From Malania oleifera (Eukaryota > Streptophyta > Magnoliopsida > Santalales > Ximeniaceae): a DNA stretch of 64,000 nucleotides. The notes below the pieces were generated by a model. That model searched no databases. It was given only the letters and a program-made list of their open reading frames with translations, and was not told the DNA's origin. This document shows, piece by piece, positions 1 to 64,000 of this stretch (positions are counted from its first letter, which is position 1; each line of letters opens with the position of its first letter). Where the stretch lies: assembly GCF_029873635.1 (NCBI RefSeq), contig NC_080426.1, forward strand, positions 52,156,093 through 52,220,092, written 5' to 3'. The translations under genes and the position numbers were made by a program.

Positions 1-180
1 CGCTATTCTTGCGTTAGCTTTGTGTGTTTGATCTTTTCTTGTAAGTCGACCTTGCTATTTGTGTGCAGAATTTTACTGTTTTGATTTGCTTTGGCATCTT
101 TTCCTCTTTTTTTTTTGCTGGGTGCTTGCCCGTTTGATCCGTTGGTAAAGGTATTGTTTCGTTCACGCTTTGTTTTCCCA

Positions 181-1897
181 ATGGAGTCTTCTTCACAACC
201 TTTGAGGGTTCCTACTACAGTGAGGAACGCTCGTTGTGACCTCACCCCCTCCGACTTGCAGAATGTTCGTTATTTTTTTTCTATACCACAGAGTATTACT
301 GTTAGGTTACCCTTTGTTTTTGAGTCAGCCCTTGACCCAGGCTCCGAGGAGCTCTGCCTCTATACAGACTACTTAGATTTGGGTCTTAGGCTCCCTTTTC
401 CCCCCTTTGTCTCTAATGTATTACGTTTTTACTGGATAGCACCTTCCTAACTTGTTTCGAACTCCTATCTCTCGCTCATCTGTTTTGCCGTCCTTCTGCT
501 CCGCCTGGGCCACCAGCCAACAGTTCCTCTCTTTAGGAGTTGTTTTCAAATGCGAACACATTCTATAGAGAAGAAGCTATACTATTTCAACTCTCTACCA
601 GGTTATAAACTTTTTTCGCCGGGTAGTTCTTCCATACATAACTGGAAGTCTCGGTACTTCTTTTCCTCGGGGTAGTTGAACGACACGAGCTTTTTGGTTT
701 AGTTTTCTCCTCTTGATGGTAACGTTGTCTATCCCTTATCCACCTTCTTTTGCAGGGCTACCAGTAGGTTATCCGCTGACTCACCTTTTTTCCTTTCATC
801 CCTTTTCCTTTGTAGTTTGGGTGCGCCATCTTCTTCCAAGGCTTTCCCTCGAAGAGCAGGCCATCCTGAAAGAGCTTCGAGCCCTTGGCGGGCATAGTAT
901 TATCCCTCATGAGGAGCTGCTCCAAGAGCGTGTCCTCGTGCAGTGGGGGATCAGCCCCGTTTCCTCAAGTCTTTCCTCGCCTCTGATTTCTATATATATG
1001 TTTGGATATTATCTCTATTGTTGGTGTTTTTACTCCTTTTCTCTCTATCCTTGCAGATATGGACTTCACCAGATATGAATCTCTCATGGGGGAAGCTAGG
1101 AAGCAAAGGGTGAGTAGGAGTAGGAAGAAGAGAAAGGAGATTGAGGGGGAATCCTCCCAAAGGGATGCACCCGCTATAGGTGATTCTGGTGCCCTTCCTG
1201 AAGAGATCGACAATGCTCCTCCTCCAATCCCCCAATCTCTTACTGAAGCGATTTTTCATGAGCCGACCCATTCTACCTCTGCTCTCCGTCGGGCGGTACA
1301 GGTTGAAGATTTTGTGCAAGCCCAGTGCACTCTTCCTGACGCTCTTTCAGCGAAAATCCGCCACACCTCATACCAGGTGTATATTCTTCAACTGGCTTTA
1401 TTCTTCTCCCCTTATACATTGTTTTGTTGACTGTTCTGTATTTTTGTATTCTTCCTCAACTAGCGATGATGGCTTTAGCCCAGGAGGAGAAGGTTGCCGA
1501 GATGTATCGGTAGACCTTGGATGCCAGGGAGAAGTACATTGTTGCTCAGAATGAACTGCGTGAGGCCAAGGTCCGTGAGCGGACTCTGCAAGGCGAAGTT
1601 GAGCGCCTTCGTAGGGAGGAGTTACCTACCGATGAAGATGCCGCTGCTGCTACTGCCTCCTGCACTACAGTAAAGGAGTACAAAGACTCCAACCAATTCG
1701 TCATTGATACTTCCAAAGCTTACCGGGTGGGATTCAGAAGGTGCCGGGACCAAGTCAAAACCAAACACCTTGAGCTTCCGTTGGATGGTGTGAGCTCACA
1801 CGGTTATGGCAATGAGAGTCTTGAATCTGCCGAAGATCTGGATGAGGATGAGGAAGGAGTGGAGGAGGAAGCTGGAGAAGGAAGTAAAGCAAACTAG
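181..1897 (+). pseudogene. Antisense gene of Tat element A, with a gypsy-type putative transposase (PF04195-like) domain
   Basis: This is a plus-strand gene inside a minus-strand retroelement, converging on the end of pol. An ATG at 181 starts a frame that runs, with one premature TAA at 448-450, to about 672. It contains LPFPPFVSNVLRFYWIAPS followed by a hydrophobic LICFAVLL stretch and a WKSRYFF block. This is the pattern I recall for the 'putative gypsy type transposon' domain found in plant Tat elements. Intron-like features follow: acceptor-like TTTTGCAG before 755, acceptor CCTTGCAG before 1060, donor CAG/GTGTAT at 1377 and acceptor CAACTAG before 1464. Downstream exons encode a basic segment (about 1061-1377) and then a charged, coiled-coil-like stretch with a very acidic tail rich in Glu and Asp (about 1517-1897). 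Exon phases do not all agree, so the exact model is uncertain. The molecular function of these proteins is not known to me. Confidence 0.65.
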
Positions 1898-2029
1898 TCT
1901 GTAGGAACTGAACTTGTAATATAAATTTTTCAAACTTTATTGACGTAGTACAACTATTGTAATTGGTACTTTTATTACTGCACTGTAAGAAGCCTTTTTT
2001 AAGAATAGTATTTTTTTAACATATCCGAG

Positions 2030-3224
2030 TTCCATGTGTTCTTAATCTCTTTCCCCCCTACATCTTCCAATTTGTATGTCCTTGGCTATATCTCGGTTGT
2101 GACTCTGTATGGGCCCTCCCAGTTTGGCTTTCACTTGTGTGACCCTAACTCCGATGGGTTGTTCCGCGTCTTCCTTAGGACTAAGTTTCCCGGCTGGAAA
2201 TTTCGTACTTTGATGTGATTGTTGTAGTACCTAGCTACTTTCTGTTGGTACGCTGCAACTTTTAGACTCGCCTAATCCTGTCTCTCTTCCAGTAGGTCTA
2301 TTTCTGATCTGAGCTCTTCGTTGTTGGTCTGCTCGCTAAAGTATTGCCTTCGCTAGGAGGGTATCCCTACCTCTGCTAGGATGACCACTTCTGCGCCAAA
2401 GGCAAGCATAAAAGGGGTTTCCCCTGTTGCTGCTCTCTTGGTGGTGTGGTATGCCCATATAACTGAAGGGAGTTCCTCTTCCCATCTACCTTGCATAGAT
2501 TCGAGTCGTGTCCTCAATCCGTGCAGTATCGTCCGGTTCATGTTCTCTACCTGTCCATTGCTCTGGGGGTGCGCCACTGATGCGGAGACGAGCTAATAGA
2601 TAGGTCTGAATAGAACTTTCTGAAGCGTTTGTTATCGAATTGCCTCCCGTGGTCTGTAACTATTGCCTAAGGGATTCCGAAACGGCAAACCACTGATGTC
2701 CACACAAAGCGCGTAATGTTCTGCTCTGTTATGGTGGCTAGAGTTTCGACCTCTACCCACTTAGTGAAATAATTTATTGCTACCAACAAAAACTTTTTTT
2801 GACCAGTCGCCTACGGTAAAGGTCCCAGGATGTCTATGCCCCACTGTGCGAAGGGGCAGGGACTGGTTAGAGGAAAGAGTAGACTAGAGGGTACGTGTGG
2901 TACTGTTGTGCATCTTTGGCATCTATCTCATCGTTTGACGAGCTCGATCGCGTCCTTTTTCATTGTGGGCCAGTAAAATCCCTGCCGCATGGCCTTATGG
3001 GCTAGGGCCCTACTGGCAAGGTGGTTTTCGTACACTCCTTTATGGATTTCCCTTAGTATGTATTTCCCTTCCTCATTGTTTAGACACCGAAGGTAGGGCA
3101 GTGTTAGGGATCGCCTGAAAAGCTCCCGACCCATCAATGTATATCTTGTTGCGTTTCTTCTCACTTTTAGAGTTTCCTTGTTGTCCTCTAGTACTGAAGG
3201 TATAGGAATAGAGACGCTCTCCAA
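2030..3224 (-). pseudogene. Integrase of Tat element A (frameshifted)
   Basis: The N-terminal zinc-finger part lies at 2928-3224 (H..H spacing in EIHKGVYENHLASRALAHK, then QGFYWPTM). The catalytic core is scattered over about 2580-2920 and includes a readable AQWGIDILGP block. The core end with AHPQSNGQVENMNRT is at 2353-2577. A C-terminal part with a GNLVLRK-like motif and NWEGPYRV is read at 2036-2218. These pieces are in different frames and carry internal stops, so no functional integrase is made. The family inserts the cDNA into chromosomal DNA. The pol end comes within about 130 bases of the convergent antisense gene. Confidence 0.85.
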
Positions 3225-4123
3225 TCGTCCTTGCTGATTGCGGACTCCATTGAGTTAATTATGTCCTCCTCGTATGAGGGTTTCCTTATCCGCTCTAGAT
3301 AAATAGCGTCTTTCCATTCCGAACCGGTTGTTGAGGCCAATTTCGCGAGTGCATCGGCCTTTTTGTTCTCTGCCCTTGGTACGTGTTCTATATCGAACTG
3401 AACGAATGCTTTTGCGTATTCTTGGGCTTTAACGAGATATTTCTTCATTCTTTGATCCCTAGCCTCAAATTCTCCTTTCAGATGCTTTACCACCAGCTGG
3501 GAATCACTCAATACCTTGATCTGTGCCACCCCTAATGCTTCTGCCAAGCATAGGCCTGCTAATAAAGCTTCATACTCCGTGTCATTGTTGGTTACTATGA
3601 ACTCTAGCTTTAGTGCGAAAAGAGTTTCATTGTCGTCCGAGGCTGAAAGGATGAATCCAGCTCCCCCTCCAGCAGCATTAGACGACCCATCAACATGTAG
3701 TGTCCATACGTCTGACTTAGTGGATGACTCAGGGAGCCTTTCTGCTGTAAAATCAGCGAGTACCTGAGCCTTGATAGCGGGCTTTGTTTGATACTGTATG
3801 TCGAACTCACTTAATTCGATTGACCACTTCGTCATCCTTCCCAAACTCTCTGGCCGCTGCAAAATTTGTCTCCTTGGTAGGTTTGTTAACACAATTACCT
3901 TGTGGGCCTGAAAGTAGGGCCTCAATTTTCGTGCTACACAGATGATGGAGAAGGCGGCTTTTTCCGCCGTGCAATAGTTCTTTTCGGCTCCACTCAGCAC
4001 TTTGCTAGTGTAATATATGGGCTGATGCTTCCTGGCTTCTTCCTGGACCAGGACCGAGCTGACGACATTTTTCGTAGATGCTATATATAGGTAAAGGTCT
4101 TCCCCATTCTTTGCCTTCGTCAA
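3188..4123 (-). pseudogene. Tandem RNase H domains of Tat element A
   Basis: This 311-residue open stretch continues the RT frame. Its first half is the usual gypsy RNase H, with LYLYIASTKNVVSSVLVQEE and the QPIYYTSKVLSGAEKNYCTAEKAA region. From about residue 142 a second RNase H fold begins at WTLHVDGSSNAAGGGAGFIL and goes on to TNNDTEYEALLAGL, KVLSDSQLVVKHL and NKKADALAKLAS, which supply the expected D/E/D/D positions. The second, archaeal-like RNase H is an established hallmark of Tat elements. The frame is lost near 3215, just before the integrase. Confidence 0.88.
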
Positions 4124-4171
4124 AAGGGGAGGGGATCCGAGGTATTGCTTGAGCTGTTCGAAGGCTTTGGC

Positions 4172-4969
4172 CTACTCCTCCCCCCATTCGAATCCTCCCT
4201 TCTTCCATAGTGCTCTGAAAAAAGGTAAGCCTTTGTCCCCTAAGTAGGAGACAAACCTGCTGAGTGAGGCTATCCTCCCGGTCAGAACTTGGATCTCCTT
4301 TTTTGTTCGCAGAGGTTCCATTTCCAGCAGGGCTCTTATCTTATTCGGATTTGCTTCTATACCTCTATGAGTCACCATAAAGCCCAAGAATTTTCCTGCA
4401 GAAACACCGAATACACACTTTGCTGGGTTCAGTTTCATGTGGTACCGGCGAAGGAGTTCGAATGTTTCCCTCAAGTCTTTACAATGTTGCCCTGCTTCTA
4501 AGATTTTTACCAACATATCGTCCACGTATGCCTCCATTGTTTTTCCGAGTTGATCTTTAAAGATCCTGTTCACAAATCTCTGATATGTGGCTCCTGCATT
4601 TTTTAGCCCAAAGGGCATTACCCGGTAACAATACAAGCCCCTTTCGGTGATAAAATAATTTTTTTCCTCGTCAGCTCGACTCATAGGGATTTGGTTGTAC
4701 CCCGAGTAGGCATCCATGAAACTGAGGAGCTCGTGCCCCGAGGTCGAGTCCACTAGCTGGTCGATTTGGGGAAGAGGGAAGTTGTCCTTTGGGCATGCCT
4801 TATTCAGGTCAGTGAAGTCTATGCAAGTGCGCCATTTTCCGTTTGGCTTCCTTACTAGGACCACTTTGCTCAGCCACTCCGGGTAGTCTACCTTCCTGAT
4901 GAAGTTGGCTTGCACCAGCTTTGTCACTTCCGCATCGATTATTTTGATCCACTCCATCGGGAAGCTCAT
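4172..4969 (-). pseudogene. Reverse transcriptase of Tat element A
   Basis: This is a 265-residue open stretch of Ty3/gypsy RT. Motifs in order are VVLVRKPNGKWRTCIDFTDL (template grip), FMDAYSGYNQIPM, VMPFGLKNAGATYQR and the catalytic YVDDMLVK box (about residue 147), followed by the thumb region and LTGRIASLSRFV. The wording of the catalytic block is characteristic of the Tat branch rather than of chromoviruses. It shares a frame with gag, protease and RNase H, with stop codons between the blocks. Confidence 0.92.
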
Positions 4970-5311
4970 TTTTTTTTTTTTCTATTTAACAGGTCGGTGG
5001 TTGGGGTCGACCTGCAGCCTGTGCTCTATGATTGCAGGGTCGATGCCAGGCATGTCTGCGGCCGACCAGGAAAACAAATCAGCGAATTCATTCAACAGTT
5101 CGCTCAGCTCCGCTTTCAAGGTGTCAGGCAGGTGACTTCAAATTTGTACACTTCTCTCCTGGTGGCCCTTCAGGGGTATATGCCTGATGTCTTCATCTAC
5201 TATACTGATTTGGGGATATTCTCCCCTTACCTTTAGATCTTCCACCATTAGAGTTTCTCTAGCCTCCATTTTCCCTTTCAAGGCCATTACATAGCAGCTC
5301 CGAGCAACGAC

Positions 5312-5854
5312 CTAATCTCCCTTGGCAAATCTTATCCCTTGTGGTGTAGGGAATTTGATTTTGAGGTGATATGTTGACGTTACAGCCCGAACTGCATTAA
5401 GGAAAGGGCAACCCAAGATGACATTGTACACCGAAAATCGGTCGACCACAAGGAACTCCGTCAGTGTCATAACTTGCTGCGGGGTCGTCCCTATTATACC
5501 CAAGGGGTGAACAATGTCTCCCCCGAATCCTACTAGGGGGGTCGAGATCGGTTTGAGTTGTTCCTTGCCGGTCTTCATCCCGACCAGGACCGACTAGAAC
5601 ATGATGTTAGCCGAGCTCCCATTGTCTATCAATATGCATCTAACCATGTAATTGGCCACAAGTAGGGAGAGCACCAGTGCGTCATCATGTGGCTGTTGCA
5701 CCCCTTCTTCGTCTCCGCTATCAAAGGTTATGATGTCATCTTTTTTGTTTCGTTTGCTACTGGTTTCCCCGTTCTCCATCGATAGCACCTGTTTAGCATA
5801 TCTTTTGCATGCACTCCCGCTATCTCCTCCACTAGCGGATCCTCCGAAGATCAC
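5312..5854 (-). pseudogene. Aspartic protease region of Tat element A
   Basis: There are two consecutive open pieces in the same frame. The upper piece (5594-5854) ends with CILIDNGSSANIMF, where D-N-G-S-S is the retropepsin-type active site. The lower piece (5312-5578) contains FLVVDRFSVYNVILGCPFLN, the ILG flap and core block that follows it. A stop codon separates them. The enzyme would process the Gag-Pol polyprotein. Confidence 0.85.
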
Positions 5855-5995
5855 CGTGATCTCCCCTATGATCCGCTCTTCTTTTTCTTTTGCGCCATGC
5901 CTCCTCTACTTGAGAGGTTCCTTTGTTGGATATTTTTTCTTTATAAACTTTGACAGGTGTCCTCTTCTTGTTAGGACTTCGATTTATTTCTTCAA

Positions 5996-7246
5996 CTAAA
6001 TGCATTCTTCTATGTCATGGTCATGATCCCTATGGAATGCACAGAACTTGGACATGTCCCACTTGTGAAGAGGCATTCGCATGGGTTCAGGCCACGAGAT
6101 GTAATCTTTCTTTCTAATTTGCATCAGCAATTCCGAGCGCGGTATGTTCAGGGGTGTGTAGGTGGAGAACTTGTTGTGCTGTCCTCTCATCTTTGAACCC
6201 GCGTGCAGCGCACTAGTCTCGTGTCTTTTCATGGATCTATAGGATTCTCTTGTTTCTCTGCTACTGTTTTTCCTTTTCCGCTCTATGCAACTTCCTCTCG
6301 TATCCATCATCTCCTCCAAATTGATGTATTTCTATGCTCGGACCATCAGTTCCCCCATATCTACCAGCGGCTTTTTCCCTAGGGAGTATAAGAAGCTTCT
6401 GGGTTGGAGAGCCATTGTCAAGGCTGCCAAGGCCACCCCCATGTCTAAGTTGTGGATTTCTAGGGTTGCCGTGTTGAAGCGATGCATGAAATTTTTTAGA
6501 ATCTCCTGCTCTCTTTGCACCATACTCATGAGATGGCCCGTTGTTTTAGCAATTCTTCGGCTACTAAGGAAGTGGCCAGTGAACAGTTGTTCCATCTCTG
6601 AGAAGGAACCAATGGATCCGGGTCGCAGTGTTCGGTACCAATCTCTGGCAGTACCTTTAAGGGTAGTTGCAAAAGCTCGACACATGATGGCGTTTGGAGC
6701 CCTTTGCAACTGCATCAACATTTTAAAATTATCCAGGTGATCAATTGGGTCGGACAAACTTTCGTACCTTTCAAAGGTGGGCATCTTGAATCTACTTGGC
6801 AATGAAGCCTCCATGATTTCGTTATTGAATGGCGGCTCTGAAGACCTCAGGAATGCTTTCCCGTAGTAGGGTTTGGTTATGCCCTCTTTCATCATCTTCT
6901 CTATATGATCTATCTTTTTGATTCTTTCTTCGAGCTCCGTGGATCTTTGCTGGTTGACGTCCATACTATTTGCATCTTCTACCTTCTTGTTGAGGTAGAT
7001 TTTCTCCTTGTTCTCCACTGGTTTGTTAGCCTACTTGTCTGCGCTGGGATTCTCTTGCGGTTGGTGGAGGACGTGCCCTTCTTGACTCTTTTGTTGTAAA
7101 AGTCGGTTGAGCATGTCCTTCATTTCCTTTGGGAAAGCGAGGAACTCCTCCCTACTGACACCCGATGACTCCGCAGGCACGGAATGAATGGATTGGGACG
7201 ATTCTTTTGCAGTAGGGATGGAGGTAGAACTGTGTGAGGTCGGCAT
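5996..7246 (-). pseudogene. Gag of Tat element A
   Basis: Three open pieces lie in one frame (7031-7246, 6332-7018, 5996-6319), separated by stop codons. The start is the ATG at 7246 (MPTSHSS...), about 55 bases downstream of the primer binding site. The middle piece holds the retrotransposon gag core (ALPSRFKMPTFERYE, DWYRTL, LFTGHFLSS, QREQEILKNFMHRF). The last piece ends with CAFHRDHDHDIEEC, a zinc-knuckle-like Cys/His cluster. The same gag occurs in element B at 14640-15680. Confidence 0.88.
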
Positions 7247-7300
7247 TGCTGGAATGTCGAAAGTCTAGAGCAAGATATGATCGCCTCTTAAAAGCAAGTT

Positions 7301-7316
7301 CCCACAGACAACACCA
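7301..7316 (-). promoter_or_regulatory. Primer binding site of element A (mutated)
   Basis: The minus strand reads TGGTGTTGTCTGTGGG two bases after the LTR end. The intact copy in element B reads TGGCGCCGTCTGTGGG, so this one has lost CpG cytosines by transition. The TGGCGCC core would pair with the 3' end of a tRNA ending in GGCGCCA. Confidence 0.75.
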
Positions 7317-7318
7317 AC

Positions 7319-7747
7319 TGTTACGGGGTAAAATTTTCTAGGATGCTCCTTCGACTTCCGTTGACCTGAAAGGGAAAGAAAAGGAAGGCTTGGAGGACCC
7401 GAGGTGTACTCCGGGGGATCACTCCGATGCCTAAGTAAGGGGAATGCTTTTAGAGAGGCTAAATGCAACAGTAGAATGAGTTGAATGACTTACCTTGGCC
7501 TTTTCTCTAGATCCCTTTATAGGGACTCGAGTTGACCGTAGGTTGACTCGAATTTATTGCGCGGAGGGGTGAATCGCTCCCCAACCATAAGTGCGTGCAC
7601 CTATTACTCGGCTATTAAAGCCACTGGCATGGATCTCTACTCCTCTTTATTGGGTTGGAGCTGATCACTCGTCTAGATGTCAGCCCAGAGAAGGTGCGAG
7701 ATAGGCGTTGACCTGCCCTCATTGGCTAGATTATTTTGGGCGTATCA
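7319..7747 (-). repeat. 5' LTR of Tat element A
   Basis: This is a 429-bp LTR bounded by TG...CA, closely matching the two LTRs of element B (9528-9973 and 15746-16182). A TATAAAGG box on the minus strand (7514-7521) is a plausible promoter for element transcription. The outer flank starts AATCC, and the partner LTR is outside the window, so the target-site duplication cannot be tested. Confidence 0.88.
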
Positions 7748-8079
7748 AATCCATTTAAACTTTAAAGGCCAAGTTAGTAGCTAAAGGTTCTAAACATAAG
7801 GAAGATATTAATTATTTTGACCCATAGGCATCCATTATTAGAGTAATATCTATTAAAGTAGGTTGTATAAAACTTGAATTTGCATAGTGGAAGTCAAACA
7901 CAACAATCAATGAAATAGCAAATATAGAACACAACCACAACAATCCAATGATGGCAAGAACAACACAAACAATTACGTGGTTCAGCAATGCCTACATCCG
8001 TTAGAGCAATCAACAAATAAATATTACTATCTTGTGTCAAGACACTTCCAAAAATGTTACAGATACATCACAATTCAAT
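7748..8079. other. Intergenic stretch with a copia LTR remnant
   Basis: No gene is visible. Positions about 7972-8010 are the reverse complement of a motif found near the 3' end of copia LTRs in this window (compare 54104-54135), so a decayed copia LTR is likely. Confidence 0.4.
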
Positions 8080-8087
8080 TTGCGCAT

Positions 8088-8277
8088 GTTCAAATTGAAC
8101 GAACATCAACATATAATTACCATTATATATGTTAGGCTAAGAAATAACTTGTTAGATCCATTTGTTAAAGGCTTCTCAAGTGATATGGTAAAAACCACTA
8201 CAATTAAAATGGGTTTGAAACCCTTATTAATCATCACTAACATAACCCAATCATTTTCTAGTTATATTACTAGTTAA
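8088..8277 (+). pseudogene. Copia pol C-terminal fragment (copy 1)
   Basis: The translation contains LRNNLLDPFVKGFSSDMVKT followed by MGLKP. This is the usual tail of Ty1/copia RNase H ('NLADPLTKGL...MGLKP'). Nothing of the rest of pol lies directly upstream. It matches the second copy at 29386-29559 nearly base for base. Confidence 0.75.
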
Positions 8278-8335
8278 TCTATTTAATGGGTAACAAGTTA
8301 TGGCTTGTGATTCATCACAAGAATTGAGCATTTAT

Positions 8336-8656
8336 GGCTTATTTGGTTCGATAGAATAGCTATTCATTGAAATAAAATGGAATATAATTTAAATTTTATG
8401 AATCAAGAGGATAGTTATTCCTTACATATTCCTAATTATTTCATTTAGCATATAATAAGAAAGGAATACACATCCTTATGATAAAATTTTGGGAATAAAT
8501 AATTCATTGTTAATTCCTTATTTTGGACTCATAAAATGTTTTACATTCTTATTTATTTTATAGTAATAATATAATTTCTTCTATAACTAATTGTAACTAA
8601 CCTACTAAACAATCCATTCTTGGGAATAGGTGTTCTCAAAATCAAACATAACCTTA
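8336..8656. mobile_element. MITE-like element (copy 1)
   Basis: An AT-rich stretch of about 320 bp begins TTATTTGGTTCGATAGAATA and ends in a rough inverted complement (GGGAATAGGTGTTCTC...CAAACATAA). The ends resemble PIF/Harbinger- or hAT-derived MITEs. No clean target-site duplication is seen beyond a possible TTA/TAA. A second copy is at about 29625-29945. Confidence 0.4.
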
Positions 8657-9143
8657 AGAATAACCGGTGGTAACTATTATGTTAATAAGATGTGTGACTT
8701 ACCCTTAATGAAGTTCATAATTGTAATGTACCTACTATAATAGGGGCATAATGGGGGAAATTTGCTTATATGAACATGAGAAGTGGTGCCGCTTCTAGCA
8801 AATGTTCAGGGTTGATTTTTGTAAAAATGTTAATGAAAACTAGTTGGTAGCACAAGGCCGTAATAGTGTTAAAAATTGTTCGTTGAACTTCTCACTAAAG
8901 CATGATAGAACCACGTGTGTGATATTTCTAATTCTAATACAAAGGAATCTTAGTTAAGTACCATTGATTTCATTATAATTTTGAAATATTTACACTAATA
9001 GGAAGGTTTAAGTCGAAAGACACCTACTTGAAAGCATGACGATATTTAAATTAATATTTATATTACACTGTAAGTGGAGGATTGTTTGATAGATCGTAGA
9101 AACAAGGGAAGTAAAAATTTATATTATAATCTAAGCGGAGGAT

Positions 9144-9527
9144 TGTTGGAATTTTAAGTTTTGTAGATTGTAATATAAAGGAGAAGGAAAAACTTGTCCC
9201 ACATTACAAGTTTGAAAGAATTAGAAATGCATTAATCATCTTAAAGATAATAATCTTTCATTCCTCACAACCACATAAATTATTTCTGAATGTTTTCTCA
9301 TAGATCTTACTATCATAACAATAGATAGGTTAGAAATAATATATAATTCTAAAAGGGTAATGAAGATCGGTGAGATATATTGAAATGAATTAAAACGTTT
9401 TAAGGAAATATTTGAAACAATTGATGGTATTCAGGACCACGTTAAATTTGAGAAAAAGTTCATTAATATAAGTTTTATTTTTCAAATAATAATATATAAT
9501 GTAAAATTTTGTAATGATGAATAATAC
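9144..9527 (+). repeat. Start of a copia LTR with its polypurine tract (copy 1)
   Basis: AAGCGGAGGAT directly before TGTTGGAATTTTAAG (9144) has the look of a copia polypurine tract followed by LTR U3. It follows the copia pol tail at 8088-8277 in the correct order. The LTR is interrupted at 9527 by element B and continues after 16182. Confidence 0.6.
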
Positions 9528-9973
9528 TGTTGCAGGGTAAAATTAGCAGGGTTGCTCCTTCGACTTCCGCTGACCTGAAAAGGGAAGAGAAGAAAGGCTT
9601 GGAAGACCCGGGGTGAACTCCGGGGGATCACTCTGATGCCTAAGTAAGAGAAATGCTTTTAGAGAGGTTGAATGCAACAGTAGAATGAGTTGAATGACTT
9701 ACCTTAGCCTCTTCCTCGCTCCCCTTCTTATAGGAGTTAGAGTTGACCCTTTAGTTGATCTGCCTTTATTGCGCGGGGCCTAAATTGCTCTAGGGTCATA
9801 AAGTGTTTGCACACATCACTCGGCCATTTAAGCCGCTGACGTGGATCTCTCCTCCTCTTTATTGAGTTGGAGTTGATTACTCTCGTCAGATTGTTTGACT
9901 TCCCGGGGGGGGGGGGGGACTACGGGCTAGGTGTTGTCTTATTCTTATTGGCTAGTTTATTTTGGGCATATCA
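9528..9973 (-). repeat. 3' LTR of element B
   Basis: This 446-bp LTR (TG...CA) is highly similar to 15746-16182 and to 7319-7747. It contains a G-run at 9905-9918 that is shorter in the partner LTR. Confidence 0.92.
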
Positions 9974-9990
9974 GTTGTCCCCCCCTCAGT
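9974..9990 (-). promoter_or_regulatory. Polypurine tract of element B
   Basis: The minus strand reads ACTGAGGGGGGGACAAC directly before the LTR TGATATG. This is the expected plus-strand DNA priming site. Confidence 0.7.
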
Positions 9991-10106
9991 TTCAAATTTC
10001 TGGACGGAATTTTGAAACTGCACTCTCCCCCTGGGATATGTAATGCTCCCTCTTCTTCTTCTTCTTTCTTTCTTTCTCTTTTTTCCACGTCTTTTTTTTT
10101 TTTTTG

Positions 10107-10641
10107 GTGTTCCGAGCTGATATTCCGAGCTTCTTTGTGGAGGAATTTTATAGAGTTGTTCCGAGCTGGGGATAATTTTCCAAGCTGGGGAGAATTTTCC
10201 GAGCTGATGTTCCGAACTAATGTTCTGAGCTAATATTCCGAGCTGTTTCATGGAGGACTTTTACCGAGCTATTACAAGGTGGGGATAATTTTTTGAGCTA
10301 ATGTTCTAAGCTAGGGAGAATTTTACGAGCTAATGTTCCGAGCTGGGGAGAATTTTTCGAGCTGATGTTCCGAGCTGGGGAGAATTTTCCGAGCTGATGT
10401 TCCAAGCTGGGGAGAATTTTCTGAGCTGATGTTTCGAGCCGGGGAGAATTTTTCGAGCTGATGTTTCGAGCCGGGGAGAATTTTTTGAGCTGATGTTTCG
10501 AGCTGATACTTCGAGCTGCTTCATGGAGGGCTTTTACCCAACTGTTCCGAGCTGGGGAGAATTTTCTGAGCTGATGTTTCAAACTAAGTGTGGAGGAGAT
10601 TTTTCGAGCTCATGTTCCGAGCTGAGTGGTGGAGAACGTTT
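10107..10641. repeat. ~32-bp tandem repeats in the 3' non-coding zone of element B
   Basis: The unit is approximately GAGCTGGGGAGAATTTTC plus CGAGCTGATGTTCC, repeated with single-base variants and occasional interruption by a GCTTCATGGAGG block. Tandem repeats between pol and the 3' LTR are an established trait of Tat/Ogre elements. The last ~65 bases form one arm of an inverted repeat around the telomere-like block. Confidence 0.85.
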
Positions 10642-10643
10642 CA

Positions 10644-10828
10644 CAAAACCCAAAACCCAAAACCTTAAACCCTAAACACTAAACCCTATACCTTAACACT
10701 AAACCCTAAACCCTAAACCCTAAACACTAAACCCTAAGCCCTAACACTAAACCCTAAACCCTAAACCCTAAACCCTAAACCCTAAGCCCTAAGCCCTAAA
10801 CCCTAAAACCTAAACACTAAACCCTAAG
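10644..10828. repeat. Telomere-like CCCTAAA array (interstitial)
   Basis: About 185 bp consist of CCCTAAA units with variants (CACTAAA, CCCTAAG, CCCTATA). This is the Arabidopsis-type plant telomere repeat in the C-rich orientation. It lies inside the tandem-repeat zone of element B, not at a chromosome end. Confidence 0.92.
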
Positions 10829-11330
10829 GCAAAATCCGCTCCATGAATCAGCTTGGCACACTTGAGTCCCGCTCCGAAAAATTGCTCCATGAAGCTGCTT
10901 GGTAAACTCAGTTTGGAACATAAGCTCGGAACATGAGCTTGAAAAATGTCCTCCACGACTCAGCTCAGAACATGAGCTCGAAAAGTGTCCTCCACCACTC
11001 AGTTCGGAACATCAGCTCAGAACATGAACTCGAAAAATATTCTCCACCGCTCAGCTCGGAACATGAGCTCGGAACTGATCTTACCGAGCAGCTTCATGGG
11101 GCAATTTCTCAGAGCAGGGCTTGCCGAATAAGTTTGCCGAGCTGTTCTTGTCGAGCTGCTTCTTGGAGTGAATTTTGCCGAACTAATTTTACCGAGCAGC
11201 TTCATGGAGCAATTTCTCGGAGCAGGGCTTGCAGAGCAAGTTTGCCAAGAAGTTCGTGCAGAGCTGCTTCATGGAGCGAATTTTGCCGAACTAATTTTAT
11301 CGAGAAGCTTCATGGCCTTTTATGCCTATT
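10829..11330. repeat. GAGCTCGGAACAT repeat block, partly inverted relative to 10575-10641
   Basis: Units of the type CTCCACCACTCAG(C/T)TCGGAACAT with AGCTCGAAAA occur three or more times between 10925 and 11065. They are the reverse complement of the block just left of the telomere-like array. After about 11085 the units (GAGCAGCTTCATGG) resemble the left array in direct orientation. Confidence 0.75.
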
Positions 11331-11913
11331 GAGTCATGCCCATCTGTCGGTCTGTTTTTAGCCTTCCGAGTCGTGCTCATCATTTGGGCCTTTGATGCTT
11401 AATAAGTTGTGCTCATATGCTGGGCTGTTTTTGGCCTTCCGAGTTGTGCTCGTCAGTTTGGCCTCTGTGCCTAATGAGTTGTGCTTAACTGTTGGCTGTT
11501 TTTGGCCTTCTGAGTTGTGCTCGTCAGTTTGGCCTCTTTGCCTAATAAGTCGTGCTCATCTGTTGGGCTGTTTTTTGCCTTATGAGTCGTGCTTGTCATC
11601 TGGGGCTTTGATGCTTAATGAGTCGTGCTCATTTATTGGGCTGTTTTTGGCCTTCCAAGTCATGCTCGTCATTTGGACTCTATGCCTAATGAGTCGTGCT
11701 CATCTGTTGGGCTATTGTTGGCCTTTCGAGTCGTGCTCGTCAATTTGGCCTCTGTGCCTAATGAGTCGTGTTCATCTATTGGGCTGTTTTTGGCCTTCTG
11801 AGTCGTGCTCGTCAGTTTGGCCTCTTTGCCTAATGAGTCGTGCTCATCTTCTGGGCTGTTTTTGGCCTTACGAGTCGTGCTCGTCATCTGGGCCTTTGAT
11901 GCTTAATGAGTCG
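11331..11913. repeat. 72-bp tandem repeats of element B (left part)
   Basis: The unit has two similar halves, GGGCTGTTTTTGGCCTTCCG / AGTCGTGCTCGTCA and GGCCTCTNTGCCTAATG / AGTCGTGCTCATCTGTT, with about eight repeats. Because 72 is a multiple of three, both strands stay open, which creates repetitive ORFs without coding evidence. The array resumes at 13774 after the SIRE-type insertion. Confidence 0.85.
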
Positions 11914-13773
11914 TGTTGATTAAGGTGTAATCCCAAGAGGGGGGGGGTGAATTGGATATTAAAAAAAATTCACTTAATTTTCTTTTACACACTTCTTATA
12001 AGTTTACCAACTACTTCTAGTTGCTCAAATATGTGTGAGTGTGGCAATCCTATCTATGCATGCAATATACTTAATTTAAATGTAATGTGGAAAATAAAGA
12101 GTAAAAGGAAGAGAAAAGACAAATGCGATTTTATGAGGTTCAGCCGACTTGGCCTACGTCCTCGCCTTGAGCAACCAATCAAGGATTCACTAATAACCCT
12201 GCTCCTTAAAGTGGGACGGAGCTTCCCTTACAAACCGCTACTTACAAGAGGTACAACTCCCTCCTTATCCGCTGCTCACAAGAGGTACAACTTCCTCCTC
12301 ACACCTAGTTCACAACCCGAACCGTGTTTACAATGAAATCTTAAAATAACACTCAAAACAATGCTTTTAACAAAAGCTTGTGAGTACAATTCAATTTCCT
12401 AGTATATTAACATATGATATAACTTGAAGCTCAAGAATGTATGAAAAACGATACAATTGTTTGATGTATGATATGTGTCAACACACAAATTCGTATTTAA
12501 TCAAAACTCCCTAGTGAAAATATATTTGGAATGCTTTGGAGTCTACTAGGGTTCTCAATTCACTTTGTAAAGATGCTCAAGTATATTTGAAGTGAGCTAT
12601 TTAACAAAAATTTGACTTAAATACAATTGAATCAAAAATCACAAAGTTTTCCTTCAAGTTCTAATATTTTAATCAAAGTAAGTTTTTCAATAAGAAATCC
12701 AATGAAAAATATATATGAATATGTGTTTATGTACTTATTGAATTTTAAATCAATCAACCAAGCTAACAAGTTTTTCTTAAAACATGATCTTCCCAAAAAT
12801 AAGTTTTTATATGTGAATACACACTCAAGATCAAAACCTCTTTCTAATGATAAACACATAAAGAGATGAGAGATTCTTTAAAAATGATAACTTGATAGAT
12901 CAAACCTTAATACTAGATCAAATTTTAGTTGGATGAATGAATGCCCTTTTGATTTCAGTAGAGATTTTCCCAAACGAAGATGGAAGAAGATTGAAGTGTA
13001 GAAAACCGGCTCTAGGGTTCAAATCTTGCAATAAGAAGTATATCTTTCTTGTTGTGTCCCTTAGCTTATGTTCTAGGGTTTAGATATTCATAATATATAC
13101 TATATTACCCTTAGAATTAATCTCATCCGTTGGATCAATAAGATATTTTGCGTGTCTTTTTAATAAAGAGCTGATTTTTAGGCTTTCCCACGAGTTCAGG
13201 CAACCGAGACTTCAGGCGCCTGAGGTTCCAAGGTCAGGTGACCGAAGAGCCTCGGCCAGGTTCTGTCTTCTCCATTTAATTCTTCAGGAGACTAAACTTA
13301 ATCTTTAGGCAACCGAAGAAATTCTTCAGGCTACTAAGGTTTGAGTTCAGGCGATCGAACTACCCATTCTCTCAAATTTTTATTTCTAACTAAAAATCAG
13401 CTTGACTTCTTTTCTTGGATCTTTCATAAAATATATTTTTCATGATTGTGAAAACATTTCAAGGTCCATGAGAGTTTCCTAATGATGTACATGAAATGCA
13501 TGAATCCTAACAATCATTCTAAGTTATAATGAGCCTCAAATTAAATCATATGAAAATGTTAATACATGAGTTCTAAATACCCTTTCCCAAGATATTCTTG
13601 AACTTTGCCTCTTGCATCTTGATTCCCATACTCTTTGAGTTCCATGGATCTTGCCAAGATTTGTTAACTTTCCGTGCATGCTTAGTGTAAGTCTTGTTCA
13701 CAAACTCAATGCACAGATCAAATATCAAGTGATTTGTCATTATCAAAACAAGATTGGACTCGTAGAGTCAACA
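11914..13773 (-). mobile_element. SIRE/Maximus-type copia solo LTR (1860 bp)
   Basis: The ends are TGTTGATTAAGGTGTAATCC and GACTCGTAGAGTCAACA, giving an inverted TGTTGA/TCAACA, with a near-perfect 5-bp duplication AGTCG (11909-11913) / AGTCT (13774-13778). Read on the minus strand it starts TGTTGACTCTACGAGTCCAA and ends with the run of C before the CTCTTGGGATTACACC-type end, as I recall for Sirevirus LTRs. It resembles 45307-47343 in inverted orientation. It holds no pol sequence, so it is a solo LTR. It interrupts the 72-bp array of element B. Confidence 0.75.
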
Positions 13774-13980
13774 AGTCTCATCTGCTGGGCCGTTTTTGGC
13801 CTTCCGAGTTGTGCTCATCATTTGGCCTCTATGCCTAATGAGTCGTGCTCATCTGTTGGGCTATTTTTGGCCTTACGAGTCATGCTCGTCATTTGGCCTC
13901 TATGCCTAATGAGTCATGCTCATTTTTGGGCGGTTATTGGCTTCACGAGGCGTGCTCGTTGGCGGATTTGTCAGCTTGTG
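13774..13980. repeat. 72-bp tandem repeats of element B (right part)
   Basis: This is the continuation of the array at 11331-11913 after the inserted solo LTR, with about three more units decaying into a GAGGCGTGCTCGTTGGCGG segment. Confidence 0.8.
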
Positions 13981-14280
13981 CGGCTGAAATGGCCTTCCCC
14001 TTAGATGAGACATTCTCATTTATGGAGTGTGTCAGATGTCTATTTCGAGGTGATATCGTCGTCTCTTTCGAGGCGTCTTTCTTACCTGAAAAAATCTATT
14101 GATTGCATTTATATCAGTCGTACCTTGGGAAGCTGTGAATTCTTGGTATTAGTGCCATGTCAGCGCGCCTTTGAGGATTTTCGTTCGTACGGGGATACTT
14201 TGTGTCCTTCCTCTGGAGATGCAAACCCCTTTCTGTAACGGGGCACTCTCAAGATTCTCACCTTCTCAGGGATTCGTGTA

Positions 14281-14640
14281 GGCCTTTCTCTATAAAGGCA
14301 GGGTCCCCTCATTTGCTCCCCATCTCATTTAAAGGGTTTTTACCTCTTGCTAGGTACGCTCTCGCTCGGCCTCTCTCCTTGCTTTTCTCCATCTTTGTGT
14401 TGACTTGCATGTTTGTTTTATTGTTCTTCATGTTCTTCACTGTTCTTGATAGAATCTTGCCTGTTTAATCTTCTTTTGTATGGTAGCTTTGTTGTTTTTC
14501 TCGCAAAATTTGTTTGTTTGATTTCCTTGGGTATATTATCTCCCTTGTTTTTGTGGGAGGGTCGTCTGTTTGATCTGTTTGGAAGTTCTTCGTTTTGTTC
14601 GTTCCATATTTCGCTCTCTTTATGGAGTCTAGTGTACTAG
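14281..14640 (+). promoter_or_regulatory. Promoter and leader of the antisense gene in element B
   Basis: TATAAAG at 14291 is followed by a pyrimidine-rich leader of about 330 bases and then an ATGGAGTCT at 14621. The same leader style and ATGGAGTCT occur in element A at 1-189. In element B the reading frame is cut after a few codons, where sequence jumps directly to gag. The promoter assignment is inferred from position and the TATA box. Confidence 0.5.
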
Positions 14641-15685
14641 TCTCTTGTCTTTTCGGGGATCTATAGGATTCTCTTGTCTCCCTACTACTACTTTTCCTTT
14701 TCCGTTCTATACGACTTCCTCTTGTGTCCATCATCTCCTCTAGGTTGATGTATTTCTATGCTCGAGTCATCAGCTCCCCCATATCCACCGGCGGCTTTTT
14801 CCCTAGAGAGAATAAGAAACTTTCGGGCTGAAGAGCTGTTGTCAAGGCCGCAAAAGCCACCCCCATGTCTAGGTTGCAGATTTCTAGGATTGCCGTGTTG
14901 AAGCAGTGCATGAATTTCTTTAGAGTCTCCTGCTCTCCTTGCGCCATAATCATGAGATGGCCCGTTGTTTTAGCAATTCTCCAACTACTAAGGAAGTGGA
15001 TGGTTAACGATTGTTCCATCTCTGAGAAGGAACCGATCGATTTGGGTTGCAGAGTTCGGTACCAGTCTCTAGCAGTACCCTTAAGGGTTGTTGCAAAAGC
15101 TTAACACATGATAGCGTCTGGAGCACCTTGCAACTGCATCACCATCGTAAAGGTGTCCAGATGATCAATTGGGTCGGACAGACCTTCGTACCTTTCGAAG
15201 GTGGGCATCTTGAATCTACTTGGCAGTAGAGCTTCCATGATCTCTTTGTTGAATGGCGGCTCTGAGGACTTTTGGGACGCTTCCCCGTAGAAGGGTTTGG
15301 TTTTGCCCTCTTTCATCATCTTTTCTATGTGATCTATTTTATTGATCCTTTCTTCGAGCTCCGTGGATCTTTGTTGGTTGACATATACGCTGTTTGCGTC
15401 ATTTACCTTCTTGTTGAGGTAGATTTTTTTCTCGTTCTCCTTTGGTTTGTCAGATTTTTTGTCTGTACTGGGGCTCTCTTGCAGTTGGTGGAGGATGTGC
15501 CCTTCCTGACGCTTTTGTTGTAAGAATTGGTTGAGCATATCCTTCATTTCCTTTTGGAAAGCGAGGAATTCCTTCCTACTGACACCTGATGGTTGTGCGG
15601 GTGTGGAGTGGATGGACTAGGACGATTCTTTTCTTGCTGCTGGGATGGAAGTAGAATTGTGTGAGGTTGGCATTGCCTGAATGTC
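14640..15685 (-). pseudogene. Gag remnant of element B
   Basis: Three pieces, 15101-15547, 14756-15019 and 14465-14734, match the gag of element A (KPFYGEASQKSSEPPFNKEI, ALLPSRFKMPTFERYEGLSD, QGEQETLKKFMHCF, MDTRGSRIERKRKSSSRETR). The start region with an MPTSHNS-type N terminus is near 15675. Stops and small differences break it. Gag ends where the internal deletion removes its Cys/His cluster and everything downstream. Confidence 0.85.
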
Positions 15686-15727
15686 GAAAGTCGAGAGCAA
15701 GAAATGATCACCTCTCAAAAGCATGTT

Positions 15728-15743
15728 CCCACAGACGGCGCCA
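15728..15743 (-). promoter_or_regulatory. Primer binding site of element B
   Basis: The minus strand reads TGGCGCCGTCTGTGGG, two bases after the 5' LTR end. It is the unmutated version of the site in element A. Confidence 0.85.
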
Positions 15744-15745
15744 AC

Positions 15746-16182
15746 TGTTACAGGGTAAAATTAGCAAGGTTGCTCCTTCGACTTCCGCTAACCTAAAAGG
15801 GGAAGAGAAGAAAGGCTTGGAGGACTCGGGGTGAACTTTAGGGGATCACTCTGATGCCTAAGTAAGAGAAATGCTTTTAGAGAGGCTGAATGCGACAGTA
15901 GAATGAGTTGAATGACTTACCTTAACCTCTTCCTCGCTCCCCTTCTTATAGGAGTTAGAGTTGACCCTTTGGTTGATCTGCCTTTATTGCACAGAGCTTG
16001 AATTGCTCCTGGGTTATAAAGTGTTTGCACACATCACTCGGCCATTTAAGCTGTTGGCGTGGATCTCTCCTCCTCTTTATTGAGTTGGAGTTGATTGCTC
16101 TGGTCAGATTGTTTGACTTCGGGGGGGACTATGGGTTAGGTGTTGTCTTGTTCTTATTGGCTAGTTTATTTTGGGCATATCA
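15746..16182 (-). repeat. 5' LTR of element B
   Basis: This 437-bp LTR (TG...CA) pairs with 9528-9973. Differences between the two are scattered substitutions and a G-run length change. It is flanked outside by AATAC. Confidence 0.92.
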
Positions 16183-16526
16183 AATACTATATTTTTATGC
16201 ATAAATATTTATTAAGTTTGTGAATTGTCAAAAGAAAACAAATCAATATGTTTGTTTCAACTGTTGAAAGAGTTTGAGGAGAAAAATAATAATAAGCACA
16301 ATCTTCTATACTTATTTTACTAATATTTTAGTATTTTTTACAATATTTTATTGTTTGTTGTCAAAGAAATGCTACTATTTTTACATTGACAAAAATTTAT
16401 CAGTAAAAAAGGTCATTTTTGTTTTTTTGCTTTATTGGATTTTCATGCTAGACTGTAATACCACAAAAAGCCGCCTTTGTCGTTAAAATGAATGAATTCT
16501 CCTTATGCTTCATAACATGAACTAAG

Positions 16527-16593
16527 ACTCAGCTGGGCTAGTTCAAGTAGTAAGGACAACTTGTGACTTTAGTGACCCTAAGGTCACGAGTTC
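16527..16593 (+). mobile_element. tRNA-derived SINE, 5' part (copy 1, interrupted by element C)
   Basis: The left target-site duplication is CATGAACTAAG (16516-16526). The body begins with a tRNA-like head containing box A TAGTTCAAGTA (16539-16549) and the start of box B, ending CACGAGTTC exactly where element C is inserted. The rest of the SINE resumes after 25836. Confidence 0.8.
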
Positions 16594-18359
16594 TGTCACG
16601 CCCTAAACCCGAAAATGGGACCCCAGGAGTGAGTTTAGTAACCTAACCTGTCTCTGTATCAATTTAAAACATACATGATACAACATAAAAAGAGGGTCCG
16701 ACCCCGTAAGGTGAACGGATGCACCATATACATACATACAATCGTCCATACTCATCAAAAAACGCAGCGGAATACTGTCTTTCTATACCTAAATTGTACC
16801 ATACCAGAGTCTATACCATATAAGGATATACATCCCTACGAATACCATACATACTACAGGCGTCTACAAAATCCATCACGACAACCCGGTCACAAAAACT
16901 CGTACCTATCAGGCACTAGTAGTAGCTAAACAACACCCCTCACTTCCGAATGCTAGGATGCTAGTTTCAGCTACCCGAAGGACCTGAAAAACATTGTATA
17001 TATTCAAGGTGAGACACCTCTTAGTAAGGAAGAAAATAGGTTATATCAGTGTGTGGCATACCAGTGTCATTTTACATACTCCATAACACTATACATACGA
17101 TACGGTTGAAACAATTCATACAGTTTCAAAACAGTTCCATACATTTTCATACAGTTCCAGTATTTTCACAAAAACCATTCCAGTTCATACGATACCCAAA
17201 TACATACATACATACATACATACATACATACATACATACGGTCAGTGTCGTCACACTAGTTCACAACTATACCAGGTCACCTCGTCTCATAGCAATTACA
17301 TTGCTACATACACAACTATGCTGCGACGATCATGGCCCAATGGTGAATCCATTGCTTCATACGCAACTACACAAGGTCACCTAGTCTCACAGCGATTACA
17401 TTTCTACACATGCAACTACGAAGATCTACGACTCAGGCCCAATAGTGAATCCATTGCTACATATGCAACTACACAAGGTCACCTAGTCTCACCCCGATTA
17501 CATTGCCACGTGCCAAACTATGCTGCGACGACCTAGGCCCACTGTGAATCCATTGCTACATACGGTTTAGAACACACCTTCGGTGACCAGCCAAAACATA
17601 CTGGTGATATTTCACACCCCCAATATAGATCCGACCACTCTCGCCACGGTAACTACCCGATACCTGGTTGTTTTACAAATCCCTGGAATCATTTTGGAAC
17701 TCACGTTCCTATACATTTCAACGTACGGTAATTAGCCGCCACATAGCTGTTTTACAAATACCTGGAACAATATACATACAAACAAACATACCATACTTAT
17801 TTGGTTTACGGCAAATCATATCGTTTACAAATTCAAGTATACAGTTTATGCAAATATGGATTACAGTCACCTCAATAATACAATTTAAATAAGACAAACG
17901 GTTTTCCAACAAAATAGAGATGATACCCAAAATCCCTAATTTTCCTGAAAAACTATTACCCTAAAATCCCGCATTTTCACCTGATAAATTTCCCCAAATA
18001 AGTAGTCAAAACATAGATACGATCGTAGCCTACAAGCTTACCGATCCCGATTTCAAAAATGGACTAATATAAACAGAATCCCCTTACTTAACCCGAATTC
18101 CAACTACGAACTCTATGGTCCTCAAAACCACAAACCGAAACTCCAAAACCTACAAACCATAGTACAGTACATGCTTACAATTCGTACCACTACACATATA
18201 CCGAATCAAAAATGAAAACCGTGCCTTACCTCGATTTTAGCTCGAAACCCAAAAACGCTCGAATCGAGATTCCGATCCGCTAGAAACGTAAAGAATCCTT
18301 CACTAATCCTAAAAGTAACTTTGGATTTACGATTCAGGCGACAAACGGCGAAGAAATCA

Positions 18360-18411
<52 letters not shown>

Positions 18412-18725
18412 CCATAACTTAGAAACTAAGCAACCCCAAAAGTCCTTTTATAAGCCTTTGACCCAAGGGATTTGTCGACGAAATGGTGCCTTCGTCGACG
18501 AAAAGTCAGGGATTTCGTCAAGGAATCGGAGAATTCGTTGACGAATCCTAATATTTCCAATTTCCACCTCTCGACTTTTCTTCATTGATGAACCTCTGAA
18601 TTTCGTCGATGGAAAGTCTTCTACCTTTGTCGAAAAATTTTGGCCTCGTCGACGAAGTCTGCAGAATTTCCATTTTTCCCCTCTTTTACATATTAAACCC
18701 ATATATCACGGTTCGGGTTGTTACA
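16594..18725 (-). repeat. 3' LTR of element C
   Basis: This 2132-bp LTR contains a CATA microsatellite (17207-17239), about 70-bp subrepeats with CATACGCAACTACACAAGGTC (17290-17560), a GA microsatellite (18361-18409) and a cluster of TTCGTCGACGAA palindromes (18470-18660). It pairs with 23712-25831. Confidence 0.93.
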
Positions 18726-18740
18726 ACCTCCCTTTTTTAC
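18726..18740 (-). promoter_or_regulatory. Polypurine tract of element C
   Basis: The minus strand reads GTAAAAAAGGGAGGT next to the LTR start TGTAACAACCC, preceded by GAGGACGAAATTT. This is the arrangement usual for Tekay/Del chromoviruses. Confidence 0.8.
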
Positions 18741-18944
18741 AAAAATTTCGTCCTCGAAATTTGCAATCTCTCTTTACAATCACATTTATACTACCACATA
18801 CATACTCTGGTTACATACATACGTGGTCTCGGGAGCTTACAATACAACAGGACTCTCCCAGAGACTAACCACTAAATATAACATGATAACAGAGGATTAC
18901 ATACATACATACATACTCATATCACCCTACTATCCAAGTACTAC

Positions 18945-20387
18945 TTAGAACAACTGCGGATACTCCTGGCATATTTCCGTTTCTAGTTCCCAAGAAGCTT
19001 CCTCAACCTCGTGGTTTCGCCACAATACCTTCACTAACGGTATTTCTTTGGTACGAAGCTTCTGAACTTTACGGTTCAGAACCTGAACAGGTATCTCTTC
19101 ATATGCTAAAGTATCCCTAATTTCCAACTCATCATAACTAATAACATGTGAAGGATCCAACACGTACCTTCTCAACATGGATACGTGAAACACATCATGG
19201 ACCCTCAAAAGTGCTGGAGGTAATGCAACTCGGTAAGCTATTGGACCCACTCGCTCAAGTACCTCAAATGGTCCGATATACCTCGGGCTCAACTTGCCCT
19301 TCCTCCCAAATCTCATCACCCCTTTCATCAGAGCAATACGCAGAAATACCTTACCGCCCACGTCGAACTCCAACTCACGGCGGTGAACATTCCTGTAACT
19401 CTTCTGCCGACTTTGAGCTGATCTAATCCTCTCCCGAAACAAACCTACCTTCTCAGATGCCTGCTATACGAGTTCAGGTCCTAAAACCTGACGTTCATCG
19501 ACCTCATCCCAATACAAAGGAGATCGACACCTCCGACCATACAAAGCCTCGAACGGTGCCATCCCTATACTGGCCTAGAAGCTATTGTTATAGGCAAACT
19601 CCACTAGTGGTAGAAACTAAATCCAACTACCACCGAAGTCCAATACACAAGCCCGTAACATATCCTACAAGATTTGTATTGTCCTCTCTGACTATCCATC
19701 AGTCTAGGGGTGGAACGTTGTACTGAAAGTAAGCTTCATCCCCAATGCCTCCTACAAGCTCTTCCAAAATCGAGAAGTAAACCTCGGATCCCAATCTGAA
19801 ACAATGGATACCGGTACCCCGTGCATTCTCACAATCTCATGCACATATATATCAGCTAGCCTACTCAAAAGGTAGCTAACCTTCGTCGGTACAAAGTGAG
19901 CAGATTTCGTCAACCTGTCCACAATTACCTAAATAGTATTTTTCCCGTGAAGTGTTGTCGGTAATTCGGTAAGAAAGCCCATGGAAATGTGCTCCCATTT
20001 CCACACCAGAATAGGCAAGGGTTGCAACGACCCTGCCAGCCTCTGATGTTCAGCTTTCACCCACTGACATGTTAGACACTACTCCACAAACCAAGCAATA
20101 TCCCTCTTCATACCACTCCACCAGAAGGACTCTCGCAAATCTCGATACATCTTCATACTACCCGGATATACCGTATAGAGAGAACAATGCGCTTCCTCCA
20201 GAATCGTCCTTCTGATCTCATCGTCATTTGGAACAAGCAGCCTGGTCCCAAACCTCAACGTACTTCTATCAGAAATGTTAAAATTCGCAGCCGAACCCTG
20301 CTGCACTTTCTCCACAATCTCAGCTAACTCCGCATCACTAGCCTGCGTAACTTTAATACGCTCAAACAAGGTCAGTTGGATTACCAA
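18945..20387 (-). pseudogene. Integrase with chromodomain-like C terminus, element C
   Basis: The N-terminal part (20079-20387) has the H/C zinc-binding region, including GSMKMYRDLRESFWWSGMKR. The core (about 19450-20060) is readable in pieces, with several stops. The C-terminal part (18945-19442) contains [40 protein letters not shown] and [17 protein letters not shown]. The last stretch is the chromodomain signature of the Tekay/Del clade, which is thought to direct insertion to heterochromatin. All parts share one frame. Confidence 0.88.
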
Positions 20388-20519
20388 GCTAGCAATGAAA
20401 TCCTAATGATCACCAGACACCAACTCTATGCCAAGACTTTCCAGATCTCTCTTAACATGATGCTGAGCTACAACTGCAGTTACTGCTACATGTTCTAACT
20501 TCTGACTCAACGCATCTAC

Positions 20520-21038
20520 TACCACATTAGCCTTTCCCAGGTGATAACTGATCGTACAATCGTAGTCCTTAATCAACTCTAACCACTGCCTTTACCTCAT
20601 ATTCAGCTCCTTTTGCGTGAAAAAGTACCTGAGGCTTTTTTGGTCAGTGAAAAACTCACACTAAACACCGTACAGGTAGTGTCGCCAGATCTTTAGGGCA
20701 TAAACAACAGCAACCAATTCCAGATCATGCGTAGGGTAATTTTTCTCATACTCCTTAAGTTGCCGAGAAGCATAAGCTACCACCTTATCCTGACCCAAAC
20801 CCTTCAGGAATGCGTCGTTATAGATCACAAAACTCCCATCCCCCGAAGGAATAGTCAAAATTGGAGCGGTAACCAGCCGATGCTTCAACTCAAGAAAGCA
20901 CTGCTCACACTCACTAGTCCAGTCAAACTTCACTCCTTTCTTGGTCAATCGTGTTAGAGGTCTAGAAAATTTAGAGAAACCCTCCACGAATCGATAATAG
21001 TAACCCGCCAATCCCAAAAAACTCCAAACCTCCTGCAC
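20520..21038 (-). pseudogene. RNase H of element C
   Basis: [51 protein letters not shown] and [20 protein letters not shown] mark the end of RT and the single gypsy RNase H. A stop after YLYGV and another after LNMR interrupt the frame. The ISYHLGKANVVVDALS block near 20530 is still recognisable. Confidence 0.82.
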
Positions 21039-21099
21039 ACTTTTCGGTCTAGCTCAATCTACTACAGCTTCGATCTTGCTAGGATTAACAGAGAAACCG

Positions 21100-21839
21100 C
21101 CCTCAGACACCACATGGCCTAAGAACACTACCTATTTCAACTAGAATTCACATTTTTTTAGCTTAGCATACAACTTCTTTTCCCACAGAATCTGTAGCAC
21201 TAACCTCAGATGCTTTACGTGCTCTTTCGTACTCCTTGAGTATACCAGAATGTCATCTATGAATACCACTACGAATCGATCTAGGTACTCATGGAAAACC
21301 CTATTCATCAGATCCATGAACATCGCCGAAGCATTCATTAACCCAAAAGGCATGACTAAGAACTCATAGTGGCCGTATCTGGTTCAGAAAGTAGTTTTCG
21401 CTACATCCTCCACCCTAACCCTCACCTGATGATATCCTGACTGCAAATTGATCTTCGAAAAGACCTGCGTCCCCTGCAACTGGTCAAAGAGATCATCTAT
21501 ATGAGGCAAAGGGTAACGATTCTTCACCGTCACTTTATTGATCTCATGGTAATCAATGCACATCCACATCGACCTGTCCTTCTTCTTCACAAACAGTACT
21601 GGAGCTCCCCAAGGCGAAACACTAGGTCGAATGAATCCCCTGTCCAGTAATTCCTGCAACTGCTCCTTCAACTCCCGAAGTTCTGTTGGAGCCATCCGGT
21701 ACGGAGCTTTAGAGATCGGTGCCTTATCGGGTAGCAACTCTATCCCAAACTCCACCTCACGATTCAGAGGTAAACCGGGTAAATCATCTGGAAACATGTC
21801 CGGAAATTCGTTGACTAGCCGAATGTCCTTAAGCCTCAA
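21100..21839 (-). pseudogene. Reverse transcriptase of element C
   Basis: Motifs in order are [92 protein letters not shown] and the catalytic [13 protein letters not shown]-to-TGA change near 21380 and TAG codons after KKCEF (about 21126-21140) interrupt it. All are single-base transitions in an otherwise continuous frame. Confidence 0.9.
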
Positions 21840-21857
21840 CTCATTCAGTGACGGTTC

Positions 21858-22400
21858 CTACACACAAGCTAGGTACCCCTGACAACCATCCAAGAGTAAC
21901 CTTCTCGCCTGTAATGCCGATAAAACTTGCGGCGTCGAACGCACACACGATCCCACGAACTCATACTCCTGCTTCTCAGGAGGTCTGAACACTACTACCT
22001 TCTTCTGACAGTCAATCACCGCATAACTGGAGAACAACCAATCCATTCCCAGTATGACGTTGAAACTCGACATGTCGTATACTACAAGATTAGCCGGTAG
22101 TAGTCTCTCTTGAATCACAACCGAGCAGTTTCCTAACACCTTACTACAGATCGTTATACTCCCAGTCGGTGTAGCCACAACCAAACATTCATCCTAAAGT
22201 TGAGTTTCAACCCCACACAATTTCACAAATCTAGTAGATATGAACGAATGGGTTGCCCCCGAATCAAATAAAACAACAGCTCTATTCGAAAGCAATAACA
22301 TGGTACCTGTCACCAAGTTTCTAGCGTGTTCTGCATCTGCTAGAGTAAGTGAATATACTCTCGCTGGAGCCGTGGTTGCCTGGTAGTTCCCTCGAGGCAT
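21858..22400 (-). pseudogene. Aspartic protease of element C
   Basis: VVLFDSGATHSFISTRFVKL (22194-22400) carries the D-S-G catalytic triplet. The following piece (21858-22184) has VVYDMSSFNVILGMDWL, the conserved C-terminal block. One TAG, explainable as CAG-to-TAG, separates them in the same frame. Confidence 0.9.
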
Positions 22401-22419
22401 CTGATTACTCCCATGGTTC

Positions 22420-23320
22420 TGACTCTATGCAGGCATAATCCTCCTCTATTCCTAACAGCTCTTCACCATGTGCCCTGTCTCGCCACTGTTGTAGCAAATA
22501 CCCCAGAATGGCATACAATCACCATCGTTCCATTTACGGCACTTGGCGCACGGTGCGTAGGATGGATCCCCCTAAGAACTCGGCCGCTCGGTGTTCTGCT
22601 GATACCCAGAGTTGTAATTCTTCTTCTTCTTCTACTGACTCTGCCGAGGACCATTCTAAGGACCATAAGATACTGGCCTCTTCCCCTGAACCTACACTAC
22701 CTCATCTCCCCGAAGGTCGGTCTCAACCTCTGGTGGCTTTATCCACTAGGATGGAGAACTCACGAATCTGCAGCATCCCCACAAGATGGCAGATGTCTTT
22801 CCTCAGACCCCTCTCGAACCTTCGAGACTTCTCGTGCTCATTCGAAACTAAGTATGGCGCAAATCGAGATAACTCGACATATCTGGCAGCATACCTCTAC
22901 ACCGTCAAAGTACCCTGTATCAGGCCCGAAAACTCATCGGCCTTTGCATCTCGAGTGGAGACTGGAAAATATCTCTCGAAAAATACTTCCTTGAAACGGC
23001 CCCACGTCATACTAGATGGACCAGCTCTCTGCCTCTCAAGTAGACTCACCGCCGTCCACCATGGCCCTACCTCCCCAGTTAGCTGGAAGGTAGCGTACAA
23101 GACCTTCTGTCCATCAGTGCAGTGGAGGACATCTAGAATCCTCTCGGTCTTTTTGACCCAGTCCTCCGCCACTATCGGATCAGGTCCTCCCATAAATGTT
23201 AGAGGGTGCATGCGTGTGAACCTCTCAATGGTACACCCCGCATCCGTACGAGAGCTCTCACATCTCCTAACACTCCGCCCAATCTCTCGGATCACCTGTC
23301 TCGCTAAACCATGAGAAACA
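22420..23320 (-). pseudogene. Gag of element C
   Basis: The piece at 22897-23295 has [39 protein letters not shown] and [14 protein letters not shown], a retrotransposon-gag core. The remainder to about 22420 is broken, with a zinc-knuckle-like CYNSGETGHM block near 22480. It is in a different frame from pol, so at least one indel separates them. Confidence 0.82.
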
Positions 23321-23697
23321 GAAGGAGACTCATCGCTTGCCGTCTCCTAGGAGCCACTCTCCAAGTTATTATCCTTGGGCTCCATTCTGAAACCAGAATA
23401 GGAATCGGATAGAATTCCTATATCGTACGCAGTTAACACAATCATAGACCTACTCATGTCAACTATTACTCTCACAGGTTTAAGTCTGTCCCGTCACACC
23501 GACACAATAGTTATCAATGGTCTGCCCTGCCTTTACTAGAATCGTCATCCTAGGAAAAACACGGAATACCGCCGACAAATCCTGGTCTAGCAACAGAAAA
23601 GCCCTCAACCAACACTACCTATTCCCTACATCCTATACTTTGGTATGTACACATCAATACTCCTAACCAAGTCTACAAGACCTAACAACCTGGTTAG

Positions 23698-23709
23698 CTC
23701 TGATACCAA
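23698..23709 (-). promoter_or_regulatory. Primer binding site of element C (initiator tRNA-Met)
   Basis: The minus strand reads TGGTATCAGAGC, three bases from the LTR end. This is the standard complement of the plant initiator methionine tRNA 3' end. Confidence 0.9.
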
Positions 23710-23711
23710 GC

Positions 23712-25831
23712 TGTCACGCCCCGAACCTGAAAATGGGACCCAGGGGTGAGTTTAGTAACTTAACCTGTCTCTGTATCAATTTAAAACATACATGATACAA
23801 CATAAAAATAGGGTCCGACCCCGTAGGGTGAACGGATGCCCCACATATATACATACAATCGTCCATGCTCATCAAAATACGCAGCGGAATACTGTCTTTC
23901 TATACATAAATTGTACCACACCAGAGTCTATACCATACAAGGATATACATCCCTACGAATACCATACATACTACAGGCATCTACAAAATCCATCACGACA
24001 ACCCGGTCACAAAATCCTCGCTTCCGAATGCTAGGATGCTAGTTTTGGCTACCCGAAGGACCTGAAAATCATTTGTATATATTCGGGGTGGGACACCTCT
24101 CAGTAAGGGAGAAAATATGTTATATCAGTGTGTGGCATACTAGTGTAATTTTACATACTTCATAGCACTATACATACGATACAGTTGAAACAATTCGTAC
24201 AGTTTCAAAACAGTTCCATACATTTCCATACAGTTCCAGTATTTTCAGCAAAACCATTCTAGTTCATACGATACCCAAATACATACATACATACATACAT
24301 ACATACATACATACATACATACATACATACATACGGTCAGTTTCGTCACACTAGTTCACAACTACACCAGGTCACCTCGTCTCACAGCGATTACATTGCT
24401 ACATACGCAACTACGCTACGACGATCATAGCCCAATGGTGAATCCATTGCTTCATACGCAACTACACAAGGTCACCTAGTCTCACAGCGATTACATTTCT
24501 ACACATGCAACTACGAAGATCTACGACTCAGGCCTAATAGTGAATCCATTGCTACATATGCAACTACACAAGGTCACCTAGTCTCACCCCGATTACATTG
24601 CCACGTGCCAAACTATGCTGCGACGACCTAGGCCCACTGTGAATCCATTGCTACATACGGTTTAGAACACACCTTCGGTGACCAGCCAAAACGTACTGGT
24701 GATATTTCACACCCCCAATATAGATCCGACCACTCTCGCCACGGTAACTACCCGATACCTGGTTGTTTTACAAATCCCTGGAATCATTTTGGAACTCACG
24801 TTCCTATACATTTCAGCGTACGGTAATTAGCCGCCACATAGCTGTTTTACAAATACCTGGAACAATATACATACATACAAACATACCACACTTATTTGGT
24901 TTACGGCAAATCATATCGTTTACAAATTCAAGTATACAGTTTATGCAAATATGGATTACGGTCACCTCAATAATACAATTTAAATAAGACAAATGGTTTT
25001 CCAAACAAAATAGAGATGATACCCGAAGTCCCTAATTTTCCTCAAAAATTGTTACCCTAAAATCCCGCATTTTTACCTAATAGATTTCCCCAAATAAGTA
25101 GTTAAAACATAGATACGATCGTAGCCTACAAGCTTACAGATCCCGATTTCAAAAATGGACTGATATAAATAGAATCCCCTTATCTTAACCCGAATTCCAA
25201 TTATGAACTCTATGGTCCTCAAAACGAAAAACCGAGACTCTAAAGCCTACAAACCACAGTACAGTACATGCTTACAATCCGTACCACTACACATATATCG
25301 AATCAGAAATGAAAACCGAGTCTTACCTCGATTTTAGCCCGAAACCCAAAAACGCTCAAATCGAGATTCCGATCCGCTAGAAACGTAGAGAATTCTTCAC
25401 TGATCCTCGCAGTAACTTTGGATTTGCGATTCAGGCGACAAATGGCAAAGAAATCGAGGAGAGAGAGAGAGAGCTTCAAATCCTAGAGAGAGAGAGAGAG
25501 AGAGAGAGAAAAAAACCCCATACCTTAGCACTAAGCAACCCCAAAAGTCCTTTTATAAGCCTTTGACCCGAGGGATTTTGTCGACGAAATGGTGCCTTCG
25601 TCGACGAAAAGTCAGGGATTTCGTCGAGGAATCGGAGAATTCGTCGACGAATCCTAATACTTCAAATTTCCGCCTCTCGGCTTTTCTTCGTTGACGAACC
25701 TCTGAATTTCGTCGACGAAAAGTCTTCTATCTTCGTCGACGAATTTTGGCCTCATCGACGAAGTCTGCAAAATTTCCATTTTTCTCCTCTTTTACATATT
25801 AAACCCATATATCATGATTCGGATTCTTACA
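23712..25831 (-). repeat. 5' LTR of element C
   Basis: This 2120-bp LTR is highly similar to 16594-18725. Differences are mostly microsatellite length (CATA at 24278-24334; GA at 25459-25509, split by a short insertion) and a ~45-bp deletion near 24015. It carries the same GTCGAC palindrome cluster (25575-25760), better preserved than in the partner. Confidence 0.93.
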
Positions 25832-25836
25832 GGTTC

Positions 25837-25986
25837 GATTCCCCCTTGAGGCATTATGCCGATGAATTACTAGGGATATGTGAATGGGAGGACGACTTTC
25901 ACCCCCCTGGATTTAGTGCCACACCATAGTGTCCAAAGTGACGCGATGGTGGCTGAAATTCTCAAGTTATCAAAAAAAAAAAAAAC
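25837..25986 (+). mobile_element. tRNA-derived SINE, 3' part (copy 1)
   Basis: It begins GATTCCCCCTTGAGG (rest of box B), runs through the SINE body and ends in a poly-A tail (25972-25985). It is followed by the right target-site duplication CATGAACCAAG (25987-25997), which matches the left one at 16516-16526 except for one base. Confidence 0.8.
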
Positions 25987-27289
25987 CATGAACCAAGCCT
26001 TAAATTTAGATTTTGTATGAATTTTGACAAAATATATTTATGTTGAATTAATTTGTTTCGAATTCAGCATTAAATTTAATATCCAAAACTCATGTTCTCA
26101 AATATTGCATTAAAGGTCTAGCTTGGCAGTCCATTTATTTTAAAACTTATTAATTAAGATGTTAAATTTAACTAGCATAAACATATTTATGTAAATATAA
26201 TTAGAATAGATTGCAATTAACAGCAAGTGTGAGGTAAACAGAATAAACTAAAACCAAAAAGGATCAAATATAAATGATAGTAAAAGAGAAAATGTTAACA
26301 ATTGAATGGTTGGGTCTTTAATTAAAGAAAAAGATGGTTGTGCAAACTAAGCCATGCATGATTCATTTTACACTCAATTGTAATTATGATTGATCATTGC
26401 ATAATTAATTGTGATTTTATTGGGAGATGATTGATCATCTTTGGAGAAATTAAAGGAAACAAATTAAATAGAATAATGGCTAAGTGTTACTGCGATTTTT
26501 GTGCTTTAAGGTAAGACCCAACAAGGGAGAAAGATGAGGGAAAAGTAGAGAAGAAAACTAAATCAAAGTTGGTATTAGAGGTGTCTACACGGTCAGATTG
26601 ATCATTACGATGGTGGTTTGTCATTCAATCAAGCTGAATTTTTGACACTTGTCTTTCTTTCATCTGATTGGTTTAATAGTCATTTGGAGGTCATTTGCAT
26701 TGGTGTTAGTAGATTGGACAATAACCTCTATTTTTTGTGAGATCCATTCATTTTTTTAGAAGTTTGATTCCACCTTTCTTTGGTAATGGCTCATGTTGAT
26801 TTATATATCAAGAATTTCTTGTTCTTGGTGAATTTAGTTAATGTATGTCTCTAGTTTTAAATAGAGAAAACCTATTGTAACCTACTATTTGACATGGTAG
26901 AAGATTGGAAGCGACTTTGGCCCTATGATTTTTCAAATCAGATCGGAGGGTTTCTCATGTAAATTTAGTGTTACCTTTATGTTATGTGGTTGGTCTGTAT
27001 TTTTTGTGCTGTTGATTATCTAACGGTTAGATTTTAAATTTGAACAGACGTAACTGTTGGGAACAGATATAATTCTATCAATTTAAAAACAAAATTAATT
27101 CCAAGAATGTTACAAAAATATTTAATCATTATTTTCTTTTCTTTCTCTCATAAAGCTTTCACAAATTATATCTTTTTCAATTTTGGGTTTTATTTTCTGT
27201 AGAAATAGGATTTCAGAAATATATTTAACTTCTTTTAAGTGTTTTTGATCAATTTTTCATTTGTGCATAACGCAAATTGATAGAAAACA

Positions 27290-27520
27290 AAATCAGATGA
27301 TGCAACGGTCGCACATTTAGTCACATAGTGTGTCAGGGAATTGAATTTTCTTTCAACAAAAACAGAAAAAGCCAGAGAGAAACTTCTTCTGAAGGGCCCA
27401 ACTATCGATCCTCTAAAGCAGCAAGCGATTCCCAACACGAAAATTTCTTGTTAAGATTTTCAGTAACTCCTTCAGCATCAGAAAAAGCCAAGATCCTGCG
27501 CCAGCTGTATGAACCAAACA
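27290..27520 (-). pseudogene. RNase H-like (RVT_3-type) fragment, copy 1
   Basis: The minus strand reads NKKFSCWESLAALED and then, after a 4-base insertion (ATCG, near 27407-27414) that shifts the frame, a block ending VFVERKFNSLTHYVTKCA. The spacing and the F-V-R-x-x-x-S-L-x-H-x-V-x-K pattern resemble the C-terminal half of the plant RNase H-like domain found in LINE pol and many LINE-derived genes. It is a fragment only. The better-preserved copy is at 32605-32816. Confidence 0.5.
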
Positions 27521-28149
27521 GGCTTGGAGCTTCAGTCCCCTGAGAGACGCAACTTCATTTTCATTGCTCTGGAAAAAAACAAAACCTGCAGCAGCTCTAG
27601 AATCGATCGTAACAAATGAGGGTATCAAAACTTGGAAGGTCAAAACATTCCAGCTCTATTTTATTCACAGGGGCACAGCTCATCAAATATTTTTCCTGCT
27701 CTGAAACCTGTTCAGTAATGAAAGAGACTTCATTAATCATTCCATCCTCAAATTTCCTTTTCCACTCAAATTTGAAAGCTCCAACCTGCGAAATTTCAAC
27801 GATTTTTATTTTAAAAAATAATGAAAATCAGTGATAAATTACTTTTTTGGAACTTTGGAAAAGGCTTACAGACATAATAATGTAAATTTTAGTCAGTTAA
27901 ATATATTTATATTGTGCATGAGATGGAAAAATTGTAATATAATTATATAATGTCTGTATCAAATATATTTGTAAGATAATGTGCATTAAATATATTTAGT
28001 TAATACAAATTATATTTATAAATAATTTAAATATTAATTATTATAAAAATAATGATAATTTAAATTGCGTGGATGGTTTAAATATGAAAATCATATAAAC
28101 TACGTATATTTGGAAATCAAATAAACTTAAAATTTAATTTTGATTTGGG

Positions 28150-28930
28150 TTGCGGAAATCGAAAGGGAGTACGTTGATTGAACAACTCTTTGCGGAAACC
28201 ATACGGGAGTACATTACTTGGTTAAACACCCAAAGAAAAATTACTTGGAGATTGTGGTTCTCTTTGGGTGGTTTTGGAGATCAGGTGTTGGTGAGATTTA
28301 GCATGGTTGATGTTAAACCAGTTGCTAGTACACCATTGGTGAATATAAGTAAACAGTCTACCGCTCAGTACTCGAGGACAGACGGTGATGTTCGGGTCGT
28401 GTCAAAAGTTTCCTACGTCAGTATAGTTGGGTACATCGGTAGGCAACATACGGTTCCGTCAGTTTTGAGGTTCGTAAATGGAGACTACACAGGGGGCTTG
28501 GATGACAGGAGGCTTGCAGTGGGGTACGTTGTGGGAAGGCCTAATTTTTGGAAGCCAGGGGTACAGTCTTAGGGTGTGTTCGTTACAACTGGAGCGAGTT
28601 TCTTGACAAAGGCTAATGCTGCCAAGGTAGTATTGTGGTTCAAAGGATCATTCAAGAATCTGGGTGTTCATCTAGGTGAAGTTCCTATTACCACAGTCAA
28701 GTTCAAGTGTGGCTTGGACTTGATTTACGTCTCCAAGTGTTTTAGGGGAGGCAGGTCTCGATCCACAAGCCCGAGTGGAGCAACAGTTATGCTTTCAGAT
28801 TTCCAAGGTAATAAATATTCGTCAAGGTCGAGATTATTGGGGATGTGGCTCATATTTAGAGCGGATCACATATACCGGAGGAAGTTATGTGAAGTGAGGG
28901 ACAATTTAATGAGAACAGGTTTCAGGTAAT
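28150..28930 (+). pseudogene. Copia RNase H-region fragment
   Basis: VDVKPVASTPLVNISKQS, VSKVSYVSIVGYI, YTGGLDDRRLAVGYVVGRPN and FLTKANAAKVVLWFKG correspond, in order, to the copia blocks usually read as 'DAKPVSTPL', 'MSKVPYASAVG', 'GDLDNRRSTSGYVF' and 'EAEYMA...EALWLKG'. About 40 residues are missing in the middle and a stop follows residue 140. It is not part of the 4-kb duplicated unit. Confidence 0.6.
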
Positions 28931-29099
28931 ACGCAAAAGGACCTTTGCTCAACACAAAACCATCAACGGTTTCCGTCGGCACAGATTATGTAATTTGAAT
29001 TCGGAGGCTTGTAGATTGGACTTATCTGGAGGATTTTCCTCCGAGAGATCACTATAGATGTAGTTTAGGTTTACTAGAACTCTTCTATATGCATTAAAT

Positions 29100-29290
29100 G
29101 GTTATATAAACATCATTATGTCACCTTAGATAGATTAAGCTTCAAGTAAGCTTCAAAGTTATGAGTTTTGACATTGATCATAATGAAAACCCAAGTGTTG
29201 CTTTTGTGGACGTTGGCTATTGCCGAACCATGTAATCTTGTGTGTTCTAGTTGTGCTTTTGATTCTTCTTATTATTGTTTGCTTGCTACT
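29100..29290 (+). repeat. Copia LTR remnant
   Basis: The string GTGGACGTTGGCTATTGCCG followed by AACCATGTAATC resembles the U5 end of the copia LTRs at 54104-54135 and 57960-57995. No partner or primer site is visible. Confidence 0.4.
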
Positions 29291-29385
29291 TGAGTATACT
29301 TCATCATCGAATGACTGTTTTAGTGGTTGTTAATTGTTTCGTGTTTGATTGTGTGCTTCCACTGCGCGTGTTCAAGGTGAACGAA

Positions 29386-29559
29386 CATCAACATATAATT
29401 ACCATTATATATGTTAGGCTAAGAAATAACTTGTTAGATCCATTTATTAAAGGCTTCTCAAGTGATATGGTAAAAACCACAACAATTAAAATGGGTTTGA
29501 AACCCTCATTAATTATCACTAAGATAACCCAATCATTTTCTAATTATATTACTAGTTAA
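29386..29559 (+). pseudogene. Copia pol C-terminal fragment (copy 2)
   Basis: LRNNLLDPFIKGFSSDMVKT followed by MGLKP is the copia RNase H tail, near-identical to 8088-8277. Confidence 0.75.
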
Positions 29560-29624
29560 TCGATTTAATGGGTAACAAGTTACTTGCTTGTGATTCATCA
29601 TTGGAATTGAGCATTTATGGTTTA

Positions 29625-29945
29625 TTTGGTTCGACATAATAGCTATTCATTGAAATAAAATGGAATATAATTTAAATTTTATGAATCAAGAGGATAGTTA
29701 TTCCTTAAATATTCCTAATTATTTCATTTAACATATAATAAGAAAGGAACACACATCCTTACGATAAAATTTTTGGAATAATTATTTATTGTCTATTCCT
29801 TATTATGGACTCATAAAATGTTTTACATTCTTATTTATTTATAGTAATAATATAATTTCTTCTATAACTAATTATAACTAACCTACTAAATAATCCATTC
29901 TTGGGAATTGGGAATAGGTATTCTACAAATCAAACATAACCTTAA
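29625..29945. mobile_element. MITE-like element (copy 2)
   Basis: This is the counterpart of 8336-8656, with the same rough inverted ends (TTATTTGGTTCGA...CAAACATAA). Confidence 0.4.
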
Positions 29946-30434
29946 GAATAATCGGTGGTAACTATAATGTTAATAAGAAGATGTGTGACTTACCCTTAAT
30001 GTAGTTCGTAATTGTAATGTACCTACTATTATAGGGGCATAATGGGGCAAATTTGCCTATATGAACATGATAAGTGGTGCCGCTTCTAGCAAATATTTAG
30101 GGTTGATTTTTGTAAAAATGTTAATGAAAACTAGTTGGTAGCACAAGGCCGTAATAGTGTTAAAAATTGTCCGTTGAACTTCTCACTAAAGCATGATAGA
30201 ACCACGTGTGTGATATTTCTAAGTCTAATACAAAGGAATTTTAGTTAAGTACCATTGATTTCATTATAATTTTGAAATATTTACACTAATAGGAAGGTTT
30301 AAGTCGAAAGACACCTACTTGTAAGCATGACGATATTTAAATTAATATTTATATTACACTTTAAGTGGAGGATTGTTTGATAGATTGTAGAAACAGGGGA
30401 AGTAAAAATTTATATTATAATCTAAGCGGAGGAT

Positions 30435-32390
30435 TGTTGGAATTTTAAGTTTTGTAGATTGTAATATAAAGGAAAAGGAAAAACTTGTCCCGCATTACAA
30501 GTTTGAAAGAATTAGAAATGCATTAATCATCTTAAAGATAATGATTTTCATTCCTCAAAACCACATAAATTATTTCTTAATTTGTTCTCATAGATCCTAC
30601 TATCATAACAATAGATAGGCTAGAAATAATATGTAATTCTAAAAGGGTAATTAAGATTGGTGGTACGAGATATAGTGAAATGAAGTAAAAAGTTTTAAGG
30701 AAAAAATTGAAGGTATTCAGGACCACGTTAAATTTGATAAAAAGTTCATTAATATAATTTTTATTTTTCAAATAATATTATATAATGTAAAATTTGGTAA
30801 TGATGAGTAATACTATAATTTCATGCATAAATATTTATTAAGTTTGTGAAAAGAAAACAAATCAATATGCTTGTTTCAACTCTTGAAAGAGTTTGTGGAG
30901 AAAAATAATAATAATCACAATCTTCTATAATTATTTTACTAATTTTTTAGAATTTTTACAATATTTTATTGTTTGTTGTCAAAGAAATGAGAGTTTTCTA
31001 CTACTATTTTTACATTGACAAAATTTATCGATAAAAAAGGTGATTTTTGTTTTTTTACTTTATTGGATTTTCATGCTAGACTGTAATACCACAAAGAGCG
31101 GCCTTTGTCGTTAAAATAAATGAATTCTCCTTATGCTTGATAACATGAACCAAGGACTAGCCGGGCTAGTTCAAGTGATAAGGGCGACTTGTGACTTTAG
31201 TGACCCTAAGATCACGAGTTCGATTCCCTCTTGACGCATTATGCCGAAGAATTACAAGAAATATGTCAATGGGCGGACGACTTTCACCCCCCTGAATTTA
31301 GTATCGCCCCATAGTGTCCAAAGTGACGCAATGATGGCTGAGGTAAACATAATAAACTAAAACCAAAACCGATCAAATTTAAATGATAGTAAAAGAGAGA
31401 ATGTTAACAACTGAATGGTTGGGTCTTTAATCAAAGAAAAAGATGGTTGTGCAAACTAAGCCATGCATGATTCATTTTACACTCAATTGTAATTATGATT
31501 GATCATTGCATAATTCATTGTGATTTTATTGGAAGATGATTGATCATCTTTGGAGAAATTAAAGGAAACAAATTAAATAGAATAATGGCTAAGTGTTACT
31601 GCAATTTTTGTGCTTTATGGTGAAAGCCAACAAGGGAGAAAGATGAGAGAAAAGTAGAGAAGAAAACTAAATCAAAGTTGGTATTAGAGGTGTCTACGTA
31701 GTTAGATTGATCATTACAATCAGATGGTGGTTTGTCATTCAATCGAGCTGAATTTTTGACAGTTGTCTTTCTTTCATCTGATTAGTTTAATCGTCATTTG
31801 CATTGGTGTTAGTAGATTGGACAATAACCTCTATTTTTGGTGAGATCCACTCATTTTTTTAGAAGTTTGATTCCACCTTTCATTGGTAATGACTCATGTT
31901 GATTTATATGTCAAGAATTTCTTGTTCTTGATGAATTTAGTTAACGTATGTCTCTAGTTTTAAAAGGAGAAAACCTATTGTAACCTCCTATTTGACATAG
32001 TAGAAGATTGGAAGCGGACTTTGGTCCTGTAATTTTTCAAATCAGATCGGAGGGTTTCCCATGTAAATTTGGTGTTACCTTTATGATTAAGTGGTTGGTC
32101 TGTATTTTTTGTGCTGCTGATTATCTAACGGTTAGATTTTAAATTTGAACAGATGTAACTGTTGGGAATAGACATAATTCTGTCTATTTAAAGACAGAAT
32201 TAACTCCAAAAATGTTACAGAAATATTCAATCATTATCTTCTTCTCTTTCTCTCATAAAGCTCTCACAAATTATATCTTCTTCAATTTTGGGTTTTATTT
32301 TCTACAGAAATAGGATTTCAAAAATATATTTAGATTCTTTTAAGTATTTTTGTGATCAGTTTTTCGTTTGTATATAACGCAAACTGATAT
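30435..32390 (+). repeat. Copia LTR-like region (copy 2), carrying the SINE
   Basis: It starts TGTTGGAATTTTAAG after the purine tract AAGCGGAGGAT. It contains the SINE at 31155-31340 and a TATA-like and leader-like zone around 32180-32340. It ends near an AACTGATATC string that may be a decayed TGGTATC primer site. Treating it as one LTR is an inference, and the right end is uncertain. Confidence 0.4.
31155..31340 (+). mobile_element. tRNA-derived SINE (copy 2, uninterrupted promoter, 3' end deleted)
   Basis: Box A TAGTTCAAGTG (31167-31177) and box B GTTCGATTC (31218-31226) fit the pol III internal promoter consensus and are 40 bases apart. The left flank CATGAACCAAG (31144-31154) matches the duplications of copy 1. 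The tail and right duplication were lost in a deletion that joins the SINE body to GGTAAAC at about 31342. Confidence 0.8.
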
Positions 32391-32604
32391 CAAATTATAT
32401 TCTAAACTTCATCATATCCTGAAAACGTATTTGCTGACTCAATACACATTGATCTAAAGGGATCAAATAACATTTTAAGGAAAATGATATTACAACGTGT
32501 CTTGAAACATTTTCTGTTCGACAATATTTTTTCAATTTCTTGCTACACTTTCTAATTATCCTAACAAACCAACAAGGAAAAGAAAGAGAGAGAAAGAAAA
32601 CAAA

Positions 32605-32816
32605 ACCATGGCACATTTAGTCACATAGTGTGTCAGGGAATCGAATTTTCTTTCAACAAAAACAAAAAAGCAAGAGAGAAACTTCTTCTGAAGGGCCCAA
32701 CTATCCTCTAAAGCAGCAAGCGATTCCCAACACGAAAATTTCTTGTTAATATTTTCAATAACTTCTTCAGCATCAGAGAAAACCAAGATCCTGCGCCAGC
32801 TGTATGAACCAAACAT
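32605..32816 (-). pseudogene. RNase H-like (RVT_3-type) fragment, copy 2
   Basis: The open minus-strand stretch reads SDAEEVIENINKKFSCWESL, AALEDSWALQKKFLSC and then VFVERKFDSLTHYVTKCA. The D-x-x-x-V-I-x-x-I start, the A-x-E-D middle and the S-L-x-H-x-V-x-K end match the C-terminal half of plant RVT_3-type RNase H domains. It lacks the N-terminal half and has no start codon context. It is probably a LINE remnant, though a broken host gene is possible. Confidence 0.5.
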
Positions 32817-33159
32817 GGCATCATTCCATCCTCAAATTTCCTTTTCAACTCAAATTGGAAAGCTCCAACATGCAAAATTTCAACGATTTTTATTTAAAAA
32901 AATAATGAAAATCAGTAGTAAATTACTTCTTTGGAACTTTAGAAAAGGTTGACAGACATAATAATGTAAATTTTAGTCAGTTAAATATATTTATATTGTG
33001 CATGAGATGAAAAAATTGTAATATAATTATATAATATCTGTATCAAATATATTTGTAAGATAATGTGCATTAAATATATTTAATTAATACAAATTAAATT
33101 TATAAATAATTTAAATATTAATTATTGTAAAAATAATGATAATTTAGACATGAATGGTT

Positions 33160-34060
33160 AAATAAAATATAGTCTGAAGTTTATTTTTTTCATATAATTT
33201 CAAAAGTCCTCGTAAAATTTTTTTGTTTTAATAAAAAATAAATTAAATTAAGAGAGAAATTTCACTTCACTCCTAAATCTTTCTTTTAAATTATGAGTAA
33301 ATTTCATTCTATAATTGAATTTTTTGACAAGTTTCGCTACAATTTTAAGATTTTTATAAATTTAAGATGAATAGTTGAAATTTTGGCAAAAAGTATATGA
33401 CGGAAATTGACTGTCATTTCAATTACAAGGGTGATGAAAATCACAAACTTTGATAAAAATTTCAATAATTTTGTGAAAATTTAGGAGCATGATGGGAGCC
33501 AACAAGTATCGAAGAAAGCAATGTCATGGAGGCAAAAACCCCGCATCCAGCCCCAAGCATAGCCCCGAGACCCCAAGTAAATTATAAAGGACCGTTAATG
33601 TTTTTCCTTTTACAATTCACTCCACCAAGCATAATTCAATACCAAAAAATTTCCAAGCATCCGAACCTTCTTATTTAAGTTATTTTACCATTAAATAAAT
33701 TTTGTTATCTTGTTAATTATTAATTATCACTTTTACATTATATGATGAGTTAAATTAAATAAGTTCAGGATGATTAATTTTCATGTAAGCTAAATAAGGA
33801 CTTTTGAATTAAAAAACTATTCCTCCAAAGACATAAACAGTATAAAAATCTCAAAAAAAACTTCTTGAAAAAATGTGTCACCGAAGGAAAATAAAAAAAG
33901 TCAAATATATATTTGCTTAAGTTCAAGTTTTAAATGGATGGAAGTACTGCATTTGGAATTAAAATCACTGATGATAATTTTTAAATTAAATCTAATACAC
34001 ACATGCCATCAAATTTAACTAAAATTTTATACAACTTTGTAATGCAAAAATATTTTAAAA
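33160..34060. other. Anonymous AT-rich stretch
   Basis: I see no gene, repeat boundary or structured element here. Confidence 0.5.
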
Positions 34061-34062
34061 AA

Positions 34063-35604
34063 ATATTATGAGGTAATACATTTTAGAAGGTACAATATTA
34101 TAATAGTTCATACAATTTTATTACTAGTTAAAGGCATGTGTGTTTTGCATGGACTAGAGTTTACATGTATTATACAAATAATAATCATAATAATGCCCCG
34201 TTTATATTCAATAAATCCTTTTATGTTTAGTTACTATAGTCAAAATATTTATAAATTATAAAAATATATTCTTATCTCTACTAAGATACAAAATGTCGTG
34301 AATTATTATTAACAGTAATATTGTTAACACCTTATTTTATTCCTAGGGCGATATACCTATTATTTGTCTCAATAAGCATCGAACAGGAGGGGCAAAATTG
34401 GGATTGAAAAAAACATATTGTTCTACCAAATCTTCTCAACAATCTCGAAGCAAACAAGTAAAACACATTCAAGTAATCTTAGAGAAGGGGAGAAGAGCGA
34501 CACCCAATATTATAATGGTTTAAACTCTTTAGAAGGAGATAAAAGTGACACCTGACAATCTCCAAGCGAACAAGTAAACAACATTCAAGTAATCTTAGAG
34601 AATGAGAGAAGAGTGACGCCCAATATTATAGTGGTTTATATTAGATTACCACTTTACTTAAAAGTTTAAGTTATTAGGTTGTAGGCCAACAATGTATACC
34701 AAGCTTTTAACACTCCCCCACATGTGCAGCTCGACAGCACGTGGAGAGATAAAAAATAATAATAATAATAATAATACATAACACCACAGAATAAACGCGG
34801 GTGACAAGACTAGAACTTAGGACCTCTTGATAACCAGAGCTCTGATACCATGTTAGAATCAAACAAAAGCCAAAGATTTGGAAAAGAAAAGGCTTACATT
34901 GTATCATTAGAGTTCTACAAAAGATAAAGATGGCTTATCTAGCCTACAAGAATAAAAGGGAAAAAAATATTCTACCCTAATATAATGCAAATAATTATTA
35001 TTACTGACATCCCCTCTCAAACTCACGATGAGGCAACAAGAAGCATCGAGAGTTTGTCAACCAAAATATGAAAGCATTGGATGGTGTGAGACTTCGTAAA
35101 GAAGTCAGCAACCTACATAGAGGAGGGAACAAATGGCAAAGTAATAATCCCTTGCTAAAAGTGGTGTCTGGTGACATGACAATCAATTTTAATGTGTTTG
35201 GTCCGTTCATGAAACACCGAATTCCTTGCACTCTAGATAACACTCCTATTGTCACAATATAGAGGAGTAGGAGTAAAAAATATAACACCCATATCAGCCA
35301 ACAATCAACGTAACCATACAATCTCAGTCGTGGTAAACGCAATCACACGGTATTCAATCTCAGTGGAAGAGCGCGAAACAACTGCTTGCTTCTTGCTTTT
35401 CCAAGAAATAAGGGAGTCACCTAAAAATAATCAAAAGCTGGTAGTTGACTTTCAATCAGTAGGGTTAGTAGCCTAATCCGCATCAGAGTAGGCACAAAGC
35501 TTCAACGACGAGGTCGAAGAGAATAAAAAACTCTGATAAAGAGTCCCTCAAAGATATCGCAAGATGCAAAAAATAGCTAACCAATGCACATATGTAGGTT
35601 AAAA
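34063..35604. repeat. 1.55-kb tandem duplication, unit 1
   Basis: Unit 1 (about 34063-35604) and unit 2 (about 35605-37150) align along their lengths. Each contains a copia LTR with ~119-bp subrepeats, a second short copia LTR with primer site, and the end of copia RNase H. They are head to tail with no gap. Confidence 0.8.
34851..35009 (-). repeat. Short copia LTR (159 bp), copy 1
   Basis: It is bounded by TGTTAGAATC and TTACTGACA. On the minus strand it is preceded by a purine tract and followed at once by TGGTATCAGAGC (34839-34850), the initiator-tRNA primer site. The upstream minus-strand sequence is the end of copia RNase H. Confidence 0.75.
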
Positions 35605-37150
35605 AAATATTATGAGGTTTTGGCTAATACATTTTAGAAGGTACAATATTATAATAGTTCATACAATTTTAATACTAGTTAAAGGCATGCGTGTTTTACA
35701 TGGACTAGAGTTTACATGTATTATACAAATAATAATCATAATAATGCATCGTTTATATTCAATAAATCCTTTTATGTTCAGTTACCATAGTCATCATATT
35801 TATAAATTATAAAAATATATTCTTAGCCCTACTAAGATATAAAATGTTGTGAATTATTATTGTCAGTAATATTGTTAACACCATATTTTATTCCTAGGGC
35901 GATACACCAAAACCATATTATTGATCTCAATAAGCACTGAATAGGAGGGGCAAAATTGGGTTTGAAAAAAATATATTGTTCTAACAAATCTTCTCAACAA
36001 TCTCCGAGCAGGCAAGTAAAACACATTCAAGTAATCTTAGAGAAAGAGAGAAGAGTGAAACCCAATATTATAGTGGTCTAAACTCTTTAGAAGGAGAGAA
36101 AAGTGACATGTGACAATCTCCAAGCGGACAAGTAAACAACATTCAAGTAGTCTTAGAGAAGGAGAGAAGAGTGATGCCTAATATTATAGTGGTTTATGTT
36201 AGATTACCTCTTTACCTAAAAGTTTAAGTTATTAGGTTGTGGGCCAACAATGTATATCAAGCTTTTAACACTCCCCCACATGTGCAGCTCGACAGCACGT
36301 GGAGAGATAAAAAAAAAAAAAACAATACATAACACTACAGAATAAATGCGGACAATAAGACTAAAACCTAGGACCTCTTGGTAACCAGAGCTCTGATACC
36401 ATGTTAGAATCAAATAGAAACCAAAGATTTGGAAAAGAAAATACTTACATTGAATCATTAGAGTTCTACAAAAGATAAAGATAGCTTATATAGCCTACAA
36501 GAATAAAAGGGAAAAAAACTATTCTACCCTAATATAATGTGAATAATTATTATTACTGACATCCCCCCTCAAACTCATGCTGAGGCAGCAAGAAGCATCG
36601 AGAGTTTGTCAACCAAAAAATGAAAGCGTTGGATGGTGTGAGACTTCGTAAAGAAGTCAGCAACCTGCATGGAGGAAGGAACAAATGGCAAAGTAATAGT
36701 CCCTTGCTGAAAGTGGTGTCTGGTGACATAACAATCAATTTCAATGTGTTTGGTCCATTCATGAAACACCGAATTCCTTACAATCTAGATAGCACTCTTA
36801 TTGTGACAATATAGAGGAGTAGGAGCAAAAAATATAATACCCATATCAGCCAACAATCAACGTAACCATACAATCTCAGTCGTGGTAAACGCAATCACAC
36901 GGTATTCAATCTCGGTGGAAGAGCGTGAAACAACTGTTTGCTTCTTGCTTTTCCAAGAAATAAAGGAGTCACCTAAAAATAATCAAAAGTCGGTAGTGGA
37001 CTTTCAATCAGTAGGATCAGTAGCCCAATTCGCATCAGAGTAGGCACAAAGCTTCAACAACGAGGTCGAAGAGAATAAAAGACTCTGATAAAGAGTCCCT
37101 CGAAGATATCGCAAGATGCAAAAAATAGCAGACCAATGCACATATGTTGG
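35605..37150. repeat. 1.55-kb tandem duplication, unit 2
   Basis: See unit 1 at 34063. This unit is continuous with the more complete copia pol that extends to 37990, so it is probably the parental copy. Confidence 0.8.
36402..36561 (-). repeat. Short copia LTR (160 bp), copy 2
   Basis: It has the same ends as 34851-35009, with primer site TGGTATCAGAGC at 36390-36401 and a GAGGGGGGA-type purine tract on the pol side. Downstream (36271-36279) a GTGGGGGAG tract precedes TGTTAAAAGC, the start of a different copia LTR. Confidence 0.75.
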
Positions 37151-37990
37151 TGAAGCAACAAACTGACTCACGATGTGGATAACATAAGCAATATCCGGGC
37201 GAGTAATAGACAGATAGACCAAACTATCAACAATAGAGGAATACAAGGTGGGATCAGGTAGAGAAATACCATCAGTGGGAGTGTAGCAGGTATTAACCTC
37301 AAGAGGAGTATCAACAATCCGACTATTAGTGAGACAAGTACGGTCAAGAATATTGACAATATACTTCGATTGGGAAAGCAAGTAACGTTTGGGGGAGTAG
37401 GCTACTTCAATTCCCAAGAAGTACAAGAAGTAGCAGAGTGGCACCAATCCTTCATGTCAAACTTCTGAGCCAACATATTTTTCAATTCCACAATATCATC
37501 AACATCATCAACTGTAATAATCATATCATCAACATACAAAGAAAGAATGATACAGCCAGCAGAAGTATGCTTAACAAATAAAGTTGAATCGTGAGCATCG
37601 GAAGAGAAGCCAAGAGAAGTGACAACCATCGAAAACTTCTCAAACCAAGCTCGAGGGGCTTGTTTGAGACCATATAAAGCCTTCTTGAGTTTGCAAACCT
37701 CACCTGGGTTATGAGAGATGCCAGGAAGAGGTACTATGTAAGCTTCCTCCTTCAGATCCCCATTCAAGAAGACATTTTTAACATCCAATTGAAAATAGCC
37801 CACCAATGAATAGAAGCTACAGTAATAAGAGCACAAACAGTTGTCATCTTGGCAACTGGGGCAAAAGTCTCCTCATAATTCATACCATACTCTTGGGTAA
37901 AACCCTTAGGAACCAAACGAGCTTTGTATCGCTCAATAAAATCATCTGACTTCAATCTTGCAAACCCAACGAGAACCAATCAATTTCTTA
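36562..37990 (-). pseudogene. Copia reverse transcriptase-RNase H, broken
   Basis: Blocks in order are [20 protein letters not shown] with [14 protein letters not shown] (37764-37979), [34 protein letters not shown] and the catalytic LYVDDMIIT (37402-37836). GIEVAYSPKRYLLSQSKYI, SITRPDIAYVIHIVSQFVAS and ILRYLRGT follow (37004-37447), then [16 protein letters not shown] and HIEIDCYVTRHHF to about 36570. The three main pieces are in three frames. The N-terminal part of pol and gag are missing beyond 37990. Confidence 0.88.
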
Positions 37991-37997
37991 CTGGGAG

Positions 37998-38330
37998 GGA
38001 GTGACACCCGACAATCTCCAAGCAAACAAGTAAACCACATTCAAGTAATCTTAAAGAAGGAGAGAAGAGTGACACCCAATATTATAGTGGTTTAAACTCT
38101 TTAGAAGGAGAGAAAAATGACACCCGACAATCTCCAAGCGGACAAGTAAACCACATTCAAGTAATCTTAGATAAGGAGAGAAGAGTGACACCCAATATTA
38201 TAGTGGTTTAAACTCTTTAGAAGGAGAGAAAAGTGACACCTAACAATCTCCAAGCGGACAAGTAAACGACATTCAAGTAATCGTAGAGAAGAAGAGAAGA
38301 GTGACACCCAATATTATAGTGGTTTAAACT
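37998..38330. repeat. ~119-bp tandem repeats (copia LTR-derived)
   Basis: About three units contain GAGAAGAGTGACACCCAATA, TTATAGTGGTTTAAACTC and GACAATCTCCAAGCGGACAAG. Single or double units of the same repeat occur at 34390-34630 and 36000-36200, inside the copia LTR that starts TGTTAAAAGC on the minus strand. Confidence 0.8.
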
Positions 38331-38339
38331 CTTAACTTA

Positions 38340-39146
38340 CATTCACTCCCCTAGTCAACAAACTTGCACTTTTCACTATTCCATTGATGTTATAAAAGAA
38401 TCTCTCACCGAAAAACGATCCTTTAAGCCAACTTACTCGCCCTTTCAACGCGACATCAAGAAATCATGCAACTACACCTCAAACATTAGTCCACTTTAAA
38501 GATCCATTCCTAGAATTAAACATACACACTCCCAACTCTTTACTCCCTCCTTGATAGAAATCCTTACTTGTAGAGTTAAGAGTTCTCTTAGCCTATACAA
38601 TCTTTTGCTTTAGCAAGCTTATTCGATCCAAAGAAGATGCACATCCAATAGCAACTAATTTGGCATTAAATAGTAATGGGCACTTTTCGTAACTGCAAAA
38701 AAATGATGTTGACAATAGTAGTTTATCAAATCAAAGATAGGATTATTAGTTTTCCAATGAGACCTAAATTTATTTGGACAATTCTAATTCTAATTTAGCA
38801 TTGGTTTGTCAATCTTCCATATTTCCCATGTTATCCTAACAAATAATCAAGCATTTTTTTCAGATTTAAATATCACAAGGAATATGTTACACAAATCATA
38901 TGTTATGCAAATCACACTAATAATCTTGCATTTGCAAGTGTAGAAAGGTCCTAAATGGGACTTAAAAAAACTAAAAAAAAAAACAAGGGAAAAATAAAAT
39001 AAATAAAACTTCTTATATTTATGTTCCTCAAGGAAGAAAAACCATGCCTCAACATCTCCTTTTTAAAAGCAAAAGTTGGATCCAACATGTTTCATATATA
39101 GCTTTTTCAGCTTTTAACTTTTATGAAGAGGTTTTAAAAGCTACTA
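38340..39146. other. Anonymous AT-rich stretch
   Basis: No coding region or recognisable element is visible. Confidence 0.5.
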
Positions 39147-40777
39147 TGATGACTCGAAAATTTTACTATTTTTTTTTTTACGCATGAAACTCTAATACCA
39201 TATATAAACCACCTGACTCCCAAGTGGGTTACTGGGTACAACTGTCTATAAGCTATATTACAATATAGCGGAAGCATAATATACATACATCCCATATACA
39301 ATACATACCAAAGTACTATTACCATCATAATACAAAAGTATCTCTCTCCCGAAACCACCTATATAACCCAAGGTACATTAACATATCTATGCACAGATAA
39401 AATAGCATTGTCTCATCGGCACTAACTTCAATCCCCAAAACCACGAATCCTGCTCGAAGCTCTCTGAGCTTGTCTCTCTAGATTTCCTGAAATGTTAAAA
39501 TATTAAGGAGTGAGACAACTCCCAGTAAGTTGGAATAAATTATTGTCAGTGTGTGGCAACATCAGTTTAAATGAATCAAAAAACGTTCATTTAATAAATA
39601 TTTTACCTAAGTAATCATAAAATATGTACTCATATCTACATACATATATATACATTTGCAACCATATATTTTCTCAAAAATATGTATGTGCTCAATACGT
39701 TGTCCTGGGTTCGAAACCCAACATGTCTGTAAACGTAGTTTCATCATGTCTATAATGAATAACCAACCTAAGTGGACATCCATATATCACTGCCATGTAA
39801 TCACCCCATATAACCGGGTTGTGCAGCCCAAAGGTGGGACTTAGCCATGGTTGGCCCACCAGGCTAAGTCAAAACAATTCTCGTCTGTTATTGGCCCACC
39901 GCAGCCTGGTCTAGACCCAGGGGCGGTCAACATCTCTCCGCAGGCCCAATCGACTTCTAATACCAACACTCTCCATGAGAAGTGTAGTTGCACTAACTTA
40001 TTTCCTAACAACGGTACCATACTCTCAATTACATCACTGGTCCATCAGAGTTCTCATGTCCACAATTTCCACAGTAATCTCAATGTCAAAAATATCTTGT
40101 CTATATAAATCACATTTCTCAATATCAAAATATAGTGTTACATTCTGTTATAAAATATTCCCATATGTTAAATATAAAATCATATTCTATCATTTCACAA
40201 TATCTGCCAGTATAAATCATATTTCAATATAAAATATTCCCACATGTTAAATATACGGTAACAAAATCAATACTTATGCCACACAAATTTTAAGTAATAT
40301 TTCATAAATTAGTAATTGCTCATATAAATATATGATATTCCAAAACCAGAATTTTCAAAAACCGGATACGTTAGAAAATCCTTTACAATATTATCATTTT
40401 CTTTTGCTTTAAATTAATCAACTGATTCCCAAAATGTCTGACATAATTTATTCCTCTTACCTGTTTCCTATAAATATGCATACAGGGATCCTTGAACGAT
40501 ATCTGTGGCGTTCGCACAATACCCTGTATCCATATATACTAATTTAATCAGCTCAACCCCAGGATAAATACCGTTTTAACATTCCTAGGCCCACCCACTC
40601 CCATCAACCTATTAAATCCTAAAAGCAACAGATATAATTCATTTTCTTACTTTAACCTTGGAGTGGTGCCTAGGACCCCTAAACAACTAATCTGCTCTGA
40701 TTAAATTGACGAGGATCGCTTTTAGGCCTTAGAAATGGCGTCTAATCGTCAATCAAGCAAATGGTTTGAGAGAAATT

Positions 40778-40823
<46 letters not shown>

Positions 40824-41032
40824 AATTTCTAAAAAAAAATAAGCTATTGCCCTGTTTATAAGCCATTGTCCTAGAAAAAATCATTGACGGTTTGATTTTT
40901 AACTAAATCAATTTTTACTGTTTTACCTTTACTTGGTTGCGGTAATTCAAAACCGTCAACTATTTTTTGAGCTCATCCAAAATCGTCGACGATTTAACCT
41001 GTGCCATACCAAATTCTCCTTTTTCTTACTTA

Positions 41033-41100
<68 letters not shown>

Positions 41101-41114
41101 TTCGAGTCTCTACA
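39147..41114 (-). repeat. Chromovirus-type 3' LTR (1968 bp)
   Basis: It runs from TGATGACTCGAAAATTTTAC to TTCGAGTCTCTACA. It contains a GA microsatellite (40783-40820), a long ATT microsatellite (41034-41100) and palindromic ATCGTCGACGAT motifs near 40983. A purine tract (minus strand AAGGAGGGGAGGA) lies immediately beyond 41114, showing this is the 3' LTR of a minus-strand element. Layout resembles the Tekay LTRs in this window but the sequence is divergent. Confidence 0.7.
40783..41100. repeat. GA and ATT microsatellites
   Basis: (GA)n at 40783-40820 and (ATT)n at 41034-41100 lie in the chromovirus LTR. Similar GA runs occur in each Tekay-type LTR of the window (18361, 25459, 44335, 47565), so the GA tract is a family trait. 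Confidence 0.85.
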
Positions 41115-41442
41115 TCCTCCCCTCCTTATAAAAATTTTTTTTTCGATAATTGTTAATCACCATTCATATCATCAATTGAAAAACAAACCATTAAATCTTT
41201 ATTAATTACCCTCACTTATGGCGGAGGAATACGGTGGTTGCAATAGAAGTCCTGAGAGATTACAATCAATCACATAAAAAGAAGACTCTCCCAAAACCCT
41301 TCATAACCTAGAACCAAAAACACTAACTTATAACCAACTACCCTACACTGTACATGACAAAAGTCAAAAACAACTATTTACTTTCACCTTTATCAGTTCA
41401 ACGCTGGGTCCTGCTGAACAGGTGTGGATATCTCTGACGTAT
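41115..41442 (-). other. 3' non-coding remnant of the element ending at 39147
   Basis: The purine tract and 3' untranslated zone are retained, then cut where the LTR at 41443 begins. No pol sequence is recognised. Confidence 0.5.
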
Positions 41443-42502
41443 TGTAGTGCCCCGACCCTCTAGGTGGGCCTAGAGTGCTACTAAACATATAAAACATAAA
41501 TCTCTCTGATATCATACATATACAACCCGCCCAAACAAGGGAAAAACAGGTGTTCCATACTGATCTGTATAAACATGCACAGCGGAAATACAACTATCAT
41601 CTAATACTTACCAGAGTTTCTAACTGTTTCCCGTTTACATCCATACATAACTAAAAACATAATCTTCTATTACAATTCCCAAAAGAGATAGATATTGTCT
41701 AACATCTCATCAATTCTGGTAAGGACTGTCTACTATCTAAACTCAGCCCCGCAGGATGCTAAGCTCGATCCCTCGGAGAACCTAAAACAACATTTGTATG
41801 TTAGGGTGAGACACATCTTAGTAAGATGGATTATATTATCATCAGTGTTTGGCTAGCATGAGATTTCGTGTGTACATATACTGCTAACATTTAAATACAT
41901 TTAATTGGCATTTTAAAATATATATTGCTCTGTAAATCTGAAAAATACATATTGTTGGTTCAATATAGCCCTTTCTATAGTAAATATACCCATATATGCC
42001 TAGAAGATACAACCTGGTCTGTAGGACTAGCATCGTCACGCCATCACATACACGTGCGACATGCTTCCTCGCATGACAGGTTGTGCGGCCCAGAGGCTAG
42101 ACCTAGCATATAGCCGGCCAACTATAGCTAAGTCAAACATAATAATAGTACGATGGTGCCTACCCTGTGCCTGAAGGCAGAGTCATCCAAAATTACTGCA
42201 TCGGATGGAGCCCCGAAATTTCTACATTGGGGAGTACTTTACCCAAGCCACCAATTGCCTTTCCCATATTCACACTCTATCTGAGATGTGTGGTTGCACC
42301 CCTACATACATATAGTTACGGTATCGTACTCTTAACATGAGATCATAACAATAAGGCTCTACTATCATATATGGCAATTTACATCGTATAAAACTGTAAT
42401 CATAATTCATTTCATAACACTGTATAGGACATAAGCTATACATAATTCTATGAAAATATCTGCTAGATACTGTCTTGGTAAAAACAGGCATATCATATCT
42501 GT

Positions 42503-44332
42503 TGTAACGCCCCGACCCTTTATACAAACCCGGAGTGCTACTACACCTGCGTTATACATATATCTGATAAACATATATAAACAACACGCCCTAAACAGGG
42601 ACAAACGGGTGTATCCCATACATATTTGTATTCATGCCCAACGGAAAACATAAACATTCTTACGGGATTCTATTAGACATATACCAGAGTTCTATCTGTA
42701 TTTTTCAATACATAAGATCCATGCTTAAAACATAAATTGTATTACATCCCCTTACATTCAACCAGGCTAACAACCCAGTACTGATACAAAAACTTACGTC
42801 TACTAAAAAAACTCTACGCACCAAAGTCCCTCTAGAAGACTAGGATCGACGTCCTGTAGGACCTGAAATAAAGGGTGTAAGATTGGGGTGAGACACTTCT
42901 CAGTAAGGTGGAAAATATTACATTAGCACGTGACTAACAGAGTTTATTCCAATTTAAAAACAGTTGCACAATATCACATTCACAGTACAGTACTATAAAA
43001 GATATATAAACATAACACAGCATCATTACAAGCGAGAGTCTCCGAAGTTAGGGTAGGGTACAAGCCCATACACTATACGATTCCCTCCACACGGTACTCA
43101 ACCCTGTGACTTTGCCCATTTCAGTTTTTAAATCATGTATATGAAAATTTAGGATAATGACCAACTTTGGAACTTTCAGTAATATGCCTAATTACCCTGT
43201 GACACAGGTTGTGCACTAATAACTCTGACAAGGCCCTGTTCGTGCAGGCACTGTCAAGCATCATAGATATAGTCTGGCTGCCCCACCTAGTCCATTATTT
43301 CACTAGTGACCCCATACAGTCCTACAACCGACTATCTCGATACCCACACTGATTCACATGTGTGGTTGCACTATACCTCAGTTAGCAATGGAACCGCGCC
43401 TCAAGCTATTTAAAGTTTCAGATAACTTGGAGTGTTTTTCAACTCCTCTAGAGTGTCTTTCAACTCCTTTAGTAACAAGTTGTGGTTCCAATCAATTATA
43501 TATATAATTTACAATAAAACATAACAACTTGTGTTGTTTCAGTAATTTCACAATCATAATCATGCAATCTTTCATGCATTCTTTCTTTCTGTCAAACAGT
43601 GGTGTTAATCGGCACAAACACTCTCGGTTCAATCCTTTTTACATATAACGCTCGGTGATTAACCGACACCTATTTTTCACATTTTCAGATAACAAGATGG
43701 AATTTCAGTTTTCATAGTTCATTTACTAATATACAATTCAGTATGTTCCATTTCATATCATATGTCACACTCTTTTCGTCAAAATCCGCTATAAAAACTA
43801 TATAATTTGAAAAATACCATTTGGACTACAAACATGGGTATCAAGTAGCTCCTACTTTAGGTTTTAAAACAATTAAAGTAGTTTTGGAAAGTTTGGAGTT
43901 CATATACCAAAACCCTTATTTTTGCCAAAAATCGTAAAAAACAGCATTTATACCCGATAAAACTTTGCAAATAGGCAATCAAAACGTGTATAAAGACATA
44001 AGCCAACTTTCTAGCAGTTTAATTTTCTAAAAATACTGATGTAAACAAATCCCCTTACCTTAATCCCGAAATCGAAACACGAACGAATCGATCCAAAAAC
44101 AACGACACGGGATCCCCGAAACCTAAAAACCAAAGAACAATACTTCACTATAATCTCAACTACTACATAACTACCGAATCAAAAATGAAATCAGATCCTT
44201 ACCTCGATTTTAGGAAAAAACTCAAAAATCCTCAAATTGAAAATATGATCCGCTATAACTGTAGAGATTCTCCTCCTAATCCACATAATGATGTCGGATC
44301 GTTAATTCTGGCAACAGACGGCACAAAATCTT

Positions 44333-44389
<57 letters not shown>

Positions 44390-44744
44390 TGGTTCGTATT
44401 CTAGAGAGAGAAAAAAAATGAAATAACATAACAAGGAAGAAAAGGATATTCTATTTATAACTAGTTTGACCCGATCAGCCTCATCAACGAGTCAGAGTTC
44501 TCGTTGACAAGCCAAAGAAGGTCGCTCGTGGCCAAGAAGGTGACCTCGTCGACGAGCTTGAGATTTCAGAATCTCTAAAAATCCCTTAGTATCTCCTCAT
44601 CGACGAGCCCCGGCGTCTTGTTACCAAGCCATCGATAAGACTTTGTCGACGAGAAATGGAGCCTCGTCGACGAGCTCTATTGTTTTATCCTTTTTTATTT
44701 CCCTTCTCTTTTCTTTATTTATTTTTTGAATTCGGGTCCCTACA
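42503..44744 (-). mobile_element. Tekay solo LTR (2242 bp) nested in the LTR of element D
   Basis: The ends are TGTAACGCCCCGACCC and TTCGGGTCCCTACA, with target-site duplication TCTGT (42498-42502) / TCTAT (44745-44749). A GA microsatellite lies at 44335-44385 and CTCGTCGACGAG palindromes at 44480-44670. No internal element sequence is present, so it formed by LTR-LTR recombination. Confidence 0.85.
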
Positions 44745-45306
44745 TCTATTATAAACTAGTTCGGTAAAAATCAGCATTTCATAAATTCGGCATTTAGCCG
44801 TCATATCTCATCTCTTGGTATATAGCCACCATATCTCATATCTCGGCATATAGCTGTTACATTTCAATATTACACAAAATCTGCTCATTTAATGCCAATT
44901 AAAAACTATACTCATGCCACACAATTTTTCATTTGGTAACTCATAAATAAATCATCTTCTTGAGAAAGTAAATATTGCTACTAAAACTAGGGTATGAATA
45001 TCTCCAAGTTGTTATTTTACTAAATATAGATATATAGCTAAATACGAAAAAAATGGAGATAATCAACCCTACTGTCTTTGGTCGGTTTTAAAACAAGCCT
45101 ATGGTTTGAAATAACAATTTCCCAACTAGTGAAAACGTTCATAAAATCCAATACTATTTTAAAAATATCATATTTAAATTTACACGGTTGGTTTCGAAAA
45201 TAAAGTTAGTTAACCAAATCCTAGGCTCGGGAATCCTAGAAAAGTCATAACTGTATATATAAAAACCATTTTAAAATTTCATTCGGTTAGAACTCATAAA
45301 CATAGT

Positions 45307-47343
45307 TGTTTGCTTTTTGAGTCCAATCTTTGTTTTGATGCTAACGAAACACCAATATCTTATGTGTGCATTTAGTATGTGAACAGACTTAAATTTCAGC
45401 ACACATAAAGAAAGGGAAAATGGAAGCCAGAATAGAACTTCAAAGCTCACATCATCCGACATATTCCAAGAAGGCAGTAGAGCAAAGATGAAGAAGAAGA
45501 CTTATGTTTTTAATTTGTAATGCATTTTGTTTTATATTTGGTCTGTAATAATGCATGACATGCATAATGTAAATGATAAGTTCAACATGATCGTAGATTG
45601 ACCATAGGGAACCAAATGACCGTAGGGCATCCTTCGGTTGACCGACGCCAGATTTTTAGGGTTAATTCAAATACCATAGATTAACTTTAAGTCCCCAAAC
45701 ATTACGTGACAAGGCGCCTATAACTTAGAAATTACAATTATATGAACAGGGGTGACTTTAAATGTCAATCAGGACTTAAATGCACATTTTTAGTGTGTTC
45801 AGTCGACCGAACCCAAACCTACATAGACTATTGGTCAACCGAACCTCCCAAGGTCAACAGGTTGACTATTTAGTCAACCATTTTTAAAATGAACTTACTT
45901 TCTAGTCGACCGAATTGGCACATGGCTAATTCCCAACGCTTTGGTCGACCGAACTTCTAGTTAAAAAATGATCTAGTAGACTGAACCTTAAAATTTGGTT
46001 AACCAAATATGCCCTAGTTGACCAAACCTTAGAGGGTTCAAAATCGCTTTAATACGGTCGACCAAAACCTTAGTTCAAAAATGCCCCAGTCGACCGAACT
46101 CAGTAATATGGTCAACCGAACCTTTAATATGGTCAAACGAACCTCTCGAATTGGTCAATTTTTTACCATAGGTAAACGAGGTTAATTATAATTAAACATT
46201 ATTAATCTTTTTCTAAAATGACCTCCGTATCCCCAATGGTCATATTTTTCCCCAAGTCTATATATACCCATTCATTTGTCTTAATTAGTAGTAGATTATC
46301 AAAATCATTAATAAAAATTCTCTCAATTTTTTATGCTCATTTTTTATCCTCTCTTTATTATTACTTTGTAAAATCTATTTTCAAGAGAGCATTATATTTA
46401 TCTTGGGCATTTGTTTTGACAAATCATATTGTTTACTCTCATATCTTATTTATTCTTTCAAATCTTATTTTTTGGGAGTAAATCAAAGTTTTCTTCATAT
46501 ATATTTATTGATATATATCTTTGGAGAAAACTTGTTTATTGCTTGTGAATCTTGCACACATATTGCAAGACTTCAAAGGCTCATATATTTTTCATTGCAA
46601 AATTATTTTTTAGCAAGAATCCTAGTTTCCCTAAGTTTTATTTGAAAATCTAGTTTTTGGGAAAACTCTTGACATATTGAAAAGAGTACCTTGAGCATAT
46701 TCTTATTTTAATATCTTTACTTGGAAGGTCTCTTACTCTTATTAGTAAGAAAATCATTTTTCAGATTCAGTCTTTATTGAAAAATATTTTTTAGTGAAAA
46801 ATACACATTCTCACATTGAACTTTAATTCATATCATACATGAATGTATTTCTAAGCTTATTGTTGTATACATCTACTTTTATTAGAAGTACATTTGTTTG
46901 TATGCAAAAATTTATTTGATTATCTGTTATATTCCCAACTGGTGGTCGAAAAAGGGAGACTAGCCCTATGAATAGTCCCGGGCTGGTTCATACCCGGTTA
47001 AAAGAACTAGGTGCACCATCCTAGTAAGGTGTTGTATTACGTATCGCTCCACCCGTTAAGTGAGCCTTAGTGGAATCATCTTACTTGTTAGCTTGAGGCA
47101 AAGACGTAAGCAGTATTGGCCGAACCCCGATAACATTTATTGTGTCTACTCTTAAATTTCCTACACATGTATGCTTAGATTTAATTAATTATGAATATGT
47201 GCATGATTTAAATATTGTGAATGATTGGAAAATATTTATACAGATCCTAGGTTGTGGTATACTATTGTTGGATTAGTTAAACCTAGACATAAATTTTTAA
47301 ATATCTAATTCACCCCCCTCTTAGGAATACACCAATTCCAACA
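45307..47343 (+). mobile_element. SIRE-type copia solo LTR (~2.04 kb) nested in the LTR of element D
   Basis: It starts TGTTTGCTTTTTGAGTCC and ends CACCAATTCCAACA after a CACCCCCCTCTTAGG block. It resembles 11914-13773 in inverse orientation. Many GGTCGACCGAAC-type motifs lie between 45640 and 46150. The flanks ATAGT (45302-45306) and ATAAC (47344-47348) could be a 5-bp duplication altered by two transitions. Confidence 0.7.
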
Positions 47344-47920
47344 ATAACTGACATAATATAATCCCCTTACCTGTTTTCCTGAAAAATGCCCCAAAAGGCC
47401 AAAACCCTAGCTTTTGGGAGTGGCACCCAAAATGCCCGAATCAATAATCCACTCCGCTATACATATAGAAAACTGCTCCTAGACCTTGGTGGTAACTTGC
47501 AATCGTTGAGTGTGGCGACGATCGGCGGGAAAATCGAGGAGAGAGAGTCTGGTTCGTGGTTCTAAAGAGAGAGAGAGAGAGAGAGAGACATTTATTTTTC
47601 TAAAATATCAAACCTTACTTCACCTTTAAGTCTTTGACCCAGCCACATTCATCGACGAAATGGAGTCTTCATCGACGAACCGTAGAAAGGCGTTCGTCGA
47701 CAACCACCTTGCTTCGTTGACAAACCTGAAGCTTGAATTTATTCCAAACTCTTGGGATTTCTTCATTGACAATCCCTAGAAGGGCGCTCGTCGACAAAAA
47801 CTGGAATTCGTCGACGAGGCCATGCTGCCCATTTTTCCTAAATTTTCCATCCCTCTCTTTTATTAATCTATTCCTTTATCTTTTGGTTCGAGTTACTACA
47901 CGTATTTTCTCCTCTAACTC

Positions 47921-49095
47921 CTATGAACCTTCCTCGACTGCATGATTGCGCCAAAGTACTTTTACCAATGGGATCCTTTTTGTGCATAATTCATATTCCT
48001 TTCGTTCCAAAATCTGAACAGGCACCTCTTCATATGACAGGGTATCTTTGAGTCCCAGTGATTTATAATTGATCACGTGTGAAGGATCTGAGATGTATTT
48101 CCTTAACATGGATACATGGAATATGTCATGGATCTTAGATAGTATCAAAGGTAGCGTTAACCTGTAAGCAATTGGACCAACTCTTTTCAATATCTCAAAT
48201 GGTCCAATATACCTAGGGCTTAGTTTACCTTTTTTTCCCAAATCTCATAATTCCTTTTATTAGTACAACTCTCAAGAACACGTGATCTCATATACAAAAC
48301 TTCAGCTCTCTCTGGCGAGTGTCTGCATAGCTTTTTCATCGACTCTGAGTGGTTTGAATCTTGTCTCGGATGAGTATGATTTTCTTATAAGTCTGTTGTA
48401 CAATTTCTGGCCTCAAAACCTATTTTTCATCAATTTCTTCCCAATATAACAGGGATCGACACCTCCGCTCATACAACGCCTCATACGGTGTCATCCCAAT
48501 ACTAACCTAGTAACTGTTTTTATAAGCAAATTCAACCAGTGGCATATACTGGATCCAACTACCACCAAAGTTTAATACACAGACTCGTAGCATATCTACC
48601 AATATATGTATAGTCCTCTCTGTCTGTCCAATGGTCTGAGGATGAAATGTTGTACTGAATATCAGCTGAGAACCCCAAGGCTCCTTGTAAACTCTTCCAG
48701 AATTGAGATGTGAACCATGAGTCCCGATCAGATACGATGGACACTGACACTCCATGTAGTCTAACTATCTCATGTATCTATATCTCTGTTAATCTACCCA
48801 TGGAGTAGTTAACTCTGATGGAAACAAAATGATCAGTCTTTGTCAATCGGTCAACGACTACCCAAATGACATCTTATCCATTAAGTGCCAATGGTAACCC
48901 TAAAACGAAGTCCATAAAAATATAATCTCACTTCCATTCGGGGATGTGAAATGGTTGCAATAGTCCCACCAATTTCTGATGTTCAATCTTCACCTGCTGG
49001 CATGTCAAATATTGCTATACATATTCAACAATTTCTCTTTTCATATTGCTCCACCAAAAGAATACCCACAAACCCTTATACATTTTCGTGCTTCT
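47921..49095 (-). pseudogene. Chromovirus integrase fragment of element D
   Basis: [40 protein letters not shown] and [14 protein letters not shown] (47921-48241) form the chromodomain-proximal C terminus. The core is at 48507-48860 ([16 protein letters not shown] and a DRLTKTDHFV block). A KMYKGLWVFFWWSNMKREIV remnant of the zinc-binding part is near 49030-49090. Pieces are in different frames with stops. Homology stops near 49100, so RT, protease and gag are lost. Confidence 0.8.
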
Positions 49096-49099
49096 AACT

Positions 49100-49667
49100 T
49101 TTTATGAATGTCAAAGTTGGCCAAACGTAGGAAGTTCACATTTATTCATGCTTGTTATTTGTCAAACATGAAGAGAGCTCCACTTGAGTTTCCTAAACCC
49201 CATAAGTGTCTTCTATATTTTTTTTTTTCAAACCTCAAAAGCGATTGTAATTAACTCCAAATTGATTATCCATATAAACAATTGGAAAAAATGAAAAACA
49301 AAGTAAGCAAATATAAAATTGCAATATAATAGTCAAAACAAGTTTTTTTTTTTCAAAAGAAAAAATTACAATCTTTGATTGTTATTTTTATTTACAATTT
49401 TATTCACATTATAGCTGTAGATTGTAAACTTTTAGAATATATATTTGCAAAACCACCACCAAGCGTCCTCTGCTGCTAGTTCAAAACTAAAATAGTCTAT
49501 AAACTTCGTTAGATGCAATTTTATTCTTAACCTTAGAGAAAATATCACTAAAAAGTATAATTAAAATAAACAAATGAACAATAATTAATACAGAAAAGTC
49601 TAATGCCAACCAATCGCTTAGTACTGTTTGTGTGCACCTCCAATCAATTCAATGATCAGGTAATGCG

Positions 49668-49698
<31 letters not shown>

Positions 49699-50007
49699 AA
49701 ATCTGCCAAGTAGCACACGGGAAACGCCTCCTCAAGCTGACTAATTTAGGTATGCAAATGCATTGGTTGCATTGTTGCAAATACTTATTAACAACAGAGA
49801 GCACATGAATGAGAATCTGCAAGGTCTCGGAAGGGAAAACATAGGAAACCAAGGGAAAGCAATATATAATAACAGGGCACCGACCGGTTCCTAAATTTAC
49901 TCATTCTCGGTCGACAAAAATAGCAAATGTTATAACCCTAATTTATATTCTTTCCCATTGCCTACAAAAATAGCACACCTCAACAATATTTTGGAGTTCT
50001 CCACACT
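49100..50007. other. Downstream flank and probable 3' UTR of the carrier gene
   Basis: No coding sequence is seen. A GA microsatellite is at 49671-49693. The part nearest 50007 should include the 3' UTR of the minus-strand carrier gene, but I cannot fix the polyadenylation site. Confidence 0.5.
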
Positions 50008-50091
50008 TCAATCTGATATTCTGATTTCGACGCCTAACATGTCTTTCACGACCTCATACGTCACAAATGCAATTGCAATGGATGGCACCAC
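50008..50091 (-). CDS. ADNT1: ADNT1-like last exon
   Basis: This exon is 84 bp, 27 codons plus TGA, reading VVPSIAIAFVTYEVVKDMLG and then VEIRISD. The acceptor ATACAG precedes 50091 and phase is 0. It is the last transmembrane helix of the carrier and the C-terminal tail. It is shorter than the ORF cut-off and easy to miss. Confidence 0.92.
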   Translation of the reverse strand: MVPSIAIAFVTYEVVKDMLGVEIRISD

Positions 50092-53000
50092 CTGTATACA
50101 ATAATTAAAGCAGAGCTGAGTTAATGATGCAATTCTACCATATAAGCAAAATCGTCCCTTCGGTTCAAAAGAATGCATCTATTTTGAAAGTTAAAAATCC
50201 AGTTTAAATATATCCCATCTGAGTCTTGGCTGAACAATGCAGGGCTACTTAATTTGTAGAATTTAACAGCATCAAGCATGGGCACCGAATTTCATGCTGC
50301 ATATGAGTATTCATAAAGTTGTTCAAAAGATTTTTAAAATGTGAAGATGGCTCAGAACAAGGAACATATATAGATCATAGGCCGGTCATTCCCTTTTGAC
50401 TCTTGATAGTCCAGCATTGTATCTTGATAGTCCAGCATTGTTTCTATACAGCTAAAATCAGCACAATTGCACAATCCTGACCTAAAATTTGCAGAATTTT
50501 GATAGCATTCACAAGAATTTCTTTCCTCTTTTTAAACTCTAAATGGTTAAACTCAAGTCCGTAAATGAACATCCAACAGAAATGAGCTTTCTGCGTAATT
50601 TTTATAGCCAGAAATCAAGGCTTGCAAGATGATGATCCTAGTGCAGGTGATAATACCCCATATACATTCTATGGTATGTGCCATTGAATAGTTTGAGACG
50701 AGAATGCTGCAATCACTCTGCCATGAGTCCTTTATAGCAATGGCAAGTCCAACCATAAACAGCATGCAGCATTTGCCATCCACTCATCTAACTTGAACAT
50801 CAAGCATGACTGAAGCTAAAAGGGCAGCCTGGTGCACAAAGCTCCCGTGTATGCGGGGTCCGGGACCACAATGGGTCCAAAGTATGCAGCCTTCCCTTGT
50901 ATTTTTACAAGAGGCTGTGTCCATGCCTTAAACCCATTTCCACCAGGTCACATAGCGACAACTATGCCTAGGCTCCCCTTCGTCAAGCACAACTGAAGCT
51001 ATCCCCAACCATTCTTTCAGAAGCAGATAAAAATGTAGAACTGACCTTTACTGAATTGGGGACCAACCCCCTGTACAATGCACCAAAGCCCTCATGCCGA
51101 ACAGTTTTCCTAAATGCATCAATCATTCCAGTATATTCAAGTGGCGCTTTGCTCTTTCCATCACCAGTGACAATGGATGCAGCATCTTTCCATCCCACCA
51201 TCTGCATCCTTCGACGTATGACATCCAGAGGATAAGCAACAGTCTGGCCAACAGTTCCTGCAGCAGCTCCACATGCAAGCCTCGTCGTAACACTCAACTC
51301 GGAATCTTCAACTAGGCCAAATGGTTTAGATTTGATCAACCAATCCTTCAAAGATTCATAGACAGCAAAATTGAGACCCACATATGGAATCTGCAAAATC
51401 AAATGAGTACAAGGTCAGCAAGAGCAGCATGCCAGCTATCAGCAGGCCACTAACATTGATGACATAAGTGAGCTATGAGTGCTTATGCTACATACCTAAA
51501 AGATAAACTTTGAACCTGTAATATATGTCATACTTTGATGCTTCAAGAGAACTAAGAGAATTCAAGTAACGAAAATGAAGAAACAGACTAAACCAAATAT
51601 CCATACCAACATCTGCTGACAGCTATGGGCATGGTTGTTAAAGATACATAGGTATTTTAAGGACTGTCTATGGTAGCCTCAGGGGAGTCATCACCAGGCA
51701 CATGCATAGGTGCCCAAACATGTGCCTTTGAGCCAAGCCCAAGCACTAGAGAGGCAAACCCAGTGCATGTTATCTATCCAGCAGGACAAAGCAGCTTATG
51801 TCCTCTTTCTAAAACAGACAGCAACCTAGTTACATATAAAATCAGTCAAGTAAATACCCATTTACTTAGATTTTACATGTAGGAAATATTTACCATTTGA
51901 ATTCACTTGTTATGCTTAAAGGATAAACCCAAAGGATAAAACCCCGCTCTCTCTATGAAGAACAAAATTGAAACTTTTTGGACAATTTGGTAGGGGTGTT
52001 CATGGGTAGAGTTGGGTTGGGTTGTGCCTAAAATTCCAACCAATCCAATCTTGACGAATTAGCAATAAATCAATCCTAAGTCGAACTGTTGAGGACGCAG
52101 TTTATGTCAATTTCGGTTGGCTTGAATATCAGTTGGTTAAATTTGAGTTGAAGATTTAACTTGTTTTAAGGTGAAGTAGAAAAGGAGGGAAAAAAGAACA
52201 CAAAGAAATATGTGTGAGAATTTTTGCCAAACACAATAGCATATGTTACATTGAAAAATTTACTTAAACTACTGTCATTCAAGTTAAATATACTAAATTA
52301 ATAGACTTCTTATTAAAAAACACACACACACACACACAATATAATCAATGTAACAACATTACTAACACATTTAAGTACTTCACAGTTTTCAATTTTACAT
52401 TGATAATACAATATAAAGAAAGTTCTGAAACTAATAAAAAAAAAATATTATATTTATTTTCTAGTGCACATACCATTAACAATATAAAATAAAAAATGCA
52501 AAATATGTCTATTGTCATCCAAAAGGACTAAAACATCATATTCATAAATATCACTACAATAGACATAAAATTGAAAACATAAAAAATCAGAACATTCCAA
52601 AATGCATGTGCCCATCCTATCCATCCTATGCATTGTTTCATAAGTTTTGAGTAATAATAGGCGCACACACACACACACACGCAAAGAGGTGGTTCTGGTT
52701 GGGTCGGGTGGATTTGATGCTAAACCTGCAAACCTAACCATGAAATCAGATTATGCAAAATGAGAAACCACCAACCGACCCATAAACCATTTGAAACCCC
52801 AAATTTTTGTGTTGGTTCGGTTTGGATTGGTCAGTTTGCTGAACACCCCTACAATTTGGCTCTTCCAGTTTCAAGTTTGAAGGCATTCCCTCAAGATCAA
52901 GGTTTTAGAAATACTAATTTAGCTTAAAAATATGAGAAATAAAAATACCCAGAAATTTTTTCCTTAAAAGGCTTATAAAGGTTTTAGTCAAAAATTGGAC

Positions 53001-56000
53001 AAATTTACAGGATTCCCAGACTTAGACAAATTCTACACCTTGTAAACCTTATTAAATAACTTCAACTTGATAAAAATTTTCTTATATACAAAATTAAAAA
53101 AATGAAATTAATCTAAATCAAGTATACAGCTGCTATTTAAAACCTGAAAACATATAACCAAATTAAAAATCAATAACATAAATCTAATCATTGTGCATAG
53201 ACTTAATTGACTCTGTCTGCTAGAGCATGGAGTTCAGTTCACCTATACCATTTATATTGGTATTAATGGTAATTTGTCCATACAATAAACATTTATTACA
53301 TGAGCATGTTGTACATATTTTTAAAAACTGTGCTCATCTTCATCCTGTGCCCTTTCTGCCTCAGTGCACCTTCACTTTAATGAAAATTGCAATTTGGGAG
53401 ATCCATGATAACACCATACAAGCCCAAGTAGGAAACTCTACTCAAGTTGTGGATGGCCAAAGCTTTCCAGCCTAGGAGACTGTTTCCAAAGACATCCAAT
53501 TTGCATCTAATTTCTATTTAAGGGGTAAGAAAAGGTTTTAAAATGAGTCACCATATAAATACATAAGAAGCTTCAAAAATTTTCCCAATCAAAGTCACTT
53601 CCCCACAATTCTTTAGACAGCAATTTATCTAAAAGACACAAATTCAAAGGAGAAGAACTATTAGTGTTCTAGTTATATCATATAACTTGAATCAATTTCT
53701 GGAGAATACTTTGTCAACCACTTGACTAAAAATTGCTTTTGTGATGTGTGGCTCATATAGTGAGTGGAAGGCATGCACAAAGAGAAAACATGGTGAAAAC
53801 ATAATGCTGGTGTTAGCCGAGGAAACCGTCGATAGTTGTCCTGTATCCATCGACGGTTTGGTCCAGTTTCAAAGAGGTTTTGCTCTCAGTATTAAACCGT
53901 CTACGGTATGTCTGCAAACCGTCGACAGTTTGGCTCAGAAATCCAACGCAGATTTTCAAATTTTGAATTGGGACGTTAAGTTGGTTGAGTTTTAAAGGGA
54001 GAGCCTCCAAGAACTTTATATATACATTATATATGTTGTATCTGTGATGATGTTCGTGTCTTTGACACAAGATAGTAAAAGTCATATTGTCGATTGCTTC
54101 CGTGAATGTAGGCATTACCGAACCACGTAATTCTTTGTGCCTTATTATTACTTTCATTATAATATGCGTGATTGGTGTTTTGTATATTTCACCGTTGAGT
54201 GCTGCATTTGTAAGATCGTTTTATTCCATTGTGCATTCGTTTTTCACAAGAAATTGGTATCAGAGCATTGTTGTAATGGCCTTTGGAACTTCTTCTGCAA
54301 AGTTCGATGTCGTTAAATTCGATGGAATGGGAAACTTCAGTTTATGGCAAAGAAGGATGAAGGATCTGTTAGTGCAGCAAACTATGGTGAAGGCTTTATA
54401 CGGAGTTCAACCCATAGTAGTTAAAAGCCTAGGCACGAGGCGCAGAGAGGCGAGGAGGCTAGCGCCTCATACCAGGCGAGGCAAGGCGACCTGCATGAGG
54501 CGCAGAGGGGCAACAGGCGCAGTGAGGCGCGCCTTAAAAAATTTGAGTTTGTTAAATGAAAGAAATAGCAAGAGCCAGAGTTGTACCCCTTACTCGACTC
54601 GAACAAATAGGAGCCCTAGCCCTCTTTGACCCTTCGAAGCCCCACGACCCTTCACAACTTTGTCTTGCACATTCGAACCAACAAGAGCCTTTGTGAGCCT
54701 TTGAACTAGCAACATGAGTTCGTCTACGAGCCTTCGAACCAACCAGAAGACTTCGCGAGCTCGTCTTTGAGCCTTCGAACCATACCATGAGTTTGTCTTT
54801 GACATTTCGAACCAGCAGGAGCCTTCGGGAGTTCATCTGCAAACCTTCGAACTAGCCGTGAGTTCGTCACGTCGTTTTCGACAATTTCCAACTAGCAGCA
54901 AACTCATCTTCTTCTTCTTTCTATTGCCTACGTACTGCTGCCTGTTTGCATTTTGCTTATGTCACGTGAGGGTGATGGTGGATTTCGGACATGTAACCCC
55001 CCAAATCAACGGATCACAATGGATTTCAAGCTTCTACCATTTTCTTAAGATTGGATTTCAGATACAGCTTGCTCTGAAGAATGACCCAAAAAAAAGGGGA
55101 TTTTCAAAAGGTAAATGTTTAAATAATTCTCATATGATCAAAATTTTTGTACCACTCATTAAAATAATATATATTCACTCTCGCCATAGTATTTTCAAGA
55201 AAGTTTTGATATATCAAATGTGACAATTTAAACTTAATTTTGATATTAAATTTTATGAGTACTATTTTAAATCATTAGAATAACTTTAATACATATTCAA
55301 GTTGTGATTATTGTATAGTCAAATCTTCAATTATAATTATTGCTGCTAAAATTTATCTAAGAGAATTTGGATCAATTATAATATTGATTGCATGCGAAAA
55401 TTAAAAGAGAAATGACTTAAGGGACGCAAGTTGTACTTTGGAGAATTGCTTCAATGCTTAAATTAGGGAAATCTTTTAAACCAATGTCTCGCCCATGCAA
55501 ACTACATTTTATTGTACTCTTTTCTTTTATACTTTGAAATCTTTTATTGTACTCTTTTCTTTTGATGTTGAACTATGTTGAATTGTCTAATATTACTAGA
55601 TATTCATATGTTCATATATCAATTACCCCAAATAGGTATTTTACACTATTTTAATAATTGTGCGCCTCACCTTCGTGAGGCGCGCGCCTTTGCCTCGTGC
55701 CTCGACTTCAAATACCCTTTGCGCCTCGGCTCACCCGCGCCTCTGATTACTATGGTTCAACCTGAAGGCATGGATAATACAAATTGGAAGGAATTGGAAA
55801 CGAAGGATGTGGCGACTATCAGATTATGTTTGGCCGATGACGTGTTGTATCACGTCATGGAAGAGGGTTCTCCTATGCCATTCGGTAGAAACTTGAAAGT
55901 CAGTATATGTCTAAATCTCTTACGAATAAATTATTTCTTAAGCAAAAATTATATTGGCTTAAGATAGTGGAAGGTTCGGATTTGAACCGACACATCAATG

Positions 56001-58701
56001 CATTCAATCAAATTATAAGTGATTTAATGCGGGTTGATGTGAAATTCGAGGAAGATGACAAAGCGCTGATGCTATTGAATTCCCTACCGGCGTCTCACAC
56101 GTATGAAAACCTGGTTACGAATCTAATATGGGGTAAAGAAACCCTGAATTTGGAAGAGGTAACAAGCGCATTGCTGAGCTTTCATCAAAGAAAGAAAGTC
56201 AGCGATGAAATTTCACATGGTGAAGAGCTTGTGGTGACGGGTAACCATGAAAAAATTCAGGAATGGATCGAATCATAATAAGTCTCGATCGCAATCCAAG
56301 AAGAAGAAGGATATTCAATGTTTTAAGTGCGGGAAAAAGGAGCACATAAAATTAGAGTGTCCAGAATGAAAGAAGGGGAATGTTGAAAAACAAGAATGTA
56401 CTTCAAAATCAGCAAATGTAGTAGAGGAAGGAAACTCAGAAAGTAGTGATGGTGATATGCTTTCAGTTTCATCGAGGTCGGATCGCCTCACGGATTCTTG
56501 GATCCTAAATTCCAAATGTTCTTATCACATGACATCAAATAGAAATTGGTTCAACACCTATAGGTCAGCTAATTCTAGTTATGTTCTAATGGGAAATAAT
56601 GTTGCATGCAAAATAATTGGAGTAGGAAATATTAGATTTAAGATATATGATGGTGTTGTGAGAAATTTATGTGATGTAAAGCATGTACCGGATCTACGGA
56701 AGAATGTAATTTCATTGGACACTTTAAATTGTAACGGGTATAGTTAAAAGTTTGAAAGTGGATTAACGAAGGTGTGTGAAGGCAAATTGATGGTGATGAA
56801 AGGACAAAAGTTACCAGGAAATATATATGCACTGCAAGGTATCACAATTGTAGATGGAGCTGCAGCTATTGAATCTGAGTCAGATGTTCTGTGGCATATG
56901 CGACTAGGGCATATGGATGACTACATTTATTCAAATGTTTGGGGACCGGTGAGGATAGCATCACGGGATGGACATATGTGTTTTGTGGGTTTATCACGAA
57001 AGGTCTTGGCATATCTCATGCGACATAAGTCAAAATTGTTTGTCAGGTTTAACTTGTGGTTGAGATGGAAAATCAGAACGGGAGAGAGATCCTCAGGTCA
57101 AAGGGACTGAGTGAGCTGATTTTGTTCAAGGAGTTTCGTGAGCAGCATGGCGAGTTGTATGCAGGGCTTGCAAGGAACTTCTTGGTGAAGTCAGTATGGC
57201 GCGTCTCTCGTTTAATCAATTGCCAAAGGTATGACTTGATGGGAGAGTTGTGGACAAGTTTTGTGGTAGACTACTCTAATTTGAGTGGATGTTCACAGGT
57301 GCACGTTTCTAGTGGGTGTGATCTAAGCTTGATGTAATGTCCGGATGGTACATATATAAGAAAGGTGAGTTCAAACTCAGTAATCCAATAACAAACAAAG
57401 TGGTGATCAGTGGAAACATGATTTTTGGTGAGAAAGCCATGATGCAACGTACTCAGCTAAAGGAAGAGAAACAAGATGCCAAAAAACTGTAGCAGCAATG
57501 AACATGTGATGCAGGTGGAGTTACAGACCCAACCTAATGTCCCAAGGTCAAGGTGGAGCAACAGGGTTTATATTTTAGTTTCTCCTAAGGGGCGTAAATA
57601 TGCCAAGGTGGATATTGTTATCATATGTGGCTCATATGGTGAGTGAAAGGCATGCACAAAGAGAAAACATAGTGAAAATAGAATGCTAGTGTATGCTGAG
57701 GAAACCATCAACGGTTGGCCTGTATCTGTCGACGGTTTGGTCCATTTTCAAAGAAGTTTTGCTCTCGATATTAAACCGTCGACGGTTCAACTCGAAAACC
57801 CAGCACAGATTTTCAAATTTTGAATTGGGACGTTAAGTTGGTTGGATTTTTTAGGGAGAGCCTCCAGGAACTTTATATATACGTTGTATATGTTGTATCT
57901 ATGATGATGTTCGTGTCTTTGACACAAGATAGTGAAAGTCATATTGTCGATTGCTCCCATGGATGTAGGCATTGCTGAACCACGTAATTCTTTGTGTCTT
58001 TGTTATTGCTTTCATTATAATCTGCGTGATTGGTGTTCTATATATTTCACCATTGAGTGCTGCGTTTGTAAGATCGTTTTATTCCACTATGCATTCGTTT
58101 TTCACAACAATTGCTAACAAAATTGACATAAAGGTCTTGATTTGAAATAAAGGCATGACTAGGAGTTTAGATTTTCAGTAATTGCTTCATTTTTAGTTCA
58201 CAAAAGATTCTAAGCATGTTTAAAATGCGTATGCCACAGCAGCAAAATTAGTTTTGAGTCAATTGACTTACAACTCCAATTACAGAAGGAAGCCAGCCTT
58301 TGTACAATGCCCGTGGACCTTCTTCCCGCAATACAGTTGATAAAGCATGAAACATTCCTCTGTATTGATAAGGAGATTTCTCGGTCTGCAATAGTAAAAC
58401 CAAGGATATACGGAAGTTGCCATATCACAAAACACCCAATCCCCAATATTCAAAAACTAAAACCTGGTTATCTTAGAGCTTAAAATGGTTAGAAAGGAAA
58501 AAAGGAAGAAAAAAAAATGTATTTCCCTCCTGGAGAGAACCCAACCAATGGTCAAAGAAACATTTCTCAAAGATGGTCACAACTGTACCTGTACAGTTAG
58601 CCTGCCTCGTACCATGTCCATTGGATAAGTAGCAGACATAGCAATGATTCCAGCACATGCTCCAGCTCCAAGGCGTAGAAGAGGAGTAAGTTGAGCATCT
58701 T
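50008..58701 (-). CDS. ADNT1: Mitochondrial adenine nucleotide carrier, ADNT1-like (3' four exons; 5' end outside the window)
   Basis: Four exons join in frame (58589-58701, 58272-58385, 51046-51390, 50008-50091) to give about 218 residues ending in ...VEIRISD and TGA. They cover repeats 2 and 3 of the mitochondrial carrier family. The signature motifs are YPMDMVRGRL and YPLDVIRRRM, and each repeat has an E-G-x-x-A-L-Y-(K/R)-G block. Plant ADNT1 exchanges cytosolic AMP/ADP for matrix ATP across the inner mitochondrial membrane and is about 350 residues long, so the first third (repeat 1) must lie beyond 64000. All splice sites are GT-AG and no stop or frameshift is seen. The gene looks intact despite introns full of transposons. 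The closest alternative is a related CoA/ADP carrier, but the shared wording with ADNT1 is much stronger. Confidence 0.93.
50818..50983 (-). mobile_element. Au-type tRNA-derived SINE in the last intron of the carrier gene
   Basis: On the minus strand it starts near GGGGAGCCTAGGCATAGTTG and runs through the tRNA-like head. It then passes AAGGCTGCATACTTTGGACC and ends CACCAGGCTGCCC plus a short T-run. This is the wording I recall for the Au SINE family of angiosperms. It is flanked by 17-bp direct repeats, CAAGCATGACTGAAGCT (50801-50817) and CAAGCACAACTGAAGCT (50984-51000), differing at two positions. Confidence 0.88.
51046..51390 (-). CDS. ADNT1: ADNT1-like exon (repeat 3)
   Basis: This exon is 345 bp, 115 codons, in phase 0 at both ends. 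It begins IPYVGLNFAVYESLKDWL and ends YRGLVPNSVK before donor GTCAGT. It carries the third carrier signature AYPLDVIRRRMQMVGW. An upstream in-frame ATG exists in the intron but is not a start, because the acceptor TTTTGCAG lies between it and the conserved sequence. Confidence 0.95.
51391..51982. other. ADNT1: Intron sequence of the carrier gene
   Basis: This is the 3' part of the 6.9-kb intron. No element is recognised in this stretch. Confidence 0.6.
51991..52851. mobile_element. hAT-type MITE with perfect 8-bp target-site duplication
   Basis: Terminal inverted repeats are TAGGGGTGTTCA and TGAACACCCCTA (12 bp). The target-site duplication CAATTTGG is at 51983-51990 and 52852-52859, identical on both sides. 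The 861-bp interior is AT-rich, with AC microsatellites at 52321-52338 and 52663-52681, and has no transposase. Both subterminal regions carry GGGTTGGGTTG- or GGTTCGGTTTGG-type repeats. Confidence 0.9.
52860..53730. other. ADNT1: Intron sequence of the carrier gene
   Basis: No element or gene is recognised. Confidence 0.5.
53740..54248 (+). repeat. 5' LTR of copia element E
   Basis: It starts TGTGATGTGTGGCTCATAT and ends ATTCGTTTTTCACA. It contains AACCGTCGA-type palindromic motifs at 53824-53935. It is about 90% similar by eye to the 3' LTR. Confidence 0.85.
54255..54266 (+). promoter_or_regulatory. Primer binding site of copia element E
   Basis: TGGTATCAGAGC, complementary to initiator tRNA-Met, lies a few bases after the 5' LTR. 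Confidence 0.9.
54277..56370 (+). pseudogene. Gag of copia element E, interrupted by a hAT insertion
   Basis: The ATG at 54277 starts MAFGTSSAKFDVVKFDGMGN with FSLWQRRMKDLLVQQ, the usual copia gag N terminus. The frame is interrupted at 54412 and resumes at 55763 (WKELETKDVATIRLCLADDV). The UBN2-like part is at 55907-56278 (DLNRHINAFNQIISDLMRVD, LLNSLPASHTYENLV). The zinc knuckle CFKCGKKEHIKLEC (56319-56360) follows after a frame change. Confidence 0.85.
54413..55754 (+). mobile_element. hAT-type non-autonomous element 1, nested in gag of element E
   Basis: The ends CATAGTAGTTAAAAG and CTGATTACTATG are imperfect terminal inverted repeats, followed inwards on both sides by GAGGCGC-rich sequence. 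It is flanked by a perfect 8-bp duplication GTTCAACC (54405-54412, 55755-55762). The 1342-bp interior has degenerate CGAACCA/GAGCCTTCG repeats and no transposase. The related element at 60091-61384 is in the opposite orientation. Confidence 0.9.
56457..57340 (+). pseudogene. Protease and integrase remnants of copia element E
   Basis: The protease block reads DSWILNSKCSYHMTSNRNWF. The family has D-S-G at the N-S-K position, so the catalytic Asp and Gly are lost. The pre-integrase segment WHMRLGHMDD and integrase fragments (YSNVWGPVRIASRDG, FVGLSRKVLAYLMRHKSKL, VDYSNLSGCSQVHV) follow in several frames, with the catalytic core largely deleted. Confidence 0.8.
57616..58106 (+). repeat. 3' LTR of copia element E
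   Basis: It starts TGTTATCATATGTGGCTC after the purine tract and ends ATTCGTTTTTCACA. AACCGTCGACGGTT-type motifs lie at 57705-57790. Confidence 0.88.
58272..58385 (-). CDS. ADNT1: ADNT1-like exon (end of repeat 2)
   Basis: This exon is 114 bp, 38 codons: TEKSPYQYRGMFHALSTVLR then EEGPRALYKGWLPSVIGV, in phase 0 at both ends. The acceptor is TTGCAG and the donor GTAAGT. It joins directly to IPYVGLNF of the next exon, 6.9 kb away. It is too short to stand out in an ORF listing. Confidence 0.95.
58589..58701 (-). CDS. ADNT1: ADNT1-like exon (repeat 2 signature)
   Basis: This exon is 113 bp, entering after one base of a Glu codon: (E)DAQLTPLLRLGAGACAGIIA then MSATYPMDMVRGRLTVQ, which carries the second carrier signature P-M-D-M-V-R-G-R. 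The acceptor is CTTGCAG and the donor GTACAG. The preceding exon is not found up to 64000. Confidence 0.95.
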
Positions 58702-60082
58702 CTGCAAGATATAGCAATAAAAGGTAATTGAGATAACCCCAAAGGCATTCCTTCAGGTCTATATATACTTCAAAATCAACAGGCAGGTCCTATGCATACA
58801 TGCGTGCACATGCTCACACAAAATTTGCATCACAAAAATTTAACAAATCCCCTATAAACAATACACAAGCATTTAATAAGATTATTAGGATTTTTTTTTG
58901 TTCGTAGATCCTCATGTAATGATGTACTATATAACTTGTATAGATGATGTTGCCAAAACTAGAAAAAAGGTGTGGTATATTAATGAAACCATGCTAGCCA
59001 GAGGCCCAAAATGGCACTGTTGCAGTAGAACTGGTTTAAGTACTTATTAACTAAGAAAAAGTCAGAATTAGAAATCCTTCATAAAGCCCGTGCTTAGCTA
59101 GATGACAAGAACAAAGTCACTGTAACTGGTGATGATTCAGTAGCTTATACTATGATGAAGAATTCAATTCTATCTCCCACTCATATAGACATCACAAATG
59201 CTGGACAAAGACAAATGCAAACCGTAATTCATATATAGATCTTCGAGCAAGAATAACCAAATCAAATTAATTAAAGATGTAATTCTATTTAAGTAATGAT
59301 GAACATAAGATTCTTAGATAAACACACAAATGCATCAATTAGGGCTCAAAGTTGGTTGGGTTGGTGAAAACTGTGAAACAAATGAAATGCATTTGGCCAA
59401 AAGTTGTCTAGGAATCAAAGAGCCAAAAACATTGATTGGCCCAAAAAAGAAATATCAATCTAGGATGAAGTTTCGTTCCAAAAAAATATACATTTAGAAC
59501 TAATCGAAGCCTTGATATTTGATAACAAAAATTTAAACCTCAAAAATAAATAGACATGTTAAAATTAATCTAAACCTTGATATTTGATACCAAAAAATTT
59601 GAACCTCAAAAATATAAAGACATGACCTTCAAAACAAACACAAAACAATCAACAAGCACGCAAAAAAAGCTCATAAATTAAAACCCAATACGATACAAAT
59701 AAAGAGTTCAAAATTTTTTATTTCAACAAACAAAAAAATGAAATCTTAATTTTAAAATTTTAGTTTGATGGTTTGCATAAGTTTATAGGTTTGAATTACT
59801 TTTGTTGCAAGTCTGACTTGGTTTGCTTCATTTTATGGATATATTTGGTTGATTTGACAGAAAGAACACATAAATCCTCGGAGTAATTAGGGATCACTTT
59901 CTTTTCGTACATTGCATCGATGACCATTACATTTAATACCAAAGCCGCCCTGAAACATTGTCATGTCGATGAATCCTACACAAGGGTGATAGCCACTCTA
60001 GCGAAGGCATTAGAAAGAGGATATCACGATCCCACATCAAACATGTACTAGGGATATCTTGACCATGTAAGAGTGGTTTAGG
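58702..60082. other. ADNT1: Intron sequence of the carrier gene
   Basis: AT-rich, with short internal duplications around 59490-59620 (CTTGATATTTGATA...). No gene or clear element is seen. Confidence 0.5.
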
Positions 60083-60090
60083 CTTCAACC

Positions 60091-61384
60091 CATGGTAGTC
60101 AAAGGCACACCAAGGCTCACAATTATTAAAATTGTGTACAATGCCTATTTGGTGGCTAATTGATATAAAAACACATCAATAGTTATATTAGAATTTTAAA
60201 TGTCAAAATATTCAATAGTAATTATGACAACCAAGTACTAAGTTCAAGTGAAACAAACATAGTTCAACATAAGCAATTATGCATGCAAGATTTCAAGCTT
60301 CAAATTAGAAATGAAATAAATTTCCAGGGCATCTTCAATATCAAAAGAAAAGAGTACAATAAAACAGCAGCTAAATTCAATAAAAAAATGTTATATATTA
60401 ATATATTTCAGAAAAATGTATAGTTTGTGCCCTGCATTTCCAAACAAATTACAAAACAGCAGCAAAATTCAGTAAAAAAATGTTATAAATTAATTATAAA
60501 GTATAAACTTGCATTAAACTACTTAATTAATTACACATTACATAATATTAACTAAGAAGCTTAATGCAAGTTAATATTATAAAAAGAAGCAGCCGGCAGG
60601 AGGCAGCAGGAACTGAAGAACTGAAAAAGGAAGAAGAAGCAGAAGAAGAACTGAAAAAGAAGAACTGATGAAGAAGAAGAAGGCAAAAACAATAGCAAAA
60701 TACTAAAGAAGAACAACAACAACAACAACAACCACAAGACTTAGTAGTTTGAAGTAGCCTGACAAATCACTAAGACTGGCGATGAAGACTCAATGGCTCA
60801 AAGCCTCTCGCTTGCTCGAAGGCTCTGGCGAAGGCTCTCTTTCTGGCAGAAGGCTCAAAGACTTGAAGACGAAGGTCGTGCTGGTTCTAAGGCTTGAACC
60901 TCGAGGACAAAGGGCTCTTGCGAAGGCTTGAAGACTCGAAGGCTTGAAGATGAAGGTGTTTCGTGCTGGTTCAAAGGCTTGAGGACGAAAATTGTGCAGG
61001 TCCGAAGGCTCGAACCTCAAAGACAAAGGGCTCCTACGATGGCTCTCCTGCTGATGAAGGCTCGAAGACGTGAAGACAAAGCCTGGACTACTAGTTTGAT
61101 GTTGGTTCAAAGGCTTGAAGACGAAGCCTGGACCTGCTGTTTTGAGTCGAAGCCACTAGCTAGGGGCTGGTTCAAGTCTGGCTACGCTTTCTTTCTCAAA
61201 AGGTTAAAAAAAATGAAGTTAAAATGTCAGATATCTGAGGCGCGACTCACTGCGCCTCAAGCCTCAGTGCGCCTATCTGCACCTCTTGAAGGTCACCTCG
61301 CCTCAACCCTAATAAGGCGCTACCCTCATGGCCCCACTGCACCTTGTGCTTAGGCGCGCCTCAGGCGCACTTTTGACTACCATG
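60091..61384 (-). mobile_element. hAT-type non-autonomous element 2
   Basis: Terminal inverted repeats are CATGGTAGTCAAAGGC and GCACTTTTGACTACCATG, with a GGCGCGCC-rich subterminal zone. The 8-bp duplication CTTCAACC is perfect (60083-60090, 61385-61392). The interior repeats (GAAGGCTCGAA, CTTGAAGACGAAG at 60790-61150) are reverse-complement relatives of those in element 1 at 54413, so the two copies are inverted. It has no transposase. Confidence 0.92.
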
Positions 61385-61392
61385 CTTCAACC

Positions 61393-62030
61393 TTAGGATG
61401 CATCTTTTATATGACAAAACCATGCAGTCCAATGAACCAAAGCAGACAATTCCTCAACAGAATTGGACTAAGACTGCTACATTATGTTGGCAAAAAACAT
61501 TATTGAACTGCATAAATCTTGCAGCTGGGGGCAAGCTTTGACCTCATGATATAGATGTTGTCAAAGGTTCACGTCACAAAAATGTGGAGGTAAGGTTATG
61601 TACTCATGCCCTTCCAAGACAAGTATGACGTGGGAGCCTTGTGCACTAGGTGTTGCATAAAACAACCAGCGCATTGCTTTCTTTCTATATTGCAAATGTT
61701 ACTGATCCTATGGTTTTTTTTTTAAAAAAAAAAATTCAATAATTGGAAATAATTTAATAGTCATTTGGTATCTGAAAAAAATTATAGAAATGAAAATAAA
61801 AAACTAAAAACAAAAATTAAAAACTAGCAACATGTTTGTTTAGTAATCCAAAACTGAAACAAATTAAAAACCAAGTTTAGGTCATTTTCTTTGTCCTTGA
61901 ACCAAACAAGAATTAGAAAATATGATTAAAATAACAAAAATGAAAAAATAATATAAATTAAACTATTAGAATAAAATAATATAAATTCATTATAATTTTA
62001 TTTAATCATTAAATTTTTAACTAGCATTTT
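61393..62030. other. ADNT1: Intron sequence; possible left end of a larger TIR element
   Basis: No coding sequence is seen before 62030. From 61750, TCATTTGGTATCTGAAAAAA and the following AT-rich stretch resemble the reverse complement of 63530-63615. Confidence 0.35.
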
Positions 62031-62031
62031 A

Positions 62032-62820
62032 GTGCTCCAAAAACAATCTTATTGCATGTCACAATGGAAAAAAAAAATTAATAAAATGATTTCTTATAGC
62101 TTTAACAAATTGTTAAATACTTTATGTAAGAACATACAGCGTTCTTGTTATGAGAAATTTATTATCAAGCTGGCAACAGCCTACAATGGTTATAATTTTT
62201 ATTTGCCTGCCTTTCTCGACTTTCGAGGTCGAATTTACCGCAGTGGCATCTTGCATTTCCACGATCGTGATCTACCAAGAAGCCTGATCATCTTTGTGGT
62301 TGGCAATGAAAATATTAACAAAAATATATCTGTAGCTGCTGCTGCCTTCCATTACAAATCATTCACCTCTGTCAAGGAGTCAGTAAAGTGGTTTAATGCC
62401 AATATTATTGACTCCCCGTGCGCGCATTCTCTTATATCTATCGCTCAGGGGGCTAGATGACCCTTTCAGTTCATGGCCAATTTGGTAGGACTCCACATAA
62501 ACCATTCGGCGCTCATCCCTATTACTCAGCAAGTGCATATCAGATCATGAGTTACTTATTGTTGGATGAAACCATTGCAATGAGAATGAATCTCATCCCA
62601 TCTCCGGCTAGACTCATCCTAGATGTTTATTCATACATCTGCAATGATCTCAAGGTCTTCATGAAAGGAGAACTAGAGAATAATCTATCAACGATAGTTT
62701 GCGAGAACCTCACTCGTAAGCTAGTCAAAGGTATCTTTATGCCCATAATATAATCTATGGCAAAACATTAATGAGCATTGCCGGCGATTTGAATGAATGT
62801 ACAGACTTAGGTTAATCAAC
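62032..62820 (+). pseudogene. Phage-type RNA polymerase fragment, mitochondrial linear-plasmid type
   Basis: Reading blocks in order are NTLCKNIQRSCYEKFIIKLA, YNFYLPAFLDFRGRIYRSG, ILHFHDRDLPRSLIIF (62032-62460), then SAYQIMSYLLLDETIA, VFMKGELENNLSTIV and LTRKLVKGIFMPI (62457-62753). After a one-base slip, IYGKTLMSIAGDL follows. The DFRGRIY block is the conserved T7-like polymerase motif. The whole wording matches polymerases carried by plant mitochondrial linear plasmids and their mitochondrial-genome remnants, rather than the nuclear RpoT enzymes. At least two frameshifts occur, and the catalytic-Asp block before SAYQIMSY appears deleted. It is a fragment of a much larger protein and lies in antisense orientation inside a carrier-gene intron. 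Confidence 0.75.
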
Positions 62821-63120
62821 TTTTGATCTACGAAGAGTAGGCATGTGTGGACGAATTGCTATTGAATAGGATTTTTTATCGAATCATTGCCATTGAATTT
62901 GAAATTATGTTAATAGTGCCTTTAAAAGAATCCGATCTTGGATTTTAGTATTCACTCCTCTTTCAAGCTTCCTTACGGGCACAAAGGTAGAGACATTCCG
63001 ATATGGCAAGTGAGCAGCATGTCAGTTATTTTTATTATTTTTTCAAATTTTTAGAAATTTTTATGGATGTTTTTACTTTATTTAAATTTCAAATTCGCAC
63101 GGTCACTCTATTTTAATAAA

Positions 63121-63410
63121 AAAAATTGAGCAAAATACACAAACCACCCTTGAGGTTTTCAAAAATCTCAGACTTCCCTTGAGATATCAAAAATCTCATA
63201 AACCTCAAGAAATTTGATTTTTGGAAACTAAGACGCCAAAAAAAGTTTGTCTTTTTGCTGCATGTAGGGGGAAGTTTGTATCTTTTTGACATAACTCATG
63301 CGAAGTTTGTGAAATTTTGAAAACCTCCTTGGGATTTTCAAAACCTCATGGGAGATCCACGTCTTTTTTTGTCAAACCTTAATGGAGGCTAGTGTCTTTT
63401 ACCCTAAAAA
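63121..63410. mobile_element. MITE-like inverted repeat
   Basis: The left end TTGAGCAAAATACACAAACC and the reverse complement of the right end (AGGGTAAAAGACACTAGCC) are similar. Between them, AAACCTCAAGG- and CCTTGAGGTTT-type units repeat. No target-site duplication is assigned. Confidence 0.45.
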
Positions 63411-64000
63411 ATTTCGAATCAAATGCCCAAAAAAGTAAATTCTGGGTATTATTGCCACAATTAAAAACCGTATAATCTGGTTTTTAGTTTTTGCAAATAC
63501 TAACATAAGCTACAAAACTAGCAAGACAAACAAACACATTGTCATAAACTGTTTCCTCACTGTACATCAATGAAAACAAAAACAACAAACAAAAATGATA
63601 CCAAACAGCCCCTTAGTTTCCATTCAAAAATATTAAGAAAATGTAAAATGAAGGGGGGGAGAAAAGAGGAATACTCGTGACACTGGTCTGTGAAGATTTA
63701 AAGGGAATTATGTTTTAAAATTATTTCAAAAAACAAAATGAAAATTAAAGAATTGTTTCTCATTTCTACATTGGATGCTAATTGCTATCATACATGCCTC
63801 AAGTAAAACAAAGGCAGCAAATGTCTGTTGGATGATATCATACATGCCTAGACACCAAATAAAGTGTCAAAAGGATAGGTTGGTGAGTAACTGCCAAAAA
63901 AGGCTGTATGTGAAATCAAAAATAATTTGAGAGAATATTTATAATATGAAAGCCAAAAATACAAAAAAAAAGGATGTTTTTTCGTATTTAAATATTCTAA
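63411..64000. other. ADNT1: Intron sequence of the carrier gene to the window edge
   Basis: No exon or gene is recognised. 63530-63615 ends AATGATACCAAACAGCCCC, a possible right terminus matching 61750. Confidence 0.4.

Follow-up and report, generated by a model that had tools for sequence, protein, structure and literature searches.

GTCGAC-centred palindrome arrays in LTRs of Malania oleifera retrotransposons: a promoter module possibly exchanged between Ty3 chromoviruses and Ty1/copia elements

Why would LTRs of unrelated retrotransposons in a single plant genome carry clusters of palindromes built around the same GTCGAC core? The question is raised by a 64,000-nucleotide stretch of Malania oleifera (NC_080426.1:52,156,093-52,220,092, forward strand), called here the window, in which an earlier note had described such clusters in three lineages and proposed either that these had converged on one host DNA-binding factor or that selection had acted on methylation or recombination. 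We distinguish three types of site. Type 1 (YTCGTCGACGAR) is found in Ty3 chromoviruses and in one Ty1/copia family, type 2 (AACCGTCGACGGTT) in the element copia E and in chromovirus-like LTRs, and type 3 (TTCGGTCGACCGAA) in a Sirevirus-like LTR.

The GTCGAC core in the window and in the genome

In the window, GTCGAC occurs 27 times, whereas 30 dinucleotide-shuffled versions average 4.9, and GCGCGC is the sole other palindromic hexamer, among the 64 tested, with a comparable ratio (5 versus 0.9). Within each of eight LTR stretches, the hexamer ranks first in four, second in one and third in three. The excess over shuffled sequence is thus confirmed, and confinement of the clusters to one lineage did not emerge. 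Clusters are also present at every place named in the earlier note once decayed copies are counted (Table 1), but exact copies of the motif strings are rarer than it had written, many sites being mixed or decayed. Indeed, exact TTCGTCGACGAA was found five times (once at 18491 and four times within 25597-25732) and exact CTCGTCGACGAG twice (44545 and 44663), with none of either in 47640-47825. There is a single exact AACCGTCGACGGTT at 57774 and a single exact ATCGTCGACGAT at 40982, while 45640-46150 holds one GGTCGACCGAA and four GTCGACCGAA. All other sites of the window either are of mixed form (TTC...GAG) or have decayed, with up to six mismatches under loose limits.

Table 1. LTRs and palindrome arrays located in the window (steps in bp)
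Feature	Position	Strand	Remarks
3' LTR of chromovirus A	16593..18725	-	91% repeat of 23711-25831
5' LTR of chromovirus A	23711..25831	-	repeat of 16593-18725
type-1 array, 7 sites	18471..18656	-	TATA match 20 bp past 18474
type-1 array, 8 sites	25577..25762	-	steps 19-24-21-47-20-23-20; TATA match 16 bp past 25575
type-2 array, 3 sites, chromovirus-like LTR	40879..40994	-	steps 30-72; TATA match 16 bp past 40878; lineage from the earlier note and LTR-end likeness only
type-1 array, mostly CTCGTCGACGAG form, 7 sites	44480..44674	-	steps 21-46-51-20-25-20; TATA match 19 bp past 44480
type-3 array (TTCGGTCGACCGAA form), Sirevirus-like LTR	45633..46141	+	13 sites, up to 6 mismatches
type-1 array, 7 mostly decayed sites	47648..47818	-	steps 20-25-49-20-25-20; no TATA match with the pattern used
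5' LTR of copia E	53744..54262	+	85% repeat of 57623-58119
type-2 array, 4 decayed sites, 5' LTR of copia E	53824..53930	+	steps 21-50-22
type-2 array, 3 sites (1 exact), 3' LTR of copia E	57703..57787	+	steps 21-50

The arrays are not universal among the LTRs of the window, since the two intervals without GTCGAC (between the words at 5441 and 18474, and between those at 25735 and 40985) hold three LTR-like repeat pairs (6212-7750/14636-16185, 26230-28084/31339-33164 and 34055-35602/35599-37154). Self-comparison also detected tandem repeats at 10108-11920 and 13777-13959, with a step of about 72 bp from 11313 on. On the minus strand, 3191-4981 carries a reverse transcriptase of Ty3 type in which RT_RNaseH is followed by another RNase H (RVT_3), an order that we take to be reminiscent of the Tat/Ogre lineage; near this element GTCGAC is seen only as lone words (5006 and 5441). 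Amid retrotransposon remains, an open stretch at 50986-51414 (minus strand) matches a mitochondrial carrier protein (Mito_carr, 1.7e-24) and is either a piece of a host gene or a captured piece.

We then considered the whole genome (1.494 Gb in 510 contigs, 13 of them seen as long). All versions of YTCGTCGACGAR together amount to 121,972 sites in the 1.49-Gb genome, and every version is hundreds-fold over its reversed control: TTCGTCGACGAA was counted 37,861 times versus 67 for the reversed pattern, CTCGTCGACGAG 29,470 times versus 36, and the mixed form TTCGTCGACGAG 27,154 times forward plus 27,487 times reverse versus 65 plus 76. The corresponding counts are 2,630 versus 4 for AACCGTCGACGGTT and 3,249 versus 1 for TTCGGTCGACCGAA. 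As copies within one family are not independent, these genome counts, like the spacing counts given below, overstate the number of independent cases. Arrays with the core are found genome-wide, far above control, in Ty3 chromoviruses, copia elements and a Sirevirus-like LTR, in line with the three lineages of the earlier note, with the reservation that the Sirevirus-type motif was already published (Vitis CGGTCGACCG).

A consistent picture came from a sample chosen independently of the motif, namely 18 stretches, each 10 kb long, at the fixed positions of 10 and 30 Mb on the long contigs. GTCGAC has the top ratio of the 64 hexamer palindromes (36 versus 7.9), and CTCGTCGACGAG (7 copies) and TTCGTCGACGAA (3 copies) are the commonest among 66 occurrences of 12-bp palindromes with more than two letters. 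Most of the GTCGAC words (31/36) lie inside the listed arrays or at most 30 bp from them, with five outside. The outer base Y, tallied by hand in these stretches, stands at 3 : 10 : 7. A symmetric co-variation of this base was considered and rejected, the two sides being nearly independent (54,641 mixed sites genome-wide versus 60.7 thousand expected).

Carriers and anatomy of the arrays

Between the LTRs of chromovirus A, the minus strand matches the Pfam domains SH3_Tf2-1 (1.9e-25), RT_RNaseH_2 (9.6e-23) and RVP_2, together with a weak Chromo match (0.0027, below the Pfam cut-off). SH3_Tf2-1 and a weak Chromo were also found at 4062-4457 of locus L009. These two elements thus carry domains of Ty3 chromoviruses, most other type-1 loci being assigned by LTR likeness only, and both are outside Sireviruses. 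The label Tekay belongs to the earlier note; the class assigned here is Ty3 chromovirus.

On the Ty1 side, copia E carries Retrotran_gag_2 (1.8e-21) and Pol_BBD (4.3e-26) between its LTRs, with no reverse transcriptase match to Pfam in the pieces tested. A type-1 array (steps 21-71-21-25-21) is also present in a copia LTR whose end forms the first 300 bases of L009 on the minus strand, the element behind it matching RVT_2 (5.7e-30) and SH3_retrovirus (1.5e-28). This LTR belongs to a family: a first look gave 1,778 candidates, of which the 40 that were scored (L009 among them) all match, at 84-100%, almost the full 301 bases. The three copies fetched retain the array, with steps 21-70-21-25-21 in one and 21-71-21-25-21 in two. 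L009, L023 (7455-7534), L021 and copia E have in common their LTR starts or the part that follows the array (70-83%), the copia LTRs of L021 and L023 being assigned by likeness only, with no Pfam match in the single piece tested of each. Since the arrays of L009 and L023 are of type 1 and those of L021 and copia E of type 2, both types span the Ty1/Ty3 divide, type 2 being placed in chromoviruses by LTR likeness. In the copia-like LTR of L021 (8450-8700), the inner flanks vary (ACTGTCGACAGT, ACAGTCGACTGT and ATTGTCGACGAT) around a constant GTCGAC.

A polyC signal is a mark of the Sirevirus lineage. The type-3 LTR of the window has a polyC stretch near 47310, and the signal was found in one of four loci fetched with the type-3 motif; we call this LTR Sirevirus-like from LTR features alone, namely the polyC signal and the likeness to the Vitis Sirevirus motif.

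In the fuller type-1 arrays 7-10 sites were called, and successive sites are about 21-25-20-46-20-24-21 bp apart. The same distances were recovered from exact type-1 sites on contig C1. Between 1 and 2.5 Mb, at least 243 sites are listed, a set that is incomplete because mixed-form minus-strand places are absent after 1.47 Mb; 137 of 242 neighbours lie at 250 bp or less, versus 6.0 expected. Among the sites listed, neighbours are found at 19 (4), 20 (12), 21 (14), 24 (11), 25 (4) and 44-46 bp (29), with none at 22 or 23 bp. Up to 1.47 Mb, where both strands and the three forms are covered, 146 sites give 77 of 145 neighbours at 250 bp or less (3.8 expected), of which 17 are at 19-21, 8 at 24-25 and none at 22-23 bp. 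A strict helical rule of 10.5 bp was tried and rejected: 20-21, 30-32, 40-42 and 50-52 bp fit it, while 24-25 and 45-46 bp do not.

Such regularity could suggest functionless minisatellite-like repeats with a 22-bp unit that merely drift, and the mean step is indeed near 22.5 bp (period 22.5, R 0.81). This explanation is nonetheless very improbable, as the spacers differ among units whereas the sites agree, the steps alternate between about 20 and about 24 bp and avoid 22-23 bp, and the array keeps its position before the TATA box.

This position was analysed in 22 type-1 arrays, nine from motif-fetched loci (L001-L008 and L028), nine from the 18 stretches and four from the window. In 15/22 of them a TATA match follows the array at 6-20 bp, versus 0/22 in the equal band on the opposite side and a background of 4.7%, a result that was helped by the fact that array orientation was set partly by the TATA word. 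The match lies at 38 bp in one further array and at 86 bp in another, a copia array; four of the 22 lack a match by the pattern used and one more ends at the edge of its locus. The word GTGACGTG is found within the last short spacer in 7/22 arrays and GGTCAAA before the TATA box in 7/22; we take these words to resemble bZIP and W-box sites.

The other types follow other steps. In chromovirus-like LTRs, whose lineage was set by LTR ends only, type-2 steps are 31-73-31 (L017), 31-74-30 (L029) and 29-41-30-71 (L030); they are 30-46-31 in L032, to which no lineage is assigned, and 20-31-23-52-21 in L021. For type 3, steps of 32-33 and 39-43 bp are common but not general. At L001 (1254-1679), type-3-like sites come directly after a type-1 array, as would result from the insertion of one element at the promoter of another.

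A common module or convergence

The earlier note suggested that each lineage had gained its GTCGAC palindromes independently, with one host factor favouring them. Against this, the copia and chromovirus arrays of type 1 have in common their spacing, a 13-bp spacer and a centre element. When the spacers of five copia type-1 arrays, four of them belonging to a single family, were set against those of 18 chromovirus-type arrays, they proved similar, with z values of 4.99, 4.81, 5.69, 4.03 and 3.45, each reached by 0/200 shuffles. The reverse-complement controls are not empty (z 1.89, 4.12, 2.21, 2.14 and 2.38), the 4.12 coming from L023, whose "spacer" contains a decayed site. For comparison, four chromovirus arrays set against the others gave spacer z values of 8.6, 8.9, 4.4 and 10.7, with controls at 0.3, 0.7, -0.9 and 0.1.

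Two elements of the arrays, both picked after inspection, were compared more closely, and for each the best single likeness is only weak. In register with 13 chromovirus spacers of its own length, the copia-family spacer of 13 bp gave a summed p of 0.0001 and a best-single p of 0.012, with reverse-complement controls at 0.98 and 0.95, respectively; this comparison left out 20 spacers of 11-12 bp. For the centre element that follows the site, compared with 15 chromovirus arrays and leaving out those whose gap starts elsewhere, p was 0.002 summed and 0.018 best-single, without a reverse control. Direct alignment gave less: the best unmasked copia-chromovirus match reaches 75.6% over 90 bases, and masked-motif blastn between copia and chromovirus arrays returned only matches of 16 bp (E 0.53) and 32 bp (E 0.49), nothing useful. 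Identity of motif versus spacer columns between arrays (0.83 versus 0.66, motif higher in 145/147 pairs, 24/171 pairs having been dropped for too few columns) was not used as proof, because the comparison is circular, motif columns having been defined by their likeness to the consensus.

As the copia type-1 spacers are like those of chromoviruses, descent or exchange of a promoter module is favoured over convergence for this type, and we propose with moderate confidence, from sequence comparison, that type 1 is a module common to copia and chromovirus elements that would have a single origin, by exchange or by descent.

The situation differs for type 2. No likeness to the other arrays was seen for the copia spacers of this type (z -0.03, -1.49 and 1.82; reverse controls 0.49, 3.32 and 0.85). 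The test has some noise, the reverse control of the 3' LTR of copia E (3.32) being above its sense value. Spacing differs as well, 21-50-22 in copia E versus about 30 and 41-46 or 72-74 in chromovirus-like LTRs. Type-2 arrays thus share the site and neither the spacing nor the spacers, and the best reading is that type 2 arose separately in copia and chromovirus-like LTRs, by convergence. Type 3 also has its own steps. Altogether, the idea of convergence on one host factor gives way for type 1 to a common module, suggested by common spacing and similar spacers, and is retained for type 2; as an account of all the arrays, independent gain in each lineage is rather unlikely.

A wider reading is tentative, though quite conceivable: a promoter module of about 190 bp, in which some eight palindromic sites, their set gaps and a TATA box make up a fixed grammar, may have moved between the Ty3 chromoviruses and the Ty1/copia elements of one plant, with arrays switching between types 1 and 2 within each superfamily. 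Unrelated retrotransposons would thus share a host regulator through exchanged cassettes.

Candidate function and relation to known LTR motifs

The clusters probably form the upstream activating region of LTR promoters, their sites being read by a putative dimeric host protein. Each GTCGAC-centred palindrome of 12-18 bp would most likely be bound by a host protein, or a family of such proteins, that contacts DNA as a symmetric dimer. With several sites at fixed distances directly before the LTR TATA box, the bound proteins would be able to act jointly on the start of transcription, and they would activate rather than silence the LTR promoter; the place, spacing and symmetry of the arrays fit such a dimeric host activator. 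Among plant regulators, IDD zinc-finger proteins have the site TTTGTCG. GTCGAC is made of two overlapping GTCG cores, preceded in the consensus by TTC, CTC, ACC or CGG where the IDD site has TTT.

No sparing of the sites from mutation is seen once an element has inserted: between the LTRs of chromovirus A, differences fall at 10/95 motif columns, defined by the sites of the 5' copy, versus 14/170 others (Fisher p 0.66). Families retain the sites nonetheless, which argues for selection during the activity of the elements.

The arrays could instead matter as hairpins in the part of the LTR that lies at the 3' end of the element RNA. The three arrays that were folded do outperform all their dinucleotide shuffles (z -5.38, -3.85 and -5.25). 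However, any set of self-complementary words would be expected to do likewise, and neither the 20/24-bp steps nor the place before the TATA box would be necessary for folding, so that a role in RNA or single-strand structure seems improbable.

Repeated activator boxes are familiar from copia elements: in the U3 of the Tnt1 family they form blocks that differ between relatives. These blocks recall the arrays described here, with other sequences, and we know of no exchange of Tnt1-type U3 blocks with Ty3 elements.

The closest system is that of the Sirevirus repeated motifs (RM boxes), which, according to the accessible text of Bousios et al. (2010, PMC2829016), are palindromic and present in many LTR copies upstream of the TATA box. 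The Vitis motif given there, CGGTCGACCG, corresponds to the inner ten bases of type 3. The type-3 motif and palindromic arrays before the TATA box are thus already known for Sireviruses from that text. Types 1 and 2 and the type-3 array of the window likewise consist of palindromes in several LTR copies before the TATA box, in numbers often below the eight of that paper. The same text describes the motifs as specific to Sireviruses and lacking in classic elements, and all but one of them as having a CGG-CCG core. This core is seen in type 3 (CGGTCGACCG) but in neither type 1 (TCGTCGACGA) nor type 2 (CCGTCGACGG), and types 1 and 2 sit in chromovirus-type and copia LTRs. Unlike the arrays described here, fixed spacing does not appear in the accessible text of PMC2829016.

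In maize, the Sirevirus palindrome CACCGGACNNNGTCCGGTG is tied to secondary structure and small RNAs (PMC10760457, accessible text). It is a palindromic LTR motif as here, but of different sequence, and was reported for Copia elements and found also in Helitrons. As for chromoviruses, the accessible text of Cruz et al. (2014, PMC4029996) describes in Del LTRs a 5' CpG island of variable sequence and length. This CpG-rich block in the 5' part of the LTR is comparable to the arrays here, but the study reports that its eudicot Del elements lack it, and the term palindrome did not turn up there. Our literature search, most subscription papers being outside its coverage, found no account of GTCGAC arrays in chromoviruses and no paper joining GTCGAC, palindromes, retrotransposon and LTR; for GTCGACGA with retrotransposon, none of the matches listed was relevant by title.

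The link of Sirevirus palindromes with small RNAs, for which they are described as hotspots in the accessible literature, raises the possibility that the host recognizes LTRs by these arrays and that the sites recruit silencing. In Arabidopsis, REM-GDE1 repeat motifs recruit Pol IV with set spacing, the main motif being a repeat with a one-base spacer that is bound well only at two or more copies (PMC12270911, accessible text). By inspection, the sequences of these motifs (TTTTGCTTAT and AAGCGGAT) differ from our sites, and we rejected the identity of the two. Moreover, the retention of the sites in multiplied families would be odd if they were purely harmful to the element. A silencing role is therefore unlikely, and activation by a host protein remains our preferred reading.

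Palindromic LTR arrays, described as a trait of Sireviruses, are found here in chromoviruses and in a copia family, and the roughly 122 thousand intact type-1 sites of this single genome come with a spacing rule that is directly testable. If one host factor reads the arrays, it would act as a common switch for many retrotransposons of the M. oleifera genome, and if the module was exchanged, promoters would pass between retrotransposon superfamilies.
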